64,000 nt of DNA from Desulfuromonadales bacterium. Its GTDB lineage: Bacteria > Desulfobacterota > Desulfuromonadia > Desulfuromonadales > BM103. The notes under the pieces were generated by a model. That model saw only the letters and a program-made list of their open reading frames with translations, was not told the origin of the DNA and made no database searches. The translations under genes and the position numbers were made by a program. Where the stretch lies: assembly GCA_030145195.1 (NCBI GenBank), contig JAQYVY010000009.1, positions 1 to 64,000 of the forward strand, written 5' to 3'. Positions 1 through 64,000 of this stretch are shown piece by piece; position 1 is the stretch's first letter; the number at the start of each line of letters is the position of its first letter.

Positions 1-379
1 CCGGATCGGCATAAAGTTGCTGCCAGGTCAGGCCACCGTCATCCGTGCGCAGGATGACAGCATCGTGCCCGGCGGCCCAGCCGAGCTGGTCATTGATAAA
101 GTAGACGCTGGTCAGGGTGACATCGGTCGGAACCGGGCGCTGCTGCCAGCTACGACCGGCATCTTCTGAAACCAGAATATGACCACGTTCACCAACCACA
201 ACCAGGCGTTTACCCACAACCTGTCCGTCGAGCAAGAGCGATTGTTCTGCGCGCGGAGCGATTTGTGACGCAGCGGCCAGCACATCATTTGCCGAGGCGA
301 GCATGGCACTGAACAAAAGGGCGCAGATCAGCCCTTGGCAGAGGTGAGCAAACATGTTTTTTCGAATTGAAAGGGTCAC
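1..379 (-). CDS. YCF48-like repeat protein, N-terminal part (cut by window edge)
   Basis: The reading frame starts on the minus strand and runs off the left edge, so only about 126 N-terminal residues are visible. A hydrophobic export signal (ICALLFSAMLASA) is followed by two blade-like repeats of the type 'ILVSEDAGRSWQQ' and 'ILRTDDGGLTWQQ', typical of YCF48/BNR-like beta-propellers related to photosystem II assembly factors. The GTG at 379 is preferred because AAGG lies 7 bases upstream and it adds positive residues (SIRKN) to the signal peptide; an ATG at 355 is the alternative. In other proteobacteria this gene type accompanies DUF1302 and DUF1329 genes, as here. Its role is unknown, probably envelope assembly or export. 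Confidence 0.72.
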   Translation of the reverse strand, partial: MTLSIRKNMFAHLCQGLICALLFSAMLASANDVLAAASQIAPRAEQSLLLDGQVVGKRLVVVGERGHILVSEDAGRSWQQRPVPTDVTLTSVYFINDQLGWAAGHDAVILRTDDGGLTWQQLYADP

Positions 380-492
380 GAGATAACCTTCAGCCTGAAT
401 CTGTGAATACAGACCGGATCATAGCGAAAGTTGATTGCTAAAAATGCCAGAACTTTAAAGAGAGTTTATCGCAAAGAGACCAAGAACGCACA

Positions 493-523
493 AAAACGGT
501 CGGGCCATAAGCCCGACCGTTTT
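493..523 (-). terminator. Rho-independent terminator after the DUF1329 gene
   Basis: A perfect 13-bp stem (AAAACGGTCGGGC with its complement) closes a 5-base loop and runs into a T-run on the minus strand. It lies between the DUF1329 stop and the YCF48-like start, so the downstream gene may be expressed by read-through or its own promoter. Confidence 0.85.
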
Positions 524-541
524 GAGCCAAAGTTTAAAAAC

Positions 542-1903
542 TTAACGTTTACCGGAGCGCCGCAGGGCCGCAGGGGTATAGATGTTGCTGTCGAGCTTGG
601 CACCAAAATTATACATCGGGTGTTCATTGTTCAGATTGATCGCGATGTAACGTCCCGATTGCAGGTCATAATGCGTTTCAACCGTACTCCAGAAAGTCGG
701 AACTTCATAGTAGTTGATGCAATGCCCTTCGGAGACGCGCCAAAGCTGATCTCGGCTGTCGTACTGGTCCATGGCCAAGATCTGCCAGGAATCCTCATCA
801 ATGTAGAAGGTGCGGCGCTTGTAAATGTGGCGCATGCCTTCCTTGAGCGTCGCATCAACAACCCAAACCCGGTGCAGTTCGTAGCGCAGATAATCAGGGT
901 TGAGATGGCGAGGAGTGAGGATGTCCTTGTACTTGAGCTTGTCGCTGTTCAGCAGGTAGCTGTTGTAAGGAACGTACATCTCCTGCTTGCCGACCAGTTT
1001 CCAGTCGTAGCGCTCGGGACTACCGTTGTACATGTCTACGGTATCGCTGGTGGTCAGGCCATCGCCGCCTTCTTTCGGGTTGTCGAAAGCAACGTTGGGT
1101 GCGCGCCGTACCCGGCGCTGACCGGGGTTGTACAACCAGGCCCGACGATTTTCTTTGTTTTGGTCAAGGGTTTCATGAACCAACAGGATCCGACCCGCAA
1201 CGCGGGCTGGCGCAAAAATCTCCTGGCGGAAGGTCGCAATCACGTTTTCCAGTTCCGCCTCGGTGATGTCTTTGCGGTTGTAATGGAAATCGCCGGTTTC
1301 TTTGAACTCAACCATGGTGTAGTCGCCACCGCTGGTCAAAGGTGCAACCCCGAAGTCACGCTCAAAAGTGTTGCCGCGCCAGCGCAGGATGTGATTCCAG
1401 ATCGCTTCAACACCAGTCTTCGGTGTGGGAAAAGGCGTTCCAGAAGCCACTCCGGTGACCCCGTTACCGCCGGGGGCCAGCTCGGCCTTGATGGCAGCGT
1501 TTTTAGTCGCATCATAGATGTACTGCGGTGCCGAGAAACTGCGATGCGTCGGGTAGACGTTCATTTTGTAGGTCGGATAAGTCTTGAGCATCGCCTTCTG
1601 CCCAGCGGTCAACTGCTCCGCATACTTATCCATGTTGTCAGCGGTGATGGTAACGCTGATCTTGTCTGCGGCATAGGGGTCAATGTGATGCATGCCCACT
1701 TTGTAACCGGCCGGTGGGGTGGTGATGCCACCATCCCATGCCGGGATAGTGCCAGCAGCGTTACCAGCTTTCTCGCCTCCCAGAGGAGTGAGGTCTTTGC
1801 CAAGACGGGCCGCTTCGTCTGCCGTGATCGCAGCAAAAGACTGACCAGCCAGACCTACAGCCAGCAGCAACAGTATCGATAGTGAAAAAAGATTCTTACG
1901 CAT
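542..1903 (-). CDS. DUF1329 domain-containing exported protein
   Basis: A 453-residue protein with a Sec signal peptide (about residues 1-25, ending QSFAA) and a mature part matching DUF1329 (PF07044): tryptophan- and tyrosine-rich strands, with segments such as 'RYELHRVWVVDATLKEGMRH' and 'DEDSWQILAMDQYDSRDQLW'. DUF1329 proteins are periplasmic or outer-membrane-associated, perhaps with a lipoprotein-carrier-like fold, and almost always sit next to a DUF1302 protein. ATG 1903 is chosen because GGGGAG is 8 bases upstream; ATG 1909 in the same frame is only 2 bases from it. The gene starts 20 bases after the DUF1302 gene, so the two are co-transcribed. Biochemical function is unknown. Confidence 0.88.
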   Translation of the reverse strand: MRKNLFSLSILLLLAVGLAGQSFAAITADEAARLGKDLTPLGGEKAGNAAGTIPAWDGGITTPPAGYKVGMHHIDPYAADKISVTITADNMDKYAEQLTAGQKAMLKTYPTYKMNVYPTHRSFSAPQYIYDATKNAAIKAELAPGGNGVTGVASGTPFPTPKTGVEAIWNHILRWRGNTFERDFGVAPLTSGGDYTMVEFKETGDFHYNRKDITEAELENVIATFRQEIFAPARVAGRILLVHETLDQNKENRRAWLYNPGQRRVRRAPNVAFDNPKEGGDGLTTSDTVDMYNGSPERYDWKLVGKQEMYVPYNSYLLNSDKLKYKDILTPRHLNPDYLRYELHRVWVVDATLKEGMRHIYKRRTFYIDEDSWQILAMDQYDSRDQLWRVSEGHCINYYEVPTFWSTVETHYDLQSGRYIAINLNNEHPMYNFGAKLDSNIYTPAALRRSGKR

Positions 1904-1922
1904 ATTCATCGCTCCCCTGTGA

Positions 1923-3806
1923 TTAGAAGGAATATTTGACGTTCAGTGCCAGCAGATCGCGATCGTTGGCCAGGTTGTAACGACCGGCGCCAAAGAAATC
2001 GGTATAGCTCAGATCAGCCGACCAGGAACTCTGGTAGCTGGCGCCGAGGCCGAAAGTAATCGCTTTGCGACCTTCGAGGAAGTTGCCTCCGGGACCTGGG
2101 GAGTTGCCGTCAACGTCGTGCTGCCAGGCAATTCGCGGTGACAGGGTAATGGCGCCAATGGCGTCATTGAAATCCATCTTGGTCACAATCCGGTAACCCC
2201 AGGAAGTGTCATCGGCGAAGGCACTGTCAGGTTCTGCCGGTTTACCAGGGTGGACAACAACGGGGCCAAGTTCTGGTCCTCCACCAGGAATCACAGTTGG
2301 CGGATCGCCAGGGAGGGTCACATCGACATGCGTGGTATTGCCGCTGACATAGGTGGCCGCACTTTCAAACCGGAGTTCATCTTTGCTCGGCATGTTATGC
2401 ACGTGGCTGACGCCGATCTCGCCCACCATCACAAACTGGTTGGCACCAAAAGTTGGGCCAAAAGTCTTGGTAGCTGTCATCTGCGCCTGACTGACGTCCA
2501 TCTCCTTGTAGCCATGAATGACCGATTCAAACTGCTGCGACCCAAGCTGATTTTTAGAGAAAATTTCTGGCCCCAGTGGTGCCTTGACAACCGAAAGCGT
2601 TGGATCCAGCGGCGAAATAGCAGCCATCAGCACTTCGAGGTCATCTATTTGAAGCGGCATATCCTTACGGTAGGAATATTCTCCCTGCAAGGCAACTCCT
2701 GAGCCGCTCAACTGGGTGCTGAAGCTGGCTCCATAAAGCTTGATGTCTTCGGGATATTCCGTGAAGTAACTAGTCGTTGAGGCATAATCTCCAGCCAGAA
2801 AACCAGCTTGGATTCCTGTGTTAGCACTGATAATTGGCAGTCGGCTGTGATAATTGATAAAATAGAAGCCAAGTTCAGAGTCGTTCAACTCTGGGACAAA
2901 CAGGCGCAAGGCCAAACCGTATTGGCCATCATCATCGGCGTACTGGGTTGCACCACGCGGAACCGCAGAGCCGATACCGGGATTCGCCAAAACCGACTCG
3001 AGCGTACCAGGCTCAATTGAATCTGAAATGTCTCCCCAGCCGAACATAACCTTGGTGCCACCCTTGCCCGCGAAATCATTGGTGCTCCAGTAGCTCCCCG
3101 GTGGATCGATTACCGTTTGTTCCCAATCGTATTGATAAAAGCCTTCGACCGTCACATAATCGTTGAGCGAGAGTGAAGCTGAAACCATTCCGACCGGAAC
3201 CAAGGCTTCTTTAAGCTCAGCGCCAGGGAGACGATATTTGCTGACATCGACTGGGTTGATGGTGTTGATACTGTTCTGGATAAAGGTGCTTTCCCCCCAA
3301 CTGACCACTTGATCGCCGAGACGAATTTGACCGGGCATGCTGCCAAGGTCGAAGTTCCACCAGATATAGGCATCGAGCAGGTCGGCGTCTTTGCCAACCA
3401 GGTCGATGGCATCACTGCTCAGTTCGGTCCGGGCCCGGCTATTCTTGTAATTCTCGTGGTCGTAGAAGGCGGAACCGCGGACAAACAGTCCGAAATTCTC
3501 GTAGCTGAGGGCCAGATCACTGGTGATCTTGTAGGTCTGGCTGATCGGATCGCCCTTTTTGTAATTAAGGTTGCCGTCATCGCCGTTGACCGAGTAGGCA
3601 TAGCCGCCATTGCTTCTACCGATGATCTCCTTGTCAGGATCGCCCATACGCCAACTCATGCCGACAGAAAGAGTTGAATCGAGGCTACCCTCGACTTCTC
3701 CCAGATTGAACTGGAAGGCTGCCGCAGGGGCTGCTCCGACAAAAGCCAGCAAGACGGTGATCGCCGTTCCCAACCGAAACCTCTTCTTCAGTAATTGCAT
3801 ATCCAT
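1923..3806 (-). CDS. DUF1302 outer-membrane beta-barrel protein
   Basis: A 627-residue protein with a signal peptide (to about residue 30, AAPAAAF), then a DUF1302 (PF06980) body rich in alternating hydrophobic/aromatic strands. It ends in 'LNVKYSF'; a terminal Phe after a beta-strand is the signature of BAM-inserted outer-membrane barrels. Conserved-looking pieces include 'QIRLGDQVVSWGESTFIQ', which resembles the start of phosphate-selective porin-like families. GGAGG lies 7 bases before ATG 3806. It is first in an operon with the DUF1329 gene and possibly the YCF48-like gene. Substrate is unknown; a channel for hydrophobic compounds is a guess from the usual association with RND exporters, which cannot be seen here. 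Confidence 0.88.
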   Translation of the reverse strand: MDMQLLKKRFRLGTAITVLLAFVGAAPAAAFQFNLGEVEGSLDSTLSVGMSWRMGDPDKEIIGRSNGGYAYSVNGDDGNLNYKKGDPISQTYKITSDLALSYENFGLFVRGSAFYDHENYKNSRARTELSSDAIDLVGKDADLLDAYIWWNFDLGSMPGQIRLGDQVVSWGESTFIQNSINTINPVDVSKYRLPGAELKEALVPVGMVSASLSLNDYVTVEGFYQYDWEQTVIDPPGSYWSTNDFAGKGGTKVMFGWGDISDSIEPGTLESVLANPGIGSAVPRGATQYADDDGQYGLALRLFVPELNDSELGFYFINYHSRLPIISANTGIQAGFLAGDYASTTSYFTEYPEDIKLYGASFSTQLSGSGVALQGEYSYRKDMPLQIDDLEVLMAAISPLDPTLSVVKAPLGPEIFSKNQLGSQQFESVIHGYKEMDVSQAQMTATKTFGPTFGANQFVMVGEIGVSHVHNMPSKDELRFESAATYVSGNTTHVDVTLPGDPPTVIPGGGPELGPVVVHPGKPAEPDSAFADDTSWGYRIVTKMDFNDAIGAITLSPRIAWQHDVDGNSPGPGGNFLEGRKAITFGLGASYQSSWSADLSYTDFFGAGRYNLANDRDLLALNVKYSF

Positions 3807-3907
3807 CTTAACGCCTCCTGAATGTGGTTCAGACTTCTACCCTAAACGCAAGATACTCGAGGATTGATAACAATAAATTCCCACCCTCAAAAGCGAGGTA
3901 ATGTTCT

Positions 3908-3936
3908 GTTATACAATAAAAGTCGGCTGATAACAA
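3908..3936 (-). promoter_or_regulatory. Candidate sigma-70 promoter of the DUF1302/DUF1329 operon
   Basis: On the minus strand TTGTTA (3936-3931) and TATAAC (3913-3908) are separated by exactly 17 bases, about 100 bases before the DUF1302 start. This lies in a 342-base gene-free stretch (3807-4148) that otherwise shows no repeat or RNA gene that I can recognise. Confidence 0.45.
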
Positions 3937-4148
3937 AACGCTATTTGATTCAACCGCTAAAGATCAAAAATTATACGTCTTTAAAACCGCGGAGAATCGA
4001 TGGAATCGCCCGATTTATTGAAGCCGGTCGCTGGTGAATGTTTGTTCTGAAAGGCGTTTTTCGCTACCAAATCCGCTGCAACAGGAACTGTAACTGTCTC
4101 GCTCTGATAAGTTAAGTCTGCTGACAACCGCTTCTGGCCGGGGAACTA

Positions 4149-4616
4149 TCACAGCAGCGCCAATTGTTGGTTTGTCAGCATGGAACGGAGGCCAGAGGGT
4201 TGCGATTCATCAATCTCTATACAAACCAGGCCAGCATTGGCAAAGAGCAGGTTGCTGCCAGGCAAGAGATCCTTTGCCAGCTGTGCCAGCTGCGGCAGGT
4301 GACCAACGACCAGAATGGCGCTTGCCGCTGGCTCCGCGTGCAAAAGATCGCGCAGGGCTTGTGGCTCGGCAGCGGGCAATAGCGCGTCGCTGATCAGAAT
4401 GTCGCTGTAGGGGAAACGTACTGATTCGGCGATTAAAGAGGCGGTCTGTCGGGCGCGCCGCTTGGGACTTGCGATTATCAGTTCAAAGGTTAACCCCAAC
4501 CGCTTGATGCCTTTGGCCGCCGCTTTGGCCTGGGCGATCCCCTCTGGGGTTAGTGGTCTTTCTTTGTCCTCCTCAGCAGAGAAAGCAAGCGCATGCTGCA
4601 TCAAATATAATTTCAT
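4149..4616 (-). CDS. sixA: SixA-like phosphohistidine phosphatase (histidine phosphatase superfamily)
   Basis: 155 residues, the normal length of SixA. The fold markers are present: the N-terminal 'LYLMQHALA' with His8 as nucleophile candidate, 'RPLTPEG', the second motif 'IIASPKRRARQTA', and 'ILVVGHLPQLAQLA' carrying the second catalytic His. SixA removes phosphate from phosphohistidine, for example on HPt domains or PTS proteins. The usual RHG triad reads QHA here: the Arg that helps bind phosphate is Gln (seen in some SixA relatives) and Gly is Ala. Activity is therefore likely but not certain. AAGGA lies 9 bases before ATG. It stands alone, divergent from the permease pair. Confidence 0.8.
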   Translation of the reverse strand: MKLYLMQHALAFSAEEDKERPLTPEGIAQAKAAAKGIKRLGLTFELIIASPKRRARQTASLIAESVRFPYSDILISDALLPAAEPQALRDLLHAEPAASAILVVGHLPQLAQLAKDLLPGSNLLFANAGLVCIEIDESQPSGLRSMLTNQQLALL

Positions 4617-4770
4617 CGGCCAAAATCCTTTTTCTACTGTATCTTTAAGTGCTTGGTGACTCTATAAACCTGAATTGGTGAACTCGCGGAGTCAAGATTA
4701 CCACACAGCTTAACCGATTAACCTCGCCTGTCCAATTGCATTCTCTGCCAATGATGCCGATAATGGAAGC

Positions 4771-5052
4771 ATGAGTGTACTGATAAAGTTCTTCGACAGA
4801 CTACCATGGGCCCCTTTGATTCTGATTTCTTTGCTCCTTGGGTTGGCACCGTTTCAACCCGAGCCGCACCTCGTTGAGAAATTACGCATGCTGATCCACG
4901 GCCAGTTGCTCTTGCCCCTCGATATTTTTGATCTGGTGATGCATGGGGCGCCTCTTCTGCTGCTGTTCGGCAAGTTTACTGCGACATGGTTCCTGGCGCA
5001 GTCCGCTTCTAAAAACGCGTCGACCTCGAAAGGACAAAATGACCATCGCTGA
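4771..5052 (+). CDS. Small membrane protein coupled to the downstream permease
   Basis: 93 residues with two hydrophobic segments (about 13-27 and 58-77) and a conserved-looking stretch 'EPHLVEKLRMLIHG' followed by 'DIFDLVMHGAPLLLL'. Databases often label such proteins 'RND transporter' by transfer, but the protein is far too small for an RND pump. The last 14 bases overlap the start of the permease gene, which implies translational coupling and a shared role. Exact function unknown; a small subunit of the metal exporter is the simplest reading. Confidence 0.7.
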   Translation: MSVLIKFFDRLPWAPLILISLLLGLAPFQPEPHLVEKLRMLIHGQLLLPLDIFDLVMHGAPLLLLFGKFTATWFLAQSASKNASTSKGQNDHR

Positions 5053-6112
5053 GTTTTTGCAACAGTTACTGTTTGAGAGTTGGCACATCCTGGTCGATGC
5101 CGCCCCGTATGTTTTGTTTGGTTTCCTTGCGGCCGGATTGATCAAAGCCTTGTTGCCGGAAGACGCGGTGGCGCGCCATCTCGGAGGAGACTCGACTGCG
5201 GCGGTGGTCAAAGCCTCTTTGCTGGGGATTCCTCTACCGCTCTGTTCCTGCGGGGTCATCCCGGCCGCCATTAGTCTGCGCAAGCAGGGCGCTGGCCGCG
5301 GACCCTCGGCGGCGTTTCTGGTCTCCACCCCCGAATCAGGGGTCGATTCGATCGCCATTACCTGGGCGCTGCTCGATCCAGTCATGACCATTGTGCGACC
5401 AGTGGCGGCCTTTATCACCGCGACCCTCACCGGTATTTTGATCAACCTGTTACCGGCAGAACCTCTGGTCTTGACCGAGCCTTCGGCTACTTGCGGTAGC
5501 GAGGCTTCGTGCTGTGAGACCTCGGAAGCCCCCGCGGCCTTAACTTTAACTGCGCGAATCAAAGCGGGGGTGACTTACGCTTATGGTGATCTTCTCAAAG
5601 ATATCGGCGGCTGGCTGTTGCTGGGGGTTTTGATTGCCGGGGTGGTTTCAACACTGATCCCAGACGAATTCTTTACCCGGTGGTTTGCCAACCAGAACGC
5701 CTCGCTGCTGGTCATGCTGCTGGTCAGTATTCCTCTCTACATGTGTGCCAGCGCGTCGACACCAGTCGCCGCCGCGTTGATTCTCAAAGGGCTCTCACCC
5801 GGTGCCGCGCTGGTCTTTCTGCTGGCGGGTCCGGCAACCAATGCCGCCACCCTGACGGTGGTCGCAAAATTCTGGGGACGTCAAGCCACGGCCGTTTATC
5901 TGGCGGTGATTGCCAGCTGCTCTCTCGCCCTCGGCTGGCTGGTTAATCTCTTCTACCGTTGGGCTGAACTCGACATTACCCGGTGGGTGCAACCGGCCGG
6001 GACAGAACATGGCAGTTGGTGGGGCGTGCTCGCAGCCCTCGTCTTGCTTGGTTTGATCGCCAGAGCCTGGTGGAGTTCACACCGCGCAAAAACTGGATGC
6101 GACTGCGCATAA
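5039..6112 (+). CDS. Permease, SO_0444-type Cu/Zn efflux family (ArsP-like)
   Basis: 357 residues with two homologous halves of about four membrane helices each, separated by a soluble loop. The signature 'PLPLCSCGVIPAA' (about residues 65-77) and the second-half 'PLYMCASASTPVAAALI' are typical of the PF03773 permease family, which exports metals or organo-arsenicals. The loop carries 'TCGSEASCCETS' and the C-terminus ends 'TGCDCA', both thiol-rich and suited to soft metal binding. The ATG at 5039 has AAAGGA upstream. An upstream in-frame ATG at 4943 would lie deep in the preceding gene and is rejected. Metal specificity (copper, zinc or arsenic) cannot be read from sequence. Confidence 0.85.
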   Translation: MTIAEFLQQLLFESWHILVDAAPYVLFGFLAAGLIKALLPEDAVARHLGGDSTAAVVKASLLGIPLPLCSCGVIPAAISLRKQGAGRGPSAAFLVSTPESGVDSIAITWALLDPVMTIVRPVAAFITATLTGILINLLPAEPLVLTEPSATCGSEASCCETSEAPAALTLTARIKAGVTYAYGDLLKDIGGWLLLGVLIAGVVSTLIPDEFFTRWFANQNASLLVMLLVSIPLYMCASASTPVAAALILKGLSPGAALVFLLAGPATNAATLTVVAKFWGRQATAVYLAVIASCSLALGWLVNLFYRWAELDITRWVQPAGTEHGSWWGVLAALVLLGLIARAWWSSHRAKTGCDCA

Positions 6113-6123
6113 GAAGATTTCGG

Positions 6124-6309
6124 CTAAGACCGCACCTTTTTCGCCGCTCGCACAGAATTGATCCGGTTATGAGGAATGCTTTGCCAGCCTCTATCGGTCC
6201 AGAGAACGACGTCCTGTTCGGTGATTTCCCGCAAAATCCCGGTAAAGATCGTGCCGCTGGCAGCGACATCGACTTCCTTGTCCATCAATTCCTGCAAGGC
6301 GTGTCGCAT
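6124..6309 (-). CDS. Small conserved-type hypothetical protein
   Basis: 61 residues starting MRHALQELMDKEV, with alternating beta-strand character and a central 'GTIFTGILREITEQDVVLWTD', which resembles a small SH3-like or LSm-like barrel. I do not recognise a family. The start at 6309 follows a GGGGAGG box 4 bases away; a longer frame to 6396 lacks a good ribosome site. It converges with the permease gene, stops 12 bases apart. Confidence 0.55.
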   Translation of the reverse strand: MRHALQELMDKEVDVAASGTIFTGILREITEQDVVLWTDRGWQSIPHNRINSVRAAKKVRS

Positions 6310-6548
6310 GATGCCTCCCCGTTGTATGGTGTCATTCTGACGAGTTGCAATTTCTGAAACGATACTCTCTGGTTTGTTCTTTATCAAGATTGACAAAGGC
6401 TAATGTTTTTGTTAGCGTCGCTAACGAATTTTTCGTTAAGCTCAATTTGTCTGGTCTGTCGATATGCTTGTTGAGGCGAGCAGCCTGTCGGATGATCAAT
6501 GAACTGGCCTGCAGGGAGCACGTCACCAGACGTAAAGGACTTGGAGAG

Positions 6549-6755
6549 ATGGAAAAGGAAAAACTGATTAGGGTTGAGCTAAAAGACGGGGTAATCTGCC
6601 GCATGGCGAAAAAAGCCTTCAACCTTTTTCTTGCACAAAACAAGATTCTTAAATTTGAACGTTCGGATGGCTGGGTCCACGTCGAAATAGACTCACTGAG
6701 GCAGCCGGCACCGAGCAGGACCTATAATGGCGAAGAGCGTCGTTACTCGTTCTGA
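6549..6755 (+). CDS. Small hypothetical protein with 'Y-x-G-x-ERR' tail
   Basis: 68 residues beginning MEKEKLIRVELKDG and ending 'RTYNGEERRYSF'. Short proteins with a tail of the type Y-x-GPERR recur in Geobacter-like genomes; function is unknown. AAGGA lies 9 bases before ATG 6549. A longer in-frame start at 6345 would be cysteine- and basic-rich nonsense-like sequence and is not supported. Confidence 0.5.
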   Translation: MEKEKLIRVELKDGVICRMAKKAFNLFLAQNKILKFERSDGWVHVEIDSLRQPAPSRTYNGEERRYSF

Positions 6756-6999
6756 GTTGCGCTTTCGCGCAGCTGTTGATCCAAAGCTGTTTCTTTAAAT
6801 TATGTCCTCTTGGTTTTATACAGAGGTTGTCTGGTTTTTTTATTTGATTGCAGGAGGGGAAAAGATCTTGGTTGACGATTTCATCGTCGGCCTTTCAGGC
6901 TGAATGTTCTCAGCCGTTAATTATCCCCACCAAAATTTTATTCCTTTTGGTTTGCAGCGCATCCGCAAACCTGGGCGTGTTTTTATTCAGGAGGTGGCT

Positions 7000-9900
7000 A
7001 TGATTACCCGCATTCTCGCGTGGTTTTTGGGGGTATTTCTGTTGTTTGCTTCTTGTCCGGTGTTTGCTGGACAGACGGGGCTGGAAAAAGGGTTGAATGG
7101 ATCTCTCAAGGACGGTGACCGGATCATTCAGCAGCTCAAAAGCAGGATCTCTGATGGCAAGCCTGTTCAACATCAACTGGAACAACTGACCTTTCTTGTA
7201 GATGATCTCGAAGCGACCCATCTCCTCATGCAGGAGCGGTATCGCCTGCGTCTTGCTCAGGCTAATGACCTTGGAGACAAAGCGTCAGAGCGTCAGGCGG
7301 CGATGGCGGAGAGCTACCGTCAGGCGATGGACGAACTGCTGAGCCTGCTTGGTCAACTCCAGCGGGATGGTGTTGCCGACATTAACCTCCTTGAGCAGAT
7401 TGAAAACCTCCTTGAGCAGATTGAAAACCTCCTTCAGCAATTTACCCCACAACAACAGCTGCCAGTCCACGGCCTTCTTCCGTACCAACATCTCAATTAC
7501 AGCCAAACCACACCGACCATATCGCTAATGGTTGAACCCGCTTACCGCAGTGGTCAGACGACCTATGTCAGTGCTGACCTGCAAGGTTCACCCGAAGCCC
7601 CGATCAGCAAGGAAATTACAGACCAAGCTAAAGCCATTGCCGCCTTGGCTGGCTCCCAGAACTGGGACCCGGTCGCAATTTATGAATGGGTCAAGAACAA
7701 TATTGAGACCGAGTGGTACTTCGGGGCGATGAAGGGGGCCGAGGAAACCTTGCGTCAGGGCAGTGGTAACGATGCCGATCAGGCGGCGTTGCTGGTTTCT
7801 TTGCTGCGGGCGTCTGGTTATCCAGCGCGTTACGTGCGCGGTGTGATCGAGTTCTTTCCCGGTATCGATGCGGTCAAGTCGCTGACCGGTATCGATGATC
7901 CAGTTGAGATCGGTGAGTTTTTTCGCAAAGCCGGTATTCCGTATCAGTCGGTGATGAACGGTGCGGTGATCGAGAACTTTCAGGTTGAGCATGTCTGGGT
8001 CGAAGCTTTTGTTCCTTACGCTAACTACCGTGGGGCCATGGCTGATGACCAGGGCAAGATCTGGCTGCCGCTCGACACTTCGATCAAGGTGGTTGGGTAT
8101 ACCGAAACCGGTTCACTTGATCTCTACAGTGAAGTCGGCAATCCACTTTCGACCATTCGTGACGATTATCTGAGTACCAGCCAGACTCTGTCCCCTGTGG
8201 AATATCTTCAGCAGGAGGTTGAGACTTTCCTGACCTCAGTTGCTCCCGGAACGATTTTTGCTGATGCGCTGCATGACCGCATCCTGAAGTCGGAGAATCA
8301 ACACATCATTCCCGGAACTCTCCCGTATAAGGAGATTACCATTACTGGTGAGTACAGCGCCTTGCCGCAGGAGTTGATCCATACCGTTCGGTTGCTGGCG
8401 GCCTCATCGGCACCGGAGAGCTTGCCGATTTTCGATATTGTTTTTCCGGTTTATCACCTCTCCAACCAAAAAGTTGTGGTCAGTTTCGAACCGGAGACGG
8501 TAGCCGATCAGGAAATCATCAATAGCTGGGCCGGACTCGACAACACTCCTGCTTATCTGGTGCGCTTACGGCCGGTGCTGATGGTCAATGGCGAACGGTT
8601 AATCGTCGGGCAGGAAGGTTTAGCCTCGGGCGCGGTGTTCGATTTTAGTGTTACGTTGAATTCGCCCAGCGGATCAAGCGGTTATACCAATCAGGTCTTG
8701 ACCGGCTACCCGTACGTCATGGGAATTGTTGCTCAGGATGCGGTTTTGCCTGAAGCGGTGACTTTGGAAAACACTGTGATTGATCTGCTCCATGGCGTAG
8801 CGCTCAACTACATTTTTCAATGGAATCAAGCGGAACAGGAACTTGCCGAACTGCTGAATCTGCAAACGGTTCGACCACTGCCAACCGTGGTCAGCCTCAG
8901 TGGGATGGTTGAGGTCACCGAACTGCTGGGTGAGCCACAGGATGTGACGTGGAGGGGCTTGTTCATGGACGCCGACCTGCGCGTGGTCGAGACGTCTGTT
9001 CGCAAGGTTTTTGCCGATGAACGCGACAAAACCTTTATGCAACTCTCTGCGTTGCAGGGTTCAGTGCTGGAGCACCGCCTCTTTGAAGAAGCTTTCGGGG
9101 TGGAGAGTATTTCCACGGCCAAGCTGTTCGGCTTGGCAAATGCCAGTGCCATTTCAATTCTAGACATTAATGCCGCTAACGTTGATGCCGTTGTGCCGAT
9201 CCTGCCCTATGCCGATAACGTTAAGACCGATATTCTTGACGCTGTAGCACAGGGAATGACGGTGCAGATTCCGGCCAATATGCTGACAGTTCAAGACTGG
9301 ACGGGCTTCGGTTATGTCAAGGAGAATCGGGCTACTGGCGAAGTTGGCTACATGCTTTCCGGTATGACTGCAGGAGGCATGACTGCAATCACCCCGAAGC
9401 GTTGGACCTTTCCACATATCGGCGCTTTTGAAGCACCTTATTCTCTCCAGTCCAACAATGATCCAGTTGCCGCAGTGTCTATTCACAAGGTTTATGGCAC
9501 CGATTATATGACTGGGACTGCGGGTGAGCAAATGTCTGAGCCGCTGGCGGTGCTGGTGCGCGATATTGAGGGCCGTCCGGTTGCCGGTGCCGAAGTGACC
9601 TTTACTATCTTGAGCGGTGGCGGTGCTTTCCCTGAGGCACAACAGTCGCTGATGGTGACCACCGATGATCGAGGTCTGGCCTGGACTCTACCGAAGCTGA
9701 CCCTCGGACCGAATATTATGGCCGATCCGACCACCTACACAGCTGATGGTTACGAATATGCCTCTTATGCGCGAGAAAATAGAGTCACTGCTGCTTTGGC
9801 CAACGGGACTCATTTGCTTCAGCCATTTGTTGCCATAGCTCTTCCTGGAATCCCGGCTCAGATGGCTCGCCTAACCACGCAGGTCTCTGGCACTATTTTG

Positions 9901-12900
9901 CAGTATGCCGGGGAAGTTGGGGTTGGGGTTGCCGACCAGTATGGTAATCCGGTGGCCAATGCCCCGATTCAGTTCGTTGCCGGGGCGCCGACAACCTGGA
10001 TGGGTTGGTGCAACGTTGATGATGCCAATCAGGCCAAACTGGACTTACAGTTGGCAACTGACGAAGTGTGTCTTCAGACTTTGCCGAGTTGGGGCGAGTG
10101 TGCCACTTCTGGCAGTATTGTTGGGAAAACCTGGAGTAACGGCGTCGTTTCCGCCGGTGTCGTTTTGGGCAGCTATCCAGATGGCAAATATCCTATCACA
10201 GCCAGTTACGTTGGGGTGGCGCCTGCTCCATCGGCGGTGTCATTTATCGCTTACACCGCCGAAGCAACTCCCGGCGGGTTCTGTGGCGGGGATACGCCAC
10301 CGAGCAATTATTTCACCCTGCTTCGTGAAGACAGCTTGAAGCGTGTTCGTCCGGCGGCAGTTCCGGTCACGGTACGGGCCAAGGCCGAGATGGTCGCTGA
10401 AGGTGTACGTGCAGAAATTGGCAGTCAGAACTTCGATTGCAATAACGAGACGGAAGGCTGTCCGCAAGTTCAAGGTGATCGTGCGTTCGATTTCGCAGAA
10501 CCTGACAGGGTCAGCCTCAGGTTTGCTGGCAACCCGAGTTTGTTAAACGAAACGGCACCAGATTTGTATGAAAGCGAAGTTATCCTTGCTCTTGGCGGCA
10601 ACGATATTGCTATCCATGCCTCCGCCGAGCGGACACTCGATCTCTACAAAAATAGCTGTGAACTCGGGTGCGCCAGCCAGGCGACACCCCAGTTGGTTGA
10701 GTATACGGCAGATTGGACTGTTGCCTATACCGGCGTCGCTATCGACATGCCGGACGCAGTCACGGTCAAGTTGGATGAGGACGGTTATCCCGTTGCCGCT
10801 GTTCCGGTTTCTTACACAATTTTCCCCGTTGACTATGATGCTGTTTCGGCCTCCTTTCTGGTTTACGAGGAAGACTCCCTGACTCATGTGGTCTCAAGCG
10901 ATACCATGGCTACCAATACCGATACGATTCCAAGCGGGTTATGGTTTGATGACCAGAAGAATTATACGGTTCAGGTTGTACTCAATTACAACTGGGGTGA
11001 GTCCGAAATCTGGAGCGACAAGATACCGGTTGTTTTCGGTGACCATCTTATCTCTGGCGGCGATTTCACTGCGACGCGAAAGTACCTTGTTAGCGAATTC
11101 GATTCGACAGTGCCAGCTGGTCTCGGCAGCGATACGCAAGATTTTCATCGGGTTTTCGCCTTCAACCTGTCTGCAAGCGCCAAAGTCAAAGTGTCTTTTC
11201 TCGACGATGAGAGGGTTGAACAATCGATTCTGATCCCAGAGGCTAATTTAGCTGTCGGTGATTATAACTTTGTCGTCGATTATGATCAGATCATCGCTGC
11301 CGGTTTTAGCCCCTTAAGTAACCCGGAATTCTATATTCAGATCAAACAGGTCGATGATGCCAACGGCCAGGTGACCAAGATATCCTATCGCGGTCATCTC
11401 AGTGAACAAACCAGTCGGGCCAAAATGCTCGGCCAGACCATGGTGCACGATGTCATGCTTCAGGCTGGTTCCCTCAACCTCTCCCGCACCGATCTCACGG
11501 TGCCGGGGCGCGGACCCGATTTTGCATTTTCGCGCAGTTACAACAACCAGAACGCTTCCGATGAACGCAACCCGCTAGGCAATGGCTGGAGCCATAGCCT
11601 TGATCTGCGTTTGCGGTTGTTGAATTATGAGAATGGTGGCAACAATTCCGTGCCGGACTGGGTCAATACCCTCAAAGGCAGCTTTTTCGCAAAAAATCAG
11701 ATTCCCACCGCTCCGACTCTGGCGGACTGGAACCAGGTGCAGGTCAACGGTACGGTTTTCAAGCGCGATTCGAGTCGAACCTGGTATGCCCAGCGCGGCA
11801 ACCACGGTCGGCTTGAGGATGTTGTTGATCCAGAATCATCGGTGTTAACCGGTTATAAATTCATCGCCAAAGACGGCACCACCTACACCTATGATCGGTT
11901 CGGCGGCGTGCGTCAGATGCTGGTCACCAACATTGAAGATCGCAACGCCAATGCGCTGAACTTTACTTATGACGAGGTGTACAACCGGCTGGAAAAAGTG
12001 ACTGATGCGGTTGGTCGTGAGTTTGTCTTTGCCTATGAGTCCTTCAGCGTCCCAAGTGAAGACCCGTCGCGCCTGGTCTCGATCACCGGGCCAGATAACT
12101 TGTTGCAGACTTATACCTACGACCTGAACGGTAATCTGCAAGCAGCCCAACGTGGTGAACTGGTTGAGACTTACGAGTATGTGCGGGAGTCGGGGATCAG
12201 CAAAGCCGACTTCAACCTGGTGCGCGCCATCGATGCTAACGGCAACAGCACCCGCTATGTTTATCACGAGCCGGGCGAGATAGATCTCAATCTGTTCAAT
12301 TACCTCCCGGTGGTCAAGGGCCAGGATATGGTCAAGCAGGTGATCTACCCTGATGGCAACGCCGCCACCTTCCAATACAACGGTACCGATAGCAACACCC
12401 GTACCGTCACCGATCTGCGTGGTTTCGACACGCTCTACACTCTCAATGCCCATGGCAACCCGCTCAAGATTGAAGAGCCGCTTGGCAAGACCACCGAGAT
12501 GACCTGGTCGACCAATGAGGGCAAGCCGGATAATGTGATGACCAGCAGAACGGTTGTGGCCGGGACATTGTCTGAACCACGTTCGTTAACAACTTATTTT
12601 GAATACGATGTTAAGGGCAATGTTACAAAGGAGACCGACTCCTATACCAACTTCATCCAGACGACCTGGAATGAGTATGGTCAACCGCTGACTCGTATTG
12701 ACCGCAACGGTGTTGAACAACACTGGACTTACGATCCGGTAATCGCCGGGTGTCTCAATAGTCATGAAGTGGAAGTTGAAGAGGGTGTTTTCAAGCAGAC
12801 TAGTTCCACCTGCTACGCCACCGGAGAAGTGCAAACGGTCACTGACCCGCTCGGTCATGTCAGTCGCACCACTTATGATCTTTACGGCTACCCAGATCTG

Positions 12901-15900
12901 GTCACGGTTGCCGAAAACACCGTCGATCAAGCAAGCACCGACTACGACTACGATATCCGTGGGCGCAAGGTTGCTGAAACAGATCCGTTGGGCAACCAGA
13001 CGACCTATGCCTACGATGATCTTGATTATCCGACAACGGTTACTGCACCGCTGCATGCCAGTTACGCCCTGCCTGCCGGGTCGACCAATATCAAGCTGAC
13101 CGACTACGACGCGCTCGGCAACCTGTTGTCCGAGATTGACCGCACCGGCCTGACGCTGACCTACAGCTATACGCCGCGCAACCAGGTGAAAACAATTACC
13201 CGCAGCGCCAGCGCCGCCAGCTATGGAGTGAAGGCCTTCGGTTATGATGGCAACGGCAACCTGACCAGCGAATCAGACTGGAAGGGGGTGGCCACCAACC
13301 ATAGTTACGATGCGCTCAACCGCCGCGATAGCACCACCAATCGCCTCGGCGACAGCATGAACATGGGTTACGATCTGGCTGGCAACCTGACTCAGGTGAC
13401 TGACTTCGAAGGTCGGGTCACCGATTACGAGTATGACGATCTTAATCGGCAGACGAAGGTGATTCAGCCGCAACTGGCGAATCAGGCTGTGCGTGGTGAG
13501 ATTGTCAGCACCTACTATCTCGAAGCCGAGCCGAAGAGTAACCTTGCAACAGTCATCGACGCCGAAGGCAACCTCACCAGCTTCGAATACAATGGTCGCT
13601 ACCAGAAGAGCAAACGCACCAACGCCCTGTTCGATGCGTTTGTCTGGCAATATGACGATGCTGGCAACCTCTCTAAAGAGATTGACGAAGAGCTTAACGA
13701 GACGCGCTACGAGTACGATAAGCAAAACCGGCGCACCTTCACCTATCGCACTCTCGATGGTCGCGAATTCGTCGCTGCAAAAGTACAGTACGACGCCGCA
13801 GGGAATGTGACCTCTGTCAAGGATGCCAACCAGAAGATTACGACAAGTCTTTACGACGAGTGGAACCGTCCGTGGCAGATGATCAGCCCGATTGATGCCC
13901 ATGCCGGTGTTAGCTACACCACTGCAACCGAACGGGATGGCGAGGGCCGTGAAGTCAAGATCACTGATGGCAACAACAACCCGCGTACTTTCGAGCGTGA
14001 TGCTCGTGGTTTGGTGACCTCCGCTACCGATGCCGAGTCGCAGTCCACCATTTACAGCTACGATACCAACGGCAATGCCCTTACCGCGACCAACGCGCGT
14101 GGTTTCATGACCCGTACCGGTTACGACGCCGAAGATCGCAAGCTGCTGACGATTGAAGCTGAAGGAACGTCTGAAGAGCGCACCAGCGGTGTTGTCTTGT
14201 ACGACAAGGTCGGCAACTCGCTGCAGGTACGCGATGGCAACGGCAACATCTTTGTCACCGAGTACAACGATCTGAACCTGCCGTGGCAGCAGTACGATCC
14301 GGCACCGTTTGATGCCAACTTTGTTGAAGTTCTTTACGATAAGAATGGTCGTGCGACCAGCGTCACCAACCGGCGCGGTCATACCACGACCACCAGCTAC
14401 GATGCCCTCGGCCGCGTCGATACGGTCACCGATCCGGCACCATTCGCTGCCCAGATCGTTGTCACCACTTACGACAAGGTCGGCAATGTCCGGACGGTGA
14501 AGGATAAGCGTGGCATCGTCAGCGAAACCATTTATGACGATCTCTATCAGGCAACCGAGCAGCAGCGTGATGGTATTCGTATCGTCACTAACGAGTACGA
14601 CGATGCCGGTAATTTGACCGCTACGGTCGATGCCGAAAACAACCGGGTGGAGTACGCCTACAGCAGCCGTAATCAGCCGGAGAGGATGACTTTTGTTAAT
14701 CCAGACGGCACAGATTACTTCACCGAACGGTTCTACGATGGTGTTGGTAATCTGGTTACCCACAGCAACGAAGAAGGGGAAGTTGCTACCACCACCTACG
14801 ATAAGGAGAACCGGCAGAAGACGATTGAGTTTGCCGGTGAGACGACTGAGAACGTTTATGACGAGGTCGGTAACCTGATACAAGTCATCAAGCCGAAGCT
14901 CAATGGCAGCGTCATGGCCTACGATGGCCTCAACCGTCTGACCAGCGTCACCGAAGGTGGTCTGCTGACGACCATCTATAGCTATGACGCCAACAACAAC
15001 CAGCTCTCCCAGGCCGATCCGCTCGGCAACGTCGTTGAGTTCACTTACGACGAGCTGAATCGCAAGAAGCAGCACATCCAGAACAAGGCGAGCGGCAACT
15101 TAGTGGTCAACTATGACCTCTACGACGCCGAAGGCAATCTGACACAGATGACTGATGCCAAGGGGCAGCTCTTTGGTTATGCGTACGACGAACTAAATCG
15201 TCTGACCCAGATCGATCACCCACTTGAGCTCACCACGCCGTTTATGGCTATCGACAAGGTTGAGACCGTCTATGACGCGAACAATAACGTCGCAACCATC
15301 ACCGAAACCAAGCAGATCAACGGCGGTGGCACCCAGACCGATACCACCGTCAACGTCTGGGATAATTTTGATCGCTTAACCAGCAGCACCCAACGCGGCA
15401 TCACTCTCAGCTACGGTTACGATTACAACGGTAACCGCACCAGAGTGAGCACGGTCAACGGTAGCACGACTTATGGCTTTGATCATCGTAACCGCCTCGA
15501 AACGGCGACTGTTGGAGTCGAACCGAATCTCGAAGTAACCAGCTACAGCTACACTCCCGATGGCTTGACCGATACGATCACTTACCCGAACGGGGCCAGC
15601 GCCGACTACGCCTACCACCCGACCAACCGGGTGCAGTCGATCACCCACACCGACAGTGGTGCCGTCACCATCTCCAGCTACAGCTACACCTACGATACCA
15701 ATGGTAACCGCACTGAGCAGATTGAAGTGCAGGGTGGGGCAAGTGAAACCACCGGTTACGTTTACGATGATCTTGATCGGATGGAGAGTTACACCGTTAC
15801 CAGTGGTGTCGATACCACCATCACCGGCTACACCTTCGAAGGGTATAACCGTAAAACTGAAACTGTTGTCGTCAATGGCAGCACCACGGTTGATAAGACC

Positions 15901-17517
15901 TATCACTATGACGAAACCAACTGGCTGAATACTCTGGACGATAACCTGACCTCGGCGGTTATCAGCTATCAATACGATGCCAACGGCAACACCACCTTCA
16001 AGGCGGATAGCAGCAAGCCGGGTGAAGAGACCACCTTCACCTACGACGTTTCCAACCGCCTGGTGCAGACCGAGCAGAACAGCTCCGTCCTTGGCCAGTA
16101 CGATTACAACTCTCAGGGGATGCGGATTCGCAACTATGGCAGCGAGCGTGGTGATGTTGATTACTTCTACGATGATGGCGCGGTGTTGGAGGAGTACGTC
16201 GCCGGTGCCGGTGGTGGCTTGCTGGCTCACTATCGCTACGGTAATCGGCTCTTAAGCCTTGAGACCGGAACGGAGACGCAGTATTACCATCACGAGGCTC
16301 TGGGCAGTACGGTGAATTTGACGGGTGACGATGGCCTGAACAAGGTCAGCTACAGCCTTGATCCTTGGGGGCATATTCGTAATCAGCTTGGAACCACCAT
16401 TAACCGGCAGATCTTTACCGGGCAGGAGCATGATGAGAATACCGGACTGATTTACTTTGGCGCGCGGTATTACGATCCTGATACGGCGCGGTTTATCAGC
16501 CAGGATAGTTATCTTGGGGAGGCGGGGACGCCGCCGAGTTTGCGCCGGTATTTGTATGCTTATTCGAATCCATTGGCTTATATCGACCCGGATGGGCATA
16601 TAGCGATTTTCTTTGATGGAACCGGAAAAGATAAGGACAATCATCGCCTCGCAAAAACGAATATTGCGAAGCTTTATGAAGCTTATGGCGATGGAAAGGC
16701 TATATACAAGGAGGGTGTTGGGAGTGATTGGTACACCATGTACGCGCTGGGCGGTGTGTCTGGAGCGGGCGGCTCTTCACGACTTGATAGCGCTTTTGAA
16801 GAATTTGTTGATGCTTTTAATGCAGCTGATGACAAAAACAAAGTTATCGATATTTTTGGATTCAGTCGTGGCGCGGCCTTGGCCAGGGCTTTTGCCAATA
16901 AGATCAAACACGAAGGGATAGATGATCGTTCAAAGCTGATCGGCTATGAAACCATAACGGAGGAAAATGAGGATGGAACCGCCCGGATGGTCAAAAAGCC
17001 GATTTACGGAAAGTTCGAAAATGTAAAAGTTCGCTTTATGGGTCTTTTTGATACGGTCGCTTCTTTTGGTGTTCCTGGAAATGATGTTGATTTTGGATAC
17101 GACATGTCTGTAGACGAGACCTTTGTCAAAGAGACAAGGCATGCTGTGGCTCTTAATGAGTATCGTGGTTTGTTTGATTTGCAGTCTGTTGCCAAGAGCA
17201 AAGCTGCACAGTTCCCCCTAAATGTTGTTGAAATGGGTTTTTGGGGCGCGCATTCCGATGTTGGTGGTGGGTATAAGGATGATAATGGTGGCAAGTCAAA
17301 TGAACTGGCTAATATACCTCTGAACTGGATATATAAAGAGGCGGAAAAGAGCGGCGTTACCTTAAAACCGTTGGATAGAGAGGATACGGTTTTGCCTGAT
17401 ATCGGCAATCTCTCATTGAAAGAGTTGTCGGAAAAGTATATTCATGATTCTAGGTCTTTCTTCGGAAGGTGGGTGGGTGATTATGAAAGGGATGTTTTCT
17501 ATTCTGGTAACAAGTAG
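7000..17517 (+). CDS. Giant exported Rhs/YD-repeat protein with C-terminal DUF2235 (Tle1-like) lipase domain
   Basis: 3505 residues. Order: signal peptide (1-23); coiled coil (30-170); transglutaminase-like domain (about 214-361); bacterial Ig-like domains (about 821-1088); Rhs entry segment (about 1468-1541); long YD-repeat shell (about 1618-3084); Rhs core 'GLIYFGARYYDPDTARFISQ' ending 'YIDPDGH' near 3200. A variable tip of about 305 residues follows, with 'FFDGTG', 'GFSRGAALA' (Ser about 3289), 'LFDTVAS' (Asp about 3351) and 'GAHSDVGGGY' (His about 3418), the signature of DUF2235/Tle1 phospholipase effectors. ATG 7000 has a near-perfect AGGAGGTGG box. The transglutaminase-like domain has Asp258 where the catalytic Cys should be. 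A TTG mini-ORF (6868-6903) precedes it. The next gene overlaps its 3' end and may encode immunity. Likely a polymorphic antibacterial toxin in a protective shell. Confidence 0.9.
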   Translation: MITRILAWFLGVFLLFASCPVFAGQTGLEKGLNGSLKDGDRIIQQLKSRISDGKPVQHQLEQLTFLVDDLEATHLLMQERYRLRLAQANDLGDKASERQAAMAESYRQAMDELLSLLGQLQRDGVADINLLEQIENLLEQIENLLQQFTPQQQLPVHGLLPYQHLNYSQTTPTISLMVEPAYRSGQTTYVSADLQGSPEAPISKEITDQAKAIAALAGSQNWDPVAIYEWVKNNIETEWYFGAMKGAEETLRQGSGNDADQAALLVSLLRASGYPARYVRGVIEFFPGIDAVKSLTGIDDPVEIGEFFRKAGIPYQSVMNGAVIENFQVEHVWVEAFVPYANYRGAMADDQGKIWLPLDTSIKVVGYTETGSLDLYSEVGNPLSTIRDDYLSTSQTLSPVEYLQQEVETFLTSVAPGTIFADALHDRILKSENQHIIPGTLPYKEITITGEYSALPQELIHTVRLLAASSAPESLPIFDIVFPVYHLSNQKVVVSFEPETVADQEIINSWAGLDNTPAYLVRLRPVLMVNGERLIVGQEGLASGAVFDFSVTLNSPSGSSGYTNQVLTGYPYVMGIVAQDAVLPEAVTLENTVIDLLHGVALNYIFQWNQAEQELAELLNLQTVRPLPTVVSLSGMVEVTELLGEPQDVTWRGLFMDADLRVVETSVRKVFADERDKTFMQLSALQGSVLEHRLFEEAFGVESISTAKLFGLANASAISILDINAANVDAVVPILPYADNVKTDILDAVAQGMTVQIPANMLTVQDWTGFGYVKENRATGEVGYMLSGMTAGGMTAITPKRWTFPHIGAFEAPYSLQSNNDPVAAVSIHKVYGTDYMTGTAGEQMSEPLAVLVRDIEGRPVAGAEVTFTILSGGGAFPEAQQSLMVTTDDRGLAWTLPKLTLGPNIMADPTTYTADGYEYASYARENRVTAALANGTHLLQPFVAIALPGIPAQMARLTTQVSGTILQYAGEVGVGVADQYGNPVANAPIQFVAGAPTTWMGWCNVDDANQAKLDLQLATDEVCLQTLPSWGECATSGSIVGKTWSNGVVSAGVVLGSYPDGKYPITASYVGVAPAPSAVSFIAYTAEATPGGFCGGDTPPSNYFTLLREDSLKRVRPAAVPVTVRAKAEMVAEGVRAEIGSQNFDCNNETEGCPQVQGDRAFDFAEPDRVSLRFAGNPSLLNETAPDLYESEVILALGGNDIAIHASAERTLDLYKNSCELGCASQATPQLVEYTADWTVAYTGVAIDMPDAVTVKLDEDGYPVAAVPVSYTIFPVDYDAVSASFLVYEEDSLTHVVSSDTMATNTDTIPSGLWFDDQKNYTVQVVLNYNWGESEIWSDKIPVVFGDHLISGGDFTATRKYLVSEFDSTVPAGLGSDTQDFHRVFAFNLSASAKVKVSFLDDERVEQSILIPEANLAVGDYNFVVDYDQIIAAGFSPLSNPEFYIQIKQVDDANGQVTKISYRGHLSEQTSRAKMLGQTMVHDVMLQAGSLNLSRTDLTVPGRGPDFAFSRSYNNQNASDERNPLGNGWSHSLDLRLRLLNYENGGNNSVPDWVNTLKGSFFAKNQIPTAPTLADWNQVQVNGTVFKRDSSRTWYAQRGNHGRLEDVVDPESSVLTGYKFIAKDGTTYTYDRFGGVRQMLVTNIEDRNANALNFTYDEVYNRLEKVTDAVGREFVFAYESFSVPSEDPSRLVSITGPDNLLQTYTYDLNGNLQAAQRGELVETYEYVRESGISKADFNLVRAIDANGNSTRYVYHEPGEIDLNLFNYLPVVKGQDMVKQVIYPDGNAATFQYNGTDSNTRTVTDLRGFDTLYTLNAHGNPLKIEEPLGKTTEMTWSTNEGKPDNVMTSRTVVAGTLSEPRSLTTYFEYDVKGNVTKETDSYTNFIQTTWNEYGQPLTRIDRNGVEQHWTYDPVIAGCLNSHEVEVEEGVFKQTSSTCYATGEVQTVTDPLGHVSRTTYDLYGYPDLVTVAENTVDQASTDYDYDIRGRKVAETDPLGNQTTYAYDDLDYPTTVTAPLHASYALPAGSTNIKLTDYDALGNLLSEIDRTGLTLTYSYTPRNQVKTITRSASAASYGVKAFGYDGNGNLTSESDWKGVATNHSYDALNRRDSTTNRLGDSMNMGYDLAGNLTQVTDFEGRVTDYEYDDLNRQTKVIQPQLANQAVRGEIVSTYYLEAEPKSNLATVIDAEGNLTSFEYNGRYQKSKRTNALFDAFVWQYDDAGNLSKEIDEELNETRYEYDKQNRRTFTYRTLDGREFVAAKVQYDAAGNVTSVKDANQKITTSLYDEWNRPWQMISPIDAHAGVSYTTATERDGEGREVKITDGNNNPRTFERDARGLVTSATDAESQSTIYSYDTNGNALTATNARGFMTRTGYDAEDRKLLTIEAEGTSEERTSGVVLYDKVGNSLQVRDGNGNIFVTEYNDLNLPWQQYDPAPFDANFVEVLYDKNGRATSVTNRRGHTTTTSYDALGRVDTVTDPAPFAAQIVVTTYDKVGNVRTVKDKRGIVSETIYDDLYQATEQQRDGIRIVTNEYDDAGNLTATVDAENNRVEYAYSSRNQPERMTFVNPDGTDYFTERFYDGVGNLVTHSNEEGEVATTTYDKENRQKTIEFAGETTENVYDEVGNLIQVIKPKLNGSVMAYDGLNRLTSVTEGGLLTTIYSYDANNNQLSQADPLGNVVEFTYDELNRKKQHIQNKASGNLVVNYDLYDAEGNLTQMTDAKGQLFGYAYDELNRLTQIDHPLELTTPFMAIDKVETVYDANNNVATITETKQINGGGTQTDTTVNVWDNFDRLTSSTQRGITLSYGYDYNGNRTRVSTVNGSTTYGFDHRNRLETATVGVEPNLEVTSYSYTPDGLTDTITYPNGASADYAYHPTNRVQSITHTDSGAVTISSYSYTYDTNGNRTEQIEVQGGASETTGYVYDDLDRMESYTVTSGVDTTITGYTFEGYNRKTETVVVNGSTTVDKTYHYDETNWLNTLDDNLTSAVISYQYDANGNTTFKADSSKPGEETTFTYDVSNRLVQTEQNSSVLGQYDYNSQGMRIRNYGSERGDVDYFYDDGAVLEEYVAGAGGGLLAHYRYGNRLLSLETGTETQYYHHEALGSTVNLTGDDGLNKVSYSLDPWGHIRNQLGTTINRQIFTGQEHDENTGLIYFGARYYDPDTARFISQDSYLGEAGTPPSLRRYLYAYSNPLAYIDPDGHIAIFFDGTGKDKDNHRLAKTNIAKLYEAYGDGKAIYKEGVGSDWYTMYALGGVSGAGGSSRLDSAFEEFVDAFNAADDKNKVIDIFGFSRGAALARAFANKIKHEGIDDRSKLIGYETITEENEDGTARMVKKPIYGKFENVKVRFMGLFDTVASFGVPGNDVDFGYDMSVDETFVKETRHAVALNEYRGLFDLQSVAKSKAAQFPLNVVEMGFWGAHSDVGGGYKDDNGGKSNELANIPLNWIYKEAEKSGVTLKPLDREDTVLPDIGNLSLKELSEKYIHDSRSFFGRWVGDYERDVFYSGNK
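7384..7440 (+). repeat. 21-bp tandem repeat inside the Rhs gene
   Basis: Two exact copies of a 21-base unit (7384-7404 and 7405-7425) and a third decayed copy encode the heptad NLLEQIE in the coiled-coil region. In-frame gain or loss of a unit would change coiled-coil length by one heptad. Confidence 0.8.
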
Positions 17518-17971
17518 GTTGGAGAATTTGTTTTTTTTGAACGGGCGAAAGGACGTTTTTCGAAAAAACGCAGGTTATCTCCTTAGTTTAATGCTCTTTC
17601 TTATTAACATGACCGGGTGCGCAAACACGGCGCCCTATAATGTAATGATGCATAATTCAGGAGTTGCCGATTTTAGCCATGCAGTGATTGTCTTTGGTCA
17701 GAAACAGATCTCCAGTGGATGGGTGTCTCCAGGTAATTCTAAAACCAGTATAGACCTGACTTCTTCGATCCCGGAAAAAGCGATTGTTCGTTGGCGACGA
17801 GGCGAAACGAACTCTTTCGAAAAAGAAGTTGCGGTGAAAAGCCAACTGCCACCGAGGGCTACCAATGAATATTACACACTGGTCTTTGCTGTTGACGAAG
17901 ATGAAAATGTGCAGTTTAAGGTGGTTCTGTGTATGCGAGACTTCCCCTGTCCGGAAAAATATGCGAAGTGA
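17483..17971 (+). CDS. Small lipoprotein, candidate immunity protein for the Rhs lipase tip
   Basis: 162 residues from ATG 17483, overlapping the Rhs stop by 35 bases. A hydrophobic segment ends in the lipobox 'INMTGC', so the mature protein is a lipid-anchored periplasmic protein of about 115 residues. It is beta-rich with late cysteines (VVLCMRDFPCP). Known Tle1-family lipases are paired with a downstream periplasmic or lipoprotein immunity protein, and position, size and anchor fit that role; no family was recognised by sequence. The start is uncertain: TTG 17528 with GGAG just upstream gives a shorter signal peptide. The base composition is visibly more AT-rich than the Rhs core, as in exchanged toxin-immunity cassettes. 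Confidence 0.65.
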   Translation: MKGMFSILVTSRLENLFFLNGRKDVFRKNAGYLLSLMLFLINMTGCANTAPYNVMMHNSGVADFSHAVIVFGQKQISSGWVSPGNSKTSIDLTSSIPEKAIVRWRRGETNSFEKEVAVKSQLPPRATNEYYTLVFAVDEDENVQFKVVLCMRDFPCPEKYAK

Positions 17972-18111
17972 AATAAGAGGGTACGCTGGTAACTAACGTA
18001 ACTTACTGAAAAAGGTGGATGATCCTGCCGTGGAACGGAAGCCGATCCCCAAGAGTCAACAGTCAGAATTTAGAAGTGTCGCGTAAGCAACATCAGTTTT
18101 AACGATCGTTG

Positions 18112-18248
18112 ACAACCGCATACACCAAGCAAAAAGCAAGGCACGGGATGGTAGCATATTCCTTTGCCGGGTTACGGTGGTTTCAATGAGTTGTGGCGAT
18201 GGCGAGTCCGGCGATGTTAAGTCCCCAATGCTTGGTGTATGTGGTTGT
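18112..18248. repeat. Long inverted repeat (20-bp arms) with structured 97-base spacer
   Basis: Arms 18112-18131 and 18229-18248 are complementary at 19 of 20 positions. The spacer contains a further GCCGG...CCGGC pair, so the transcript could fold into a two-level hairpin. It fills most of the 313-base gap (17972-18284) between the lipoprotein and the next gene. No open reading frame or transposase is present. It could be a MITE-like relic, a structured RNA or a recombination site; none is proven. Confidence 0.6.
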
Positions 18249-18284
18249 TAGAGATTTATGAGTTGTATGGAGGAGTTTTACCTC

Positions 18285-18644
18285 ATGAAAACATTGATGA
18301 TTTCGTTATTGATACTTATTGTTTGCACTTCGTTCGCCTTTGCGACCGATCTGGAGGGTTACACCTTTCTCAAGATATCTGGATCGGATGCCCGCGCCGT
18401 GGTGGAAACACCGCAAGGTGAGAAGCAGTTGGTTTCTCCCGGAGACATGCTCGGCAAGGCAAGGGTGACGGAAATTACCGAGAACCGGGTGATGCTGGAG
18501 CGACCGAGTAAAACCGGGCCGGAAGTGCTGATTGTGCGACTAAAAAACGGTAAGCAGAAGATTGACCGGCTACAGAAAATGCCGGTGAAGCGTAAAGTGG
18601 TTGTTGCTGAACCAGACAAGGCGAGTGCGCAGTTCGGTTACTGA
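18285..18644 (+). CDS. Small exported protein with a GspC/PilP-like domain
   Basis: 119 residues: signal peptide to about residue 20 (CTSFAFA), then a compact beta domain 'AVVETPQGEKQLVSPGDML' followed by 'ARVTEITENRVMLERPS'. This pattern (a setting value, then G-D-x-L, then V-x-E-I-x-x-x-R-V-x-L) is that of the homology region of type II secretion GspC or the pilus protein PilP. ATG 18285 has GGAGGAG upstream. It lies between the Rhs module and the giant secreted protein and may help one of them reach the surface. That role is inference only. Confidence 0.6.
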   Translation: MKTLMISLLILIVCTSFAFATDLEGYTFLKISGSDARAVVETPQGEKQLVSPGDMLGKARVTEITENRVMLERPSKTGPEVLIVRLKNGKQKIDRLQKMPVKRKVVVAEPDKASAQFGY

Positions 18645-18713
18645 TCAGTTTTATGTACCTATGAGTTTATGAGTCATGTTCGGGGGGACTATGAAATGCA
18701 ATGCTATGTTTAC

Positions 18714-18721
18714 GGGGGGGG
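18714..18721 (+). repeat. Poly-G tract (8 G) directly upstream of a start codon
   Basis: A run of eight G lies 4 bases before ATG 18726 and itself serves as a crude ribosome-binding sequence. A second run of six G is at 18682-18687. Homopolymers here can change length by slippage and alter translation. Confidence 0.6.
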
Positions 18722-18725
18722 TCCG

Positions 18726-21700
18726 ATGAAAGGCACTAAATCTCTGTACGGAAGAGCTGTGGTCGCTCTTCCGGCTTTGTTGTTTGCGCTCTTGCTTTCA
18801 GCGCCGCAGTTGGTCCTGGCGCTCACCGCCAACACGCTTGGCGATTATCAAAATGTTACGGTCATGGAGGTGTCGGGCAACTATGATGCCGTCGATACCT
18901 ATGGACAACCGGACCTGTCGGAACGGCGTACGCTCGCCCAGGAGTTCTACCGTACCCATGGCGACGACTACGACTTCTTGGTCATCTTCACCAATTTCGA
19001 TTTTGTCATGCCTTCAGGGTCGAAAGCATTCTTCTCGCCTGCGAAAAATGCTGTTCATGGCATCGGCCTGCCGCGCAACAATTACACCAATACCTACACT
19101 CCAGATGGCTCCTACCTTGACCGTCTCGAAGGCACTATCGACATGGCGAATATCTCCAGCCATGTTCTCGAACCGACTGACCCTGAATTCGATGACACCC
19201 TGTTGACCCTCAGTCATGAAATGGTCCATCGCTGGGGAGCCTACGTCCAGTTTGATGATAACGGCACTGCCAGCAACGCCTTGCTCGGTCTTGATAATGC
19301 CCACTGGAGTTTCCTGCTCGATTCTGGTGGCTCAACCCTCTACGGCAATAACTGGCAGGATAACGGCGATGGAACTTTTACCTCGATCCAGCCAGAACAA
19401 GGTCAGGATAACAAGCCAATCGGCCGAATTTTCAGCGCCCTTGATCTCTACCTGATGGGTTTGATCGACAAGACCCAGGTGCCACCGCTCATCCTGATCG
19501 AGAGCACCGATGCGACGCGCGACCAGATTCCTGAACTCGACGTTACTGTCACCGGAACAGCCAGAGCCGTCACCATCGACGATATCATCGTCGTCGAAGG
19601 GGAACGTGTGCCCAGCGCAGCTGATGCGCGCAAGGAATTCCGCACCGCCTTCATCTATGCCGTCAATCCGGGAACTTGGTCAGATTCCGACCCGTATAAC
19701 CTTGGCGAACTCGCCGCAATTAATCGTCTACAGACTGAGTGGGTGAAGAGGTTCTCGATTCTGACCGACGGTGTCGGTATGGTGCACACCGATTTTGTGC
19801 TGGAGCAGGAAGCTGCAGAGACGAACCCAGGGGTAACGACGCCCACAATCAATCCGTCCATTGCACCAAGTGTTAACAACGGCGTTGCCTGGCTGGTCGG
19901 CAATCAGCAGGGCGATGGCTCCTGGCAGGACCAGCTCGGTACCGAGCAACGCGATACGGCCGCAGCCGTAACGGCGCTGAAAGACTTTGCTGCCGCGTGG
20001 AACAGTGCTCAAAGCGGTCGGGATTGGCTCTCAGGTATTACTGCAGATAATTATGATTTTTGGGCGCGTAAGGTGGTTAGCCTGGATGGTGCCGCTGTGG
20101 CTGAAATTATCAGCAGCCAGAATCCCGATGGTGGTTGGGGCAGTATGACCGGTTACCTGAGTAGCCCGGTAGATACCGCTTTGGCCTTACAGGCATTGGC
20201 GTCTGCCGGAATGACCAAAGAAACGGAAGTGGCTACTGCGGTCAACTACTTACAGTCTGCGCAGAATCCAGATGGCGGCTGGCATACTGGCAATGGTTTG
20301 AGTATGGTTCAGCCGACGGCCTATTCCATTGTCGCACTGAATGCAGTGAAGGATAGCTATGCTCTGAACACTGCTATCGCGGATGGCCTCTTTTGGCTTG
20401 GTCTCAAGCAGAACTTTGATGGTGGCTTCGGCAACAGTTCCAGTACGGTCTACGATACGGCTGCGGCTTTGGTCGCACTCAAAGAAACTGGAGCATCTCA
20501 AACGGTCACCGACGACGCAGTCACTTATTTGTCGAACAAACAGGCTGACTCTGGCAGTTGGAATGAGAGCTCTTTTCAGACCGCTCTTGCGGTGCAGGCA
20601 CTTTATGCCGGTCAGGTCGTGGCAGACCTTTCCGTCAGCCCAACAGATGTCGTGATGACTCCGACCATAGTGACGGATTATCCAAGTCAGGTGCAGGTCG
20701 GTGCCAGAATTTACAATTCGGGCAGTACCGCTGTGCCGATTGTAACTGTGGCTTTGTACTCGGACGCCGTTGCCTCTGAAAATCTTCAGGCTCAGCAATC
20801 AGTTTCCATCCCGGCAAACGGATTCGCTGATGTGGTTTTTTTGACCGTGGTGGACAGTCCCTTTGATCAGACATTTATTGTTTGCATCGATCCTGATCGC
20901 GAGATTGTGGAGGCAAGCTGGGCCAATAATCTGACTTATAAAACCTTACCGGTTGACGTTCCCGCTCCAATGATCGGGTTTGCCACAGCAAACTCTAGTG
21001 GTGTGGAGTCAGAAAATGCTTCGATTCTGTTGGAACTATCGTATGCATGGGATCAACCGTTGAGCGTTGGCTATGCTGTGAACGTCATGAGCAGTGCGGT
21101 CGATCCTGACGATTATTCGCTGGCCGTGGGCACCCTGGTTTTTGCTCCTGGAGAATCTGCAAAACGGCTTGATTTCAATATCGTTGATGATGCGCTGAAA
21201 GAAGGTGCTGAGACAGTTGTTCTTGACCTACAGAACCCGTCGGCAGGAATTCCTGGGTTGCTTCAGCACACCTACCTTATCGCCGACAACGACACTCCTC
21301 CGACCATATCTTTCGATTCGGCCGCTGGTTCAGGTTGGGAAAATGAATTGTCCGTGCCCGTTTCCGTTTCGCTTAACTTCCCCTGGCCGGAGCCAGTTTC
21401 TGTTGACTACCAAGCAGACACAGGCAGTGCCACGCAAGGTACAGATTTCAGTATAACCGTCGGCACCTTGATCTTCGCAGCGCAAGAAACTCAGAAATCC
21501 TTGCTATTGAATGTTTTCGATGACAACGCGGTGGAATCGGATGAAACCATAGTCTTGGCTCTCGAGAATCCGGTTAACGGCAGTTTGTCTCAGCAACCCT
21601 TCGTTTATACCATCAGAGATAATGATTCTGTGCCACAGCTTACGGCCAATCTATCCAGTACCGCTCAGGATGAATCGGTTGGCCCGATCATTATTAGTCT

Positions 21701-24700
21701 GACTCTGGATCACCCTTGGCTTGACCCCGTTTCGGTGTCCCTTGAGGTTGCTTCTGGAAGCAGTGCATCGGTTGGTGAGGATTTCACTCTAGGGGCAACG
21801 CTCATAACCTTCAGTCCGGGAGAAACGACGCAATCGTTCCTTCTTGAGATTTTTGACGATTATCTGGTTGAAGAGAACGAAAATATTATCATCAACCTGG
21901 TGAATCCAGTTGCTGTGTCTCTGCTCCAGGATCAGTTGAGCTATACCATTGTCAACAATGATTTCCCGCCGACGGTCACTATTGTTATGCCTGTGGACGG
22001 GACGGTCACAAGTGACAACAGACCATTGCTTCTCTACGAGGCGAGTGTTGAGAAAGTTGTTGTCACGGTTAACGGGAACGTGGTTGCGGGAGTCTCAGGA
22101 CAGGCGTTTGAGTCTCCGCTGATGGAGGGCCTGAATACCCTGCGCGTTGAAGCGACTGATGCTGTTGGCAGAGCCGGTTATGACGAAGTGTCTTTCAGCG
22201 TCGACACGACGCCACCTGGCATCACGATTGTTTCTCCACTTGAGGGGGTTACGCCCGAGCCGGAACCTTTGCTCTACTATCAGGTGAGCGATGGTGATGC
22301 GGTGGTTACGCTTGACGGGGTCATAATCAATAAGGCTTCTGGAGACCTTCTGGACAGATTGGATGATGGAGATTATCTGGTTTCGGTTCAAGCAACCGAT
22401 TCGCTTGGAAACACAGCTGAAGCCCACGTAGTTTTTACTGTGAACGCAGGCTGGGATCGTCCTCCAGTTCTTTCTGAGGAGTCTTATCCGGTCAACTTGT
22501 TACGGCAGTGGCCAAACGTGGATGAGCGCCAGCGGGAATTTCGAAACTATGCGATAGACTCCCATGGCAATGTTTTTTTCGTGGACACATTGGGGTGGCT
22601 TGGCACCTACAGTATGGAAGTCTCCAAATATGACAAAAACCTTAATTTTATCTGGAATGTGGTCATGGATTCTGGCTATGACGACAGACATTATGATTTC
22701 CATTTTTCGGAATGCGAGTCTTCTATTTATGTAGCAGGCGTTACCGAAAGTAGTGGTTGTTTTGATGACATTGGCCCCTGCACAAAACTTTATCAGGAAG
22801 ATGCTATCCTGTTTAAAATTAATGATCTCGGCACAACAGGTGAGATAGCGTGGTCTCAGCAGTGGGGAGGCGATTACGAAGATATTATTAGTGGGCTGGC
22901 TGCTGACGAGTTTGGAAACGTGTTCGTAGCGGGCTTACACAGAGAGTATTCTTCGGCGATCAATCAGGACTGGTACACTTTTGCCAGGTTTGATGCGGCC
23001 GGCAATAAAATTCTCGATATACACGACAGTGAAAAAGGATATTGTGCGGGAGTTGCTTCGGAAGGCTTTTTGTATTGCGGCTTGGGCAAGTACGATTACG
23101 ACGGGAATTATCTGTCGAATGTCAGTCAGTCCGAGGGGCTTTACGCTGCGGAACTAAAGAAGGATGGTTACTTCTATACGCTGGATGACAACCGGATTCA
23201 TAAAATTGACAAATCGGGTGAACTGATTTGGTTGTCTGAAGTCCTCGTGGACCCGCCCCTCCCAGGGTTGTCCAGTCCGTATGCTTTGTTGAGAAGCTTC
23301 ACTCTGGATGAAGCGGGCAATGTTTTCGCGTTGGGGAGAACCAATGGTGTTCTGGATGCGTCTGGAGCTCAGAGCGGGGCCGACCTCTTCCTGGTAAAAT
23401 TCGATTCCTATGGGCGTATTATTTGGGTTCGTCAGTTTGGTTCCTATTCGGATGATGATGAGGATTATTATGGGGTCGGTCTTGTTTATGGCGGTGATGG
23501 GGACCTGTATTTTGCAAACCATTCACTGGCTATAGACAGTTGGGAATTCTACAAAGCCGAAACAGCAACCGCTGAAACGCCATTGTCTTCTCCGACGAGA
23601 ACTTACTATGTCGACAGCTCGTCGGGTTGCAGTGAAGGCAAGGTCACCAAAGGGCCAGCATATGCGACGATGAGTCAAAACCACGGGGCCTGCGCTGGTC
23701 CGGATACCGTTTCTATGCGTTTTACCGGCGGTCCGAAAGATATGCTGATCGCGTATGAACCGACTGCTTACACTGAATCGACGCTGGTAACGGGGACCTC
23801 AGGGGGAAGCCTGATCTCTGCCCTGTCCGAGACAAGTGGTATGCTTTCGGTTGATTTGGTCGAAGTCGCTCCTGCCGATGGGAATATCATTCGATCTTTC
23901 GGAACGATTTCGCAACCCTTTGAGCCAAACAGGTTTGGCCAGATCACAGATTTGTCCGGTCTCAGTGGAGTTGTTCAGCCTGGGAATTCGTTTGGTATCA
24001 AGGTCGCTCTTGATGCTGATGCCCGAGGTGTTCATACCCTCCAGTGGGGGCAAGAGAGCTCCTGTCCAACTGGCACCCAACAACTTGTCAGTGTCACAGC
24101 AACACCGGTTGAGACCGAGGCACCAGTCACAACCATCAACGCCCCCATTGACGGTGCATCAGTTGTTGCAGGTTACGTCATTGTGGAAGGGGCCGCGACC
24201 GATGGTAATGGTTCTGGCGTCGCGAAAGTCGAGATTTCGGTCGATGGCGGGACAACCTGGAGAGTGGCGACCGACACCTCTTCCGATCAGTCGTGGGGTG
24301 CTTGGAAATATGTTTGGGTGGAAGCCTTCCCTGGCACCTATTCCTTGCTTGCTAGGGCTATTGACCGGGACGGCAATATTGATTCTTCAGAGCCTGAAGT
24401 CAGTATCGTTGTCGATGATTTGTCCCCGACTCTGAGTGTTGATCTAGTTATGTCTCCCACTGCGCTCACTGCTCAGGTGATCAGCGGTATAGCCACCCCT
24501 GGGGTGAACCTGTCGGTTACGATTGATTCCCCAACGGATTCCCCCGCTGCGATTTCTCCGATCATTCAAACGCCTGATGGTACCTGGGAGTTTACTGTCA
24601 GCAACATGGTGCCGAATGTTGATAATGTCCTGACCATAACGGCAATGAATGTGTATGGGTCAGTAAGTCAACCGATTACCCTCAGCGTCGACACGACTGG

Positions 24701-26945
24701 TCCTCTCTTGACTGTCGATCAGGTCGAAACGCCTACTGCGGTGAACTTCCAGACAATCACCGGCTTGATTGATTACGATGCAACATTGACAGTTCAAGTG
24801 AACCCACCAGCTCTTTCGCAAACACCGCAGGTTATGTTTGGTTTCTGGTTCTACGAAGCCGTTGATCTGCAAGAGGGGGAGAACCTCTTTCTTTTTACCG
24901 CCACTGACCCCCTTGGCAGGAAGACAGTGGCCCAGGTAACGATTGAATACCAGCCGCCTTCTCTGACTATAGCTGTGATGCCCAAGAGCACTCTCGAAAG
25001 AAATTCAACCGCCGTTGTTCTGACAATTAGTAATATCCTGCCGCACGGTGAGACGGTTGCCATTGAACAGATTGTTGATCTCAATGACAACAGGACTGTT
25101 GATGCTGGTGAGCCGGTTGTCCGGAGCTTCGGCGTGACCGATGGTATTGTCGTGAGTGACCCGAATGTTCAGGGTGACCAAGGCGGAGTTGTGGATGGCT
25201 CTGTCGTCACAACAGTGAACTATCATTTCATCAATGATCATTATCATGCCCCCGCACAATATATCTTCAGATCTACGACGATGGCGGACAGTGCAGAAAC
25301 TGACTTTGAGGTTGTTGCAGTTAGTCAAGTTCAGACTATCAGCGGGACAGTGTTGGATACTTTGGGCACTCCGATCGCAGGCGCTCAAATTCAGCTGATT
25401 GATAAGTGGGGTCGTGGTTTTGGTTATGCGATTTCAAATGAGGTTGGCCAATATGCGTTCAATGTCGAGGCCCCTGGTGAATATGGCTTGCTCCCGATTG
25501 CGCAAGGCTACGTTTTTGATAAGACAAGCTCCGTGTTGCTGGCCTTGGGCTCTGGTCAGGCAAGCTCTGGTGTCGACCTCACCATGACCCAAGCAGTAAA
25601 TCGAGTCTCAGGCGCTGTGCTTGATGCAAGCTCTTCGGCAGGTATCCCAGGGCTTCTGGTCAAAGCAGAAAGCAGCCAATCCGTTAGCTTTGCTCTGACG
25701 GATACCAATGGGGCCTATACTTTTATGCTACCAAATGGTGATTTTGACTTTTATGTCGAGAGCCTGGCAGGCGATGGCTCCTCAGCTAAAGGGTACGTCA
25801 CTTCGAGTGCTGCTTTGCTAAGTCTTTCGGTCGTGGAAGATTCGAGTGGCAACAATATCGCATTGGCGGCCGCAGATTCTCTGGCGTGCGGAAAAACTGT
25901 GGACTTGGCTTTTCTTGCTGCTCCGGGGGCTCCTGTCCGGGCCAGCTTGGCCAATGGTGGCCATCTGATTGCTGCTGCTGTCACAGATGAAAATGGTGAC
26001 TACTGTCTAGGTTTTATCTCTGGTAATGATTGGACTACGACTATTTATGATGATGCCGCTCAAGGTGTCGGTCTTGCCGGGACGACCCTTGGAGATGTTT
26101 CGGCAGTGGTTGGTTCGCCGCTGTCACAGAGTGATCTTGTGGTGTACGGCGTCGATGTCTGGCTGGAGGGAACGGTTTCCGACGAAGGGGGACAACCGGT
26201 CGCTGCTGTGCCGGTCAGGGTGACGAACCTTGATGTTGGTTCCAAGGCTACCGGCATCACCGCTGCAGATGGCACCTATCGCTTGGGTCTCAACTCAGGC
26301 AATGGACAAATAGCAATTAGTCCTGAAGGCTTAGGGTATGAGCCTATGTCTCCCGTCTCAATTCTCTTGGCGCCAGCTCAAACGGTAACTCAGAACTTTA
26401 CTGTGATTGCTGCTGTGGAGCCTCTTGCGGTGACGGTTGATGCGGTGTCCTCGCCGATAGCAGAAACATCGCAAGCCCTTTCCGGTACGCGGTCACAGGG
26501 CGCGGAGGTGACCATTGAAATTGATACCACGGCAAGTCATGAGGGGGTTGCTTATCCGACCGCAACAACTTGGGAATGTACCCTTATAGACTTGGTTGAG
26601 GGTGTAAACAAGGTTGCTGTTTCAGCGACCGATGGAATCGATACCCTTTATGCTCCTGAGGTCTATATTGATTATCAGCCGCCGCAGGAGGTTAATACCA
26701 TTACTATCTCCAGTGCTCAGTACAGTTTACGCAAGGAGACCCTGACCGTCGCGGCAGCGAGTGGTTATCCTGAGGCGAACCTCGTGGTTGAATATTTAGG
26801 GAAAGTCGTGCCGATGAGCTACGTCAAGTTACTTAAGGGGCGCTATCTCTGGACCTACACTGATACGAACGTTCCTGCTACCCCGGTAGCGGTTGCAGTC
26901 TCTGGCGCGGAGGGGAGTGTGACTGCTGCTGTTACGGTGAAATGA
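18726..26945 (+). CDS. Giant secreted multidomain protein: HExxH domain, alpha-toroid repeats, Calx-beta, Ig-like and carboxypeptidase-regulatory-like repeats
   Basis: 2739 residues. After a signal peptide (to about 32) comes a domain with a zinc-protease motif HEMVH at 164-168. Then five prenyltransferase/squalene-cyclase-like toroid repeats (about 382-632; 'NPDGGWGSM', 'NPDGGWHTG', 'NFDGGFGNS'), a CARDB-like segment, three Calx-beta domains (about 747-1081), Ig-like segments, a propeller-like stretch (about 1240-1612; 'NVFVAGLHREY'), more Ig-like repeats and carboxypeptidase-regulatory-like repeats (about 2200-2566; 'ISGTVLDTLGTPIAGAQIQL'). No outer-membrane anchor or sorting tail is obvious. 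Such mosaics are usually surface adhesins or matrix proteins; the protease motif suggests self-processing or attack on a partner. ATG 18726 is chosen because the signal peptide starts there; other ATGs to 18669 are in frame. Confidence 0.85.
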   Translation: MKGTKSLYGRAVVALPALLFALLLSAPQLVLALTANTLGDYQNVTVMEVSGNYDAVDTYGQPDLSERRTLAQEFYRTHGDDYDFLVIFTNFDFVMPSGSKAFFSPAKNAVHGIGLPRNNYTNTYTPDGSYLDRLEGTIDMANISSHVLEPTDPEFDDTLLTLSHEMVHRWGAYVQFDDNGTASNALLGLDNAHWSFLLDSGGSTLYGNNWQDNGDGTFTSIQPEQGQDNKPIGRIFSALDLYLMGLIDKTQVPPLILIESTDATRDQIPELDVTVTGTARAVTIDDIIVVEGERVPSAADARKEFRTAFIYAVNPGTWSDSDPYNLGELAAINRLQTEWVKRFSILTDGVGMVHTDFVLEQEAAETNPGVTTPTINPSIAPSVNNGVAWLVGNQQGDGSWQDQLGTEQRDTAAAVTALKDFAAAWNSAQSGRDWLSGITADNYDFWARKVVSLDGAAVAEIISSQNPDGGWGSMTGYLSSPVDTALALQALASAGMTKETEVATAVNYLQSAQNPDGGWHTGNGLSMVQPTAYSIVALNAVKDSYALNTAIADGLFWLGLKQNFDGGFGNSSSTVYDTAAALVALKETGASQTVTDDAVTYLSNKQADSGSWNESSFQTALAVQALYAGQVVADLSVSPTDVVMTPTIVTDYPSQVQVGARIYNSGSTAVPIVTVALYSDAVASENLQAQQSVSIPANGFADVVFLTVVDSPFDQTFIVCIDPDREIVEASWANNLTYKTLPVDVPAPMIGFATANSSGVESENASILLELSYAWDQPLSVGYAVNVMSSAVDPDDYSLAVGTLVFAPGESAKRLDFNIVDDALKEGAETVVLDLQNPSAGIPGLLQHTYLIADNDTPPTISFDSAAGSGWENELSVPVSVSLNFPWPEPVSVDYQADTGSATQGTDFSITVGTLIFAAQETQKSLLLNVFDDNAVESDETIVLALENPVNGSLSQQPFVYTIRDNDSVPQLTANLSSTAQDESVGPIIISLTLDHPWLDPVSVSLEVASGSSASVGEDFTLGATLITFSPGETTQSFLLEIFDDYLVEENENIIINLVNPVAVSLLQDQLSYTIVNNDFPPTVTIVMPVDGTVTSDNRPLLLYEASVEKVVVTVNGNVVAGVSGQAFESPLMEGLNTLRVEATDAVGRAGYDEVSFSVDTTPPGITIVSPLEGVTPEPEPLLYYQVSDGDAVVTLDGVIINKASGDLLDRLDDGDYLVSVQATDSLGNTAEAHVVFTVNAGWDRPPVLSEESYPVNLLRQWPNVDERQREFRNYAIDSHGNVFFVDTLGWLGTYSMEVSKYDKNLNFIWNVVMDSGYDDRHYDFHFSECESSIYVAGVTESSGCFDDIGPCTKLYQEDAILFKINDLGTTGEIAWSQQWGGDYEDIISGLAADEFGNVFVAGLHREYSSAINQDWYTFARFDAAGNKILDIHDSEKGYCAGVASEGFLYCGLGKYDYDGNYLSNVSQSEGLYAAELKKDGYFYTLDDNRIHKIDKSGELIWLSEVLVDPPLPGLSSPYALLRSFTLDEAGNVFALGRTNGVLDASGAQSGADLFLVKFDSYGRIIWVRQFGSYSDDDEDYYGVGLVYGGDGDLYFANHSLAIDSWEFYKAETATAETPLSSPTRTYYVDSSSGCSEGKVTKGPAYATMSQNHGACAGPDTVSMRFTGGPKDMLIAYEPTAYTESTLVTGTSGGSLISALSETSGMLSVDLVEVAPADGNIIRSFGTISQPFEPNRFGQITDLSGLSGVVQPGNSFGIKVALDADARGVHTLQWGQESSCPTGTQQLVSVTATPVETEAPVTTINAPIDGASVVAGYVIVEGAATDGNGSGVAKVEISVDGGTTWRVATDTSSDQSWGAWKYVWVEAFPGTYSLLARAIDRDGNIDSSEPEVSIVVDDLSPTLSVDLVMSPTALTAQVISGIATPGVNLSVTIDSPTDSPAAISPIIQTPDGTWEFTVSNMVPNVDNVLTITAMNVYGSVSQPITLSVDTTGPLLTVDQVETPTAVNFQTITGLIDYDATLTVQVNPPALSQTPQVMFGFWFYEAVDLQEGENLFLFTATDPLGRKTVAQVTIEYQPPSLTIAVMPKSTLERNSTAVVLTISNILPHGETVAIEQIVDLNDNRTVDAGEPVVRSFGVTDGIVVSDPNVQGDQGGVVDGSVVTTVNYHFINDHYHAPAQYIFRSTTMADSAETDFEVVAVSQVQTISGTVLDTLGTPIAGAQIQLIDKWGRGFGYAISNEVGQYAFNVEAPGEYGLLPIAQGYVFDKTSSVLLALGSGQASSGVDLTMTQAVNRVSGAVLDASSSAGIPGLLVKAESSQSVSFALTDTNGAYTFMLPNGDFDFYVESLAGDGSSAKGYVTSSAALLSLSVVEDSSGNNIALAAADSLACGKTVDLAFLAAPGAPVRASLANGGHLIAAAVTDENGDYCLGFISGNDWTTTIYDDAAQGVGLAGTTLGDVSAVVGSPLSQSDLVVYGVDVWLEGTVSDEGGQPVAAVPVRVTNLDVGSKATGITAADGTYRLGLNSGNGQIAISPEGLGYEPMSPVSILLAPAQTVTQNFTVIAAVEPLAVTVDAVSSPIAETSQALSGTRSQGAEVTIEIDTTASHEGVAYPTATTWECTLIDLVEGVNKVAVSATDGIDTLYAPEVYIDYQPPQEVNTITISSAQYSLRKETLTVAAASGYPEANLVVEYLGKVVPMSYVKLLKGRYLWTYTDTNVPATPVAVAVSGAEGSVTAAVTVK

Positions 26946-27140
26946 TCGGTCTGGCCATTAGCCGCAGGCAACGGCCGACTTTGCTAGTCCGGTAAGGCGG
27001 TTGTCGCACTCGCAGTCTTGGCAGCAATGCCCATCACTTTTTTACCGGGATATGGGGAGCTAACGTACGTAGCGATCCGGTTGGAAAGCGATAATAACTT
27101 TTATTGTAAAGATAAGCGTAAATCCAAAAAGTGCAGAAGA

Positions 27141-27171
27141 GGCCACCCCAGTCGGGGTGGCCGCTTTTTTT
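27141..27171 (+). terminator. Rho-independent terminator after the giant secreted protein
   Basis: A perfect 9-bp GC-rich stem (GGCCACCCC with its complement, loop AGTC) is followed by GC and seven T. It lies in a 403-base gene-free stretch (26946-27348) that otherwise shows no convincing gene. Confidence 0.9.
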
Positions 27172-27258
27172 CAGGATCGTCAAGTCAACGGGAAAGGTCC
27201 TGATTGGATGAGATCATTACACTCAGATTTACAGACGTGCGCATGGCTGTGTCCCCAA

Positions 27259-27290
27259 TAAAAAAGTCCCCGCCCGAAGGCGAGGACTTT
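27259..27290 (-). terminator. Rho-independent terminator after the NapC/NirT gene
   Basis: On the minus strand an 11-bp stem with one mismatch (AAAGTCC, then CGCC, loop CGAA) is followed by a T-rich tail (CTTTTTTATT). Confidence 0.85.
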
Positions 27291-27348
27291 GCTAACAGTC
27301 TGAGGAGATCACAATTTTGGGATCTTTTTGCTCAGTGTGGATTATCTC

Positions 27349-28512
27349 TTACCACACAACATCAAGCTGTTTCATGGCAAGTTTGAAGTCTGCTTCGACC
27401 TTGTCGAGGATGGCTTGAGCATATTCGTTGTTATGGACACTGTTGGTGCCATCGTTGCGCACAAATTTGAGATTGTGAAGGGCTCTCTGATAGGTTTCCC
27501 AGCCCTTGGCTGTGTCGCGCTTGGCGGCGTCGGCATCAAGCAGGGCCTTCTCAACCTCAATCCGGGTCATCTTGAGCTCTTCGATGCGAGTTGCTGTCTC
27601 AGCGCCCCACTCCTCAAAGATAGTTTTATATTCTTCGTCTTCATGGCAATCGGTGCAAGAAGAGGACGGTGGGCGATAGACGCCCTTGGTGATGCCGGTG
27701 TGACAATCAGTACAGGTCATATCTGCGGCTTCGCCGTACATCATGCCCGGAATATCTTCCAGCCCTTCAATGCCTGTTCCTTCGTTCATGGCTACTTGAA
27801 CTTCGTGGCAGACGCCACAATCGGCCATTTGTGGAGCATCATCTGGTGCGTCAGCGTGGCAGGTTAGACAGAAATTCATCCGGTCAGTTGCGGTTGCAGG
27901 ATTATGGACGATACCGAAGTGGCAGTCGCGGCAAGTCAGGTCGAACTCCTCAATATGCATGTTGTGGTCGAAGTGAGTGCCGCCGACAAAATCCTCAGTC
28001 ATGACGTCTGCCAGGCCTTTGCGTGTGCGGAAGCCGGGGTTAATAACATCGTCGAGCATCCGCATGTTGACAATTTTCATGGGGCCTGTGGTTGTTTCGC
28101 GGACGGTTTTGTTGCCTTCGTCCGAGTGACAGTAGAGGCAGTGCCATGCAGGGACCAGTTTTTCAGGTGGATTAGCGAGGATTCCCAGCTTCTCTTCTTT
28201 GGAGATGGTGAGCTGCATGTAGGTGTCTTTCAAGCCGCCCATCTTGGCTTTTGCGTATCCGAGCACTCCTGGACGACCATGACAGTCGAGACAGGAAACA
28301 CCTGCGTCGCCATGCGCCGAATGTTCCCAGGAATCAACTTCGGCCAGAGGGCCGAACCCTTGGGCTGGATGGCAAAGATGGCAGAACTCAGGTTCGGAGG
28401 TCATGTGCAGGATCTGGACGTTGATAAAGCCGAACACGACAACAAAAAGCACCGCTGCAAGGGTGAATAAGACCAGATGGCGTTTACACCAATCAAATAC
28501 GGTTTTCAGCAT
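27349..28512 (-). CDS. Octahaem NapC/NirT-family cytochrome c
   Basis: 387 residues: one N-terminal membrane anchor (about 13-32) and eight CXXCH haem motifs (CHLCH, CLDCH, CLYCH, CRDCH, CLTCH, CGVCH, CTDCH, CTDCH). The N-terminal half matches NapC/NirT quinol dehydrogenases, which pass electrons from menaquinol to periplasmic cytochromes; ImcH of Geobacter is a seven-haem relative. The last 100 residues are haem-free and coiled-coil-like. AGAGGT precedes ATG 28512. It follows the CbcL-like gene in the same direction, but a terminator and a 389-base gap separate them, so it probably has its own promoter. Confidence 0.88.
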   Translation of the reverse strand: MLKTVFDWCKRHLVLFTLAAVLFVVVFGFINVQILHMTSEPEFCHLCHPAQGFGPLAEVDSWEHSAHGDAGVSCLDCHGRPGVLGYAKAKMGGLKDTYMQLTISKEEKLGILANPPEKLVPAWHCLYCHSDEGNKTVRETTTGPMKIVNMRMLDDVINPGFRTRKGLADVMTEDFVGGTHFDHNMHIEEFDLTCRDCHFGIVHNPATATDRMNFCLTCHADAPDDAPQMADCGVCHEVQVAMNEGTGIEGLEDIPGMMYGEAADMTCTDCHTGITKGVYRPPSSSCTDCHEDEEYKTIFEEWGAETATRIEELKMTRIEVEKALLDADAAKRDTAKGWETYQRALHNLKFVRNDGTNSVHNNEYAQAILDKVEADFKLAMKQLDVVW

Positions 28513-28834
28513 AATTCGAACCTCTTTTGTTCAGTTTTTTAGTCTTGCGGGGCGCGACCATGATCATAAACTTAGGCGGATAATTTGGGGTATATTACCT
28601 GTTTGTCGAACCAATGCAACTAAAAACCGTTATATAACAGTAAGTTAACAACATTTAATCCGTTTGTGGCAAAAGAGCTAGATCGGTATTGTTGCTCTTG
28701 ATAATAAAGAAACTACTTTTAATTGTAACATTTATCAAGGGCGGATGTTGGCTAAGAAGGGTGGTTTTAAGGTCAGGTGTCGCTGTGGGTTCAACTCTGT
28801 TGCCCTTTGAAACGACATTTTTGAGCGTGGAAAC

Positions 28835-28866
28835 GAAAGAGGCTGCCTGGATAGGCAGCCTCTTTC
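28835..28866 (-). terminator. Terminator after the CbcL-like gene
   Basis: A perfect 14-bp stem (GAAAGAGGCTGCCT and complement, loop of 4) begins 35 bases after the stop of the minus-strand gene. The rest of the 389-base gap 28513-28901 shows only a weak promoter-like pair for the NapC/NirT gene (minus strand, near 28585-28625). Confidence 0.85.
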
Positions 28867-28901
28867 TATTTAACTTTAGGTCTATGTGGAAACGTTAGTC
28901 G

Positions 28902-30764
28902 TTAGTGACCGCTGCCTCCCATGAAAGCGAATATCATAAGGAAGAGACAGGCAATGCCGGTAAAGAGGGCAACATAGCCGAAGGTCTTGAGGCAGAAATC
29001 ATAGACTGGCCCGCTGACTTTTTTGCAGACGAACTCGTCCGTTATGCCTGCTTCCTCGTAACGACGCCACTGATCACCACGCTCTTCGATAAATTCTTCC
29101 TTGGGCATTTGTCCGTTGAAGATAACGAAGTCCATGGGGAATTTCTCCGGGCGACCATGGGTGTTGTAGAAGTGTACGGTAAAGATAAAGCCGGTTGCCA
29201 ATAAAGCCTCATCGGAGTGGATGATGGTCGCGACATTAAACATCCAACCGGGCAGGAAGAAGCCGAAGAATTCCGGGAACCAAAGCATCAGGCCGGAGCC
29301 ACCAATGGCGAACATACCCCAAAAGACTGCAAGGAAGTCGAATTTCTCCCAGTAAGTCCAGCGCTCAAAGGTTGGTTTCGGTCCGAGGAAGAGGAACCAA
29401 CGCACCATGCCAACGACGTCGCGGATATCGCGCAGGTTAGGGCAGAGTGAGTCTGGGCCAAACAGGCGGCGCAGCCACATGTCATTGTCGCTTTTCTTCT
29501 TGCTCAAGAAAAGGAAATCAAAGCTCAGGATCAGGGCCGAGACAAAGTAATAGAATGTCAGAATAGCGCAACCTCGGTGGATCAGGCCTGCGTAGTAAGT
29601 GCCGCCGAAGAAGTCCATCATTGAGATGGCCCAGCGTTGGTCGGCAAACTTCAGAGGGAGACCGGTCAGGGTCAGGCCCAGGAAGCTGATGATAACAGTC
29701 AGGTGCAAAAAGATGTGCCGTGGCTTAAAACGGATATATTGTTTGTGTGGCTCGGAAATGTGATGCTCTTCTTTGCCGATATGATGCTCTGCCAGCTTCT
29801 GGCGGTTCTCAACAAAGCCACGAATCATCCAGAGCAGGGTGTGGATCCAGAAGACAGCAAAGGTACCGACCAGCAGACCGGTCATGCTGACGAAAGTCCA
29901 GTAAGAGACGGGGTAATTTTCCCGGTCATGCATGTCGCCATGGGAATCAAACTTGGCAAACAGGGCCGTGGCGTTAGGGTGACACTGGGCGCAAGTCCCA
30001 ACAATGTTTGCCTCGTTGACGCTCGAAGCAGGGTCGGCCTTGGGCAGCACGTTGTGCGCAGTATGACAGTCGGCGCAGCCAGCAACCTTTTCCGGGGAAC
30101 CGAGCCTGAAATTCTTGCCGTGGTAGCTGTTCATGTAGGTTTCTACCGCAACACCGAAAACGCCATTGCGAGCCATCATTTCATGGTCGGCATGACATTT
30201 TAAGCAGACCTTGGTGTGGAATTCACGGTTGAGATGGGTCTCCGCTTCGCCGAGTTGCTCGATTTTATGCAGGCCATGGCAATCGTGACAGGCTGCGGAA
30301 TCATCATTCCCAGCCAGAACCGCTTTGCCGTGGATGGATTCTGTATAATCTTCATGGTCATCGTGGCAACCGGTACATTTTGCGATGACTTTGGTCTTAT
30401 CATTTTCCCAGTAGCTGTGGGTATGAATGTCATCATGGCAGTCCGCGCAGGTCACATCATTCAGCTTGTGCACACTCGAATAATGCTCACGGGTCTCTTT
30501 CTTGTGGCAACGGACGCATTTTGGTTCTTCCGGTATAACCTCTCCGGAGATGTGTGCGTCGAGCGAAGTGACTTCGGTGTGGCAGCTGGTACAGGCGTTT
30601 TTGCCGTGTACCGAAGCACCGTATGCAACCGGTGCAACTACATCATCATGGCACTCCAGGCAAACTTCGGGAGCGATTGCCATACCGCTTTCGGCCTGAA
30701 CGGGTAAAGCTGGAAAAAGTAGGCCTATAGTTATCAGCACAAAAATTAGGGGTCGGCAATTCAT
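28902..30764 (-). CDS. cbcL: CbcL-like inner-membrane cytochrome: nonahaem c domain fused to cytochrome b
   Basis: 620 residues. After a signal peptide (to about 24) the periplasmic part has nine CXXCH motifs: CLECH, CTSCH, CVRCH, CADCH, CTGCH, CHDCH, CLKCH, CADCH, CAQCH (about 34-264). The C-terminal half has several membrane helices with spaced histidines ('HIFLHLTVIISF', 'GLIHRGCAIL', 'IIHSDEALLATGF') typical of dihaem cytochrome b. This is the architecture of CbcL of Geobacter sulfurreducens, a menaquinol oxidase needed for reducing low-potential acceptors such as Fe(III) oxides. The gene symbol is given for architecture; orthology was not tested. AGGAG precedes ATG. It is divergent from a small membrane protein gene with a palindrome in between. 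Confidence 0.82.
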   Translation of the reverse strand: MNCRPLIFVLITIGLLFPALPVQAESGMAIAPEVCLECHDDVVAPVAYGASVHGKNACTSCHTEVTSLDAHISGEVIPEEPKCVRCHKKETREHYSSVHKLNDVTCADCHDDIHTHSYWENDKTKVIAKCTGCHDDHEDYTESIHGKAVLAGNDDSAACHDCHGLHKIEQLGEAETHLNREFHTKVCLKCHADHEMMARNGVFGVAVETYMNSYHGKNFRLGSPEKVAGCADCHTAHNVLPKADPASSVNEANIVGTCAQCHPNATALFAKFDSHGDMHDRENYPVSYWTFVSMTGLLVGTFAVFWIHTLLWMIRGFVENRQKLAEHHIGKEEHHISEPHKQYIRFKPRHIFLHLTVIISFLGLTLTGLPLKFADQRWAISMMDFFGGTYYAGLIHRGCAILTFYYFVSALILSFDFLFLSKKKSDNDMWLRRLFGPDSLCPNLRDIRDVVGMVRWFLFLGPKPTFERWTYWEKFDFLAVFWGMFAIGGSGLMLWFPEFFGFFLPGWMFNVATIIHSDEALLATGFIFTVHFYNTHGRPEKFPMDFVIFNGQMPKEEFIEERGDQWRRYEEAGITDEFVCKKVSGPVYDFCLKTFGYVALFTGIACLFLMIFAFMGGSGH

Positions 30765-30977
30765 CGCTAGGTCTCCTGACGCGGGTCTGTTGAGTACTGA
30801 CCGGATTCCTGCCCAGAAAGTACAAAGAAGTTGTTTACACGATGCATAAAAAACAAAAAAACTTAATAAATTAAAGGTGTTGGCTGTAATACGGTTGCAT
30901 ACAATATTAAGATTAAAAATGGTTTAACATAAGCCCATTTAAAAGTCAATCGTGAATCATGGCCAGGAAAATATTTT

Positions 30978-30996
30978 AAACATACACTGTATGTTT
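30978..30996. promoter_or_regulatory. 19-bp palindrome in the divergent control region of the CbcL-like gene
   Basis: AAACATACA-C-TGTATGTTT is a perfect 9-bp inverted repeat around one base, with a further half-site CATACAG at 31001-31007. It lies in the 316-base gap 30765-31080 between two divergent genes, the usual place for a dimeric repressor or activator site. Confidence 0.55.
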
Positions 30997-31080
30997 TTTC
31001 CATACAGCTGACAAATATCTTGCTTGGGCAAATTAAAGGGGACTAGTATGCGGCAATTTTAAAGAAGGGGAGTTTTGAGA

Positions 31081-31311
31081 ATGGCACAGAAATGGCGTGG
31101 ATGGGTTTTTGCTAGCATTGCCTTGATCATGTATCTGGTCGGTGGCATTTTGATCATGGCCGGATTGATTATGATTGGTCTCATGGGAGCCCAGGATTTG
31201 TGGGGTTGGGGTGAAGCTCGTGGTCTCGGCTATATGGCTTTTGCCATTGGTATCTTCCTCTCTGTTGCTGGTGTGCTGGTGATGCGGATTATACGCAATC
31301 GGGGTTGGTAG
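31081..31311 (+). CDS. Small two-helix membrane protein, unknown
   Basis: 76 residues with two long hydrophobic helices (about 9-34 and 47-70) separated by 'GAQDLWGWGEARG' and a basic C-terminus. GGGGAG lies 8 bases before ATG 31081. No family recognised. It is divergent from the CbcL-like gene and convergent with atpE across a shared terminator. Confidence 0.65.
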   Translation: MAQKWRGWVFASIALIMYLVGGILIMAGLIMIGLMGAQDLWGWGEARGLGYMAFAIGIFLSVAGVLVMRIIRNRGW

Positions 31312-31344
31312 CCAAAGCTGGGGAGTCACGAGTTGCTAATAAAG

Positions 31345-31378
31345 AAAAAGGGAGTAACCCGTTGGGTACTCCCTTTTT
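31345..31378. terminator. Bidirectional terminator between the small membrane protein gene and atpE
   Basis: AAAAAGGGAGTA pairs with TACTCCCTTTTT around an inner CCC-GTT-GGG hairpin, so A- and T-runs flank the stem on both sides and it can end transcription from either strand. Confidence 0.92.
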
Positions 31379-31402
31379 CTGTTTGCTACTTTAAAGACCG
31401 GA

Positions 31403-31669
31403 TTACTTGTTGAGCATCTGCACAACAGTTTCGGTCATTGGGTTTGCGTAGAGGATGATCATGGCAACAACGAAAACGTAGATGGCCAGAGACTCGATCA
31501 TAGCCAGACCGATCAGCATGATGGTCATAATCTTGCCGCTTGCTCCTGGATTGCGGGCAACACCTTCAACCGCTTTCTGAATGGCCAGACCCTGACCAAT
31601 GCCAGTACCCAAAGAACCAATACCCATGCCGATTCCGGCTGCTAATACACTCCATGCAAAAAATTCCAT
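31403..31669 (-). CDS. atpE: ATP synthase Fo subunit c
   Basis: 88 residues forming the usual hairpin of two helices with the loop 'RNPGASGK'. Glu59 in 'AMIESLAIY' is the ion-carrying carboxylate. Gln26, Glu59, Ser60 and Tyr64 match the sodium-binding ligands known from Ilyobacter and Propionigenium c rings, while the Val and Thr ligands are Met57 and Leu61. Coupling ion is therefore open. It is last in the atpZ-atpI-atpB-atpE operon; the b, delta and F1 subunits are not in the window, a split also known in Geobacter-like genomes. Confidence 0.97.
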   Translation of the reverse strand: MEFFAWSVLAAGIGMGIGSLGTGIGQGLAIQKAVEGVARNPGASGKIMTIMLIGLAMIESLAIYVFVVAMIILYANPMTETVVQMLNK

Positions 31670-31745
31670 GTGACTACTCCTTAAAGCTGTTTGCTGTTTT
31701 CAGTTTTCCTATACGGTATAGGACTCAGACCCGGTCTATCCGGGT

Positions 31746-32465
31746 TTAGTGACACTCTTCAAGCGAACCGGCAATATAGATCATCGCCAGCAGCATAAAA
31801 ACGAATGTTTGGATGAAGGCGACCAGAACCCCCATCAGCATCATCGGCAGTGGCAGCAGAAACGGCACCAAACCAAAGAAGATTAACAACACAATCTCGT
31901 GCCCATACATGTTGCCGAACAAACGCAGCGTCAGCGACAACGGGCGGGCAATGTGGCCGACGATCTCAATCGGCACGATCAATGGTGCCAGCCAGATAAC
32001 CGGACCACAGAAGTGCTTGAAATAGCCGATACCGTGTTCCTTGACGCCGACAATGTGGGTCATGGCGAAGACCGTCAGGGCGATGGCCGCGTTGGTGTTG
32101 AGATTAGCCGTCGGCGGGTAAAACCCAGGGATAAGCGCGATCAGGTTCGAGGTCAGAATGAAGAAGGCGATGGTGGCGATTAAGGGAAAGTAAGCTTTTC
32201 CTTTTGGCCCCATAGTCTCTTCGATCATGTTCTCAATGCCATCAATCGCCGGCTCAAGAAAATTCTGCAGACCGGTCGGAACCGTTTTGATGTTGTTCTT
32301 GACCAGAACCGCAACAAGGATCAGCAGGGCCATCACCAGCCAGGTGTAGGTCACGGGGCGGAGCATTTCCACAACATGGTGGATGTGCTCTACTTCCTCA
32401 GGGGTTGTTGGGGTACCTAAAAAAAGTTTCACCACCCAATCAAGAATAATAAACGGATGTACCAT
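31746..32465 (-). CDS. atpB: ATP synthase Fo subunit a
   Basis: 239 residues with five to six membrane helices. The hallmark helix '[20 protein letters not shown]' contains the essential Arg facing the c ring. The loop '[19 protein letters not shown]' is typical of the family. It lies 17 bases after atpI and 76 bases before atpE. GGAGG is 11 bases before ATG. Confidence 0.97.
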
Positions 32466-32482
32466 GGTATCTGAAGCCTCCT

Positions 32483-32848
32483 CTACTTAAGAGCGCGTTG
32501 TGCCGTCATCCAAAACAAATTAATAATCACGACCGAGAGACCGATAATCAGGCCGCCAGCGTGAACTTTTACGATAGCAACCAAGAAGGCCAGAGTTATC
32601 AATAAAACAGCCAACCTGAGAACATAGCCGAACATGTAACGAAAGCGAGTGCCACCAGAGGGGCGATCCAGCAGACGATCAAGCGAGCGCCTTAGCCAGA
32701 GAAAAGCAGCGATGGTAACCAGCCCGCCGACCAAGATGCCAGTGCTCAAGGCCCAATTGCCAAAAGGCAGGCTGCCGAGCAGCAGCAGGATCAGAATGAT
32801 CCAGTTACGCCGTGCCAGTTGCGCGGGTAGCTGCTCAATCTGATCCAT
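32483..32848 (-). CDS. atpI: ATP synthase subunit I-like membrane protein
   Basis: 121 residues with four hydrophobic helices, the typical shape and place (just before atpB) of AtpI/subunit I, which helps c-ring assembly and, with AtpZ, has been linked to Mg2+ handling. The helix ending '[16 protein letters not shown]' is typical. It overlaps atpZ by 14 bases. Confidence 0.85.
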
Positions 32849-33098
32849 CGTTCTCTTGATCCTGTTCTTCTCCTTGTTCCTGGTCGCGTAAAGCGCGCCG
32901 GGTCAGGATGAAGATGTTGCGGAAACCCGAGGCAATTCCGACTCCGAGCCAGGTCAAGGTCATCCAAGGGGACGTCCCTAACCATTGATCCAGATAGTAG
33001 CCAATGAACAGGCCAATAAACGAAGACGCCACCATTGATATCCCAAGACTAGAGAGTAAGCCCAGAGATTTCATGAATTGACGCTTGTCTTCGGTCAT
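32835..33098 (-). CDS. atpZ: AtpZ/AtpI-family protein (Fo gene cluster)
   Basis: 87 residues with two membrane helices carrying the family's 'GLFIGYYLDQWLGTSPW' pattern and a highly acidic C-terminus ([14 protein letters not shown]). ATG 33098 is chosen although its ribosome site is weak: the alternative GTG at 33149 lies upstream of the expected transcript start of the promoter at 33140-33168. First gene of the Fo operon. Confidence 0.85.
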   Translation of the reverse strand: MTEDKRQFMKSLGLLSSLGISMVASSFIGLFIGYYLDQWLGTSPWMTLTWLGVGIASGFRNIFILTRRALRDQEQGEEQDQENDGSD

Positions 33099-33139
33099 AA
33101 TAGTTATACGCAGAATATGCCTGGAATTTAAGCGTACCT

Positions 33140-33168
33140 TAGATAGCACAGGGTCTAGAGGCTGTCAA
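33140..33168 (-). promoter_or_regulatory. Strong sigma-70 promoter of the atpZ-atpI-atpB-atpE operon
   Basis: On the minus strand a consensus TTGACA (33168-33163) and TATCTA (33145-33140) are exactly 17 bases apart, with the expected transcript start near 33133, about 35 bases before atpZ. Confidence 0.75.
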
Positions 33169-33318
33169 CCGGTTTTTGTGCGGCTTTAACCGACCGAAAA
33201 AGCTATATGCTAAAGGCTGTTGGCACGACTAATACACGTTTATGTTTCTGTCAGAAGCTGCGACTGTTTCAAGTAAAAATTGCCTGCTCGCTGAGCCGTT
33301 GCTGAGTTGATTAAAAAG

Positions 33319-33585
33319 TTACCGACTCAAGCTCGACAATGTCAGTATGGCACAACCAAGCATGCCGATAAGTGAAACCCAATATCCGTAATAAGGCCAA
33401 GCCACGCTTCCAGACTGTGCCAAAGAGTTTCGTTTGTAGCTTTTCAAATGTTTGTGCACTTGCCAGCGGAGTTCGAAAAAGCTGGTCTTGACCCCCGCCG
33501 CCGCCAGACCCCGTAAAACCAGAATGGAAGCAATGAAGTTGATGCAACCGAAAACCAGGAAAGCAGAGAAAAAAGTCAGCGTCAC
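33319..33585 (-). CDS. Small membrane protein, unknown
   Basis: 88 residues with two membrane helices (about 5-27 and 67-85) and a basic middle. Its start overlaps the stop of the S4-domain gene (ATGA overlap), so the two are translationally coupled. No family recognised. Confidence 0.6.
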   Translation of the reverse strand: MTLTFFSAFLVFGCINFIASILVLRGLAAAGVKTSFFELRWQVHKHLKSYKRNSLAQSGSVAWPYYGYWVSLIGMLGCAILTLSSLSR

Positions 33586-33803
33586 TGCGGATCTCCGGTG
33601 ACCGTCACCTTCTGGCCACTAAACTCGACCATCTGCCCTGCCCTGAGTTTGCATCGTTTACGCAACTCGACTGCGCCGTCAACCTTGACCTGTCCCTCGC
33701 TAATCAGCAGCTTGGCAATGCCGCCACTTTCGCAAAGTCCTGTGACCTTTAAAAGGTTGTTCAGTTCGATGAATTCGTGGTCATGTAGTTCAAATTCAAT
33801 CAT
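33582..33803 (-). CDS. S4-domain RNA-binding protein (YbcJ-like)
   Basis: 73 residues that consist of one S4 RNA-binding domain: 'FIELNNLLKVTGLCESGGIAK' region, then 'GQVKVDGAVELRKRCKLRAGQMVEF'. This is the size and pattern of YbcJ-type proteins, thought to act on structured RNA such as the ribosome. It lies 52 bases after the DEAD-box helicase gene, so an RNA-related operon is likely. Confidence 0.85.
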   Translation of the reverse strand: MIEFELHDHEFIELNNLLKVTGLCESGGIAKLLISEGQVKVDGAVELRKRCKLRAGQMVEFSGQKVTVTGDPQ

Positions 33804-33855
33804 TCCAGCAGATCTCTGTCCGTTTGAATATTAATCGGCAAATTCAGGTTGGGGT

Positions 33856-35598
33856 CTATTGTGGACCCCGACGGCTACGGGGAGGTTTCTTCCCGCCCGG
33901 CTTAAAGCGGCGGTTTTCTCCACCTTTGCCGAATGCCGGTGGTTTGCCGGGGCGTGCATTGCGGCTTTCACCGGCCGGACTGATCTGAAGTTGTTGCCCG
34001 CAGACCCAAACCTTTTGCAAGTGACGAAAGACCTCCGGGGGCATGGCTTCCGGTAGGTCAACGATGCTGTGATCATTGTTGATTTTGATTTGGCCGATGT
34101 CGCGGCTGCGCAGATTTGCCTCGTTGGTGATGGAGCCGACGATATGTTTTGGTTCAACACCGTGAGTACGACCAACCTCAATTCGGTAACTCGACAAGTG
34201 CTGGTTCTGATCATTTCTGTCTTGATTGCGGCGAGGTTGACGTTCTTCCCGTTCTTCGACCACTTCCTCAATCTCGCCACCTTCCGGTTGCAGCGGTTTG
34301 TCCTTCTGCATCAGGTAGGAGAGAGTCGCGGCAATGCGGCGAAAGCCAACATCATGTTCGTGCTGGTAGCTGTCGATAAACTCTTCGAAAAACTCCAGAT
34401 CCTGAGACTCCATAGCCTCGGAAATCTGTTCCTTGAACTGGTCGACCCGACGATTGGAAATGTCTTTGCGGCTTGGCAGGCTCATCGCTTTGATCGGTTG
34501 GCGGGTGGCCCTTTCGATGGCCGCCAGCATCCGTCGTTCGCGCGGAGCGACAAAAAGAATCGCTTGGCCTTCGCGACCAGCACGACCGGTTCGACCGATA
34601 CGATGCACGTAGGATTCGGTATCATAGGGGATGTCGTAGTTAACCACGTGGCTGATCCGCTTGACATCAAGACCACGGGCCGCTACGTCGGTGGCAACGA
34701 CAATGTCGAGAGTGCCGGCCTTAAGGCGATCAACGGTCTTTTCCCGCATCGGTTGAGTCATGTCGCCGTTGAGTGGGGCGCAAGAGAATCCGCGCGATTC
34801 GAGCTTTTCCGAGAGTTCCACTGTGGCGGTCTTGGTTCGGACAAAGACGAGCATCCCTTCGATGTCTTCGGCTTCGAGAATGCGGGTTAAGGCGTCCAGT
34901 TTGTGCATTCCCTTGACCTGCCAGTAGCGCTGACTAATGGTGTCGACTGTCGAGGTTTTCGTCTTGATCTGAATCTCAACCGGATTTTGGAGGTGGCGTC
35001 TCGCCACCTGTAGTACTTCTCGCGGCATGGTTGCTGAAAAGAGGGCCATTTGGCGCCCCGGTGGGGTGTGCTTAAGAATCTGTTCGACCTCATCGACAAA
35101 GCCCATTCGGAGCATTTCATCCGCTTCGTCTAGAACAACGCAGCGGAGTTGGTCAAGTTTCAGAGTACCGCGTCGCAAATGATCCTGGATTCGGCCCGGA
35201 GTGCCGACTACCGCCTGAACGCCGCGATGGAGTTGGCGCAGTTGCTGGCTCATGCTTTGGCCGCCGTAGATTGGCAGGACCTGAAACCCCTTCAGGTGAC
35301 GGGCATAGGTACTCATGGCTTCGGCGACTTGTAGTGCCAATTCCCGGGTTGGGGTCAAAACCAGAATTTGCGGACTTTTCAGCTTCAGGTCAATAAGACT
35401 GAGCAATGGCAGGGCAAAGGCTGCCGTTTTGCCAGTGCCGGTTTGAGCTTGACCGAGCAAGTCACGGCCTTCCAGCAGGGGGGGGATGCTTCTAGCCTGG
35501 ATCGGCGAGGGGGTCTCGTAGCCGACCTCGTTGATGACCTTATGAATAGCCGGAGCGAGCAATAGTTCGGAAAAGGTAACAGATATTTCTTCAGTCAT
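33856..35598 (-). CDS. deaD: DEAD-box ATP-dependent RNA helicase, DeaD/CsdA type
   Basis: 580 residues. All helicase motifs are visible: Q-motif region 'TPSIQARSIPPLLEG'-like start, 'AQTGTGKTAAFALP' (motif I), 'PTRELALQV' (Ia), 'DEADEML' (II), 'FSATMP' (III), 'ATDVAARGLDV' (V) and 'YVHRIGRTGRAG' (VI). After an acidic linker the C-terminus carries a DbpA-like RNA-binding domain (about 470-545) and a basic tail. It unwinds rRNA or structured mRNA, often under cold stress. Confidence 0.95.
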   Translation of the reverse strand: MTEEISVTFSELLLAPAIHKVINEVGYETPSPIQARSIPPLLEGRDLLGQAQTGTGKTAAFALPLLSLIDLKLKSPQILVLTPTRELALQVAEAMSTYARHLKGFQVLPIYGGQSMSQQLRQLHRGVQAVVGTPGRIQDHLRRGTLKLDQLRCVVLDEADEMLRMGFVDEVEQILKHTPPGRQMALFSATMPREVLQVARRHLQNPVEIQIKTKTSTVDTISQRYWQVKGMHKLDALTRILEAEDIEGMLVFVRTKTATVELSEKLESRGFSCAPLNGDMTQPMREKTVDRLKAGTLDIVVATDVAARGLDVKRISHVVNYDIPYDTESYVHRIGRTGRAGREGQAILFVAPRERRMLAAIERATRQPIKAMSLPSRKDISNRRVDQFKEQISEAMESQDLEFFEEFIDSYQHEHDVGFRRIAATLSYLMQKDKPLQPEGGEIEEVVEEREERQPRRNQDRNDQNQHLSSYRIEVGRTHGVEPKHIVGSITNEANLRSRDIGQIKINNDHSIVDLPEAMPPEVFRHLQKVWVCGQQLQISPAGESRNARPGKPPAFGKGGENRRFKPGGKKPPRSRRGPQ

Positions 35599-35900
35599 GA
35601 CAAGCCTGTGTTGGAAAAGCCCGAGTGGCGAGGGGGAGATTGGTCGGGCGAGGTGAATGCTGAGTTACGCTGAGTATATGATCAGTATAACCTGAATTTT
35701 TGTCGGGCATTAAGACAAACCAGCAAAATGCAGGTTGATCTCGTTACGCCCGGCAGGTTCCCAGGTTATCACTTGATGTGTTTTGAGGGCGTATTCTTGA
35801 GCGGCGGAGAACTTAACCTATATAAGTAAAGAGTGCAAGCCCTTCATTGCTCTCTGTTCGCGACCAGGGCAGACGCCAATGTCAACCCTGAGTGTGCCCG
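35599..35900. other. Gene-free stretch upstream of deaD
   Basis: 302 bases with two TATACT-like boxes on the minus strand (near 35675-35695) that could belong to a deaD promoter, but no -35 element at good spacing. No gene, repeat or RNA recognised. Confidence 0.4.
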
Positions 35901-36341
35901 CTAGCGTGTGCCCAGTTGGTCGAGCAGACGGCCGCAACTGCGATTTAAGAAGTGTTCACGTGGTAAAGACGCGAAAACCGGATCTTTGCGTACGCCAATT
36001 TTAGTGAGTTCATCGATAATCGGCTGGTGCCGCTGGTATTTAAGCCCCTTGCGCATGGCCGCAATTGCGTGTCGCTTTTGCTTGGCGATCAGGTAAACGC
36101 GGCCGAGTTGATAATAGTGGTCAGCATTGGCTGGTTCTGCTTTGATTGCTTCTTTACACAGAGCCAAGCTCTTTTGTAACTGGCGTCGCTCCAAGGCCAA
36201 GCAGTAAGCCAGTTTTGACTTTATTGCAGGCAAAGGCTCTATCGCGTATGCCGCTTCAAACTGTACCAGCGCCACCAGAATGTCTCCAGAACGCATGGCC
36301 CGTTCGCCCTTTTGTATGAGCTTCTGCAAAGGTTCAGACAT
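35901..36341 (-). CDS. Tetratricopeptide-repeat protein
   Basis: 146 residues made of about three TPR units: 'ERAMRSGDILVALVQFEAAYAIEP', then a second helix pair with 'AIKAEPANADHYYQLGRVY' and a third 'KRHAIAAMRKGLKY'. The C-terminus 'DPVFASLPREHFLNRSCGRLL' is outside the repeats. TPRs mediate protein contacts; the partner is unknown. GGGAGG precedes ATG 36341. It is divergent from the PstS-like gene. Confidence 0.78.
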   Translation of the reverse strand: MSEPLQKLIQKGERAMRSGDILVALVQFEAAYAIEPLPAIKSKLAYCLALERRQLQKSLALCKEAIKAEPANADHYYQLGRVYLIAKQKRHAIAAMRKGLKYQRHQPIIDELTKIGVRKDPVFASLPREHFLNRSCGRLLDQLGTR

Positions 36342-36675
36342 CGTGTGGGCCTCCCAGTTGAATGCTTTTAACTCCCTAGATATAATACAGGAAGTTTATC
36401 CTGCCGGCAATAAACCCACCTTAATACCTTTCCTGTGGGGCGGTCGGTCCCAAAGAGGCGGTTTACGTCTGAGCCATAGGAACAAGTCCCTACCGGTTGT
36501 TGCCAAGGCAAATTTGTTGCCTGCCAGCTTTTCCTCGTGTAATGTAAGATGTTAATTTTTCTGTCAAATGTTGCATGTTTTAGAACCTTTTTTGCCAGAT
36601 TCATCTATTATGGATGATCATCTGTACAGACTCGTTGATCCATGGATTCATGTTGACCTTTTAAGGAGGTTGCTC
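36342..36675. other. Divergent control region, TPR gene / PstS-like gene
   Basis: 334 bases with no convincing gene. A weak plus-strand pair TTGCCT and TAATGT with 17-base spacing lies near 36518-36547; AAGGAGGT at 36663-36670 is the ribosome site of the PstS-like gene. Nothing else seen. Confidence 0.35.
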
Positions 36676-37482
36676 ATGCTTTTTCTGCGTAATATTGGCT
36701 TTTTCGTCATCATCACTCTATTTTTGGCACCCTCGGTTCATGCTGAAGAGGTTCTCCGCTATGCTGGTGCGACAACCTTACAGCGGTTCTTTATGCCAGA
36801 AGCGGCCCGGTTATTTAGTGACGAAACGGCTGTGCGCATTCGCATTGAGGGGGGCAATACTGGCCCGGGAATCAGTGCGCTACTCAGAAATGAAGTTAAT
36901 ATGGCCGGTGCTGGCAGGCACCTTACCGAGCAAGAGAAAAAACAGGGGCTGGTCGAACATTTCCTCGGTTGGGATGTCCTGGCCATTGTGGTTAATCAGC
37001 AGAACCCCATCAATAATTTGACGCTCGACCAGCTGCAGAGTATTTTTTCCGGAGCAGTAACCAACTGGAAGGACGTTGGCGGCGAGGACAGAACAATTGT
37101 TGTGGTGACGGCCCGGAGGGGCTCGGGGATGCGTAATGCTGTGAAGTCAATGGTTCTTAAGGAGAAAGAATTCTTGTCACGAGAAATTGTTTCTGCCATC
37201 GTTGCCGAATTGGACCAACAGGTCAGTCTGTTCCCTGGGGCAATTACTGCCTTGAGCCGTAGCATGATTGATGCTCCCAAGGTCAAGCTCGTCAAAGTGA
37301 ACGGCGTGGAACCGACCGCCGCTAATATTGCTAACATCTCTAATGGAAATTACCCGCTGGCCAAGCCGCTAGCTTTGATTACCAAGGGGGAACCGGAAGG
37401 CGAACTGGCTCGGTTTCTGCTTTTGGTCAAGAGCCCTCGTGGCAAAGCGATTTTAAACCAGAGGTTTGTTGCCATCAAATAG
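36676..37482 (+). CDS. PstS-like phosphate/oxyanion-binding periplasmic protein
   Basis: 268 residues with signal peptide to about 22 (APSVHA). The PBP-like fold markers are 'LRYAGATTLQRFFMPEA', 'IRIEGGNTGPGISALL' and 'QSIFSGAVTNWKDVGGEDR', the last being the typical F-x-G-x-x-x-N-W motif of PstS-like proteins (PF12849). No Pst permease genes follow; instead a chemoreceptor gene starts 66 bases later, so it may present a ligand to the receptor rather than feed a transporter. AAGGAGGT is 5 bases before ATG 36676. Confidence 0.85.
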   Translation: MLFLRNIGFFVIITLFLAPSVHAEEVLRYAGATTLQRFFMPEAARLFSDETAVRIRIEGGNTGPGISALLRNEVNMAGAGRHLTEQEKKQGLVEHFLGWDVLAIVVNQQNPINNLTLDQLQSIFSGAVTNWKDVGGEDRTIVVVTARRGSGMRNAVKSMVLKEKEFLSREIVSAIVAELDQQVSLFPGAITALSRSMIDAPKVKLVKVNGVEPTAANIANISNGNYPLAKPLALITKGEPEGELARFLLLVKSPRGKAILNQRFVAIK

Positions 37483-37548
37483 TTCGCAAATCTTTGAGCT
37501 TTGGGCCGAGGCGTAAGTTTTGCAAGAATTTGGAAGGATATTTAAGCT

Positions 37549-39912
37549 ATGAAGTTGCGCTCCAAAATACTTGTTGCCCTGATTGTCGTTGGGGTCTTGC
37601 CGTTGATCGTTTCTCTCTGGATCGTTGGAGGTGTTGTTTCTGGCGAGTTAGAGCAGGAAATGGAGGCTCGTGCCCGCTTTTCGTCGATCTTCATCTCGCA
37701 AATCACAACTAATACTTCGACGGAAAATCTCCAACTTATCGAGTTGCTGTCGGCGAATCCGTTTATGGTCAATGCGGTTTATTCCGCTGCAATGAGTGGC
37801 GACACGTCGCAACTGGTTAGTGTCATTGCTAGCCATGAGAATTTGCCTTTTGATCAATTTCAGGTGTTGGACAAAACAGGGGCGCGACTCTACCGTGCCT
37901 TCAGTAAGGGCATAGCGGAGACGGAGGCGATTTCCGGCATTGATCATCCCGTAATTGAGGCCAGCCTTGAGAATGAGCCCTATGCCGAAATTGATCTGTT
38001 CGATGGTCGTCTGGCAATCACTTCTGCGGCTCCGATTCGTATGTATGGCGATCCGATCGGGCATTTGGTCGGAGTCACTTTCCTCGACCAGCGCTTGGCG
38101 CAGCGATTGAAAGGCCTGAGTCGCATGGAGATTGCCTTTTTCGACGAACGCGGGATCTTTGCATCGACATCAAAAGAACTCGGAAGTGTTAAGCTCAAAG
38201 CGGTGCTTGATGCAGAGAGCTACAGCCTTGATCTTGACGGCCAGAAGCACCAACTTTTCTACAATTCAATTAGCCGCAAGGATCGTGGCGTATTGATGGC
38301 CATGGATGTTACCGGCCTCAGCGCGGCGAAGACCCGGTTGCAGAAAGTGATGTTGCTTATTGCAGCGATTGTCGCAGTCTTTTCGGTTTTTGTCGGCCTG
38401 CTGGTTGCGACCAATGTTGTGCGCCCGTTGCGGGAAGTGGTTGATAACTTGTGTGAGATCTCTGCTGGTGGTGGCGATTTGAGCCGAGAACTACAGGTCA
38501 GGAGTAGCGACGAAGTCGGTGAATTGGCCAAAGGCTTTAATACTTTTCTGCGGAGGCAGCGGGAGATGGTCGGCCGCATTCGTGTGGTGACCGAAGATCT
38601 GGGCAAGGCGAACGAGAAGGTTCGCAGCTCGTCGCATGAAGTCATGGAAGGCGCGGTGCGCCAGTCACAGGCGCTGGAGGAGTCATCCCGGGCTATCGAG
38701 GGGATTGACGAAGCGGCTGGGGGCATTGCCGAAAGTACCGGCAATTTGGTTTCTTCGGCCGAAGAAAGCTCGTCGGCGACGCTGGAGCTGGGAGCGACCA
38801 TAGAAGAGATTGCCGGTCAGATGGAAAAATTGTTTTCAACTGTTGAAGAGGTCTCCAGTTCGATCAACGAAATGTCTGTGGCGAGTCAGGAAGTTTCGGA
38901 AAATGTTGGTATCCTCTCCTCTTCAACCGAGGTCACCGTTTCATCCATGTTGGAGATGGATGCTTCGATCAAGGAGATCGAGGAGAATGCTACCCAGACC
39001 AGTCAGCTTGCCAGTGAAGCGGCTGAAGACGCTCAACGCGGCATGCAGACAGTGAATGAAACCATCAAGGGGATTGAGTCTATTCGCCAGACCGTGGATC
39101 GTGCCAGTGAGGCCATCATGCTTCTTGGCGATCAGTCGAGTGCCATCGGCAAAATATTGACGGTTATCGACGAAGTCGCCGATCAGACCAGCCTGCTGGC
39201 GCTGAATGCTGCTATTATCGCTGCCCAGGCCGGTGAACACGGCAAAGGGTTTGCCGTTGTCGCCGATGAAATCAGGGAATTAGCTGAACGGACAGCGATT
39301 TCAACCCGCGAGATCAGCATCATTATTGGCAACCTTCAAGAAGGAACCCAGGAGGCGGTCGTCGCCATGAAGGCTGGCAGCGTACAGGTCTATGAAGAGG
39401 TCAAACGCTCCAAGGATTCCAGTGAAGCGCTGGAGAAGATTCGCAGCAGTACGCTCAAGGCGATGGAGCAGGTCAACGGCATTGTCCGGGCGACCGGAGA
39501 ACAGTCGCGCGGCAGTCGCCAAGTGACCGATTCGATGAATCAAGTGGCCTCAATGCTGGAACAGATTGCATCAGCGATCAACCAGCAAACTTTTGGCACC
39601 CGTCAATTGGCGGAAGGGGCCGAGTTGATGCGTGACATTGCTGCCCATGGCAAACAGAGTACCAGCGAGCAGGCCAACGGCAGCCGTCAAATCAATCAGA
39701 GCATGGAGCAGATTCGCACCATGATCTCATGCATCGACGAGTCCACCCGCGAACTGACGAATCGCAGTCGAGATGTCGTTACCGCGGTCGGGAGTGTACA
39801 CAAGGTCGCAGAGAATAATGCCAGCCGCACGGCAGAATTGGATCATGTGGTTGAAACGCTGTCACGTCTGACCCGAGCGCTTGAAGAGGAGATCGGAGCT
39901 TATAAAATATGA
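37549..39912 (+). CDS. Methyl-accepting chemotaxis protein
   Basis: 787 residues. Two membrane helices (about 8-30 and 266-287) flank a periplasmic sensor domain of about 235 residues, probably Cache-like. HAMP follows ('[16 protein letters not shown]', about 288-340). The signalling tip is '[20 protein letters not shown]', with long heptad coiled coils. It reports ligand binding to CheA/CheW. Its stop overlaps the next start (ATGA), and the preceding PstS-like gene may supply its ligand-binding partner. Confidence 0.95.
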
Positions 39913-40697
39913 CCGAGTCCGGTCTTCAGCTGACCATCCTCGGCTCAGGAACAAGCACCGGCGTGCCAGTGCTTGGTTGCGACTGCGTCGTCTGCCGTTC
40001 GGGCGAACCGCGTAATCAGCGAACCCGCTGCAGTGCCCTGCTCGAATGGTCTGGACACAAAATCTTGATCGATACGGCGACCGATTTTCGCCAGCAGGCC
40101 TTGCGTGAAGGAATCGATCGGATCGACGGTGTCTTGTTTACTCATGAGCATGCCGATCATCTGCACGGAATTGACGACCTGCGCACGTTTAATCTTGTTT
40201 GCGGTGGGGCTATCCCGATTTATGCGGCGGGTGAGGCGTTGGCTCGGATTCAGACCTTGTTCAGTTATATTTTCAATGATGCCAGTGTGCCGGGTTACCG
40301 GCCGCAACTTGAAATCAATAAAATTACGGGCTGCTTCGAGCTGTTTGGTCAGACTATCATCCCGATTCCTCTGGTTCATGGGCCGGGACAGGCTCTTGGC
40401 TATCGGGTCGGAAACCTTGCATATGTGACGGATTGCAGCGCTATTACCAAGGCCTCAATGGCGCTACTGGAAGGGGTGACGGTGCTGGTCATCGACGCTT
40501 TGCGTTTTCGTGAGCATGATTCTCATTTCAGCGTTGCCGAGGCGGTGCAAGTCGCTCGGCAACTGGCGGTTCCGAGAACCCTGCTGACGCATCTCAGCCA
40601 CGATATTGATTATTATCGCCACGCTCCTGGATTACCTGCGGGGGTAGAGTTTGCATATGATGGTCAGGTGATAAGCCTGCCATTATCAGCTCGATAG
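39909..40697 (+). CDS. Metallo-beta-lactamase-fold hydrolase, PhnP-like
   Basis: 262 residues. The metal motif THEHADH (about 77-83) and the early '[18 protein letters not shown]' segment match the PhnP / phosphoribosyl cyclic phosphodiesterase-like branch of the beta-lactamase fold. Further ligands are in 'LVHGPG', 'VTDCS' and 'HLSHDID'. Likely a phosphodiesterase; natural substrate unknown. It overlaps the chemoreceptor stop by 4 bases. Confidence 0.85.
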
Positions 40698-40713
40698 AAC
40701 GAGTATTGTGATT

Positions 40714-42549
40714 ATGATGACACATCAGGAAATACGTGTTCACGGCCATCTCAACGACACCATCGAGTACTTCGCGATGGCGGCAGCCCGTGATGCTTAC
40801 AGTCGCTACTTCTTCGAAGTGGATAGCGATAATCTGCGATTTTTCTCGCCGGGGAATGAATTCATTCTTGAACCTGAGCAGATCAGTCACCGTGGCAACG
40901 GTGGTACCTTCTGCGAGTACATGTTCGGGGTAGACCAGCCGCTCTCTGACCTGGCAAAAACCGATGTTCGTAATCGCCTGGTTCTTTATGGGGCTTTTTA
41001 CAAAGGCGATGGCAGTCAGCTTGATTTTACGGCCAAAACAGATGGGGAAAGTAGTTACGAGCAGATTTTTTTCGAGGGCAATGCCACGGTCAACTACTTC
41101 TTCTTTATGACCGGCTCGGTCACCGGAAAGGTGTCGGAGCAGCAGGAGGATATCGTCCGCCTCCTCGGCAAAACCCTCAAGCGCTCCGCCCATGTTGGCT
41201 TGGGTGACGATGCCGAACTGATCGATGAGATTTACAACTTGCTTGGTCATCGCAGTTCCTTTTATTTGGTGAAGCTGCTACACAAAAAGCATAAGCAGTA
41301 TCATGATGTCTTCAAGGCGCTCTACTTCAATTACAAAACGATCCCCGAATACGAGTTCGAGGCGTTGCAGCAATTGGCGGATGAGCTTGACATTGACAAG
41401 TACCAGCAGGAACGGATCCGCATTGATGTCATGTACAAACATCCAGACAACCAGCGGATTGTCGATGAATACAAGAATATCCTGATTGAGTGCAACCTCA
41501 AGGGCAGCATCAACCAGCTGGAGAACGCCCGGCTGACGCGACTCAAGACCTTGTCAGTCCGCAACAAGATTCCGGCGGCGCTTTTCTATACCCTCGATAA
41601 GATGCTCAAGCATGACAAGCTGGTCGATCTCGACGAACAGGATTATCTGGCCGAAACGCGTCAGGTGTTGGAAGGGATGTTCTTTGCCGAAGCGCAGATT
41701 GACGCTAACATCAACTTCGAGGATATGTCTCTGTTACTGCACGCCAAGCGCCAGGCAAGCGAAAATCGAGATCACACCTTTGAACATATCCTGCTGGAAA
41801 CCGGCAAGGCCTGTGATGAAAAAATCCATGCTGGCGCAGACCTTATCCTGCTGGAACACTTCTCCTATATCATCACTTACTTTGATCGTTATGATAATAC
41901 CTCGGCAGTAATCAACCAGCTGGCGTTCATGGAAAATGTCCATTTCGGTGAAGAGCAAATCCGAAGCCTGCTCGGCAACAAGAAGTCTTTTGACGAGCTA
42001 AACAAGAGTCTCTGGAAGGATTTATTCTTTAAACAGGTTCTTGGCAACAAGTACCTTGGCCAGTTCGGCCGCAAGAAGGTTGTCTGTTTGCAAAAAGGTT
42101 TGTCGGCGATTGAGGACAGCAGACTGACGATCAAAGCTTTGGTCGACCGACTGCGAATTCTCGAAAAGGAAGAACGCCTCTATGTCGTTTTGCTCGCTCA
42201 CGTCAAGGAGCGTATTCGTAACTTTTACTCCAAGTACAGTACCCGCATTGAGCAGGAGGAGTTGTTGGTTGAAATCGCCGACGAGCTTTATAATAAGGGC
42301 CTGCATACCGGTGATATCCCGCTGGCCCAATTCCACAATGTGGTGGTGAATATCAAAAAGGAAGCGGTTTACCTGCACAACCTGTTACCGAAGATTATTT
42401 CCGAACGCGATGCTGCCTTGCGGGAGGATTTTCTCGACAACAGCGGCCTCGACCGGTTTTATGTTGAAGAGTTGGAGCGAGAATATTTTGAGCTCAACGA
42501 TCTCGCTATCGATGATCTTTACCTGATCCGCAAGGGCTTCGCCGATTAA
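40714..42549 (+). CDS. Uncharacterised 611-residue protein (probably TIGR04442-type family)
   Basis: A soluble, charged, mostly helical protein with no signal peptide or membrane segment. The N-terminal 150 residues look beta-rich ('IRVHGHLNDTIEYFAMAA'), the rest is helical. I believe it corresponds to a family known only from Geobacter-like bacteria (TIGR04442), but could not check. It sits between a PhnP-like hydrolase and an EF-G gene in one direction, 16 bases after the first and 33 before the second. The start is uncertain among GTG 40708, ATG 40714 and ATG 40717. Function unknown. Confidence 0.75.
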   Translation: MMTHQEIRVHGHLNDTIEYFAMAAARDAYSRYFFEVDSDNLRFFSPGNEFILEPEQISHRGNGGTFCEYMFGVDQPLSDLAKTDVRNRLVLYGAFYKGDGSQLDFTAKTDGESSYEQIFFEGNATVNYFFFMTGSVTGKVSEQQEDIVRLLGKTLKRSAHVGLGDDAELIDEIYNLLGHRSSFYLVKLLHKKHKQYHDVFKALYFNYKTIPEYEFEALQQLADELDIDKYQQERIRIDVMYKHPDNQRIVDEYKNILIECNLKGSINQLENARLTRLKTLSVRNKIPAALFYTLDKMLKHDKLVDLDEQDYLAETRQVLEGMFFAEAQIDANINFEDMSLLLHAKRQASENRDHTFEHILLETGKACDEKIHAGADLILLEHFSYIITYFDRYDNTSAVINQLAFMENVHFGEEQIRSLLGNKKSFDELNKSLWKDLFFKQVLGNKYLGQFGRKKVVCLQKGLSAIEDSRLTIKALVDRLRILEKEERLYVVLLAHVKERIRNFYSKYSTRIEQEELLVEIADELYNKGLHTGDIPLAQFHNVVVNIKKEAVYLHNLLPKIISERDAALREDFLDNSGLDRFYVEELEREYFELNDLAIDDLYLIRKGFAD

Positions 42550-42582
42550 TTCCTTATCTCTCCTCTGATCGCGGAAGCTGCC

Positions 42583-44649
42583 ATGAACCAACCCAGCCTT
42601 AAACATATCCGCAATATTGGCATCATCTCTCATATCGACGCTGGAAAAACCACGGTTTCCGAGCGCATCCTGTACTACTGTGGCGAGATTCATAAGCTCG
42701 GCGAAGTTCATGACGGCCTGGCGACCATGGACTGGATGGCTCAGGAGCAGGATCGTGGTATCACCATCACTGCCACCAGTACCACCTGCCGCTGGCAGGA
42801 TCTCTGGATCAATCTGATCGACACTCCCGGCCATATCGATTTCACCATTGAGGTAGAACGTTCTTTGAGAGTTCTGGATGGTGCTGTGGCCATCTTCAGT
42901 GCGGTCGAGGGGGTTCAGCCGCAAAGTGAATCCGTCTGGCATCAGGCGAATCGGTATGGGGTCCCGCGGATCTGTCTGATTAATAAAATGGATCGAATCG
43001 GCGCTGATTACCGGGTGGTTCTCGAACAAATGGAAAAACGGCTTGGAGCCAAACCGGTTCTGATGCAACTGCCGGTCGGGGAGGAGGGCGCGTTTAAAGG
43101 TGTGATCGATCTGCTTGAACGGCAGTGGCTTTCTTTTGCCGAGGAGGGCCTTGGTGCCGCCGTAGAAAAAGCTGCAGTTCCAGAGGCGCTGGTTGAGGCT
43201 GTTGCCCTGGCCCGTGATGCCCTGATCGAGGTTGCCGCTGATTGGGATGATGAGTTGCTGACCGACTTTTTAGAGGGGAACGAAATTGATGGCAGTCGAG
43301 TTCGGATCGCTCTGCGCCGAGGGGTTCTGGCCGGAGAGCTCTTCCCGGTCTTCCTTGGTTCGGCCTTGCGTAATAAAGGGATACAACCGGTTTTGGATGC
43401 GGTTGCCACGCTGCTGCCGTCGCCGCTGGAGTTGCCGCCGGTTTCAGCGTATCAGGCGGACGGTGATGCGATGGTCATGCTCCCCTGCGACCCATCAGGA
43501 GCGTTCTGCGCTCTCGCCTTCAAGGTTCTTTCTGATGAAGGGCGCAAGCTGACCTATTTACGGATTTACTCTGGTGAACTCAAGGCGGGTAGCACCCTGT
43601 TGAACAGCACGCGCAATGTTCAGGAGCGCGCCGCGCGATTGTTCCGGATGCATGCCCACAAGCGGGAACGTATCGATGTGGCCTTTGCTGGTGATATTGT
43701 CGCGGTTGCAGGGCTCAAAGAGGCTTTGACCGGGGATACGCTTTGTTCCCCGGAGCAGCCTTTGTTGCTCGCTGGCCTGGAGATCCCCGAACCGGTGGTC
43801 TCTCTGGCAGTGGAACCCAAGCTGGTTCTGGATCGTGACAAGCTGCTCTTGTCGCTGGAAAAGCTACAATGGGAAGATCCGACCTTCCGGGTTCGTGAAG
43901 ATGAGGATACCGGCCAAACCGTCTTGACCGGGATGGGCGAGTTACACCTCGAAGTTGTGCTCAGACGGCTGGCTGACGATTTTGGTGTTGAAGTCAATTC
44001 CGGGCAACCGCAGGTGGTTTATCGGGAAAGCATTTCGAAGAGTGCCAGTCACTGCGAGGTGTTTGAGCGCGAAATTGATGGCAAGCTGCAGCGCGGTGAA
44101 GTGAATCTGACTCTTGAGCCCACCGAGCGAGGGGGTGGCACTGTTATTGTCCTGCCCGCGGTTGGCACCGGGGGCCTGACCGAAGAGATTCGAACTGCCC
44201 TTGAAGAAACCTTGCAGATGGCGGTTCGGACCGGAGTGCAGATTGGTTATCCGATGGTCGATCTCAAGGTAACCATTGACCATATTCCGATCACTGCGGG
44301 TGTGACCACCGCGCTTGGAGTACGGGCGGCGGCGCAGCGTGGCCTCAGCCAGGCCGCGCGCAAGGCTGGAGCGACTTTGCTGGAGCCGATCATGGCTCTG
44401 GAAATCACCTCGCCGGGTGAGTTTTCGGGAAAGGTCATGGGTAGTTTGCAGCAAAAACGCGGTCGTGTCGAAGGGATGGAGTCGCGTGAGGTGGTTGATA
44501 TCGTGCGCGGCCAGGTGCCGCTTTCTGAAATGTTTGGTTACATGACGGAGCTGCGTAGCGCCACTCAGGGGCGAGGTTCCTTTACTATGGAATTTAGCCA
44601 TTACGACAGAGTATCGGATGCCGTTCTGGGAAAATTCGGTTTGAAGTAA
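42583..44649 (+). CDS. fusA: Elongation factor G paralogue
   Basis: 688 residues with all EF-G GTPase motifs: G1 'SHIDAGKTT', G2 '[12 protein letters not shown]', G3 'DTPGHIDF', G4 'NKMD', followed by domains II-V ('[14 protein letters not shown]', '[11 protein letters not shown]'). EF-G drives ribosome translocation. The neighbourhood (chemoreceptor, hydrolase, unknown protein) is not the str operon, so this is probably a second copy; specialised roles in recycling or fusidic-acid tolerance are known for such paralogues but not shown here. GGAAG precedes ATG. Confidence 0.93.
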
Positions 44650-44722
44650 TCCTCAGCAGGTTCATGGCGCTGTAAAAAGTGAGTCACTAGTCACCGTCTA
44701 GAGACCTCCCCTTGGCAGAGAG

Positions 44723-45934
44723 CTATACCTTCTCCGTCTCTTCACTGCTCGTCCTCTGGGCAAACTCAATCCCGATCAAAGTGATGTCGTCTACCGGTAG
44801 TGAGCTGCCGCCGAACTGTCGCATGGCGATCAGGGTGTTCTGGATGGTGTCGTCCAGAGTCTCGGCGGAGTGCTTCTGTAATTGCTCCTGAAGGCGAGCT
44901 TCAGCGAAGATTTGGCCATTTGCATCAACATGTTCAGTAATGCCATCCGTATAGAGAAAAAGTCGATCGCCATTTTGTAGTCTGATCCTTCCTTCTTCAA
45001 AGCCGAGGGCGCTGCCCATGCCGACTATTGTGCCGCCCTTATCGAGGCGCTCAACGCTACCATCGCAGCGCAACAATAACGGTGGGGGGTGCCCAGCGTT
45101 ACAGTAGCGGATTTGGCCATTTTGTGGATTGATCAGCATGTAACTGATGGTGAAGAACTCTTCAAAGCGTTCAAAAGGGTATTCGGTTTCAAGGCTCTGT
45201 AGCACTTTGTGCGGTTCGGTGATCTGGTAGTATGGGGGCTGCTCAATCGATTGCTTGACGATTTGGCTGGTATACAGAGACAGGCTTTGGTGAACGGAAA
45301 CGGTGACCATGGCCGAAGAGAGACCGTGGCCGCTAACATCGACCAAATAGGTCATGACTGTCTCTTCGTCGAGTTGCACCACGTTAAAAAGATCACCGCC
45401 GACCTGCTTGCTCGGCAAAAATCTCCAGGAATAGTGCAGATTATTATAGTTCGGACAGTATAATGGAATCAGGGTGCGTTGTATGTGGGCGGCAGATTGC
45501 AGGGCTTCCTGAAGCTCCGCTTGGAAGCTTGCCAGTTGATGCCTGGTTGCCTCCAGTTGACGGGACAGCTTGCGAACGGTGAGCAGGCTGGTAATTTTAT
45601 CCCTCAGGTGGCTTGGGTCTTCAATGTGAGTGAGGGTGTCACTCAGGGGTTCAAGGCTGGCGATTCGGCTGCTGTCGGGGGGCTCAGTACGATCGAAGGC
45701 GAGGCAGGCCGTGTGCATGACCCGGCAGTCCCGTAGCCAGTCCTCCCATAGAACGGGGCCAAGTTCACGATAAAGTTGTAGGTCGATGATGCAGAGCGAA
45801 GCGGGATGCGTCTGGGTGGATGGTTTTATCAGGGTCTCGAAGCGGGTCGCAGCATAGCCGAGGGCTTGTAGTCCTGCAGAGAGCAAGTCTCCGTTCTCTT
45901 CGCTCGGCGATATCAGTAGGATGTGCTGCGACAT
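44723..45934 (-). CDS. PP2C-type (SpoIIE/RsbU) phosphatase with receiver-like N-terminus
   Basis: 403 residues. The N-terminal 110 residues resemble a receiver domain: Asp is kept in 'LCIIDLQLY', but the usual Lys of the last strand is not evident, so phosphorylation control is uncertain. A coiled coil (about 115-150) leads to a SpoIIE/RsbU phosphatase with 'GGDLFNVV', 'DVSGHGLSSAMVT' and 'YTDGITEHVDANG' metal ligands. Such proteins dephosphorylate anti-anti-sigma factors in partner-switching. No partner genes are adjacent. It is convergent with the EF-G gene and divergent from the AAA+ regulator. Confidence 0.88.
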   Translation of the reverse strand: MSQHILLISPSEENGDLLSAGLQALGYAATRFETLIKPSTQTHPASLCIIDLQLYRELGPVLWEDWLRDCRVMHTACLAFDRTEPPDSSRIASLEPLSDTLTHIEDPSHLRDKITSLLTVRKLSRQLEATRHQLASFQAELQEALQSAAHIQRTLIPLYCPNYNNLHYSWRFLPSKQVGGDLFNVVQLDEETVMTYLVDVSGHGLSSAMVTVSVHQSLSLYTSQIVKQSIEQPPYYQITEPHKVLQSLETEYPFERFEEFFTISYMLINPQNGQIRYCNAGHPPPLLLRCDGSVERLDKGGTIVGMGSALGFEEGRIRLQNGDRLFLYTDGITEHVDANGQIFAEARLQEQLQKHSAETLDDTIQNTLIAMRQFGGSSLPVDDITLIGIEFAQRTSSEETEKV

Positions 45935-46041
45935 AGACTTTCCCGTGGCCTACGGTGGGTAACGAGCCTGTGCTTATAGTCTTTTCAGGCTAAGTTTAAA
46001 ACAGTATTCATGAAAAACAAAGAGAAGGCAAGTGAGTGCCT

Positions 46042-46070
46042 TTGACGACCAGCGGGGAACAAGCTATACT
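46042..46070 (+). promoter_or_regulatory. Strong sigma-70 promoter of the GAF-AAA+ regulator gene
   Basis: TTGACG (46042-46047) and TATACT (46065-46070) are separated by exactly 17 bases; transcription should begin near 46077, giving a leader of about 130 bases. Confidence 0.7.
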
Positions 46071-46097
46071 CTTTGAGTAACAAATATACTCAAAGAG
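46069..46097. repeat. 11-bp perfect inverted repeat over the promoter start
   Basis: CTCTTTGAGTA (46069-46079) and its exact complement (46087-46097) are 7 bases apart and cover the -10 box and transcript start, the classical position of a repressor operator. It could also fold in RNA only in part, because the left arm precedes the start. Confidence 0.65.
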
Positions 46098-46158
46098 GGT
46101 GCCGGGCCGTCCAAGGGTGGGCGGCAAAGCCGGAGGGCTGGTTTCACGCAGCCGTTTT
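46098..46158 (+). promoter_or_regulatory. Structured leader RNA ending in a terminator-like hairpin (possible riboswitch)
   Basis: CCGTCC pairs with GGGCGG (46108-46123 region), followed directly by CAAAGCC, and a GGCTG...CAGCC hairpin with a run of five T ends at about 46159. The order 'stem-loop, then GCAAAGCC' recalls GEMM/c-di-GMP-I riboswitches, but the GGCAAAC half of that motif is missing, so the class is uncertain. Confidence 0.4.
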
Positions 46159-46205
46159 TCGTCTCATGTCCGAAGAATTCGGTGCCTTGCCAAGGAGAAG
46201 CATTG

Positions 46206-49013
46206 ATGAACTTACCAACACGTATCGGCAAATACAGGGCAAAGATTAACGGCTACGGCAAGGAGAATCTAGCCGAAATTCTGTACGATCTTGGACAGGT
46301 GATCCCGCTGATTACCCGTCACCCTTGCTGCCGACTTTATCTCGAAGATTTGACTGGTGGAATTCTGAGTTGCGTTCTGGCTTCAGGCCACACCGAAAAG
46401 GTTGTCCAGCGGCATGTTTTTTCGTTAACAGACCAAGATTACCTGATCTCACAAGTATATATAACGCAAGAAGATGCTGAGATTGCGGATGCCACGCTAC
46501 TGTCGCCTCAGGCCCAGCTGCTGGCGGAGGATTTTGGTGTCGTGTCTTCGACCCAGCTCCCGCTTGTGCACAATGGCCGCTCTATCGGGGTCATCTGTAT
46601 CGATAGTGCTCGTCCGGGACTGTTGCTTGATGAAGAGTGCCGTCAAGTGCTACGCGAATTCATGGCAGACATAGTTCCAATTCTTGACCAGGCACGAAAG
46701 TATCATCAACAAATTGTTATGGCGCGTCGGATCGATGGCTCGAAGAAGACCGAGGCTGCCCGTACCATGGTTCGTTCGGCGGTGCGCCTGATTGACAAAC
46801 TTTCTCTGGCTTCTGTGTTGATCCCTTCCCGTCTTGGTGCCGGTGGTAACGAACAGGGCTTGCAGGTTTTGGCTTCCTGTGCCCAGGACCGAAAAATACA
46901 GCGTCTCTACGAAGACGAGAAGTTGATCGATCTTAGCTCGGGGAAATCACTTTTGTCGCATTACATCAGTGCCGATGGCGTAATTACCGACGAAGCCATG
47001 CTGCAACCGCTCTACTTTCCAAGCCTCAAGGCGCAATCGTTGCAAAAACGTTACCTCACCGACGAGATCGGCTTGACCTCGCTTTTCGTCGTGCCACGTT
47101 ATGATAGTCGAACCCGTCGGGTAACCTGTCTGGTCAATTATTTTACCAGTGAACCTTACCGTTTCAGCGCATTCGAGCGTGGACTGCTCGAAGCGCACGC
47201 AGAGATGGCTGAGCGCGTCATTCAGGAAATTGGTGACGAACATATGGAAATCCAGGTTCTTTCCGAAATCAACGATCTCCTTCAGGAGGGGTTTGAAGGC
47301 ATCCAGACCTTTCTGAATCGCGTCCTTGCCAAGGCGACGGAATTGATTGGAGCTGATACCGGAAGTATCGCCCTGGCACGGGAGCAAAATGGTGAGCCGT
47401 GGCTTGTTATCGAGGAGGAAGACGGCACTCTGGTTGGTGCCAAAAGCAAAGAGTGGTTGAAGAAGAATATCCCCCCTATGAAGATCGGTCGCGGTGAATT
47501 GTCACGTGCAGAGCGTAGCCTGACTGGTTATGCCGCAGCCCTGCGTAAGCCGGTGATAGTCGATGATACGGATCAGGAAATGTCCGCTGAGGGGTTTTAT
47601 CGGCAGGTCACCAAGCTGATTCGTAGTGAAATCGCCGTGCCGGTAACGGTTTCAGGGAAGGTTTTGGCAGTGGTCTGCCTGAGCAGTCAGACACCACGCT
47701 ACTTCACCGATGAACACCAGCGCATTTTACAGATTATTGTGCAGATGATCGCCCGGCACCTGGCGGGGTTACTACAGATTGAGCGGCTGACTTCCGAGGT
47801 GCAGCGCTTACAGACAGATGTCACCTATCGGGATCCAAAAATCTCGTCATATCGTTTGGGTAACATCATCGGCAATTCGACCAAAGCCCAGGAACTTATC
47901 TCGACGATTGAGACGCTCTCTCCGCCTCTGTTCCGGCGCATTCTCCTGTGGCAGCAAGCGGATCTGCGCGAAACGGTCCTTGGCTTACCGACCGTCTTGA
48001 TTACCGGGGATACCGGCAGTGGCAAGGAATTTCTCTTTAACAATATCTATAGCCGATTGAATGAAATGTATCGGGCCAGAGTCGGAACGACTGGAGAATT
48101 GCCAGTCACCAAGACCAATATTGCGGCCTACAGCGGTGAGCTGACTTACTCGGAACTTTTTGGTCACAAGCGCGGGGCGTTTACCGGTGCCCATGCTGAC
48201 CGGCATGGGATTATCGAGGAGGCCAGCGGCGGCGTGGTCTTTCTCGACGAGATAGGTGATGCCGACCCGAAGACTCAAGTGCAGCTGTTGCGTTTCCTCG
48301 ACAATGGTGGTTTTGTTCGTCTCGGTGAGAATCAGACTCGCTTTGCGCGGGTATTGCTGGTCGCTGCCACCAACCAGAATATGCCGCGTTTGATCGCAGA
48401 AGGACGTTTCCGCGCCGATCTCTATCACCGCCTTTCAGAGTTGACTATTACGGTGCCGTCGCTCAATGAACGCCGGGAGGATATCCCCGATTTGGCAATC
48501 CATTTTTTGGGTCAACTCTACCGGATTTATCGTTTGGCTGACGAGCCAGCCGATCAAGTCCCCGCGATCAGCTCTGAGGCACAAAAGCTTCTTGCCCAGC
48601 ATGACTATACGGGCAACATTCGAGAGTTGCGCTCGATCCTACTGCGGGCGCTACTGTTTCGCCAAGGGCCAGTCATTTCAGGTGACGATCTCGGTCGGGC
48701 TCTTGCCTCTGGTCAACCACCGGTTGTTCTTAAGGAGCCGGATCCGGATCCGGATCCTGTAAGGCGTATTCAGTCTGCCCTTCAAGCGGGGGAGGGTGAT
48801 TTCTGGGGCCTGGTTCACAAGCCGTTTGCCGACAACCAGATGACTCGCGATACGGTGCGAGCGTTAATTGAGACAGCCCGTCGCGCTGGGGCCAGGAACA
48901 TGCCTGATATTGCGTTTGCCCTTAAGGCCTGCAATCCTCACAGCCAGGACAGCGATGAACAACGCAGGTTCTATAAATTCAAAAACTTCCTTTATAAAAC
49001 CATTAAAATGTAA
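46206..49013 (+). CDS. GAF-domain AAA+ protein of the sigma-54 activator type, without a Fis-type HTH
   Basis: 935 residues. The N-terminal 520 residues contain two or three GAF-like sensor domains, the first with 'PLVHNGRSIGVICIDSA' and another with 'VPVTVSGKVLAVVCLSS'. The AAA+ domain follows: Walker A 'GDTGSGKE' (about 601), 'RGAFTGA' (about 656), Walker B 'VVFLDEIG', 'RADLYHRL' arginine-finger region. The C-terminal 130 residues have no N-x-x-x-A-A-x-x-L-G Fis helix-turn-helix, so DNA targeting is unclear. A (GATCCG)3 run encodes the linker 'PDPDPDP' near 48740. ATG 46206 with AAGGAGAAG is chosen over GTG 46182. It precedes a sensor kinase and an NtrC regulator in the same direction. Confidence 0.85.
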   Translation: MNLPTRIGKYRAKINGYGKENLAEILYDLGQVIPLITRHPCCRLYLEDLTGGILSCVLASGHTEKVVQRHVFSLTDQDYLISQVYITQEDAEIADATLLSPQAQLLAEDFGVVSSTQLPLVHNGRSIGVICIDSARPGLLLDEECRQVLREFMADIVPILDQARKYHQQIVMARRIDGSKKTEAARTMVRSAVRLIDKLSLASVLIPSRLGAGGNEQGLQVLASCAQDRKIQRLYEDEKLIDLSSGKSLLSHYISADGVITDEAMLQPLYFPSLKAQSLQKRYLTDEIGLTSLFVVPRYDSRTRRVTCLVNYFTSEPYRFSAFERGLLEAHAEMAERVIQEIGDEHMEIQVLSEINDLLQEGFEGIQTFLNRVLAKATELIGADTGSIALAREQNGEPWLVIEEEDGTLVGAKSKEWLKKNIPPMKIGRGELSRAERSLTGYAAALRKPVIVDDTDQEMSAEGFYRQVTKLIRSEIAVPVTVSGKVLAVVCLSSQTPRYFTDEHQRILQIIVQMIARHLAGLLQIERLTSEVQRLQTDVTYRDPKISSYRLGNIIGNSTKAQELISTIETLSPPLFRRILLWQQADLRETVLGLPTVLITGDTGSGKEFLFNNIYSRLNEMYRARVGTTGELPVTKTNIAAYSGELTYSELFGHKRGAFTGAHADRHGIIEEASGGVVFLDEIGDADPKTQVQLLRFLDNGGFVRLGENQTRFARVLLVAATNQNMPRLIAEGRFRADLYHRLSELTITVPSLNERREDIPDLAIHFLGQLYRIYRLADEPADQVPAISSEAQKLLAQHDYTGNIRELRSILLRALLFRQGPVISGDDLGRALASGQPPVVLKEPDPDPDPVRRIQSALQAGEGDFWGLVHKPFADNQMTRDTVRALIETARRAGARNMPDIAFALKACNPHSQDSDEQRRFYKFKNFLYKTIKM

Positions 49014-49046
49014 ACCCTCCTAGCTAGCGGATTCACCGCATTGAAC

Positions 49047-49076
49047 TTGACACCAGAGGCTTTCGAGTTGTATTAA
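49047..49076 (+). promoter_or_regulatory. Candidate sigma-70 promoter of the sensor kinase gene
   Basis: Consensus TTGACA (49047-49052) and TATTAA (49071-49076) are 18 bases apart in the 349-base gap 49014-49362. The predicted start near 49083 gives an unusually long leader of about 280 bases. Confidence 0.5.
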
Positions 49077-49279
49077 TTAAATGTGATTAGCTTTTATTAA
49101 GTAGTCAGAAGTGCCCCCTCCCCTTCGCGAGGAAGGCCACGGCAAGCCATAAATCCTGACCTTGGGATCTGTGAGTATAGGGCGGGTTTTTAGAGTGTAA
49201 GTGCCAGAAAGGTTCCTTCGATTCAGTGGCTTGCACTAGTTGTCGTTGCTAACGTACGCCTTCAGGTTGAAGCCAGACA

Positions 49280-49338
49280 ACCGGGTTGCCGGGGTGAGCC
49301 CGGTGGTGCCGGATTCCTTCCCTAACACCCGGTTTTTT
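49280..49338 (+). promoter_or_regulatory. Attenuator-like alternative hairpins before the sensor kinase
   Basis: ACCGGG at 49280-49285 can pair with CCCGGT at 49299-49304, while the sequence from 49299 can instead pair with CACCCGG at 49326-49332, which is followed by a six-T run (49333-49338). The two pairings exclude each other: one frees, one forms a terminator. A short frame ATG 49340 encoding MRWVDWLL ends by overlapping the kinase ATG. Confidence 0.5.
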
Positions 49339-49362
49339 AATGCGATGGGTGGATTGGTTGTT

Positions 49363-51006
49363 ATGACATTATTCAAGTCGTTCAGTCAAAGTCTGGTCAG
49401 TAAGTTCACCTTCCGAACTGGTTTTGTTCTGTTGGTAACGGTCTCTCTGTTTGCCACTTTCAACATCAGCACACTTAAGGAGCTTTTTCTGCAGGAGGCC
49501 AAGGATGACATTGAAACTGTCAGTGAAATCATCCTGCATACAACGCACTTTCAGATGTTGGAGGACAACCGGCTTCGAGTCTACGAGATGATGGAGGCAG
49601 TCAGTTCACATGAAAAAATAGATCGGATTCGACTCTTCAGTACTAAAGGGCAGGTCCATTTTTCCACCGACCCGGAAGAAATTGGCAAAGCGATGGAAGA
49701 AGTCAAAACAGAAAGTCAGGACTGTGATAATGAAATATTTTTCCCCGAGGAGCTTCCCCTTGAAGACAGCAGGAGGATTTTTCATAACGCTCAGGGCGAG
49801 GAGATGCTTAGCGTTACCACGGCTATTTACAACAGACCGAGCTGCCATACGGCAGCCTGCCATGTACACTCGCCGGATACCAAGATTCTCGGTTTTCTTG
49901 AGGTGCAAGGGTCTCTGGCTAAAATCGGGGTTCAGGCGAGCGCTTATCGCAACAGTATTGCAACCTTTGGCGTTACTCTGCTGTTGATTGTTATCATTTG
50001 TTTGAGTTGGATGACACAAAGCATGGTCATTCATCCGGTCTCTGATCTTCTGATGCATGCCCGCAAGGTCTCGAATATGGAACTTGACAGTCATTTGCAG
50101 ATGAAGTCAAACGATGAAATCGGAGAGCTCTCCGAGGCGTTCAATGACATGACTGTAAGATTAAAGGAGACGCGCGACGAATATCGCGAATTAACCGAAA
50201 CGCTGGAAGCAAAAGTTCTTGAGCGGACAGAAGAGATTGCCCAGGTTAGCGATCAATTGGTGCGATCAGAAAAGTTGGCCTCGCTCGGACAACTGGTTGC
50301 CGGTATTGCGCATGAGATCAACAACCCCCTGACCGGGATTCTGATGTTTGCCAACATGTTTGCCAAAGATCAGAGGCTTGACGATAGTCAGCGCGAAGAT
50401 GCCTTAACGATTGTTCATGAAACAAACCGCTGCGCCGATATTGTCAAACGGCTCCTTGATTTTTCCCGGACATCAATCCCCGACAAACGGCTCAGATCCT
50501 TGTCAAAGATCATGGAGAGTACTTTGGCCATGGTGACACACCATGCGGCTGTCAACGATGTCAATATTGTGCGCCATTATGGAGCAGCCCTCCCGGAGAT
50601 TGAAGTTGATCCAACCCAGATTGAGCAAGTTTTCATAAATCTACTGGTCAACGCCTGCCACGCTATGCCGCTGGGTGGGAGCCTGACTGTTGATATGCGT
50701 GCGGATTTAAGGCGTGATCTGTTAATCACCTCGATCGAGGACACCGGATCAGGAATTTCTGAAGAAAACATGAGTCGGGTTTTTGACCCGTTCTTTACGA
50801 CCAAAAACCAAGATTTGGATGGGGTTGTCGGGACGGGCCTCGGTCTGTCGGTGTCCTATGGCATCATACAAAATCATGGTGGGCTAATTTTGGTGCAAAG
50901 TGTCCTTGGCCGAGGGACGACCTTTACCATTGAACTTCCGATATCGTCGTTAATGCGTACTGCCGAGGAGAAGACTCCACCTGAAAACAATGTATCGACA
51001 GCATAG
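49363..51006 (+). CDS. Membrane sensor histidine kinase with a CX4CH periplasmic motif
   Basis: 547 residues: membrane helix (about 16-36), periplasmic sensor (37-205), second helix, HAMP (about 225-280), H-box 'GIAHEINNPLTG' with His317, then N-box 'FINLLVNACHAM', 'DTGSGI', 'DPFFTTK' and 'GTGLGLSVSYGI'. The sensor ends in 'SCHTAACH', a CX4CH motif (Cys161, Cys166, His167) able to hold a c-type haem or metal. The orphan sensor at 57084 has the same motif plus CXXCH, which is lost here ('QDCDNEI'). ATG 49363 follows GGTGGA; GTG-free ATG 49345 is also possible. The partner regulator follows 123 bases later. Confidence 0.88.
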   Translation: MTLFKSFSQSLVSKFTFRTGFVLLVTVSLFATFNISTLKELFLQEAKDDIETVSEIILHTTHFQMLEDNRLRVYEMMEAVSSHEKIDRIRLFSTKGQVHFSTDPEEIGKAMEEVKTESQDCDNEIFFPEELPLEDSRRIFHNAQGEEMLSVTTAIYNRPSCHTAACHVHSPDTKILGFLEVQGSLAKIGVQASAYRNSIATFGVTLLLIVIICLSWMTQSMVIHPVSDLLMHARKVSNMELDSHLQMKSNDEIGELSEAFNDMTVRLKETRDEYRELTETLEAKVLERTEEIAQVSDQLVRSEKLASLGQLVAGIAHEINNPLTGILMFANMFAKDQRLDDSQREDALTIVHETNRCADIVKRLLDFSRTSIPDKRLRSLSKIMESTLAMVTHHAAVNDVNIVRHYGAALPEIEVDPTQIEQVFINLLVNACHAMPLGGSLTVDMRADLRRDLLITSIEDTGSGISEENMSRVFDPFFTTKNQDLDGVVGTGLGLSVSYGIIQNHGGLILVQSVLGRGTTFTIELPISSLMRTAEEKTPPENNVSTA

Positions 51007-51129
51007 GTTTTTTGAACCCAAAAAGCTGTTTAGGAACCGTCAGCATGTTGGCGTGACCATGTCCAAAGAAGGGCGGAGCTGGCCTTCCGTGAGGACATCC
51101 AAGATTTATACGAGCGACAAGAGGTTATT

Positions 51130-52551
51130 ATGAATATTGAATTTGATCGAATTCTGATTGCTGATGACGATGCCGTCATCCGTGAGGGTTTGCGACGCAT
51201 TCTCTCGGCAGAAGGATATGAAGTTGAAACAGTCAGCAACGGACGCGCGGCGTTAGAGCGTCTGGAACAGAAAAGGTTCAAGTTGCTGGTGACTGATTTG
51301 AAAATGCCTGGAATGAGTGGTCTTGAAGTCTTGAAGTCACTACGTACCTGCCAGCCAGAATTGCCGGTGGTGCTGATTACCGGATATGCGGCAATTGATA
51401 ATGCGGTTGAGGCGATGAAAAATGGTGCGACGGATTACCTGTCCAAACCGTTTGACAACGAGGAAATTATCAGCAAAGTCAAGAATGCCATGGAATCCAG
51501 AGCTGTATTGATTGATGACATTTGCCTCTACCGAGAGATGAACGAGACCCAAGGTTTTGAGAGCCTGCTTGGTGACAGTCGTGAAATGAAGCGACTTTAC
51601 CAGCGCATAATGCAGGTGGCTCCAACTGACAGTACCGTACTGATCAGTGGTGAAAGTGGCACCGGGAAAGAGCTGGTCGCTCGCGCCATTCATGCCCACA
51701 GCCCGCGACGCTCGCAACCTTTTGTTGTGATTGATTGTACTGCTCTCGCCGAAACGTTGCTGGAAAGTGAACTGTTTGGCCATGTCAAGGGCTCCTTTAC
51801 TGGCGCAAGCCAGACTAAACGCGGACTATTTGAGGTTGCTGAGGGCGGCACGTTGTTTCTTGACGAGGTCGGCAATATCAGTTTGGGGACTCAGGCCAAA
51901 CTGCTACGTGTTCTTCAGGAGCGCGTTGTCACTCCAATCGGTGGCACCAAACCGATCCCCATTAATATTCGCCTGGTTGGTGCCACCAATGCGAACCTGA
52001 TGGAAATGGTCAGGGAAGGAACTTTCCGCGAGGATCTGTTCTTTCGCCTTAACATCATTCCGATTGAACTGCCCCCTCTGAGAGATCGCAAAGGCGACTT
52101 GATGTTGCTGGCGAGCCTTTTTCTTAAACGGTTCGCCGAGGAGAATGGAAAGGAGATTCGAGGCTTCAGTCCAGACGTGATTGAGCAATTGGAACGTCAC
52201 CATTTCCCCGGCAATGTTCGTGAACTGGAAAATATCATCGAGCGAGCGGTGGTTCTCTCCCTCTCGGATCTTCTTCAATGTCAAGATCTGGAAATGCCGG
52301 GTGGCGATCACACCACAGCCTTATCGCTCGACGAAAATGTCCCTCTTGATGCCAACGAATTGAAAGAGCGCAAGCGGTTGCTCCGTGAAGAGGCTGTTGT
52401 GCCATTGGAACGGGCTTTTTTGTTGAGCGCTCTCGACCGCAACGATTGGAATATCACCAGAGCCGCAGAAGAGGTTGGTATGCAGCGGCCCAATTTCCAG
52501 GCCATGCTCAAAAAACAAGGGATCAGCATTCGCTCACGAGTGACTGAGTAG
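51130..52551 (+). CDS. NtrC-type sigma-54-dependent response regulator
   Basis: 473 residues. Receiver with phospho-acceptor Asp56 ('LLVTDLKMPGMSG') and 'LSKPFD' Lys; AAA+ domain with Walker A 'GESGTGKELV', 'KGSFTGA' (Ser in place of the first Ala of GAFTGA), Walker B 'TLFLDEVG'; Fis-type HTH at the C-terminus 'NITRAAEEVGMQRPNFQAML'. It activates sigma-54 promoters when phosphorylated, here almost surely by the preceding kinase. A sigma-54 promoter candidate and inverted repeats lie immediately downstream, before the respiratory operon, which is thus the likely target. Confidence 0.95.
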   Translation: MNIEFDRILIADDDAVIREGLRRILSAEGYEVETVSNGRAALERLEQKRFKLLVTDLKMPGMSGLEVLKSLRTCQPELPVVLITGYAAIDNAVEAMKNGATDYLSKPFDNEEIISKVKNAMESRAVLIDDICLYREMNETQGFESLLGDSREMKRLYQRIMQVAPTDSTVLISGESGTGKELVARAIHAHSPRRSQPFVVIDCTALAETLLESELFGHVKGSFTGASQTKRGLFEVAEGGTLFLDEVGNISLGTQAKLLRVLQERVVTPIGGTKPIPINIRLVGATNANLMEMVREGTFREDLFFRLNIIPIELPPLRDRKGDLMLLASLFLKRFAEENGKEIRGFSPDVIEQLERHHFPGNVRELENIIERAVVLSLSDLLQCQDLEMPGGDHTTALSLDENVPLDANELKERKRLLREEAVVPLERAFLLSALDRNDWNITRAAEEVGMQRPNFQAMLKKQGISIRSRVTE

Positions 52552-52635
52552 GTGAGGGGCAGTCTTGTCCCCGTTTAGACGCTCTCTCGGGAGCTATTCA
52601 ACAAACTTATTAAGAAAAATATATTAAATAATCAC

Positions 52636-52656
52636 CTGTATATTTGCTCTATACAG
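52636..52656. promoter_or_regulatory. Inverted repeat CTGTATA-N7-TATACAG, candidate activator site
   Basis: A perfect 7-bp inverted repeat about 200 bases upstream of the sigma-54 promoter candidate, a normal distance for an NtrC-type upstream activating site. It lies in a very AT-rich 378-base gap (52552-52929). Confidence 0.5.
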
Positions 52657-52737
52657 CCCTTTCTCAGCAAGAAATCCGTTAAATTTCAAGTATTTACTGT
52701 CTAATTCAGACGATCCTCACCTGCTAATTTATTTTAT

Positions 52738-52760
52738 AACGTATATTTTTTATATACGTT
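52738..52760. promoter_or_regulatory. Inverted repeat AACGTATAT-N5-ATATACGTT, candidate activator site
   Basis: A perfect 9-bp inverted repeat about 95 bases upstream of the sigma-54 promoter candidate. Together with the 52636 repeat it forms a spaced pair suited to an oligomeric activator; it could also be a bent or melted AT element. Confidence 0.5.
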
Positions 52761-52853
52761 TCTGTCTTCTATGTGGATGGCTGATCTTTTTCGCCCTAAT
52801 AAATAACTATAAAAAACAGTAACTTAAGTAAATAGGTAAAAAATTATTAATAA

Positions 52854-52869
52854 TGGTATAGCTGATGCA
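52854..52869 (+). promoter_or_regulatory. Candidate sigma-54 (-24/-12) promoter of the respiratory operon
   Basis: TGGTATAGCTGATGCA has GG and GC exactly 10 bases apart, as sigma-54 promoters require, and matches consensus TGGCAC-N5-TTGCA at most key positions. The start of the first operon gene is about 50 bases downstream of the expected transcript start. Confidence 0.55.
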
Positions 52870-52929
52870 ACGCACCTACAGCAAGAGCAAAGGACAAAGT
52901 ATTTAAGGAACATAGGTAAGGAGGTTGTT

Positions 52930-53154
52930 ATGAAGACAATGAGAATGTTGATGACAATGGTAGTTGGTACTGCTTCAGCTGCTTTCGCAGCAACGGGGAC
53001 ACACGGTGAGGATACAGGTGTTTTGGCCTATTTTTTTGTCGGGTTTTTCGCCTTGATTATTGTGACCCAGTTGGTGCCAGCGCTAATCCTTTTTTTTGGG
53101 ATGATAAAGGGGGTGTTTTATCGCCCGGAAAAAACTTCTGTGAAAGTTGACTAA
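52930..53154 (+). CDS. Small membrane protein A of the respiratory operon
   Basis: 74 residues: a signal-like N-terminus (to about 20, SAAFAA), then one long hydrophobic helix 'GVLAYFFVGFFALIIVTQLV' continuing 'PALILFFGMIKGV'. It is paralogous in pattern to the product at 53660 (same helix layout, same 'Q-L-x-P-x-x-x-L-x-x-G-x-x-K-G' core). AAGGAGG precedes ATG. First gene of the operon; probably a small accessory subunit. Confidence 0.75.
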   Translation: MKTMRMLMTMVVGTASAAFAATGTHGEDTGVLAYFFVGFFALIIVTQLVPALILFFGMIKGVFYRPEKTSVKVD

Positions 53155-53164
53155 ATGGGATTTG

Positions 53165-53185
53165 CTTCTGAATTGGATTCAGAGG
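53165..53185 (+). other. Intercistronic hairpin
   Basis: A 9-bp stem with a 3-base loop (core TCTGAAT-TGG-ATTCAGA) directly after the first operon gene. No T-tail, so more likely an mRNA stability or processing element than a terminator. Confidence 0.5.
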
Positions 53186-53212
53186 CGATCCGGCCTTGGG
53201 TAGGAGAAAAAA

Positions 53213-53626
53213 ATGACGATGCATATGCCAGGACTACTCATCGCAGACGAAGATCTGTTGACCAGAAAACGCATGGCTGATTTGTTCATCAATGCTGGTT
53301 ATCAGGTGACAGTGACAAACTCTGCTGCGGGGGTTCTTTATGGAATCTTAAAAAAGACAGCTCAAGTGGTCCTGTTGAGCACCCGGTTTGATCAATTGCT
53401 AGCGACAGAATTAATTCCGATTTTGAAGAAATGCAACCGCAACCTGACTATCATCCTGGTTGCCAGTGAACTACCGTTGGCACTGATACGCAATGCAAGG
53501 CGAGAGGGCATTTTTTATCATGCTCTCAAGCCTACCCGTCCGGGCGATGAAGAAGAGTTGAGAGAAGCTGTTAAATGCGCATTCGAAAAGGTAACGCAAA
53601 ATCATGTAGACGAGTGGCCGCAATAA
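53213..53626 (+). CDS. Pseudo-receiver protein lacking the phospho-acceptor Asp
   Basis: 137 residues with the full receiver pattern: acidic pocket Asp12-Glu13-Asp14, switch Ser85 and conserved Lys106-Pro107 ('HALKP'). The site of the phospho-acceptor Asp is Ser56 in 'VVLLSTRFD', so ordinary phosphorylation is not possible. It stands alone without output domain, between two small membrane protein genes. Likely a protein-contact module that links the complex to signalling; function is inference. GGAG precedes ATG 53213. Confidence 0.75.
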   Translation: MTMHMPGLLIADEDLLTRKRMADLFINAGYQVTVTNSAAGVLYGILKKTAQVVLLSTRFDQLLATELIPILKKCNRNLTIILVASELPLALIRNARREGIFYHALKPTRPGDEEELREAVKCAFEKVTQNHVDEWPQ

Positions 53627-53659
53627 AATTGTGGGCCCAAAAACTAAGTGGAGGAAATT

Positions 53660-53902
53660 ATGAAAAAGTTCAGAAGTTTATTAATGGGAATGTCGATGTT
53701 AATGATCATGGCTGATACGGCTCTTGCTGTGGATACCACCAAAACCTACTCCAGTGGGCTTCTGGTCGGTCTCTTCTTGGCCTTCTGTGCACTGGTTGTT
53801 GTCGTTCAATTGATGCCGACGATCATGCTTCTGATTGGTTTTGTCAAAGGACTGGTCAAGGGGACTAACAAACAGGCAAGTCGTTCTGCCAGCAGGAACT
53901 AA
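53660..53902 (+). CDS. Small membrane protein B of the respiratory operon
   Basis: 80 residues: signal-like N-terminus to about 22 (DTALAV), then one long helix 'GLLVGLFLAFCALVVVVQLM' with 'PTIMLLIGFVKGLVKG' and a basic tail. It resembles the product at 52930 and probably arose by duplication. ATG 53660 has GGAGG; GTG 53648 is in frame but lies on the ribosome site. Confidence 0.75.
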   Translation: MKKFRSLLMGMSMLMIMADTALAVDTTKTYSSGLLVGLFLAFCALVVVVQLMPTIMLLIGFVKGLVKGTNKQASRSASRN

Positions 53903-53907
53903 ATTTA

Positions 53908-53926
53908 CTCGGGTTTATGACCCGAG
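53908..53926 (+). other. Intercistronic hairpin
   Basis: Perfect 7-bp stem CTCGGGT-TTATG-ACCCGAG just after the second small membrane protein gene and before the next ribosome site. No T-tail. Confidence 0.55.
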
Positions 53927-53946
53927 GTACACAAAAGGAGGAGCAT

Positions 53947-54117
53947 ATGTTAGATCAAATCCTTGGAAATATAGTTGAAGTGCAAAGCGTTTATACGATG
54001 GTGGATTTCTATCAGTATATCAAAGGAATCGAATACCTCATCTGTGTCGCGTTCTTCATCGCTTTCCCGATGTATTTCAAATACGTGAACGAGGAAACCG
54101 GTGAGATCAACAAGTGA
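53947..54117 (+). CDS. Small single-helix membrane protein C of the respiratory operon
   Basis: 56 residues with one membrane helix 'GIEYLICVAFFIAFPMYF' and a short polar tail 'KYVNEETGEINK'. AAGGAGGAG lies just before ATG 53947. Size and shape resemble small assembly subunits of respiratory complexes (CcoQ-like in style only). No family recognised. Confidence 0.7.
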   Translation: MLDQILGNIVEVQSVYTMVDFYQYIKGIEYLICVAFFIAFPMYFKYVNEETGEINK

Positions 54118-54156
54118 GAATGCCATTTGGCACTCATCAGTAAAGGAGAGAGAATC

Positions 54157-54663
54157 ATGAGCGCGAAGCAAATCTTGACAACCTTGATGATGGCACTGGC
54201 ATTCGTTGCGACGGGCAGTATGGCCCAGGCCGCGGATATGCCAGATCAAGTGTCGATCGATACTATGGTCAAACTGTTCGATAGTGTCGAATTCGATCAT
54301 GCCATGCATACCGACCTGGGCGAGGATTGTTCAGTCTGTCATCACCACACAACCGGTACAGGTACAGCCGATAAGCGCTGCGTACGCTGTCATGCCGATA
54401 GCGAAGAATATGTCCCGGTCGGTTGTAGCTCCTGCCACGTTGCCGACCCGTTTTCTGCGGAAAATATCCAACAGAAAGAGTTGGATCTTTATCAGTTTCA
54501 TATTGACAAGCCTGGTTTGAAAGCCGCCTATCACTGGAATTGTATCGGTTGTCATGAGGAAATGGATGGACCGACAGATTGCCAGGATTGCCATGCCAGA
54601 ACGCCAGAGGGCGACGCATTTTATCACATCGATGCGACCGGTTCTTCGACGTCTGGTCACTGA
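54157..54663 (+). CDS. Pentahaem periplasmic cytochrome c
   Basis: 168 residues with signal peptide to about 25 (GSMAQAA) and five CXXCH motifs: CSVCH, CVRCH, CSSCH, CIGCH and CQDCH, with many further His for axial ligation (class III, cytochrome c3/c7-like). It is the likely electron acceptor or donor of the ferredoxin and NrfD-like proteins encoded next. AAAGGAG precedes ATG 54157. A small TGCCA-TT-TGGCA hairpin lies just upstream (54120-54135 region). Confidence 0.9.
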   Translation: MSAKQILTTLMMALAFVATGSMAQAADMPDQVSIDTMVKLFDSVEFDHAMHTDLGEDCSVCHHHTTGTGTADKRCVRCHADSEEYVPVGCSSCHVADPFSAENIQQKELDLYQFHIDKPGLKAAYHWNCIGCHEEMDGPTDCQDCHARTPEGDAFYHIDATGSSTSGH

Positions 54664-54723
54664 GGATAGTTGGCCTTGAAATAAGACTTTAGGGATTAAG
54701 ATTTTAAGTATAAGGAGAGCGTT

Positions 54724-55680
54724 ATGAGTGGAATCAGTCGACGGAGATTTCTTGCTGCGAGTGTAGCAGGATGTGCCGCCACAACCTTGGCCGGACCCAA
54801 GAAGGCCCTAGCGGCCGGTGCGTTTACCGGCTACTCGGACAGTATGGGTGTGCTGGTGGATTTGACTCGTTGCATCGGCTGCCGTAGCTGCGAAGCCGCC
54901 TGCAACAAGGAACAGGCCTTACCCGCCCCTGACCGGCCATTTAATGACATGTCTATCTTTGATGAGACTTTTCATGGTGGCACACAGAAACGGCGTCCTG
55001 ATGAAAATGCCTACACGGTGGTTAATCGTTATGAGCCAGAAGGCAGCGATGAGCCCATTTATCGTAAAGTGCAATGCAATCACTGCAATGAGCCTGCATG
55101 TCTCACTTCTTGTTTCGTCAACGCTTACACCAAGACCCAAGAAGGTGCTGTAATCTACAATAACAAGGTGTGCGTCGGTTGCCGAAATTGCATGATTGCC
55201 TGCCCTTTCAATGTCCCGGGCTACAGCTACTCCAGTGCCTTTGATCCGATTGTCAAGAAGTGTATCTTCTGTCACGATACTAGGTTGAAAAATGGCCTGC
55301 CACCAGCCTGCGTCGATATCTGCCCGCAGGAGGCGTTGACCTTCGGCATGCGCAAAGATCTTCTCAAAATAGGCAACCAGCGTATCCAGACCCATCCGGG
55401 TCGTTACGTCGATCATATCTATGGTGAAAAAGAACTGGGCGGAACCAGTTGGATGTACCTGTCATCTGCACCGTTCGATGAGGTGGGCTTCGACGCTAAC
55501 GTGAGCAACGAGCCGATCATCAATAACGTTAAAGACTTCCTCGGTACGGTACCGATGGTACTGGCAATTTGGCCAGCAATGTTCACAGGTTTCCACCTCC
55601 TGGCAAAAAAGCAGGCCGGTCACGATAACCACGATGAAAAAGTAGAAGAGCAGCATGGCGAGGAGGGAGGAGAACAATGA
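54724..55680 (+). CDS. Tat-exported four-cluster ferredoxin subunit (DsrO/HybA/NrfC-like)
   Basis: 318 residues. Tat motif 'SRRRFLAAS' at the N-terminus. Four [4Fe-4S] sites: 'CIGCRSCEAAC', 'CNHCNEPACLTSC', 'CVGCRNCMIAC', and 'CIFCHD...CVDIC'. A C-terminal membrane helix ('VPMVLAIWPAMFTGFHLLA') anchors it, then an acidic His-rich tail. It should carry electrons between the NrfD-like quinone site and the pentahaem cytochrome. Its stop overlaps the next start (ATGA), so the two are coupled. Confidence 0.93.
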   Translation: MSGISRRRFLAASVAGCAATTLAGPKKALAAGAFTGYSDSMGVLVDLTRCIGCRSCEAACNKEQALPAPDRPFNDMSIFDETFHGGTQKRRPDENAYTVVNRYEPEGSDEPIYRKVQCNHCNEPACLTSCFVNAYTKTQEGAVIYNNKVCVGCRNCMIACPFNVPGYSYSSAFDPIVKKCIFCHDTRLKNGLPPACVDICPQEALTFGMRKDLLKIGNQRIQTHPGRYVDHIYGEKELGGTSWMYLSSAPFDEVGFDANVSNEPIINNVKDFLGTVPMVLAIWPAMFTGFHLLAKKQAGHDNHDEKVEEQHGEEGGEQ

Positions 55681-57017
55681 AATCGCTCATTAAGTCCGGA
55701 GTTAACGTGGTTGACTCCCATGTCAACGATAAGAAGGACGAGGATTGGTCTTTCATTCGAAAAATGATGCTTGGCCTGCACTTTGGTCAATATCTCGGTC
55801 AGGCTCTGCGTAACCCTTTCAACTGGATCCTGGGTGTTATTTTTGCTATCGGTCTGCCCTTAATCGCCTACCGTTTCCTCTTTGGACTCAGTGTGGTTAC
55901 ACACGCCTCGAATGATTATCCTTGGGGCCTGTTCCTTGGGTTTGGTCTTTTTGCTATGGTGCCACTGTCGGCATCAGGCTTTATGCTCGGAACTACGGTT
56001 GAGATTTTCGGCCGTCATGATTTCGAACCAGTAGAACGTCTAGCCCTGCTCAATGGTTTGCTCGGGTACCTCTTCGCTGTTATCTATCTACTGGTCGACC
56101 TTGGCCAACCATGGCGCCTGCCTTACCCGATGGTGGTTTCTTTCGGTCCGGCGGCAGTGCTCTTTCTGGTTGCCTGGCATGTGGCCACCTACCTGTCAGT
56201 ACAAGTCGCCGAAGTTTCAGTAGCTTTCTTCGAGTGGATTGGTTGGCTGGGAGGTAAGCGCTTTATCAGACGAATCGCTATCGGTTTGACCGTGTCTGGT
56301 ATCATTCTCTCGACCCTGCATCAGGGAGCTTTGGGGGCACTCTTCTGTTATGCCCCAGGCAAAGTTCACCCGCTCTGGTTTTCGGCGTCGTTCCAGTGGA
56401 TTCACTTCTTCTGTTCGTCGATTCCCGCGGGCCTTTGCATGGTGATCGCCGTTAGTACTATCATCAAGAAGACGATGGCTTGGCGTTGCGATGACAACTT
56501 CCTTGACAACCTTGATCGTTGCACTCTTGGCCTAGCCAAAGGTGCCAGTTTGGCCCTGATTACCTACCTGGTTATCAAAATAATCGGTATTGCCCATGAC
56601 AACGAGTGGGCCTACCTGGCAACAGGTTGGGGCGCGTGGTTCTTGTTTGAGATGGCCGTAGGCGTGGTATTGCCAATCATCCTGTTCGGTTATGCAATTC
56701 GCCATAAAATCGTTGGCATGGCCAGAGTTGGTGCCTTTATCACTGTCTTCGGGATTGTTCTGAATCGTTTGAATACGGCACTGATTACTTTTAACTGGCA
56801 ACTATATCAGGAAGTACCGCATATTTTTGAAGTGATTATCGCCGTGACAATTTTTGCGATTTATGTGGTAGTCTATCGTTTTATCCTCTATCGTCTACCT
56901 ATCCTTTATACATGGAAGGCGGAACCGGAAGCAGCCTTTGCTGCAGATGCAGCTAAGGCTACGCCGGTTCGGATGACAACGCCTGCAGTCGAAGCGGTGT
57001 ATCGCAAGATCGATTGA
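55677..57017 (+). CDS. NrfD/HybB-like integral membrane quinone-interacting subunit
   Basis: 446 residues with about ten membrane helices, soluble N- and C-termini, and the family stretch 'NDYPWGLFLGFGLFAMVPLSASGF'. It is of the HybB/PsrC branch that exchanges electrons with menaquinone. With the ferredoxin and cytochrome it forms a quinone:cytochrome c oxidoreductase comparable to Cbc4 (CbcSTU) type modules of Geobacter; exact orthology untested. No molybdopterin subunit is nearby, so electrons must end at cytochromes. Confidence 0.92.
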   Translation: MKSLIKSGVNVVDSHVNDKKDEDWSFIRKMMLGLHFGQYLGQALRNPFNWILGVIFAIGLPLIAYRFLFGLSVVTHASNDYPWGLFLGFGLFAMVPLSASGFMLGTTVEIFGRHDFEPVERLALLNGLLGYLFAVIYLLVDLGQPWRLPYPMVVSFGPAAVLFLVAWHVATYLSVQVAEVSVAFFEWIGWLGGKRFIRRIAIGLTVSGIILSTLHQGALGALFCYAPGKVHPLWFSASFQWIHFFCSSIPAGLCMVIAVSTIIKKTMAWRCDDNFLDNLDRCTLGLAKGASLALITYLVIKIIGIAHDNEWAYLATGWGAWFLFEMAVGVVLPIILFGYAIRHKIVGMARVGAFITVFGIVLNRLNTALITFNWQLYQEVPHIFEVIIAVTIFAIYVVVYRFILYRLPILYTWKAEPEAAFAADAAKATPVRMTTPAVEAVYRKID

Positions 57018-57020
57018 GCA

Positions 57021-57056
57021 ATTACCGCGGGGCCGAGAAATCGGTCCCGCGGTAAT
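57021..57056 (+). other. Very stable 15-bp intercistronic hairpin
   Basis: ATTACCGCGGG and its exact complement plus four more pairs (one G-T) enclose a 6-base loop AGAAAT. No T-tail follows, so it is probably an mRNA-end protector or partial attenuator that lowers expression of the sensor gene after the oxidoreductase genes. Confidence 0.7.
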
Positions 57057-57083
57057 AAGATTCTTTCAAGGGGAGTCTCCATC

Positions 57084-57929
57084 ATGCTCAGCAGTATAAA
57101 CAGTCGCGCTATCGTCCCTGTCGCTTGTGCTGTGACCGGGTTTGTTATTGCCTGCTGTGTGCTTTTGTATACCTTCGTTAAAGAGGATCTCATTGAAGGT
57201 GAGGTTCGGCATGCAGCAGATTTGTCAGATACTGTGATTAAATCGACCCGATACGCTATGCTCCACGATGATCGGGAAACTTTAAGTAATATTATTAGCA
57301 GCATTGGCGAGCAAAATCAGGTCGAACATGTTCGGATCTTCAATAAGAAGGGTTTGATCATGTTCTCCCGCGACAAAGGCGAACTCAACCGCTTTATCGA
57401 CAAGACGGCGGCGGGTTGTACTGAATGTCACGCGGGGGCAGAGCCAAAACGTAGCCTTGGCACCATGGCTAAGGCCCGCCAGTACACCAACAAGCTTGGT
57501 AAAGATGTCTTGGCGATTACTGCGCCGTTTTATAACGAACCTGAATGTTCTAATGCCGCCTGTCATTTCCACGATTCCGAGCAAAGCCTTCTGGGTACCC
57601 TTGATATCGGCGTCTCTCAGGATCCCCTCAAACGAACACTTGGCCAATTACAGAACCGAATGATCGTGTTCAGTGGCATGATTTTGATTTTGACTGTCGG
57701 TGCCGTCTGTGCCCTGCTTTACAGCCAGGTGTTTCTGCCTATCAAACAACTTGCTGACTTTACCGAAGGTGCTGGGAGTGATACTCTTGGACACGAATTT
57801 CCTGAGGTCAGTGGAGACATTGCTCGGTTGGCAAATGATTTTCAAAAAATGGCCAACCGCGTACAAGAACTCGAACAACAGCTTCTTAGTAAAGAAAGTG
57901 ATGCATCCCCACCGGATTCGCAATCCTGA
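57084..57929 (+). CDS. Orphan haem-motif membrane sensor with HAMP but no output domain
   Basis: 281 residues: membrane helix (about 10-32), periplasmic domain, second helix (about 193-215), HAMP-like linker, short coiled coil and end. The sensor has a CXXCH (Cys112, Cys115, His116) and a CX4CH ('CSNAACH', Cys155, Cys160, His161). The second motif and the flanking 'LLGTLDIGVS' match the sensor of the kinase at 49363. No kinase, cyclase or methyl-accepting domain follows. It may pair with the kinase or the pseudo-receiver. GGGGAG precedes ATG. Confidence 0.82.
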   Translation: MLSSINSRAIVPVACAVTGFVIACCVLLYTFVKEDLIEGEVRHAADLSDTVIKSTRYAMLHDDRETLSNIISSIGEQNQVEHVRIFNKKGLIMFSRDKGELNRFIDKTAAGCTECHAGAEPKRSLGTMAKARQYTNKLGKDVLAITAPFYNEPECSNAACHFHDSEQSLLGTLDIGVSQDPLKRTLGQLQNRMIVFSGMILILTVGAVCALLYSQVFLPIKQLADFTEGAGSDTLGHEFPEVSGDIARLANDFQKMANRVQELEQQLLSKESDASPPDSQS

Positions 57930-57998
57930 CTTTGCCGAACCTTTTGTTACTGACTCCGTTTTAACCGTTCTGCTGCAGGTCGGTAGAAGGAGATAACC

Positions 57999-58526
57999 AT
58001 GAGCCAGGAAGGGCGACCATCCGATGTGCCGCAGTCACCTGGCGGTGAAGATCTACGGCAGAGGATTGAGCTGCGTATCCGACGCCTTGAAAGAGCTTCC
58101 GGAAACGGCCTCTGGTCTATGGTTCTGTTCCTTTCGGTCAGTTTTGTTGCTTTCGATGGATTCTCAATTTTCCCCACCCTTAGCGATAATGTCCGTAAAA
58201 TTCTCGGTCCATCGCCACCGGCGGAAATGATCAGTCTCGCTCTGGTTGTTTACGCATTCTCCAGCATCGTTCGGACTCTTGCCCGCATGAGTCAAAAGAT
58301 AAAGCCTTACATGGGCTTGATGCATGCCGCGTTTTTTGCGGCCTTCTATTCGTTTTACCACTTGTCTGGAGCGCTTCAGGATAACTTCTGGGCCGTTTTT
58401 TTTGCCGGAATCAGTGTCATGGGGCTGGAAAACTTCTACCTTTGGTCACACGGTAATGAGGCGGTTCGCAAGGAGCGGGCTTTACTTGATAGTTTGCGAG
58501 GTGCAGGGGAGGGGGAGGAAAAATAG
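57999..58526 (+). CDS. Four-helix membrane protein, last gene of the respiratory operon
   Basis: 175 residues: charged N-terminus, four membrane helices (about 35-55, 72-93, 105-125, 130-148) and a charged C-terminal coiled segment. AAGGAG precedes ATG 57999. No family recognised. It could be an accessory subunit of the NrfD-like complex. Confidence 0.65.
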   Translation: MSQEGRPSDVPQSPGGEDLRQRIELRIRRLERASGNGLWSMVLFLSVSFVAFDGFSIFPTLSDNVRKILGPSPPAEMISLALVVYAFSSIVRTLARMSQKIKPYMGLMHAAFFAAFYSFYHLSGALQDNFWAVFFAGISVMGLENFYLWSHGNEAVRKERALLDSLRGAGEGEEK

Positions 58527-58575
58527 AGAATAAGAAGACTAGAGCAAGAGTTTCTGTTTCTATGTACGGTCTACT

Positions 58576-59115
58576 TTAAAACTCAAGGTTCTTCTGCACA
58601 TAACTTTCCACGCTGTCGATCTGGCTCTGCATGTCCATCATCCGGTTCTCCAAAAGAATGATCTCTTCATCCATCCGCTCTATTCTGTCTTTGATACTTT
58701 GCCTGCGAAAGCCCAGTTCCTCGCGGGCTTTTTGAATAGAGCCCTGCTGGTTGGCGTCAAAAGAGGGGGACAGGCCATCTTCTTCGCGCTGGAATTGTTC
58801 CAAGAGATCTTCAAGGCGATTACGTTTAGTTCTTGACGACTGCAAGTCACGCTCGAACATTTCGATTCTGCGGGAGCGAAAATTAAGATAAGCAATAGCA
58901 ATGTCGAGTTTACGCAGTGAGATGTCCTGTTTTGAACTGTTCGTTTGTTTTTCTATTTGTTTCGCAAGAGTGTCAATCGATTCAGACAGGGCCGTTAATT
59001 TGCCAGTTATGTGGGCTTCAGTACTTTCTTGTTGGGTTGCTGTGACCTGCACCGAAAACAGCACGACAAACAGGATTCCTATCACAACAGATTTAGGCAT
59101 GATGGTAAAATTCAT
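58576..59115 (-). CDS. Exported coiled-coil protein, unknown
   Basis: 179 residues: signal peptide (about 1-27, SVQVTA), then almost entirely heptad coiled coil ('LAKQIEKQTNSSKQDISLRK' to the end), no enzyme motif. AAAGGA precedes ATG 59115. Likely a periplasmic structural or tethering protein. Confidence 0.7.
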   Translation of the reverse strand: MNFTIMPKSVVIGILFVVLFSVQVTATQQESTEAHITGKLTALSESIDTLAKQIEKQTNSSKQDISLRKLDIAIAYLNFRSRRIEMFERDLQSSRTKRNRLEDLLEQFQREEDGLSPSFDANQQGSIQKAREELGFRRQSIKDRIERMDEEIILLENRMMDMQSQIDSVESYVQKNLEF

Positions 59116-59196
59116 GGGTCTATCCTTTGCAATTTAAGAAAACGTCCCGTCAAAGCATTTTCGAGTGTTGAAGGTAAAAGGCGGCACTTCGTGTAA

Positions 59197-59673
59197 TTAT
59201 TCGTTAGCAAGGGTTTCTGAGCCGACGTTAAATTGATAAACTTCAAAAGAGCCGCCTCGATCGATCAGTTTGAGATTGATAACGGCATCCCCATGTTCAT
59301 ACTTGGCCTCAATATTATATTCGACAACGGTCTGTTTGCCGATATCGGTTTGCTGATCCAGATGAAGGTTCTCAAACTCTGGTTCCGCCATCTCCTGGAG
59401 TGTTCCCAACCGGGAAAACAAGCCCATGACCTGGGTAAGTTTTTCCTCCGATATGGTGGCAGAAACTTCAGGGGCTATCAACGCTCTTGTTTTCTCAGGA
59501 TCCCATTGTGAGATTTCCGGGATGATTTGATTGATATACGGCACGGCTCTATCGTCATATTCTGATGATTGGCTTTTATCGTAAAGTGCAGAACCGGCGA
59601 ATATGACCATAATGCTGACAAGCCAGGTCGCCATCAGGATGAAGAATTTTTTCAAGGATTGTTTGTTTTCCAC
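59197..59673 (-). CDS. Membrane-anchored protein, unknown
   Basis: 158 residues from GTG 59673, which has AAGGAAG 7 bases upstream and gives a clean N-terminal anchor (KKFFILMATWLVSIMVIFAG). A longer frame to 59778 adds a polar, unlikely leader. The soluble part ('EYDDRAVPYINQIIPEISQW') resembles small periplasmic beta/alpha domains found as DUF-type proteins; no family recognised. Confidence 0.6.
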   Translation of the reverse strand: MENKQSLKKFFILMATWLVSIMVIFAGSALYDKSQSSEYDDRAVPYINQIIPEISQWDPEKTRALIAPEVSATISEEKLTQVMGLFSRLGTLQEMAEPEFENLHLDQQTDIGKQTVVEYNIEAKYEHGDAVINLKLIDRGGSFEVYQFNVGSETLANE

Positions 59674-59884
59674 GGAGTGTCTTCCTTGTCTTTTTTGTGA
59701 GGAATCATTCTGCTGAAGGGAAAGCTCTTGTGCCGAAAATTGCGGAATGCCAACCCTCAAGGTGTACCCCGCAGACATTAACGGAGGATATCATTTTTAG
59801 AGCGGGTGGCACTACATCTAATCGTCCAGGTCCTGAATGTTTTTGGTGGGACACCCACAGAGATAAGGCGGGAGATAAGAGGTG

Positions 59885-60700
59885 TCACCCTAAAGAGACG
59901 TCGAGTATCATCATGACCGAAAAACCGACCATCGTTGCCATGGTGACCAGGTCAATATTTGCATAGTTTCGCTGCGACTCTGGAATGAGTTCTTCCACCA
60001 CGACAAAAATCATGGCTCCAGCAGCAAAGCAGAGCGCATAGGGAAGAATGTTTTGCATGTGCAAAACAAAGAGGGCACCGATGACTCCGGCAATGGGTTC
60101 CACCATGCCGGAAGCTTGCCCCATGAAAAAACTTTTTCTTTTTGACAGACCTTCTCTTCGCAACGGCACTGATACCGCAGTTCCTTCGGGAAAATTTTGA
60201 ATCCCAATACCAATGGCCAAGGCAATGGCACCGCCGATTGTCGCAGAAGGCAGGCCTGCGGCTACTGCGCCAAAGGCGACTCCGACGGCCAGGCCTTCAG
60301 GGATATTGTGCAGGGTGATGGCGAGGACCAGAAGGGTACTTCGTTGCCACGAAGTTTTTACGCCCTCGCTTTTGTCAACACTGAGACCAGGATGAAGGTG
60401 CGGGAGGAACTTATCCGTCAGCCGCATAAATATCCCGCCACCCATAAAGCCAATCGCTGCAGTGAGCCAGGGAATATGTCCTAGTTGCTCTGCCATCTCT
60501 ATGCCTGGTGCGAGCAACGACCAGAAACTCGCTGCAATCATGACCCCGGCAGCAAACCCGAGCATTGAATCCAAAAGCTTTTGATTCAATGTTTTCGTAA
60601 AGAAAACCAGTGATGCTCCTGCCGCAGTCACGCTCCAGGTAAAGAGCGTGGCAATAAAAGCCTGCGTAACGGGATTGAATTGTAGGAAGAAGTCGCTCAT
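59885..60700 (-). CDS. ZIP-family divalent metal transporter
   Basis: 271 residues with eight membrane helices. Helix IV '[19 protein letters not shown]' and helix V '[17 protein letters not shown]' contain the metal-binding HNxPEG and QNxPEG motifs of the ZIP/ZupT family. It imports zinc, iron or similar cations. It stands between unknown exported protein genes. Confidence 0.93.
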
Positions 60701-60767
60701 GTCATTGGCCTTTTCGAGAATTGAAAAAACTTAATAGCCTGAATTTCCTCACAGTGGCATTGACTTT

Positions 60768-61223
60768 TTAGTGTTTCAAGGTCAAATCTGAAGCCGGTTT
60801 CTCTTCCGTTTGAACCAATCGATATGACCGTTGGATCTCCCCTTGAATCACCGGCAGAAGACCCTTCATATAATGCTTCATCTTTGATAGGGCTGATCGC
60901 CCTTCCGGTTGCTCCATGAAGGCCACAAAAGCGTTCAATTCTTCAAGCGTCAAATGTGCTTTCAACTGTTCCTTTGCGGCCCCTTCAATTGTCTTGAGAT
61001 CAAGGTGTTTCAAGAGCAATTGAGCCATTGATTCCCGCTGATCGTCTGGGAATTGCGTAGTCACCTGGGCGATCATTTCTTTCATCAGTTCGTCGATTGG
61101 AGCCAGTTCGAAATAGCGCTCCACTGCGCGGGCTTTTGCCTCCGCATGATCAGTCTCCGCGGCTAAGATCATGGTCGGGGATAATGTGATGAAAAGGGTA
61201 AGCATGCAGATGATTGTTTTCAT
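60768..61223 (-). CDS. DUF2059 exported protein
   Basis: 151 residues with signal peptide (to about 22) and the DUF2059 pattern: 'HLDLKTIEGAAKEQLKAHLT' followed by 'LEELNAFVAFMEQPEGRSAL'. Function unknown in all members. It starts 34 bases after the M16 peptidase stop in the same direction. Confidence 0.82.
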   Translation of the reverse strand: MKTIICMLTLFITLSPTMILAAETDHAEAKARAVERYFELAPIDELMKEMIAQVTTQFPDDQRESMAQLLLKHLDLKTIEGAAKEQLKAHLTLEELNAFVAFMEQPEGRSALSKMKHYMKGLLPVIQGEIQRSYRLVQTEEKPASDLTLKH

Positions 61224-61256
61224 GACACAACTCCTTCTTCTGACGGGAGATCTCTG

Positions 61257-62555
61257 TTAGCTGGGCTCTGGACCCTGCCATTCGGCGATAATCTTTTCGA
61301 CCTCTTTGCGCTCGCGAGTTCGGTAGGGTCCGACAATAGCACCACGCAGGTTGGTGGGGGTGATGAATTCTCTAGCGGTCTGTCGCAAGCCAGCGGAGGT
61401 GACAGTGTCGATTGCGGCAAGATCATTGGCGATGGTACGGTGGCAACCTGTCATCTCTCCCCAGGTATAGCGCAGGGCCATCTCGTCGACCTGGTCGCGT
61501 GAATAGTCAAGGTCGCAACGATAGCAGTTGAGAATATGGTCCAATTCATCGCTGTCGACTTCGGTTGAGTGCAGTTCGCTGAAAATCTCAAGGATTGCGG
61601 TGGTGGCCTTGCCCAGATTTTCGGTGGATACTGCTAAGTCAATAGCCAGGGTTCCGGCATCGGCATAGAGCGCGAGCGCTGCGTCGACGGCGTAAGTCAA
61701 GCCCAATTCTTCACGAAGTCTTAGCATCAAGCGACTCATCCCACCCCAGCCGAGCAGTCGGCGGAGCACGCGCAGATTGGCGGTATGTTTACTGTCCCGG
61801 CCAGGGAGCAGAAAGGCCAGTTGTAGGCTGACTTGTGATCCGGCATCGCGCACCCAGCGCAAGGGTCGATCTGTACCGGAAAAATCAGTCCATGCTTTCG
61901 CTGCTGGGACTTTGGCTCCCTGCCATTGGTCAAAATGCGCTTTCGCCGCAGCCACAACCTGTTGATGATTGACCGGACCCGCTACTGCCAGCACGGTATT
62001 GTGCGGCGTGTAGTAGGTGGCATGATGCTGTTGCAGTTGACGCAGGGTGAGTCGCTCAATTGCTGGCCGATTGCCGACAGTTGGCTGTCCCAGCGGATGG
62101 TTGGGGAAGAGCAGGGTGGCGATAATATTGTCGGAATTGATCTGGCGTCCGGTTTCGTTGAGATCACCCATTGCCTCTTCGAGGATGACCCGGCGCTCCA
62201 TCTCAATGTCTTTGAAAAGTGGGCGCTGTAGCATTGAACCGAACAGACCAATGCCTTCTGCGATATGGTTCGGGTGGACCCGGGAATGGAAGCAGGTAGT
62301 TTCACTGTCAGTCGCAGCGTTGGCTGAACCGCCAACGGCCTCGAAGGCACGTTCCAAGGTCAGGCCAGAGGGGAAGTCTGCCGTTCCTTTGAAGAGCATA
62401 TGTTCGAGAAAATGCGACACGCCTGCTTTGCTGGCGGTTTCATAACGGCTACCAACACCGACATAAATCATCACTTCGGCACTGTGATGGTGCGGCATTG
62501 GCACGCTGATGACGCGCAGGCCGTTAGCGAGAGTGTCGCAGAGGTATTCGGTCAT
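61257..62555 (-). CDS. M16 zinc peptidase (PqqL/processing-peptidase-like)
   Basis: 432 residues. The inverse zinc motif HFLEH (about 48-52) and the distal Glu in 'EAMGDLN' region (about 123-129) are intact. The C-terminal half is the second M16 domain. Typical length of single-chain bacterial M16 proteins of the Geobacter/Bacillus mlpA kind. It degrades or trims peptides in the cytoplasm. It lies downstream of hemB behind an AT-rich palindrome. Confidence 0.93.
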   Translation of the reverse strand: MTEYLCDTLANGLRVISVPMPHHHSAEVMIYVGVGSRYETASKAGVSHFLEHMLFKGTADFPSGLTLERAFEAVGGSANAATDSETTCFHSRVHPNHIAEGIGLFGSMLQRPLFKDIEMERRVILEEAMGDLNETGRQINSDNIIATLLFPNHPLGQPTVGNRPAIERLTLRQLQQHHATYYTPHNTVLAVAGPVNHQQVVAAAKAHFDQWQGAKVPAAKAWTDFSGTDRPLRWVRDAGSQVSLQLAFLLPGRDSKHTANLRVLRRLLGWGGMSRLMLRLREELGLTYAVDAALALYADAGTLAIDLAVSTENLGKATTAILEIFSELHSTEVDSDELDHILNCYRCDLDYSRDQVDEMALRYTWGEMTGCHRTIANDLAAIDTVTSAGLRQTAREFITPTNLRGAIVGPYRTRERKEVEKIIAEWQGPEPS

Positions 62556-62579
62556 AGAGTTAGAGACTCGTTAAGGGTG

Positions 62580-62635
62580 AAAATATAAAAGATGAAGAGC
62601 CCAATACTTAAAAGACTTTTCACCTTTTATATTTT
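62580..62635. repeat. AT-rich inverted repeat between hemB and the M16 gene
   Basis: AAAATATAAAAG (62580-62591) and its exact complement (62624-62635) flank a 32-base centre with further partial pairing. It could act as a weak terminator for hemB or as an AT-rich control element. Confidence 0.55.
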
Positions 62636-62653
62636 ACTCATTACTGGAACATG

Positions 62654-63625
62654 TCAGCAAAGCAGTTTGGCGGCTTCCTTGGCGTGGTAGGTAATAATCA
62701 GGTCGGCGCCAGCGCGTTTCATTCCGATCAAGGTTTCCATCATGACCCGGTCGCCATCGATCCAGCCTTTTGCGGCTGCAGCCTTGATCATGGAATATTC
62801 GCCGGAGACATTGTAGGCCACCAGCGGCAGGTTGTAGCGTTCCTTGAGATCACGCAGGATGTCGAGGTAGGCCAGTGCAGGTTTGACCATCAGAAAATCG
62901 GTGCATTCCTGAATGTCGAGTTCTGCTTCACGAAAAGCTTCTAGCCGATTGGCCGGGTCCATCTGGTAGCTGCGGCGGTCGCCGAACTGTGGGGTCGAGT
63001 CGGCAGCGTCACGGAAGGGACCATAGTAGGCGCTAGAGTATTTGACCGCGTAGCTCATGATCGGGATGTGTGAAAAGTCGTTGGCATCAAGAATCTCCCG
63101 AATTGCGGCAACGCGTCCGTCCATCATGTCGGAAGGCGCTACAATGTCGGCTCCGGCGCGGGCATGCGCGAGGGCTTCGGCTGCAAGCAGCTTGAGGGTT
63201 TCGTCGTTGTCGACGTCGCCATCTTTGATCACGCCACAGTGTCCATGATCAGTGTATTCACACAGGCAGACATCGGTGATCACCATCAGTTTCGGCACCT
63301 CCGCCTTGATCGCCCGGATCGTCTCCTGAATGATACCCGTATCGGAGTAGGCGTCTTGGCCTAGGGCATCTTTGGCTTCGGGGATGCCGAACAGAATCAC
63401 CGCCGGGATGCCGAGTTCATACACCTCTTTAGCTTCTGCGACGATATGTTCGATCGACTGCTGGTAGATACCGGGCATGGAGACGATCTCTTTCTTGATG
63501 TCTGTGCCAAAGGCCGAGAACATGGGATAGATCAGGTCATCAGTACGGAGAAAGGTCTCACGGACCATGCGGCGGATGGTGTCGTTTCGGCGCAGACGAC
63601 GGGCACGATATTCGGGGAAAAACAT
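62654..63625 (-). CDS. hemB: Porphobilinogen synthase (delta-aminolevulinate dehydratase)
   Basis: 323 residues, the usual length. Catalytic lysines are in '[17 protein letters not shown]' and '[10 protein letters not shown]'. The zinc-binding variant '[14 protein letters not shown]' is present, so it uses the Zn site. It joins two aminolevulinates to make porphobilinogen for haem, siroheme and corrinoids, in keeping with many cytochromes. ATG 63625 has GGAGG upstream; an in-frame ATG at 63661 has no ribosome site. It follows hemD in the same direction. Confidence 0.97.
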
Positions 63626-63691
63626 GGAAAACCTCCGAGGAAAACTATTGTTGAGTTTCAAGTGCTCTGGTTAGAATCAATTCCTTGTAGC

Positions 63692-64000
63692 TTACAGCGT
63701 ACCGAAGTAATCCTGGATTGCGATAATCATATCATCAAGGGTTGAGTCCTTGGGCTCCGCAACCACCTTAAAGCCAAACTCTTTGGCCGTAGCGGTGGTC
63801 AAAGGGCCGATCGATGCGACCGGAATCTGTTGACTCTGGCTATGATTATCTGAAGTCAGGAGTTCGACAAAATTGCGTACTGTGGACGAGGCGGTAAAGG
63901 TCAAGAGATCAAGGCCGTCATTGAGCGCTTGCGACAATTGAGCTTTGGCCTCAGTTGGTGGTGCGCTAGCGTAGGCCACTGGAGCAACGACCTCGGCTCC
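63692..64000 (-). CDS. hemD: Uroporphyrinogen-III synthase domain, C-terminal part (cut by window edge)
   Basis: About 102 C-terminal residues visible, running off the right edge. 'LDLLTFTASSTVRNFVELL' and 'VASIGPLTTATAKEFGF' are the conserved C-terminal motifs of HemD. In Geobacter-like genomes HemD is often fused to a CobA methyltransferase domain; whether that holds here cannot be seen. Last step before siroheme/haem branch; consistent with hemB next. Confidence 0.88.
   Translation of the reverse strand, partial: GAEVVAPVAYASAPPTEAKAQLSQALNDGLDLLTFTASSTVRNFVELLTSDNHSQSQQIPVASIGPLTTATAKEFGFKVVAEPKDSTLDDMIIAIQDYFGTL

What the first reader, a model, noticed from the sequence alone, without database searches (positions are those of the whole stretch)
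16600..17971. Rhs shell carrying a Tle1-like lipase tip, paired with an overlapping lipoprotein gene
The tip of about 305 residues after the Rhs core has the Ser-Asp-His pattern of DUF2235/Tle1 phospholipases (GFSRG, LFDTV, GAHSDVGGGY), and a lipoprotein gene overlaps its 3' end by 35 bases. The protein has a Sec signal peptide and large N-terminal domains, so it is not a standard T6SS Rhs effector. It looks like an undescribed secreted or surface-shell lipase with its own periplasmic immunity protein.
Basis: partly seen in the sequence, partly recalled or inferred. Interest (0 to 1): 0.78.

Follow-up and report, generated by a model that had tools for sequence, protein, structure and literature searches.

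The report
Secreted lipase toxin with lipoprotein immunity
A bacterium related to Desulfuromonas carries a huge secreted shell protein whose swappable tip looks like a membrane-cutting enzyme, followed by a small lipoprotein that most likely protects the producer; this kind of weapon was described in 2012, but this tip, its guard gene and two companion genes extend it.

Summary
The gene at 7000-17517 encodes 3505 residues: Sec signal, transglutaminase-like domain with the catalytic Cys replaced, weak Ig-like match, RHS array, then from residue 3201 a 305-residue tip matching PF09994 (Tle1 catalytic domain). Ser, Asp and His are invariant in two alignments; the predicted fold matches Tle1-type structures best (Z 22-25; next 18.1 and 13.7). 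T6SS sheath genes were not found in the genome. The tip is a swappable cassette: two relatives (L101, L095) keep 51-54% identity up to residue 3200, then diverge completely; L101 has an unrelated tip followed by a SUKH immunity gene. A search with the lipoprotein alone over 395 genomes gave one significant other match, directly downstream of another RHS-borne Tle1-like tip. So this is very probably a Sec-exported polymorphic toxin with a cognate lipoprotein immunity protein. The carrier class and DUF2235 tips were described in 2012 (PMC3482391), so 'undescribed' is too strong. New, as far as I searched: the lipoprotein family, hydrolase fusions without RHS, and two co-conserved exported neighbours. 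Export route, activity and immunity are untested.

The parts
7000..17517 (+). carrier gene, 3505 aa: Sec signal, inactive transglutaminase-like domain, weak Ig-like match, RHS shell, lipase tip
7000..7071 (+). Sec signal peptide, MITRILAWFLGVFLLFASCPVFAG (by inspection)
   Evidence: no signal-peptide predictor available
7672..8076 (+). transglutaminase-like domain (PF01841, residues 225-359); catalytic Cys position holds Asp (SGNDADQA)
9517..9681 (+). Big_1-like Ig domain (weak, 17.4 bits, cut-off 34.9), residues 840-894
11452..16599 (+). DUF6531, RHS repeats and Rhs-associated core ending in DPDGH at residues 3196-3200
16600..17514 (+). Tle1-like (PF09994, DUF2235) lipase tip, residues 3201-3505; Ser at 16864-16866, Asp at 17050-17052, His at 17251-17253
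17537..17971 (+). predicted immunity lipoprotein (144 aa from TTG 17537; alternative start ATG 17483), lipid-bearing Cys at 17618-17620
18285..18644 (+). small exported protein, beta-rich in the predicted model, co-conserved with the carrier; weak GspC-like match only
18726..26945 (+). giant secreted partner (start chosen by inspection): HEMVH zincin-like motif, squalene-cyclase-type toroid, Calx-beta, SBBP and CarboxypepD_reg domains

Best explanation
The locus encodes a Sec-exported polymorphic toxin. The 3200-residue carrier (inactive transglutaminase, Ig-like stretch, RHS shell) is exported by Sec and placed at or beyond the outer membrane. The RHS shell encloses the C-terminal tip and probably releases it by self-cleavage near the DPDGH end of the core. 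The tip is a Tle1-family serine lipase that attacks phospholipids of a competing cell. The lipoprotein encoded directly downstream sits in the producer's periplasm, probably on the outer membrane, and binds and neutralises the tip so that the producer and its kin survive. Shown here: domain order, catalytic residues, predicted fold, no T6SS sheath genes found, tip swapping at residue 3200, one independent recurrence of the tip-lipoprotein pair. Inferred: outer-membrane passage (a GspD secretin is present), self-cleavage, lipid substrate, toxicity, inhibition.
For: Tip: PF09994 E 1.5e-34; PDB sequence matches 6SJL, 9J3F and 4O5P; model pLDDT 77.6, pTM 0.80; Foldseek top hits 4O5P and 9J3F; VIA Z 25.5 (4O5P), 22.7 (6SKI), 22.6 (6SJL), 22.1 (9J3F), then 18.1 for Legionella lpg2422 of unknown function and 13.7 for an ordinary hydrolase. 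Cassette: window against L101, 51.5% identity over 596 columns ending at residue 3202; 13 of 20 identical at 3181-3200 and 3 of 20 at 3201-3220; no tip-to-tip BLAST match; against L095, 53.6% over 558 columns ending at residue 3200. L101's next gene is SUKH (E 4e-20). L094 and L109: 54% identical core, no tip match, different next genes. Immunity: lipoprotein search over 395 genomes gave two matches at E <= 1e-3, itself and G323 (5.7e-5). The G323 gene's ATG overlaps by one base the stop of an RHS protein whose tip is 37% identical to ours. Of 21 non-own match places 19 had loci; only this one has such a tip in the stretch held; 0 of 5000 shuffles reach the mature-protein score. VipB and VipA not found, E. 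coli control rings. GspD present, 533 bits, cut-off 351.
Against: No activity, toxicity or binding is shown. The pair recurrence rests on one other genome; a profile search of 297 relatives of that genome added none. L008 has a compact tip 38-39% identical to ours, followed by an unrelated 330-residue gene without lipobox; its frame runs off the contig, so whether RHS bears it is unknown. Pairing is thus not universal. The lipoprotein shows no detectable match to known Tle1 immunity families: no Pfam hit, profile comparison negative against single DUF3304 and DUF2931 members and the L094 lipoprotein. L095's next gene (66 bases on) is a 271-residue protein without signal that does not look like an immunity gene. 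More than half of the closed carriers bear other hydrolases without RHS, which a nutrient-scavenging role could also explain.
Confidence: 0.8

Rival explanations
1. The carrier is a secreted or surface-displayed digestive lipase, and the lipoprotein is a dedicated chaperone, foldase or anchoring partner rather than an immunity protein.
For: 14 of 26 distinct carriers with a closed frame end in a region with a GxSxG motif and no RHS core. Pfam hydrolase families pass their cut-off in L065, L090, L091 and L127, and fall just below it in L070 and L098. Of the 12 of these 14 with downstream sequence, 11 are followed directly by a gene with an export signal by eye (the script's strict lipobox test marked only one, L115). 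Lipase-specific chaperones are known in general (recalled).
Against: The same carrier family also bears an HNH-like tip (by eye) with a SUKH immunity gene without signal, a Tle1-like tip with an unrelated lipoprotein (L094) and other tips. L070 holds orphan tip tails with further lipoproteins, by eye, as in polymorphic toxin arrays. A digestive enzyme would not be expected to swap with nucleases.
Confidence: 0.13
2. It is a T6SS Rhs effector of the Tle1 class.
For: Closest solved structures include T6SS Tle1 proteins, and in two genomes of the same order a similar tip is on VgrG-type proteins (L006 by Pfam; L003 by its similarity to it).
Against: VipA and VipB not found in a genome rated 99.95% complete; no PAAR or VgrG domain in the carrier; Sec signal at the N-terminus.
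Confidence: 0.02
3. The lipoprotein is an unrelated gene that happens to lie downstream; the true immunity gene is elsewhere or absent.
For: Found with such a tip in only two genomes; no match to a known immunity family.
Against: The one significant match in 394 other genomes lies directly behind the same kind of RHS-borne tip.
Confidence: 0.05

Closest known systems
Sec/T2SS-type polymorphic toxins with inactive transglutaminase and RHS repeats (Zhang et al. 2012, PMC3482391)
   Same: Signal peptide, then inactive transglutaminase, sometimes bacterial Ig domains, RHS filament, variable C-terminal toxin, immunity genes
   Different: The two exported neighbour genes and RHS-less hydrolase fusions are not in the passages I read; the paper is long and only passages and one section were seen
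Tox-ABhydrolase-1 / DUF2235 / Tle1 (PF09994) lipases
   Same: Alpha/beta hydrolase fold, Ser-Asp-His, close match to 4O5P, 6SJL and 9J3F
   Different: A 305-residue tip on an RHS shell, with little room for the second, membrane-related part reported for P. aeruginosa Tle1 (PMC13133936, passage); no T6SS sheath genes found
Tli1 immunity lipoproteins (DUF3304; P. aeruginosa Tli1a, PMC13133936)
   Same: Lipoprotein encoded next to a Tle1-type lipase, expected to act in the periplasm
   Different: No detectable sequence relation to the single DUF3304 and DUF2931 members tested; fold not predicted
T6SS Rhs effectors
   Same: RHS repeats with Rhs-associated core and an enclosed C-terminal toxin (recalled for the enclosure)
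   Different: N-terminal module and export: Sec signal and transglutaminase-like domain instead of PAAR

Membership tests
Tle1-like lipase (PF09994) | match to the catalytic-domain model over its cut-off | tested here: met
   120 bits, cut-off 27, model positions 3-287 of 287
Tle1-like lipase (PF09994) | catalytic Ser, Asp, His conserved | tested here: met
   S92, D154, H221 invariant in 12 of 12 and 25 of 25 rows
Tle1-like lipase (PF09994) | alpha/beta hydrolase fold of the Tle1 type | tested here: met
   predicted model; VIA Z 25.5 to 4O5P, rmsd 3.5, 268 aligned
Tle1-like lipase (PF09994) | phospholipase activity | not testable with these tools
   needs an enzyme assay
T6SS Rhs effector | T6SS machinery in the genome | tested here: not met
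   VipB and VipA: 0 matches in own genome; E. coli control rings; other T6SS genes not searched
T6SS Rhs effector | N-terminal PAAR or VgrG-type domain | tested here: not met
   Pfam scan of the carrier shows none at E 0.01
Sec-exported inactive-transglutaminase RHS polymorphic toxin | N-terminal Sec signal | tested here: met
   by inspection of residues 1-24 only
Sec-exported inactive-transglutaminase RHS polymorphic toxin | transglutaminase domain lacking a catalytic residue | tested here: met
   PF01841; Cys of 3ISR aligns with Asp, in a weak match of E 0.099; that Asp is conserved in 9 of 9 carriers
Sec-exported inactive-transglutaminase RHS polymorphic toxin | conserved carrier with unrelated C-terminal tips | tested here: met
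   identity breaks at residue 3200/3201 between window and L101, and ends at 3200 against L095
Sec-exported inactive-transglutaminase RHS polymorphic toxin | immunity gene directly downstream that changes with the tip | tested here: met
   lipoprotein here, SUKH in L101, other genes in L094 and L109; not evident in L095
Sec-exported inactive-transglutaminase RHS polymorphic toxin | growth inhibition of competitors | not testable with these tools
   needs a competition assay
Tli1 immunity family (DUF3304) | match to PF11745 or a member | tested here: inconclusive
   no Pfam match; rang nowhere, so it cannot show absence; profile comparison negative against one member only
T2SS substrate | T2SS present and needed for export | tested here: inconclusive
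   GspD present in own genome (L140); other T2SS genes not searched, dependence not testable here

The most novel reading that the evidence does not exclude
The carrier, the small exported beta-rich protein and the giant zincin/toroid protein form a dedicated T6SS-independent export, display and release apparatus in Desulfuromonas relatives, Geobacteraceae and Nitrospirota. It delivers interchangeable toxins, mostly hydrolases, with or without an RHS shell, and the zincin partner processes or releases them.
Probability: 0.25. Interest if true: 0.72.

Novelty: new variant of a known kind. Interest (0 to 1): 0.5.

Why it matters
Tle1 lipases are known mainly as T6SS effectors. Here a genome without detectable T6SS sheath genes carries one as the interchangeable tip of a Sec-exported RHS giant, with its own lipoprotein gene. 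The 2012 survey lists no immunity protein for this toxin domain (table row seen). The locus offers a compact 305-residue lipase toxin and a 144-residue partner for direct testing, and it points to an uncharacterised set of co-conserved exported genes in environmental bacteria.

Tried and rejected
T6SS origin: rejected for this genome. DUF3304/DUF2931 kinship of the lipoprotein: a similar 'P..I.VRW' stretch is visible by eye against the DUF2931 member, but BLAST and profile comparison do not support kinship; PDB sequence search found nothing (best E 1.3). Lipoprotein relatives in plasmids, viral contigs and 195 relatives: none besides itself. GspC kinship of the small exported protein: NCBIfam 18.7 bits against a cut-off of 150; the AlphaFold model (pLDDT 78, pTM 0.59) has no fold match at E <= 0.001, so GspC-like is only a hint. 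Rfam: nothing at gathering level in the window. Literature on the carrier class: judged from the listings, only the 2012 survey was clearly on this class; only open-access PMC papers are held, and no search was made for the companion genes by domain name.

The alignment used to fold the tip (A3) held only the window and loci from the search for related loci, because loci from the genome search are not among the sources that tool names. The lipoprotein was not folded: the second job went to the small exported protein, and a single sequence was unlikely to give a usable model.
Full report
Observation. The reading frame 6904-17517 is open; ATG 7000, behind a good ribosome-binding site, gives a 3505-residue protein starting with a Sec signal by inspection. 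Pfam and NCBIfam place a transglutaminase-like domain at 225-359, a weak Ig-like match at 840-894 (below cut-off), DUF6531 at 1485-1539, RHS repeats, the Rhs-associated core at 3121-3200 and PF09994, the Tle1-like catalytic domain, at 3201-3447. The genome has one PF09994 match, this one. The downstream lipoprotein frame is real, but the 35-base overlap depends on the start codon: ATG 17483 leaves an unusually long N-terminal region before the hydrophobic stretch, whereas TTG 17537 gives a normal lipoprotein signal and no overlap.

The tip. Ser, Asp and His are invariant in both alignments of relatives (12 of 12 rows; 25 of 25). PDB sequence search returns three sequences, 6SJL, 9J3F and 4O5P; 6SJL and 9J3F are titled Tle1 and TleB, and 4O5P is P. 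aeruginosa Tle1 (recalled; its title says uncharacterised). The predicted structure (pLDDT 77.6, pTM 0.80; the last 22 residues under 50) gives Foldseek top hits 4O5P and 9J3F. In the second look, Z is 25.5 for 4O5P, 22.7 for 6SKI, 22.6 for 6SJL, 22.1 for 9J3F, 18.1 for a Legionella protein of unknown function, and then 13.7 for an ordinary hydrolase. This is a Tle1-type fold; activity is not shown.

Not a T6SS effector here. VipB and VipA are not found in a genome rated 99.95% complete, while the E. coli control rings in both searches. The carrier has no PAAR or VgrG domain. The genome has a type II secretin, GspD, at 533 bits against a cut-off of 351. In two genomes of the same order a similar tip sits on VgrG-type proteins (L006 by Pfam; L003 by its similarity to L006), so the tip family moves between delivery systems. 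Tip relatives occur in 37 of 195 related genomes, the best other one 43% identical over 225 residues.

The carrier family. The N-terminal 1484 residues match 44 of 195 related genomes, some of these only in the transglutaminase part. A scan of species genomes found 56 loci, by record title in Desulfuromonadales, Geobacteraceae, Desulfobulbaceae, Nitrospirota, Myxococcota and others. One search examined 70 loci: the 56 plus 14 of the 20 fetched; several are the same contig twice. From these, 26 distinct carriers had a closed frame of at least 900 residues. Dropped were duplicates, frames running off contigs, three loci with a broken frame (L069, L088, L089) and two with short frames (L128, L134). 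Of the 26, 14 have a GxSxG motif and no RHS core (Pfam hydrolases over cut-off in four of the six of them scanned); 7 have an RHS core with a tip (L073, L080, L094, L095, L109, L135, L136); 5 have neither (L068, L103, L113, L122, L125). The RHS regex missed five of the seven, which I assigned from their C-termini, RHS hits and Pfam. Of the 24 with sequence downstream, 22 have a same-strand open frame of 80 residues or more whose first possible start lies within 137 bases of the carrier's stop; the exceptions are L070, where a transposase-like gene lies there (by eye), and L113. No chance control was made for that count.

Tip swapping. Against L101 the window's carrier is 51.5% identical over 596 columns ending at residue 3202; identity falls from 13 of 20 at 3181-3200 to 3 of 20 at 3201-3220, and the tips do not match by BLAST. 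Against L095 it is 53.6% over 558 columns, ending at residue 3200. L101's tip has an HNH-like motif by eye (no Pfam family over cut-off), and its next gene is a SUKH protein (PF14567, E 4e-20), a known immunity family. L094 and L109 show the same pattern: 54% identical cores, no tip match, different next genes. L094 has another Tle1-like tip (a partial match, E 4e-7, positions 7-122 of 287) followed by a lipoprotein. L095's next gene does not look like an immunity gene. In L070, orphan tip tails alternate with lipoprotein genes (by eye), an arrangement typical of polymorphic toxins.

The lipoprotein. In 195 relatives it matches only itself. In 395 genomes of the phylum, 21 have a match at E <= 0.1 and two at E <= 1e-3: itself and G323 (5.7e-5). 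The G323 match is a 120-residue lipoprotein whose ATG overlaps by one base the stop of an RHS protein ending in a Tle1-like tip, 37% identical to ours. That RHS protein runs off its contig, so its N-terminus is unknown. Of 21 non-own match places, 19 had loci (L192-L210); only this one has such a tip in the stretch held, about 1.5 kb each side. The mature lipoproteins score 81 against a shuffle mean of 25, with 0 of 5000 shuffles reaching it. Conversely, 14 of 395 genomes have a tip at E <= 1e-10; the two top ones, both in the query model by construction, are these two, and they are the only ones in frames over 1000 residues. Against: a profile search of 297 relatives of G323 found no further member, and L008, a compact tip 38-39% identical, is followed by an unrelated gene. 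The lipoprotein has no Pfam match and no detectable kinship to the DUF3304, DUF2931 or L094 lipoproteins tested. With Ala after the lipid-bearing Cys, outer-membrane placement is expected by the +2 rule (recalled).

Companion genes. A 119-residue exported protein (18285-18644) recurs at 10 other distinct loci, three of which also served as seeds of that search (9 of the 10 aligned). Next to it a giant secreted protein (from 18726) carries an HExxH motif kept in the four relatives checked, a squalene-cyclase-type toroid and many beta domains. Neither was found in the stretch held of L095. In four Desulfobulbaceae or Desulfobulbus records (L091, L094, L109, L127) a giant gene lies upstream of the carrier instead. 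The small protein's GspC resemblance is weak and its model has no fold match. Their role is unknown; display, release or export is a guess.

Literature. Zhang et al. 2012 (PMC3482391; passages, section 33) describes RHS toxins with a signal peptide or TM helix followed by an inactive transglutaminase and sometimes Ig domains. It lists DUF2235 as Tox-ABhydrolase-1 with RHS repeats under T2SS and T6SS, judged mainly T6SS-delivered, with no immunity protein given. The 2026 study of P. aeruginosa Tle1 (PMC13133936; passages including parts of the abstract) reports an outer-membrane DUF3304 lipoprotein that binds Tle1. The locus is thus a new variant of a described kind.

Noticed in passing
window 18112-18131 and 18229-18248: A 20-base inverted repeat (one mismatch) encloses 97 bases between the lipoprotein gene and the small exported gene; the stretch 18020-18260 folds better than 198 of 200 shuffles, and 59 bases of the interior recur at 81% on another contig, G000:C46:3478-3535. 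It may be a mobile or recombination element.
   Followed up: partly
window 18726-26945: Giant secreted protein with an HEMVH motif, a squalene-cyclase-type toroid, three Calx-beta stretches, SBBP and CarboxypepD_reg domains, co-conserved with the toxin carrier.
   Followed up: partly
L070:8926-11453: Orphan hydrolase C-terminal tails alternate with lipoprotein genes downstream of an apparent insertion element (by eye): a probable reserve array of toxin and immunity cassettes.
   Followed up: no
L113, L122, L125: Three Nitrospirota carriers have the N-terminal module without RHS or hydrolase motif, ending in a short domain after Ig-like repeats; their function may be non-toxic.
   Followed up: no
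window 27349-28512: Multihaem cytochrome gene with NapC/NirT and cytochrome c7 domains, near the toxin locus on the other strand.
   Followed up: no

Follow-up and report, generated by a model that had tools for sequence, protein, structure and literature searches.

Judged from its sequence, the locus at 52930-58526 of the window (the whole 64,000-nucleotide stretch of DNA analysed here) is probably a sigma-54-driven operon in which a menaquinol:cytochrome c oxidoreductase core of the Hmc/Nhc type is surrounded by a cassette of accessory and control genes of the kind found in Geobacter-type cbc5 clusters. It is an open question how metal-reducing bacteria select from their inner-membrane quinol oxidoreductases when the redox potential falls, and the locus suggests that two unrelated oxidoreductases have been plugged into one conserved control cassette. 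The core is a variant of the known Hmc/Nhc type, and the cassette is known piecemeal, as cbc5 genes. In the open-licence literature we found no description of the shared cassette on unrelated cores, nor of the degenerate receiver with paired small proteins, its solo units and the double palindrome, which is weak evidence of their novelty.

Organization of the locus

Nine ORFs separated by short gaps are located on the + strand in the order sm1, pRec, sm2, sm3, cyt, FeS, NrfD, sens and TM4. Upstream of sm1 we found a haem-sensor histidine kinase and an NtrC-type regulator (49345-52551). Both had been left out of the initial annotation and are part of the same unit as the nine ORFs. The features are listed below.

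49345-51006, + strand: histidine kinase (HAMP, HisKA, HATPase) with periplasmic c-haem PAS-like sensor; exact start uncertain (Pfam, motif alignment)
51130-52551, + strand: NtrC-type sigma-54 response regulator, which we take to be in a BccR-like position (Pfam)
52637-52655, no strand: palindrome UAS2, TGTATATTTGCTCTATACA, centre at ~-208 from the -24 element (genome-wide pattern search, comparative promoters)
52740-52758, no strand: palindrome UAS1, CGTATATTTTTTATATACG, centre at ~-105 from the -24 element (pattern search, comparative promoters)
52854-52869, + strand: candidate sigma-54 -24/-12 element, TGGTATAGCTGATGCA (sequence; homologous element in relatives, all core types)
52930-53154, + strand: sm1, small protein with apparent signal peptide (AxA), one TM helix and an invariant Gln-x-x-Pro (ORF, family alignment)
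53213-53626, + strand: pRec, pseudo-receiver, phospho-acceptor Asp replaced by Ser (alignment, AlphaFold2, Foldseek)
53660-53902, + strand: sm2, paralogue of sm1 (family alignment)
53947-54117, + strand: sm3, HmcD-like small membrane protein (NCBIfam HmcD 15.6 bits, below the cut-off of 34; conserved beside the core)
54157-54663, + strand: pentahaem class III-type cytochrome c (five CXXCH; aligns with the C-terminal part of HmcA and of the nine-haem cytochrome)
54724-55680, + strand: HmcB-like Tat ferredoxin with four [4Fe-4S] motifs and a C-terminal TM segment (Pfam, NCBIfam, cysteine count)
55677-57017, + strand: HmcC-like NrfD-family integral membrane subunit (NCBIfam, orthologue alignment, tree)
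57021-57056, + strand: intercistronic RNA hairpin, 16 bp stem (covariation in ten relatives)
57084-57929, + strand: sens, CbcD-like c-haem PAS sensor with HAMP, CXXCH and CX4CH, without output domain (Pfam, motif alignment)
57999-58526, + strand: TM4, CbcE-like four-helix membrane protein (44% identity to its homologue at locus L193; AlphaFold2 pLDDT 91)

The model of TM4 had no fold match in the PDB at E<=0.001. In the kinase of the window the first CXXCH of the haem sensor is lost and the CX4CH motif is kept; most other loci shown keep both.

The redox core is of the Hmc/Nhc type

A pentahaem cytochrome, a four-cluster Tat ferredoxin and an NrfD-like protein had been recognised in the initial annotation, and the motif counts and family matches agree with all three. 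The five CXXCH motifs of the cytochrome were also found in 97 of the 99 core cytochromes counted. The ferredoxin carries 16 cluster cysteines and one further cysteine in the signal peptide. Among the NCBIfam families it was closest to HmcB (395 bits, curated cut-off of 420 not reached), the NrfD protein was closest to HmcC (357 bits, curated cut-off of 550 not reached), and sm3 gave its weak match to HmcD. The NrfD model PF03916 did not match the NrfD protein of the window, which was identified by NCBIfam and orthologue searches, and a sequence search returned no PDB relative of this subunit. Because HmcB, HmcC and HmcD are the nearest NCBIfam families and the cytochrome aligns by sequence with parts of HmcA and the nine-haem cytochrome, we assign the core to the Hmc/Nhc-type quinol:cytochrome c oxidoreductases rather than to Cbc4, although on sequence comparison it stays below all family cut-offs.

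Better comparisons than the Cbc4 resemblance proposed at first are therefore Hmc/Nhc for the core, by its scores, and cbc5 for the accessory genes. As the identity of the core, Cbc4 was rejected on the number of haems (five versus four). Cbc3 and Cbc6 were set aside as relatives since in the literature the place of the expected four-cluster ferredoxin is taken by Rieske or transmembrane proteins. The cluster has no gene for a molybdopterin subunit, and the earlier description as a quinone:cytochrome redox complex of the NrfD type without Mo is supported. HmcE and HmcF were likewise found neither among the nine ORFs nor among their neighbours.

A separate FeS/NrfD pair is located on contig 23 of the same genome and is ~42% and ~31% identical to that of the window. 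At the loci L077 and L025 (genome G032, contig 10, ~279575-280785) the NrfD gene is broken into pieces by a stop and frame changes and the rest of the cluster is kept.

The accessory genes are shared with cbc5-type clusters

A profile search with pRec also detected this protein in genomes without this NrfD core. There its gene belongs to clusters that also encode a 7-haem and a b561-type cytochrome and, in many cases, a 12-haem cytochrome. These clusters agree in gene order and haem counts with cbcEDCBA, the Cbc5 cluster of Geobacter sulfurreducens, the composition of which has been published (PMC11434368, PMC7894505, PMC10989804). In one such cbc5-type cluster (L193) identity to the window amounts to 46% for the kinase, 63% for the regulator, 66% for pRec, 52% for sens and 44% for TM4. 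In CbcAB-type clusters homologues of sens and TM4 come after the core, and homologues of the kinase and regulator accompany it. By sequence homology sens and TM4 correspond to the genes that cbc5-type clusters carry in the CbcD and CbcE positions. The haem sensor, initially described as an orphan, and the four-helix protein are thus CbcD- and CbcE-like.

In G. sulfurreducens GSU0596 is annotated as 'response receiver' and GSU0597 as hypothetical (PMC10599522), and GSU0591 and GSU0599 are sensors with two haem motifs (PMC8396549). Gene order together with the published annotations would allow the cassette genes to be mapped to GSU numbers. By gene order the trio would correspond to GSU0595-0597, with the annotated GSU0596 in the place matching pRec. 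Geobacter is genetically tractable.

The genome of the window has a single CbcB homologue at E<=1e-4, located on contig 67. The corresponding cluster (L188, 5433-14581) comprises a CbcA/CbcB-type core, a divergent set of small proteins and pRec, and a TM4 homologue; its kinase differs from that of the window and there are two regulators.

On this sequence comparison the accessory genes are not peculiar to the NrfD core, as the same set wraps the unrelated CbcABC core. This suggests that different respiratory complexes can be exchanged under a common control system. The earlier proposal of a redox complex with built-in sensing stands as far as the conserved sensory genes are concerned, but not in assuming a single complex of all nine products that is specific to this core. 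A single stable complex with the accessory proteins as structural subunits would agree with the tight gene spacing on one strand and with the listing of CbcD and CbcE as members of the Cbc5 complex (PMC7894505, PMC10989804); the presence of the same cassette around an unrelated core argues against it.

A pseudo-receiver between two small membrane proteins

For pRec, AlphaFold2 predicted a receiver (beta-alpha)5 fold (pTM 0.83), and the PDB neighbours found by Foldseek are Spo0F-type receivers. The position of the phospho-acceptor is occupied by Ser in the window. Of the 61 relatives at NrfD loci, 59 have Ser or Gly there, and all nine at CbcAB-type loci (9/9) have Gly, in line with the original description as a receiver that cannot be phosphorylated. 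The Asp is retained in a distant family (5/5) and in a Pelovirga-type group. Conservation is highest in the stretch alpha3-beta4-alpha4-beta5. This pattern fits a protein-binding receiver, and pRec may function by binding another protein.

The three tiny membrane proteins reported initially are present as well; sm1 and sm2 are paralogues of each other and sm3 is weakly HmcD-like. In one family of the phylum (L200, L201, L202, L204, L205) the order is small protein-small protein-pRec and the Asp is kept. At L201 and L205 this set adjoins multihaem and b561-type cytochromes, a further core type with similar control elements.

A solo sm1-pRec-sm2 unit without a redox core is located on contig 46 of the same genome (~73781-74935; L187 7782-8936). 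It has its own palindrome and sigma-54 element, and is followed downstream by a terminator-like hairpin and then tRNA-Met. Such solo trios again speak against a complex of all nine products. From the sequence data the trio is most likely a separable module that tunes the quinol oxidoreductase in use, whichever it is, in its activity, its assembly or its signalling.

Distribution and phylogeny

We surveyed 117 genomes of the class, each at least 90% complete. The paired small membrane proteins with their dead receiver stand out as a conserved module: 121 pseudo-receivers were found in 70 of the 117 genomes, 46 of them next to the NrfD core, 45 next to CbcB and 30 next to neither, some of the latter near contig ends. 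All 70 genomes contain at least one of the two cores. A pseudo-receiver was present within 4.5 kb of 44 of the 52 NrfD orthologues (including one broken copy added separately), far above chance. Nearby copies were missing for 41 of 86 CbcB and 8 of 52 NrfD genes in this sample. Mutual exclusivity of the two cores was ruled out, with pRec located beside both in 25 genomes.

The NrfD tree comprised 104 rows, 92 of which form the orthologous group. In the clade of the window the cassette was found at 71 of 72 loci, and the remaining contig is too short. In the sister clade of 20, which includes Desulfobulbus, Desulfobulbaceae and Desulfobacterales, 18 loci are without cassette and two contigs are too short. 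The split between both clades is supported by SH-aLRT values of 85-86. A core lacking the trio, the haem/HAMP protein and TM4 can therefore exist. A gene-order survey had been suggested in the initial annotation as a check for conserved clusters lacking the small genes and pRec, and its answer depends on the clade: nearly always present in that of the window, never in its sister. With regard to the nine-subunit complex, the near-constant presence in the first clade is as expected of subunits, but the sister clade has the same core without cassette. Together with the solo trios and the unrelated core this leads us to regard such a complex as improbable, and we retain the reading of a known core inside a shared cassette. 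In Desulfobulbus rhabdoformis (L175, 5642-7498) a protein that by eye is FtsH-like lies directly upstream of the same pentahaem core, replacing the cassette.

In the pRec tree, the resolution of which is limited by the short sequences, CbcAB-adjacent members are scattered among NrfD-adjacent ones, and supported branches force at least 5 changes to or from the CbcAB label. The simplest reading of the tree is that cores were exchanged under a conserved cassette.

Promoter, palindromes and intercistronic hairpin

The candidate -24/-12 element of the window deviates from the consensus and ties with a chance site inside sm1 in a simple window scan. In place of a strict scan of the window for TGGCACN5TTGC we used a weighted sigma-54 scan that included relatives, and in close relatives the homologous site was the top match. 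A sigma-54 element was found upstream of nearly all cassettes of every core type.

Further upstream, two palindromes with the consensus YGTATA-N7-TATACR offer a precise candidate operator for finding the regulon. Using a threshold of at least 10 of 12 matching positions, at least one palindrome was detected in 49 of 59 promoters and two in 33 of 59 (shuffle means 4.6 and 0.18). Their distances follow the helical repeat (Rayleigh p <1e-9 at 10.2-10.5 bp), a value that is optimistic since close relatives are not independent. The 3.4-Mb genome contains three exact copies of the palindrome, two before the window operon and one before the solo trio, and none of the reversed control pattern. As about one site per genome is expected by chance, it is the placement of the exact sites that is telling and not their number. 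In the CbcAB cassette of the same genome (L188) YGTATA palindromes are absent. The neighbouring NtrC-type regulator would be the obvious binder of the palindromes. Joshi et al. (2021) are reported to have found that low potential induces cbcBA of G. sulfurreducens and that the regulator BccR assists in this.

The hairpin at 57021-57056 is located between the NrfD core gene and the CbcD-like gene. Among ten close relatives 11 of its 14 pairs show compensatory changes. It is missing from several more distant loci, and Rfam gave no match within 49000-59500. The hairpin may adjust the level of core mRNA relative to that of accessory mRNA.

Proposed mechanism and role of the trio

The following model builds on what can be read from the DNA, namely the homologies, the sharing of the cassette, the solo copies, the promoter with its palindromes and the degenerate acceptor site. 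The c-haem PAS sensor of the kinase would read the periplasmic redox state. The NtrC-type regulator would then bind the two palindromes, which lie ~105 and ~208 bp ahead of the -24 element, and activate sigma-54 transcription of the nine genes and of the solo trio elsewhere in the genome. Menaquinol would be oxidised by the NrfD-like subunit, and the four-cluster ferredoxin would relay the electrons to the pentahaem cytochrome, from which they would reach periplasmic cytochromes. We propose this path because it is established for the Nhc and Hmc families, in which electrons move along the NrfD subunit, the [4Fe-4S] clusters and the multihaem cytochrome; in sulfate reducers the presumed direction of Nhc is towards quinone (PMC8076601). 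The direction from menaquinol to cytochrome is suggested by the parallel with CbcBA, which acts at low potential (PMC12307469). The accessory set, also used with other quinol oxidoreductases, would be switched on together with this one and would include the trio of two small TM proteins and a pseudo-receiver unable to take phosphate at the usual site. Taken together, the sequence features most likely reflect a menaquinol oxidoreductase that works at low potential and belongs to a shared redox-responsive regulon; the trio would be a separable regulatory or assembly module.

For the trio itself, signalling feedback and a part in assembly or activity both agree with the evidence. Anchored to the membrane through sm1 and sm2, pRec could be a two-component feedback element docking on the kinase or regulator. 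The receiver fold, the degenerate site and the conserved alpha3-beta4-alpha4-beta5 stretch point in this direction, as does the palindrome common to the solo trio and the operon; the CbcB and NrfD copies without nearby pRec do not, though it could act in trans, and we consider this function rather unlikely. We are equally doubtful of a general service in the assembly, stability or membrane organisation of quinol oxidoreductases. The trio does occur with two core types and, in divergent form, with a third cytochrome/b-type pair, and G. sulfurreducens forms intracytoplasmic membranes when conditions are thermodynamically limiting (PMC10082016), which is also when CbcBA is used (PMC12307469), but the sister clade keeps the same core without trio. 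Both functions fall within the preferred reading of a separable module in a shared cassette. Somewhat less tentatively, yet short of an even chance, we propose that the trio is an undescribed transferable membrane regulator and that the shared sigma-54 regulon lets unrelated cores swap within one redox-control cassette.

Comparison with known systems

With the Hmc (HmcABCDEF) and Nhc (NhcABCD, nine-haem cytochrome) complexes of sulfate reducers the cluster shares a class III-type multihaem cytochrome, a four-cluster ferredoxin, an NrfD-type subunit and an HmcD-like small protein. The A-B-C-D make-up of Nhc is found here in full, the match of the small D subunit being weak, and like Nhc the cluster is without HmcE and HmcF. 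It differs in having five haems instead of nine (NhcA) or sixteen (HmcA), and in its cbc5-type accessory cassette and sigma-54 control.

Cbc4 (CbcSTU) of Geobacter likewise combines a cytochrome c, a ferredoxin and an integral membrane subunit. It consists of a tetrahaem cytochrome, a 4Fe-4S ferredoxin and a membrane subunit and has been proposed to be a menaquinol:ferricytochrome c oxidoreductase (PMC10989804, PMC11434368). In contrast, the cytochrome of the window is pentahaem, and the descriptions of Cbc4 consulted give no accessory cassette.

With the c-haem PAS sensors of the GSU0935/GSU0582 type there is a weak Pfam match of the periplasmic domain (Mcp40H-20_sensor) and a shared CXXCH motif, but here a second motif, CX4CH, is present and a chemotaxis output domain is absent.

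With the Cbc5 cluster (CbcABCDE with GSU0595-0599) the window has in common the kinase, the NtrC regulator, the trio of small protein, pRec and small protein, and the CbcD- and CbcE-like genes, as well as the sigma-54 promoter and palindromes. The difference lies in the core: CbcA (7 haem), CbcB (b561-type) and CbcC (12 haem) are absent from the window cluster, and the pentahaem cytochrome, the ferredoxin and the NrfD protein stand in their place.
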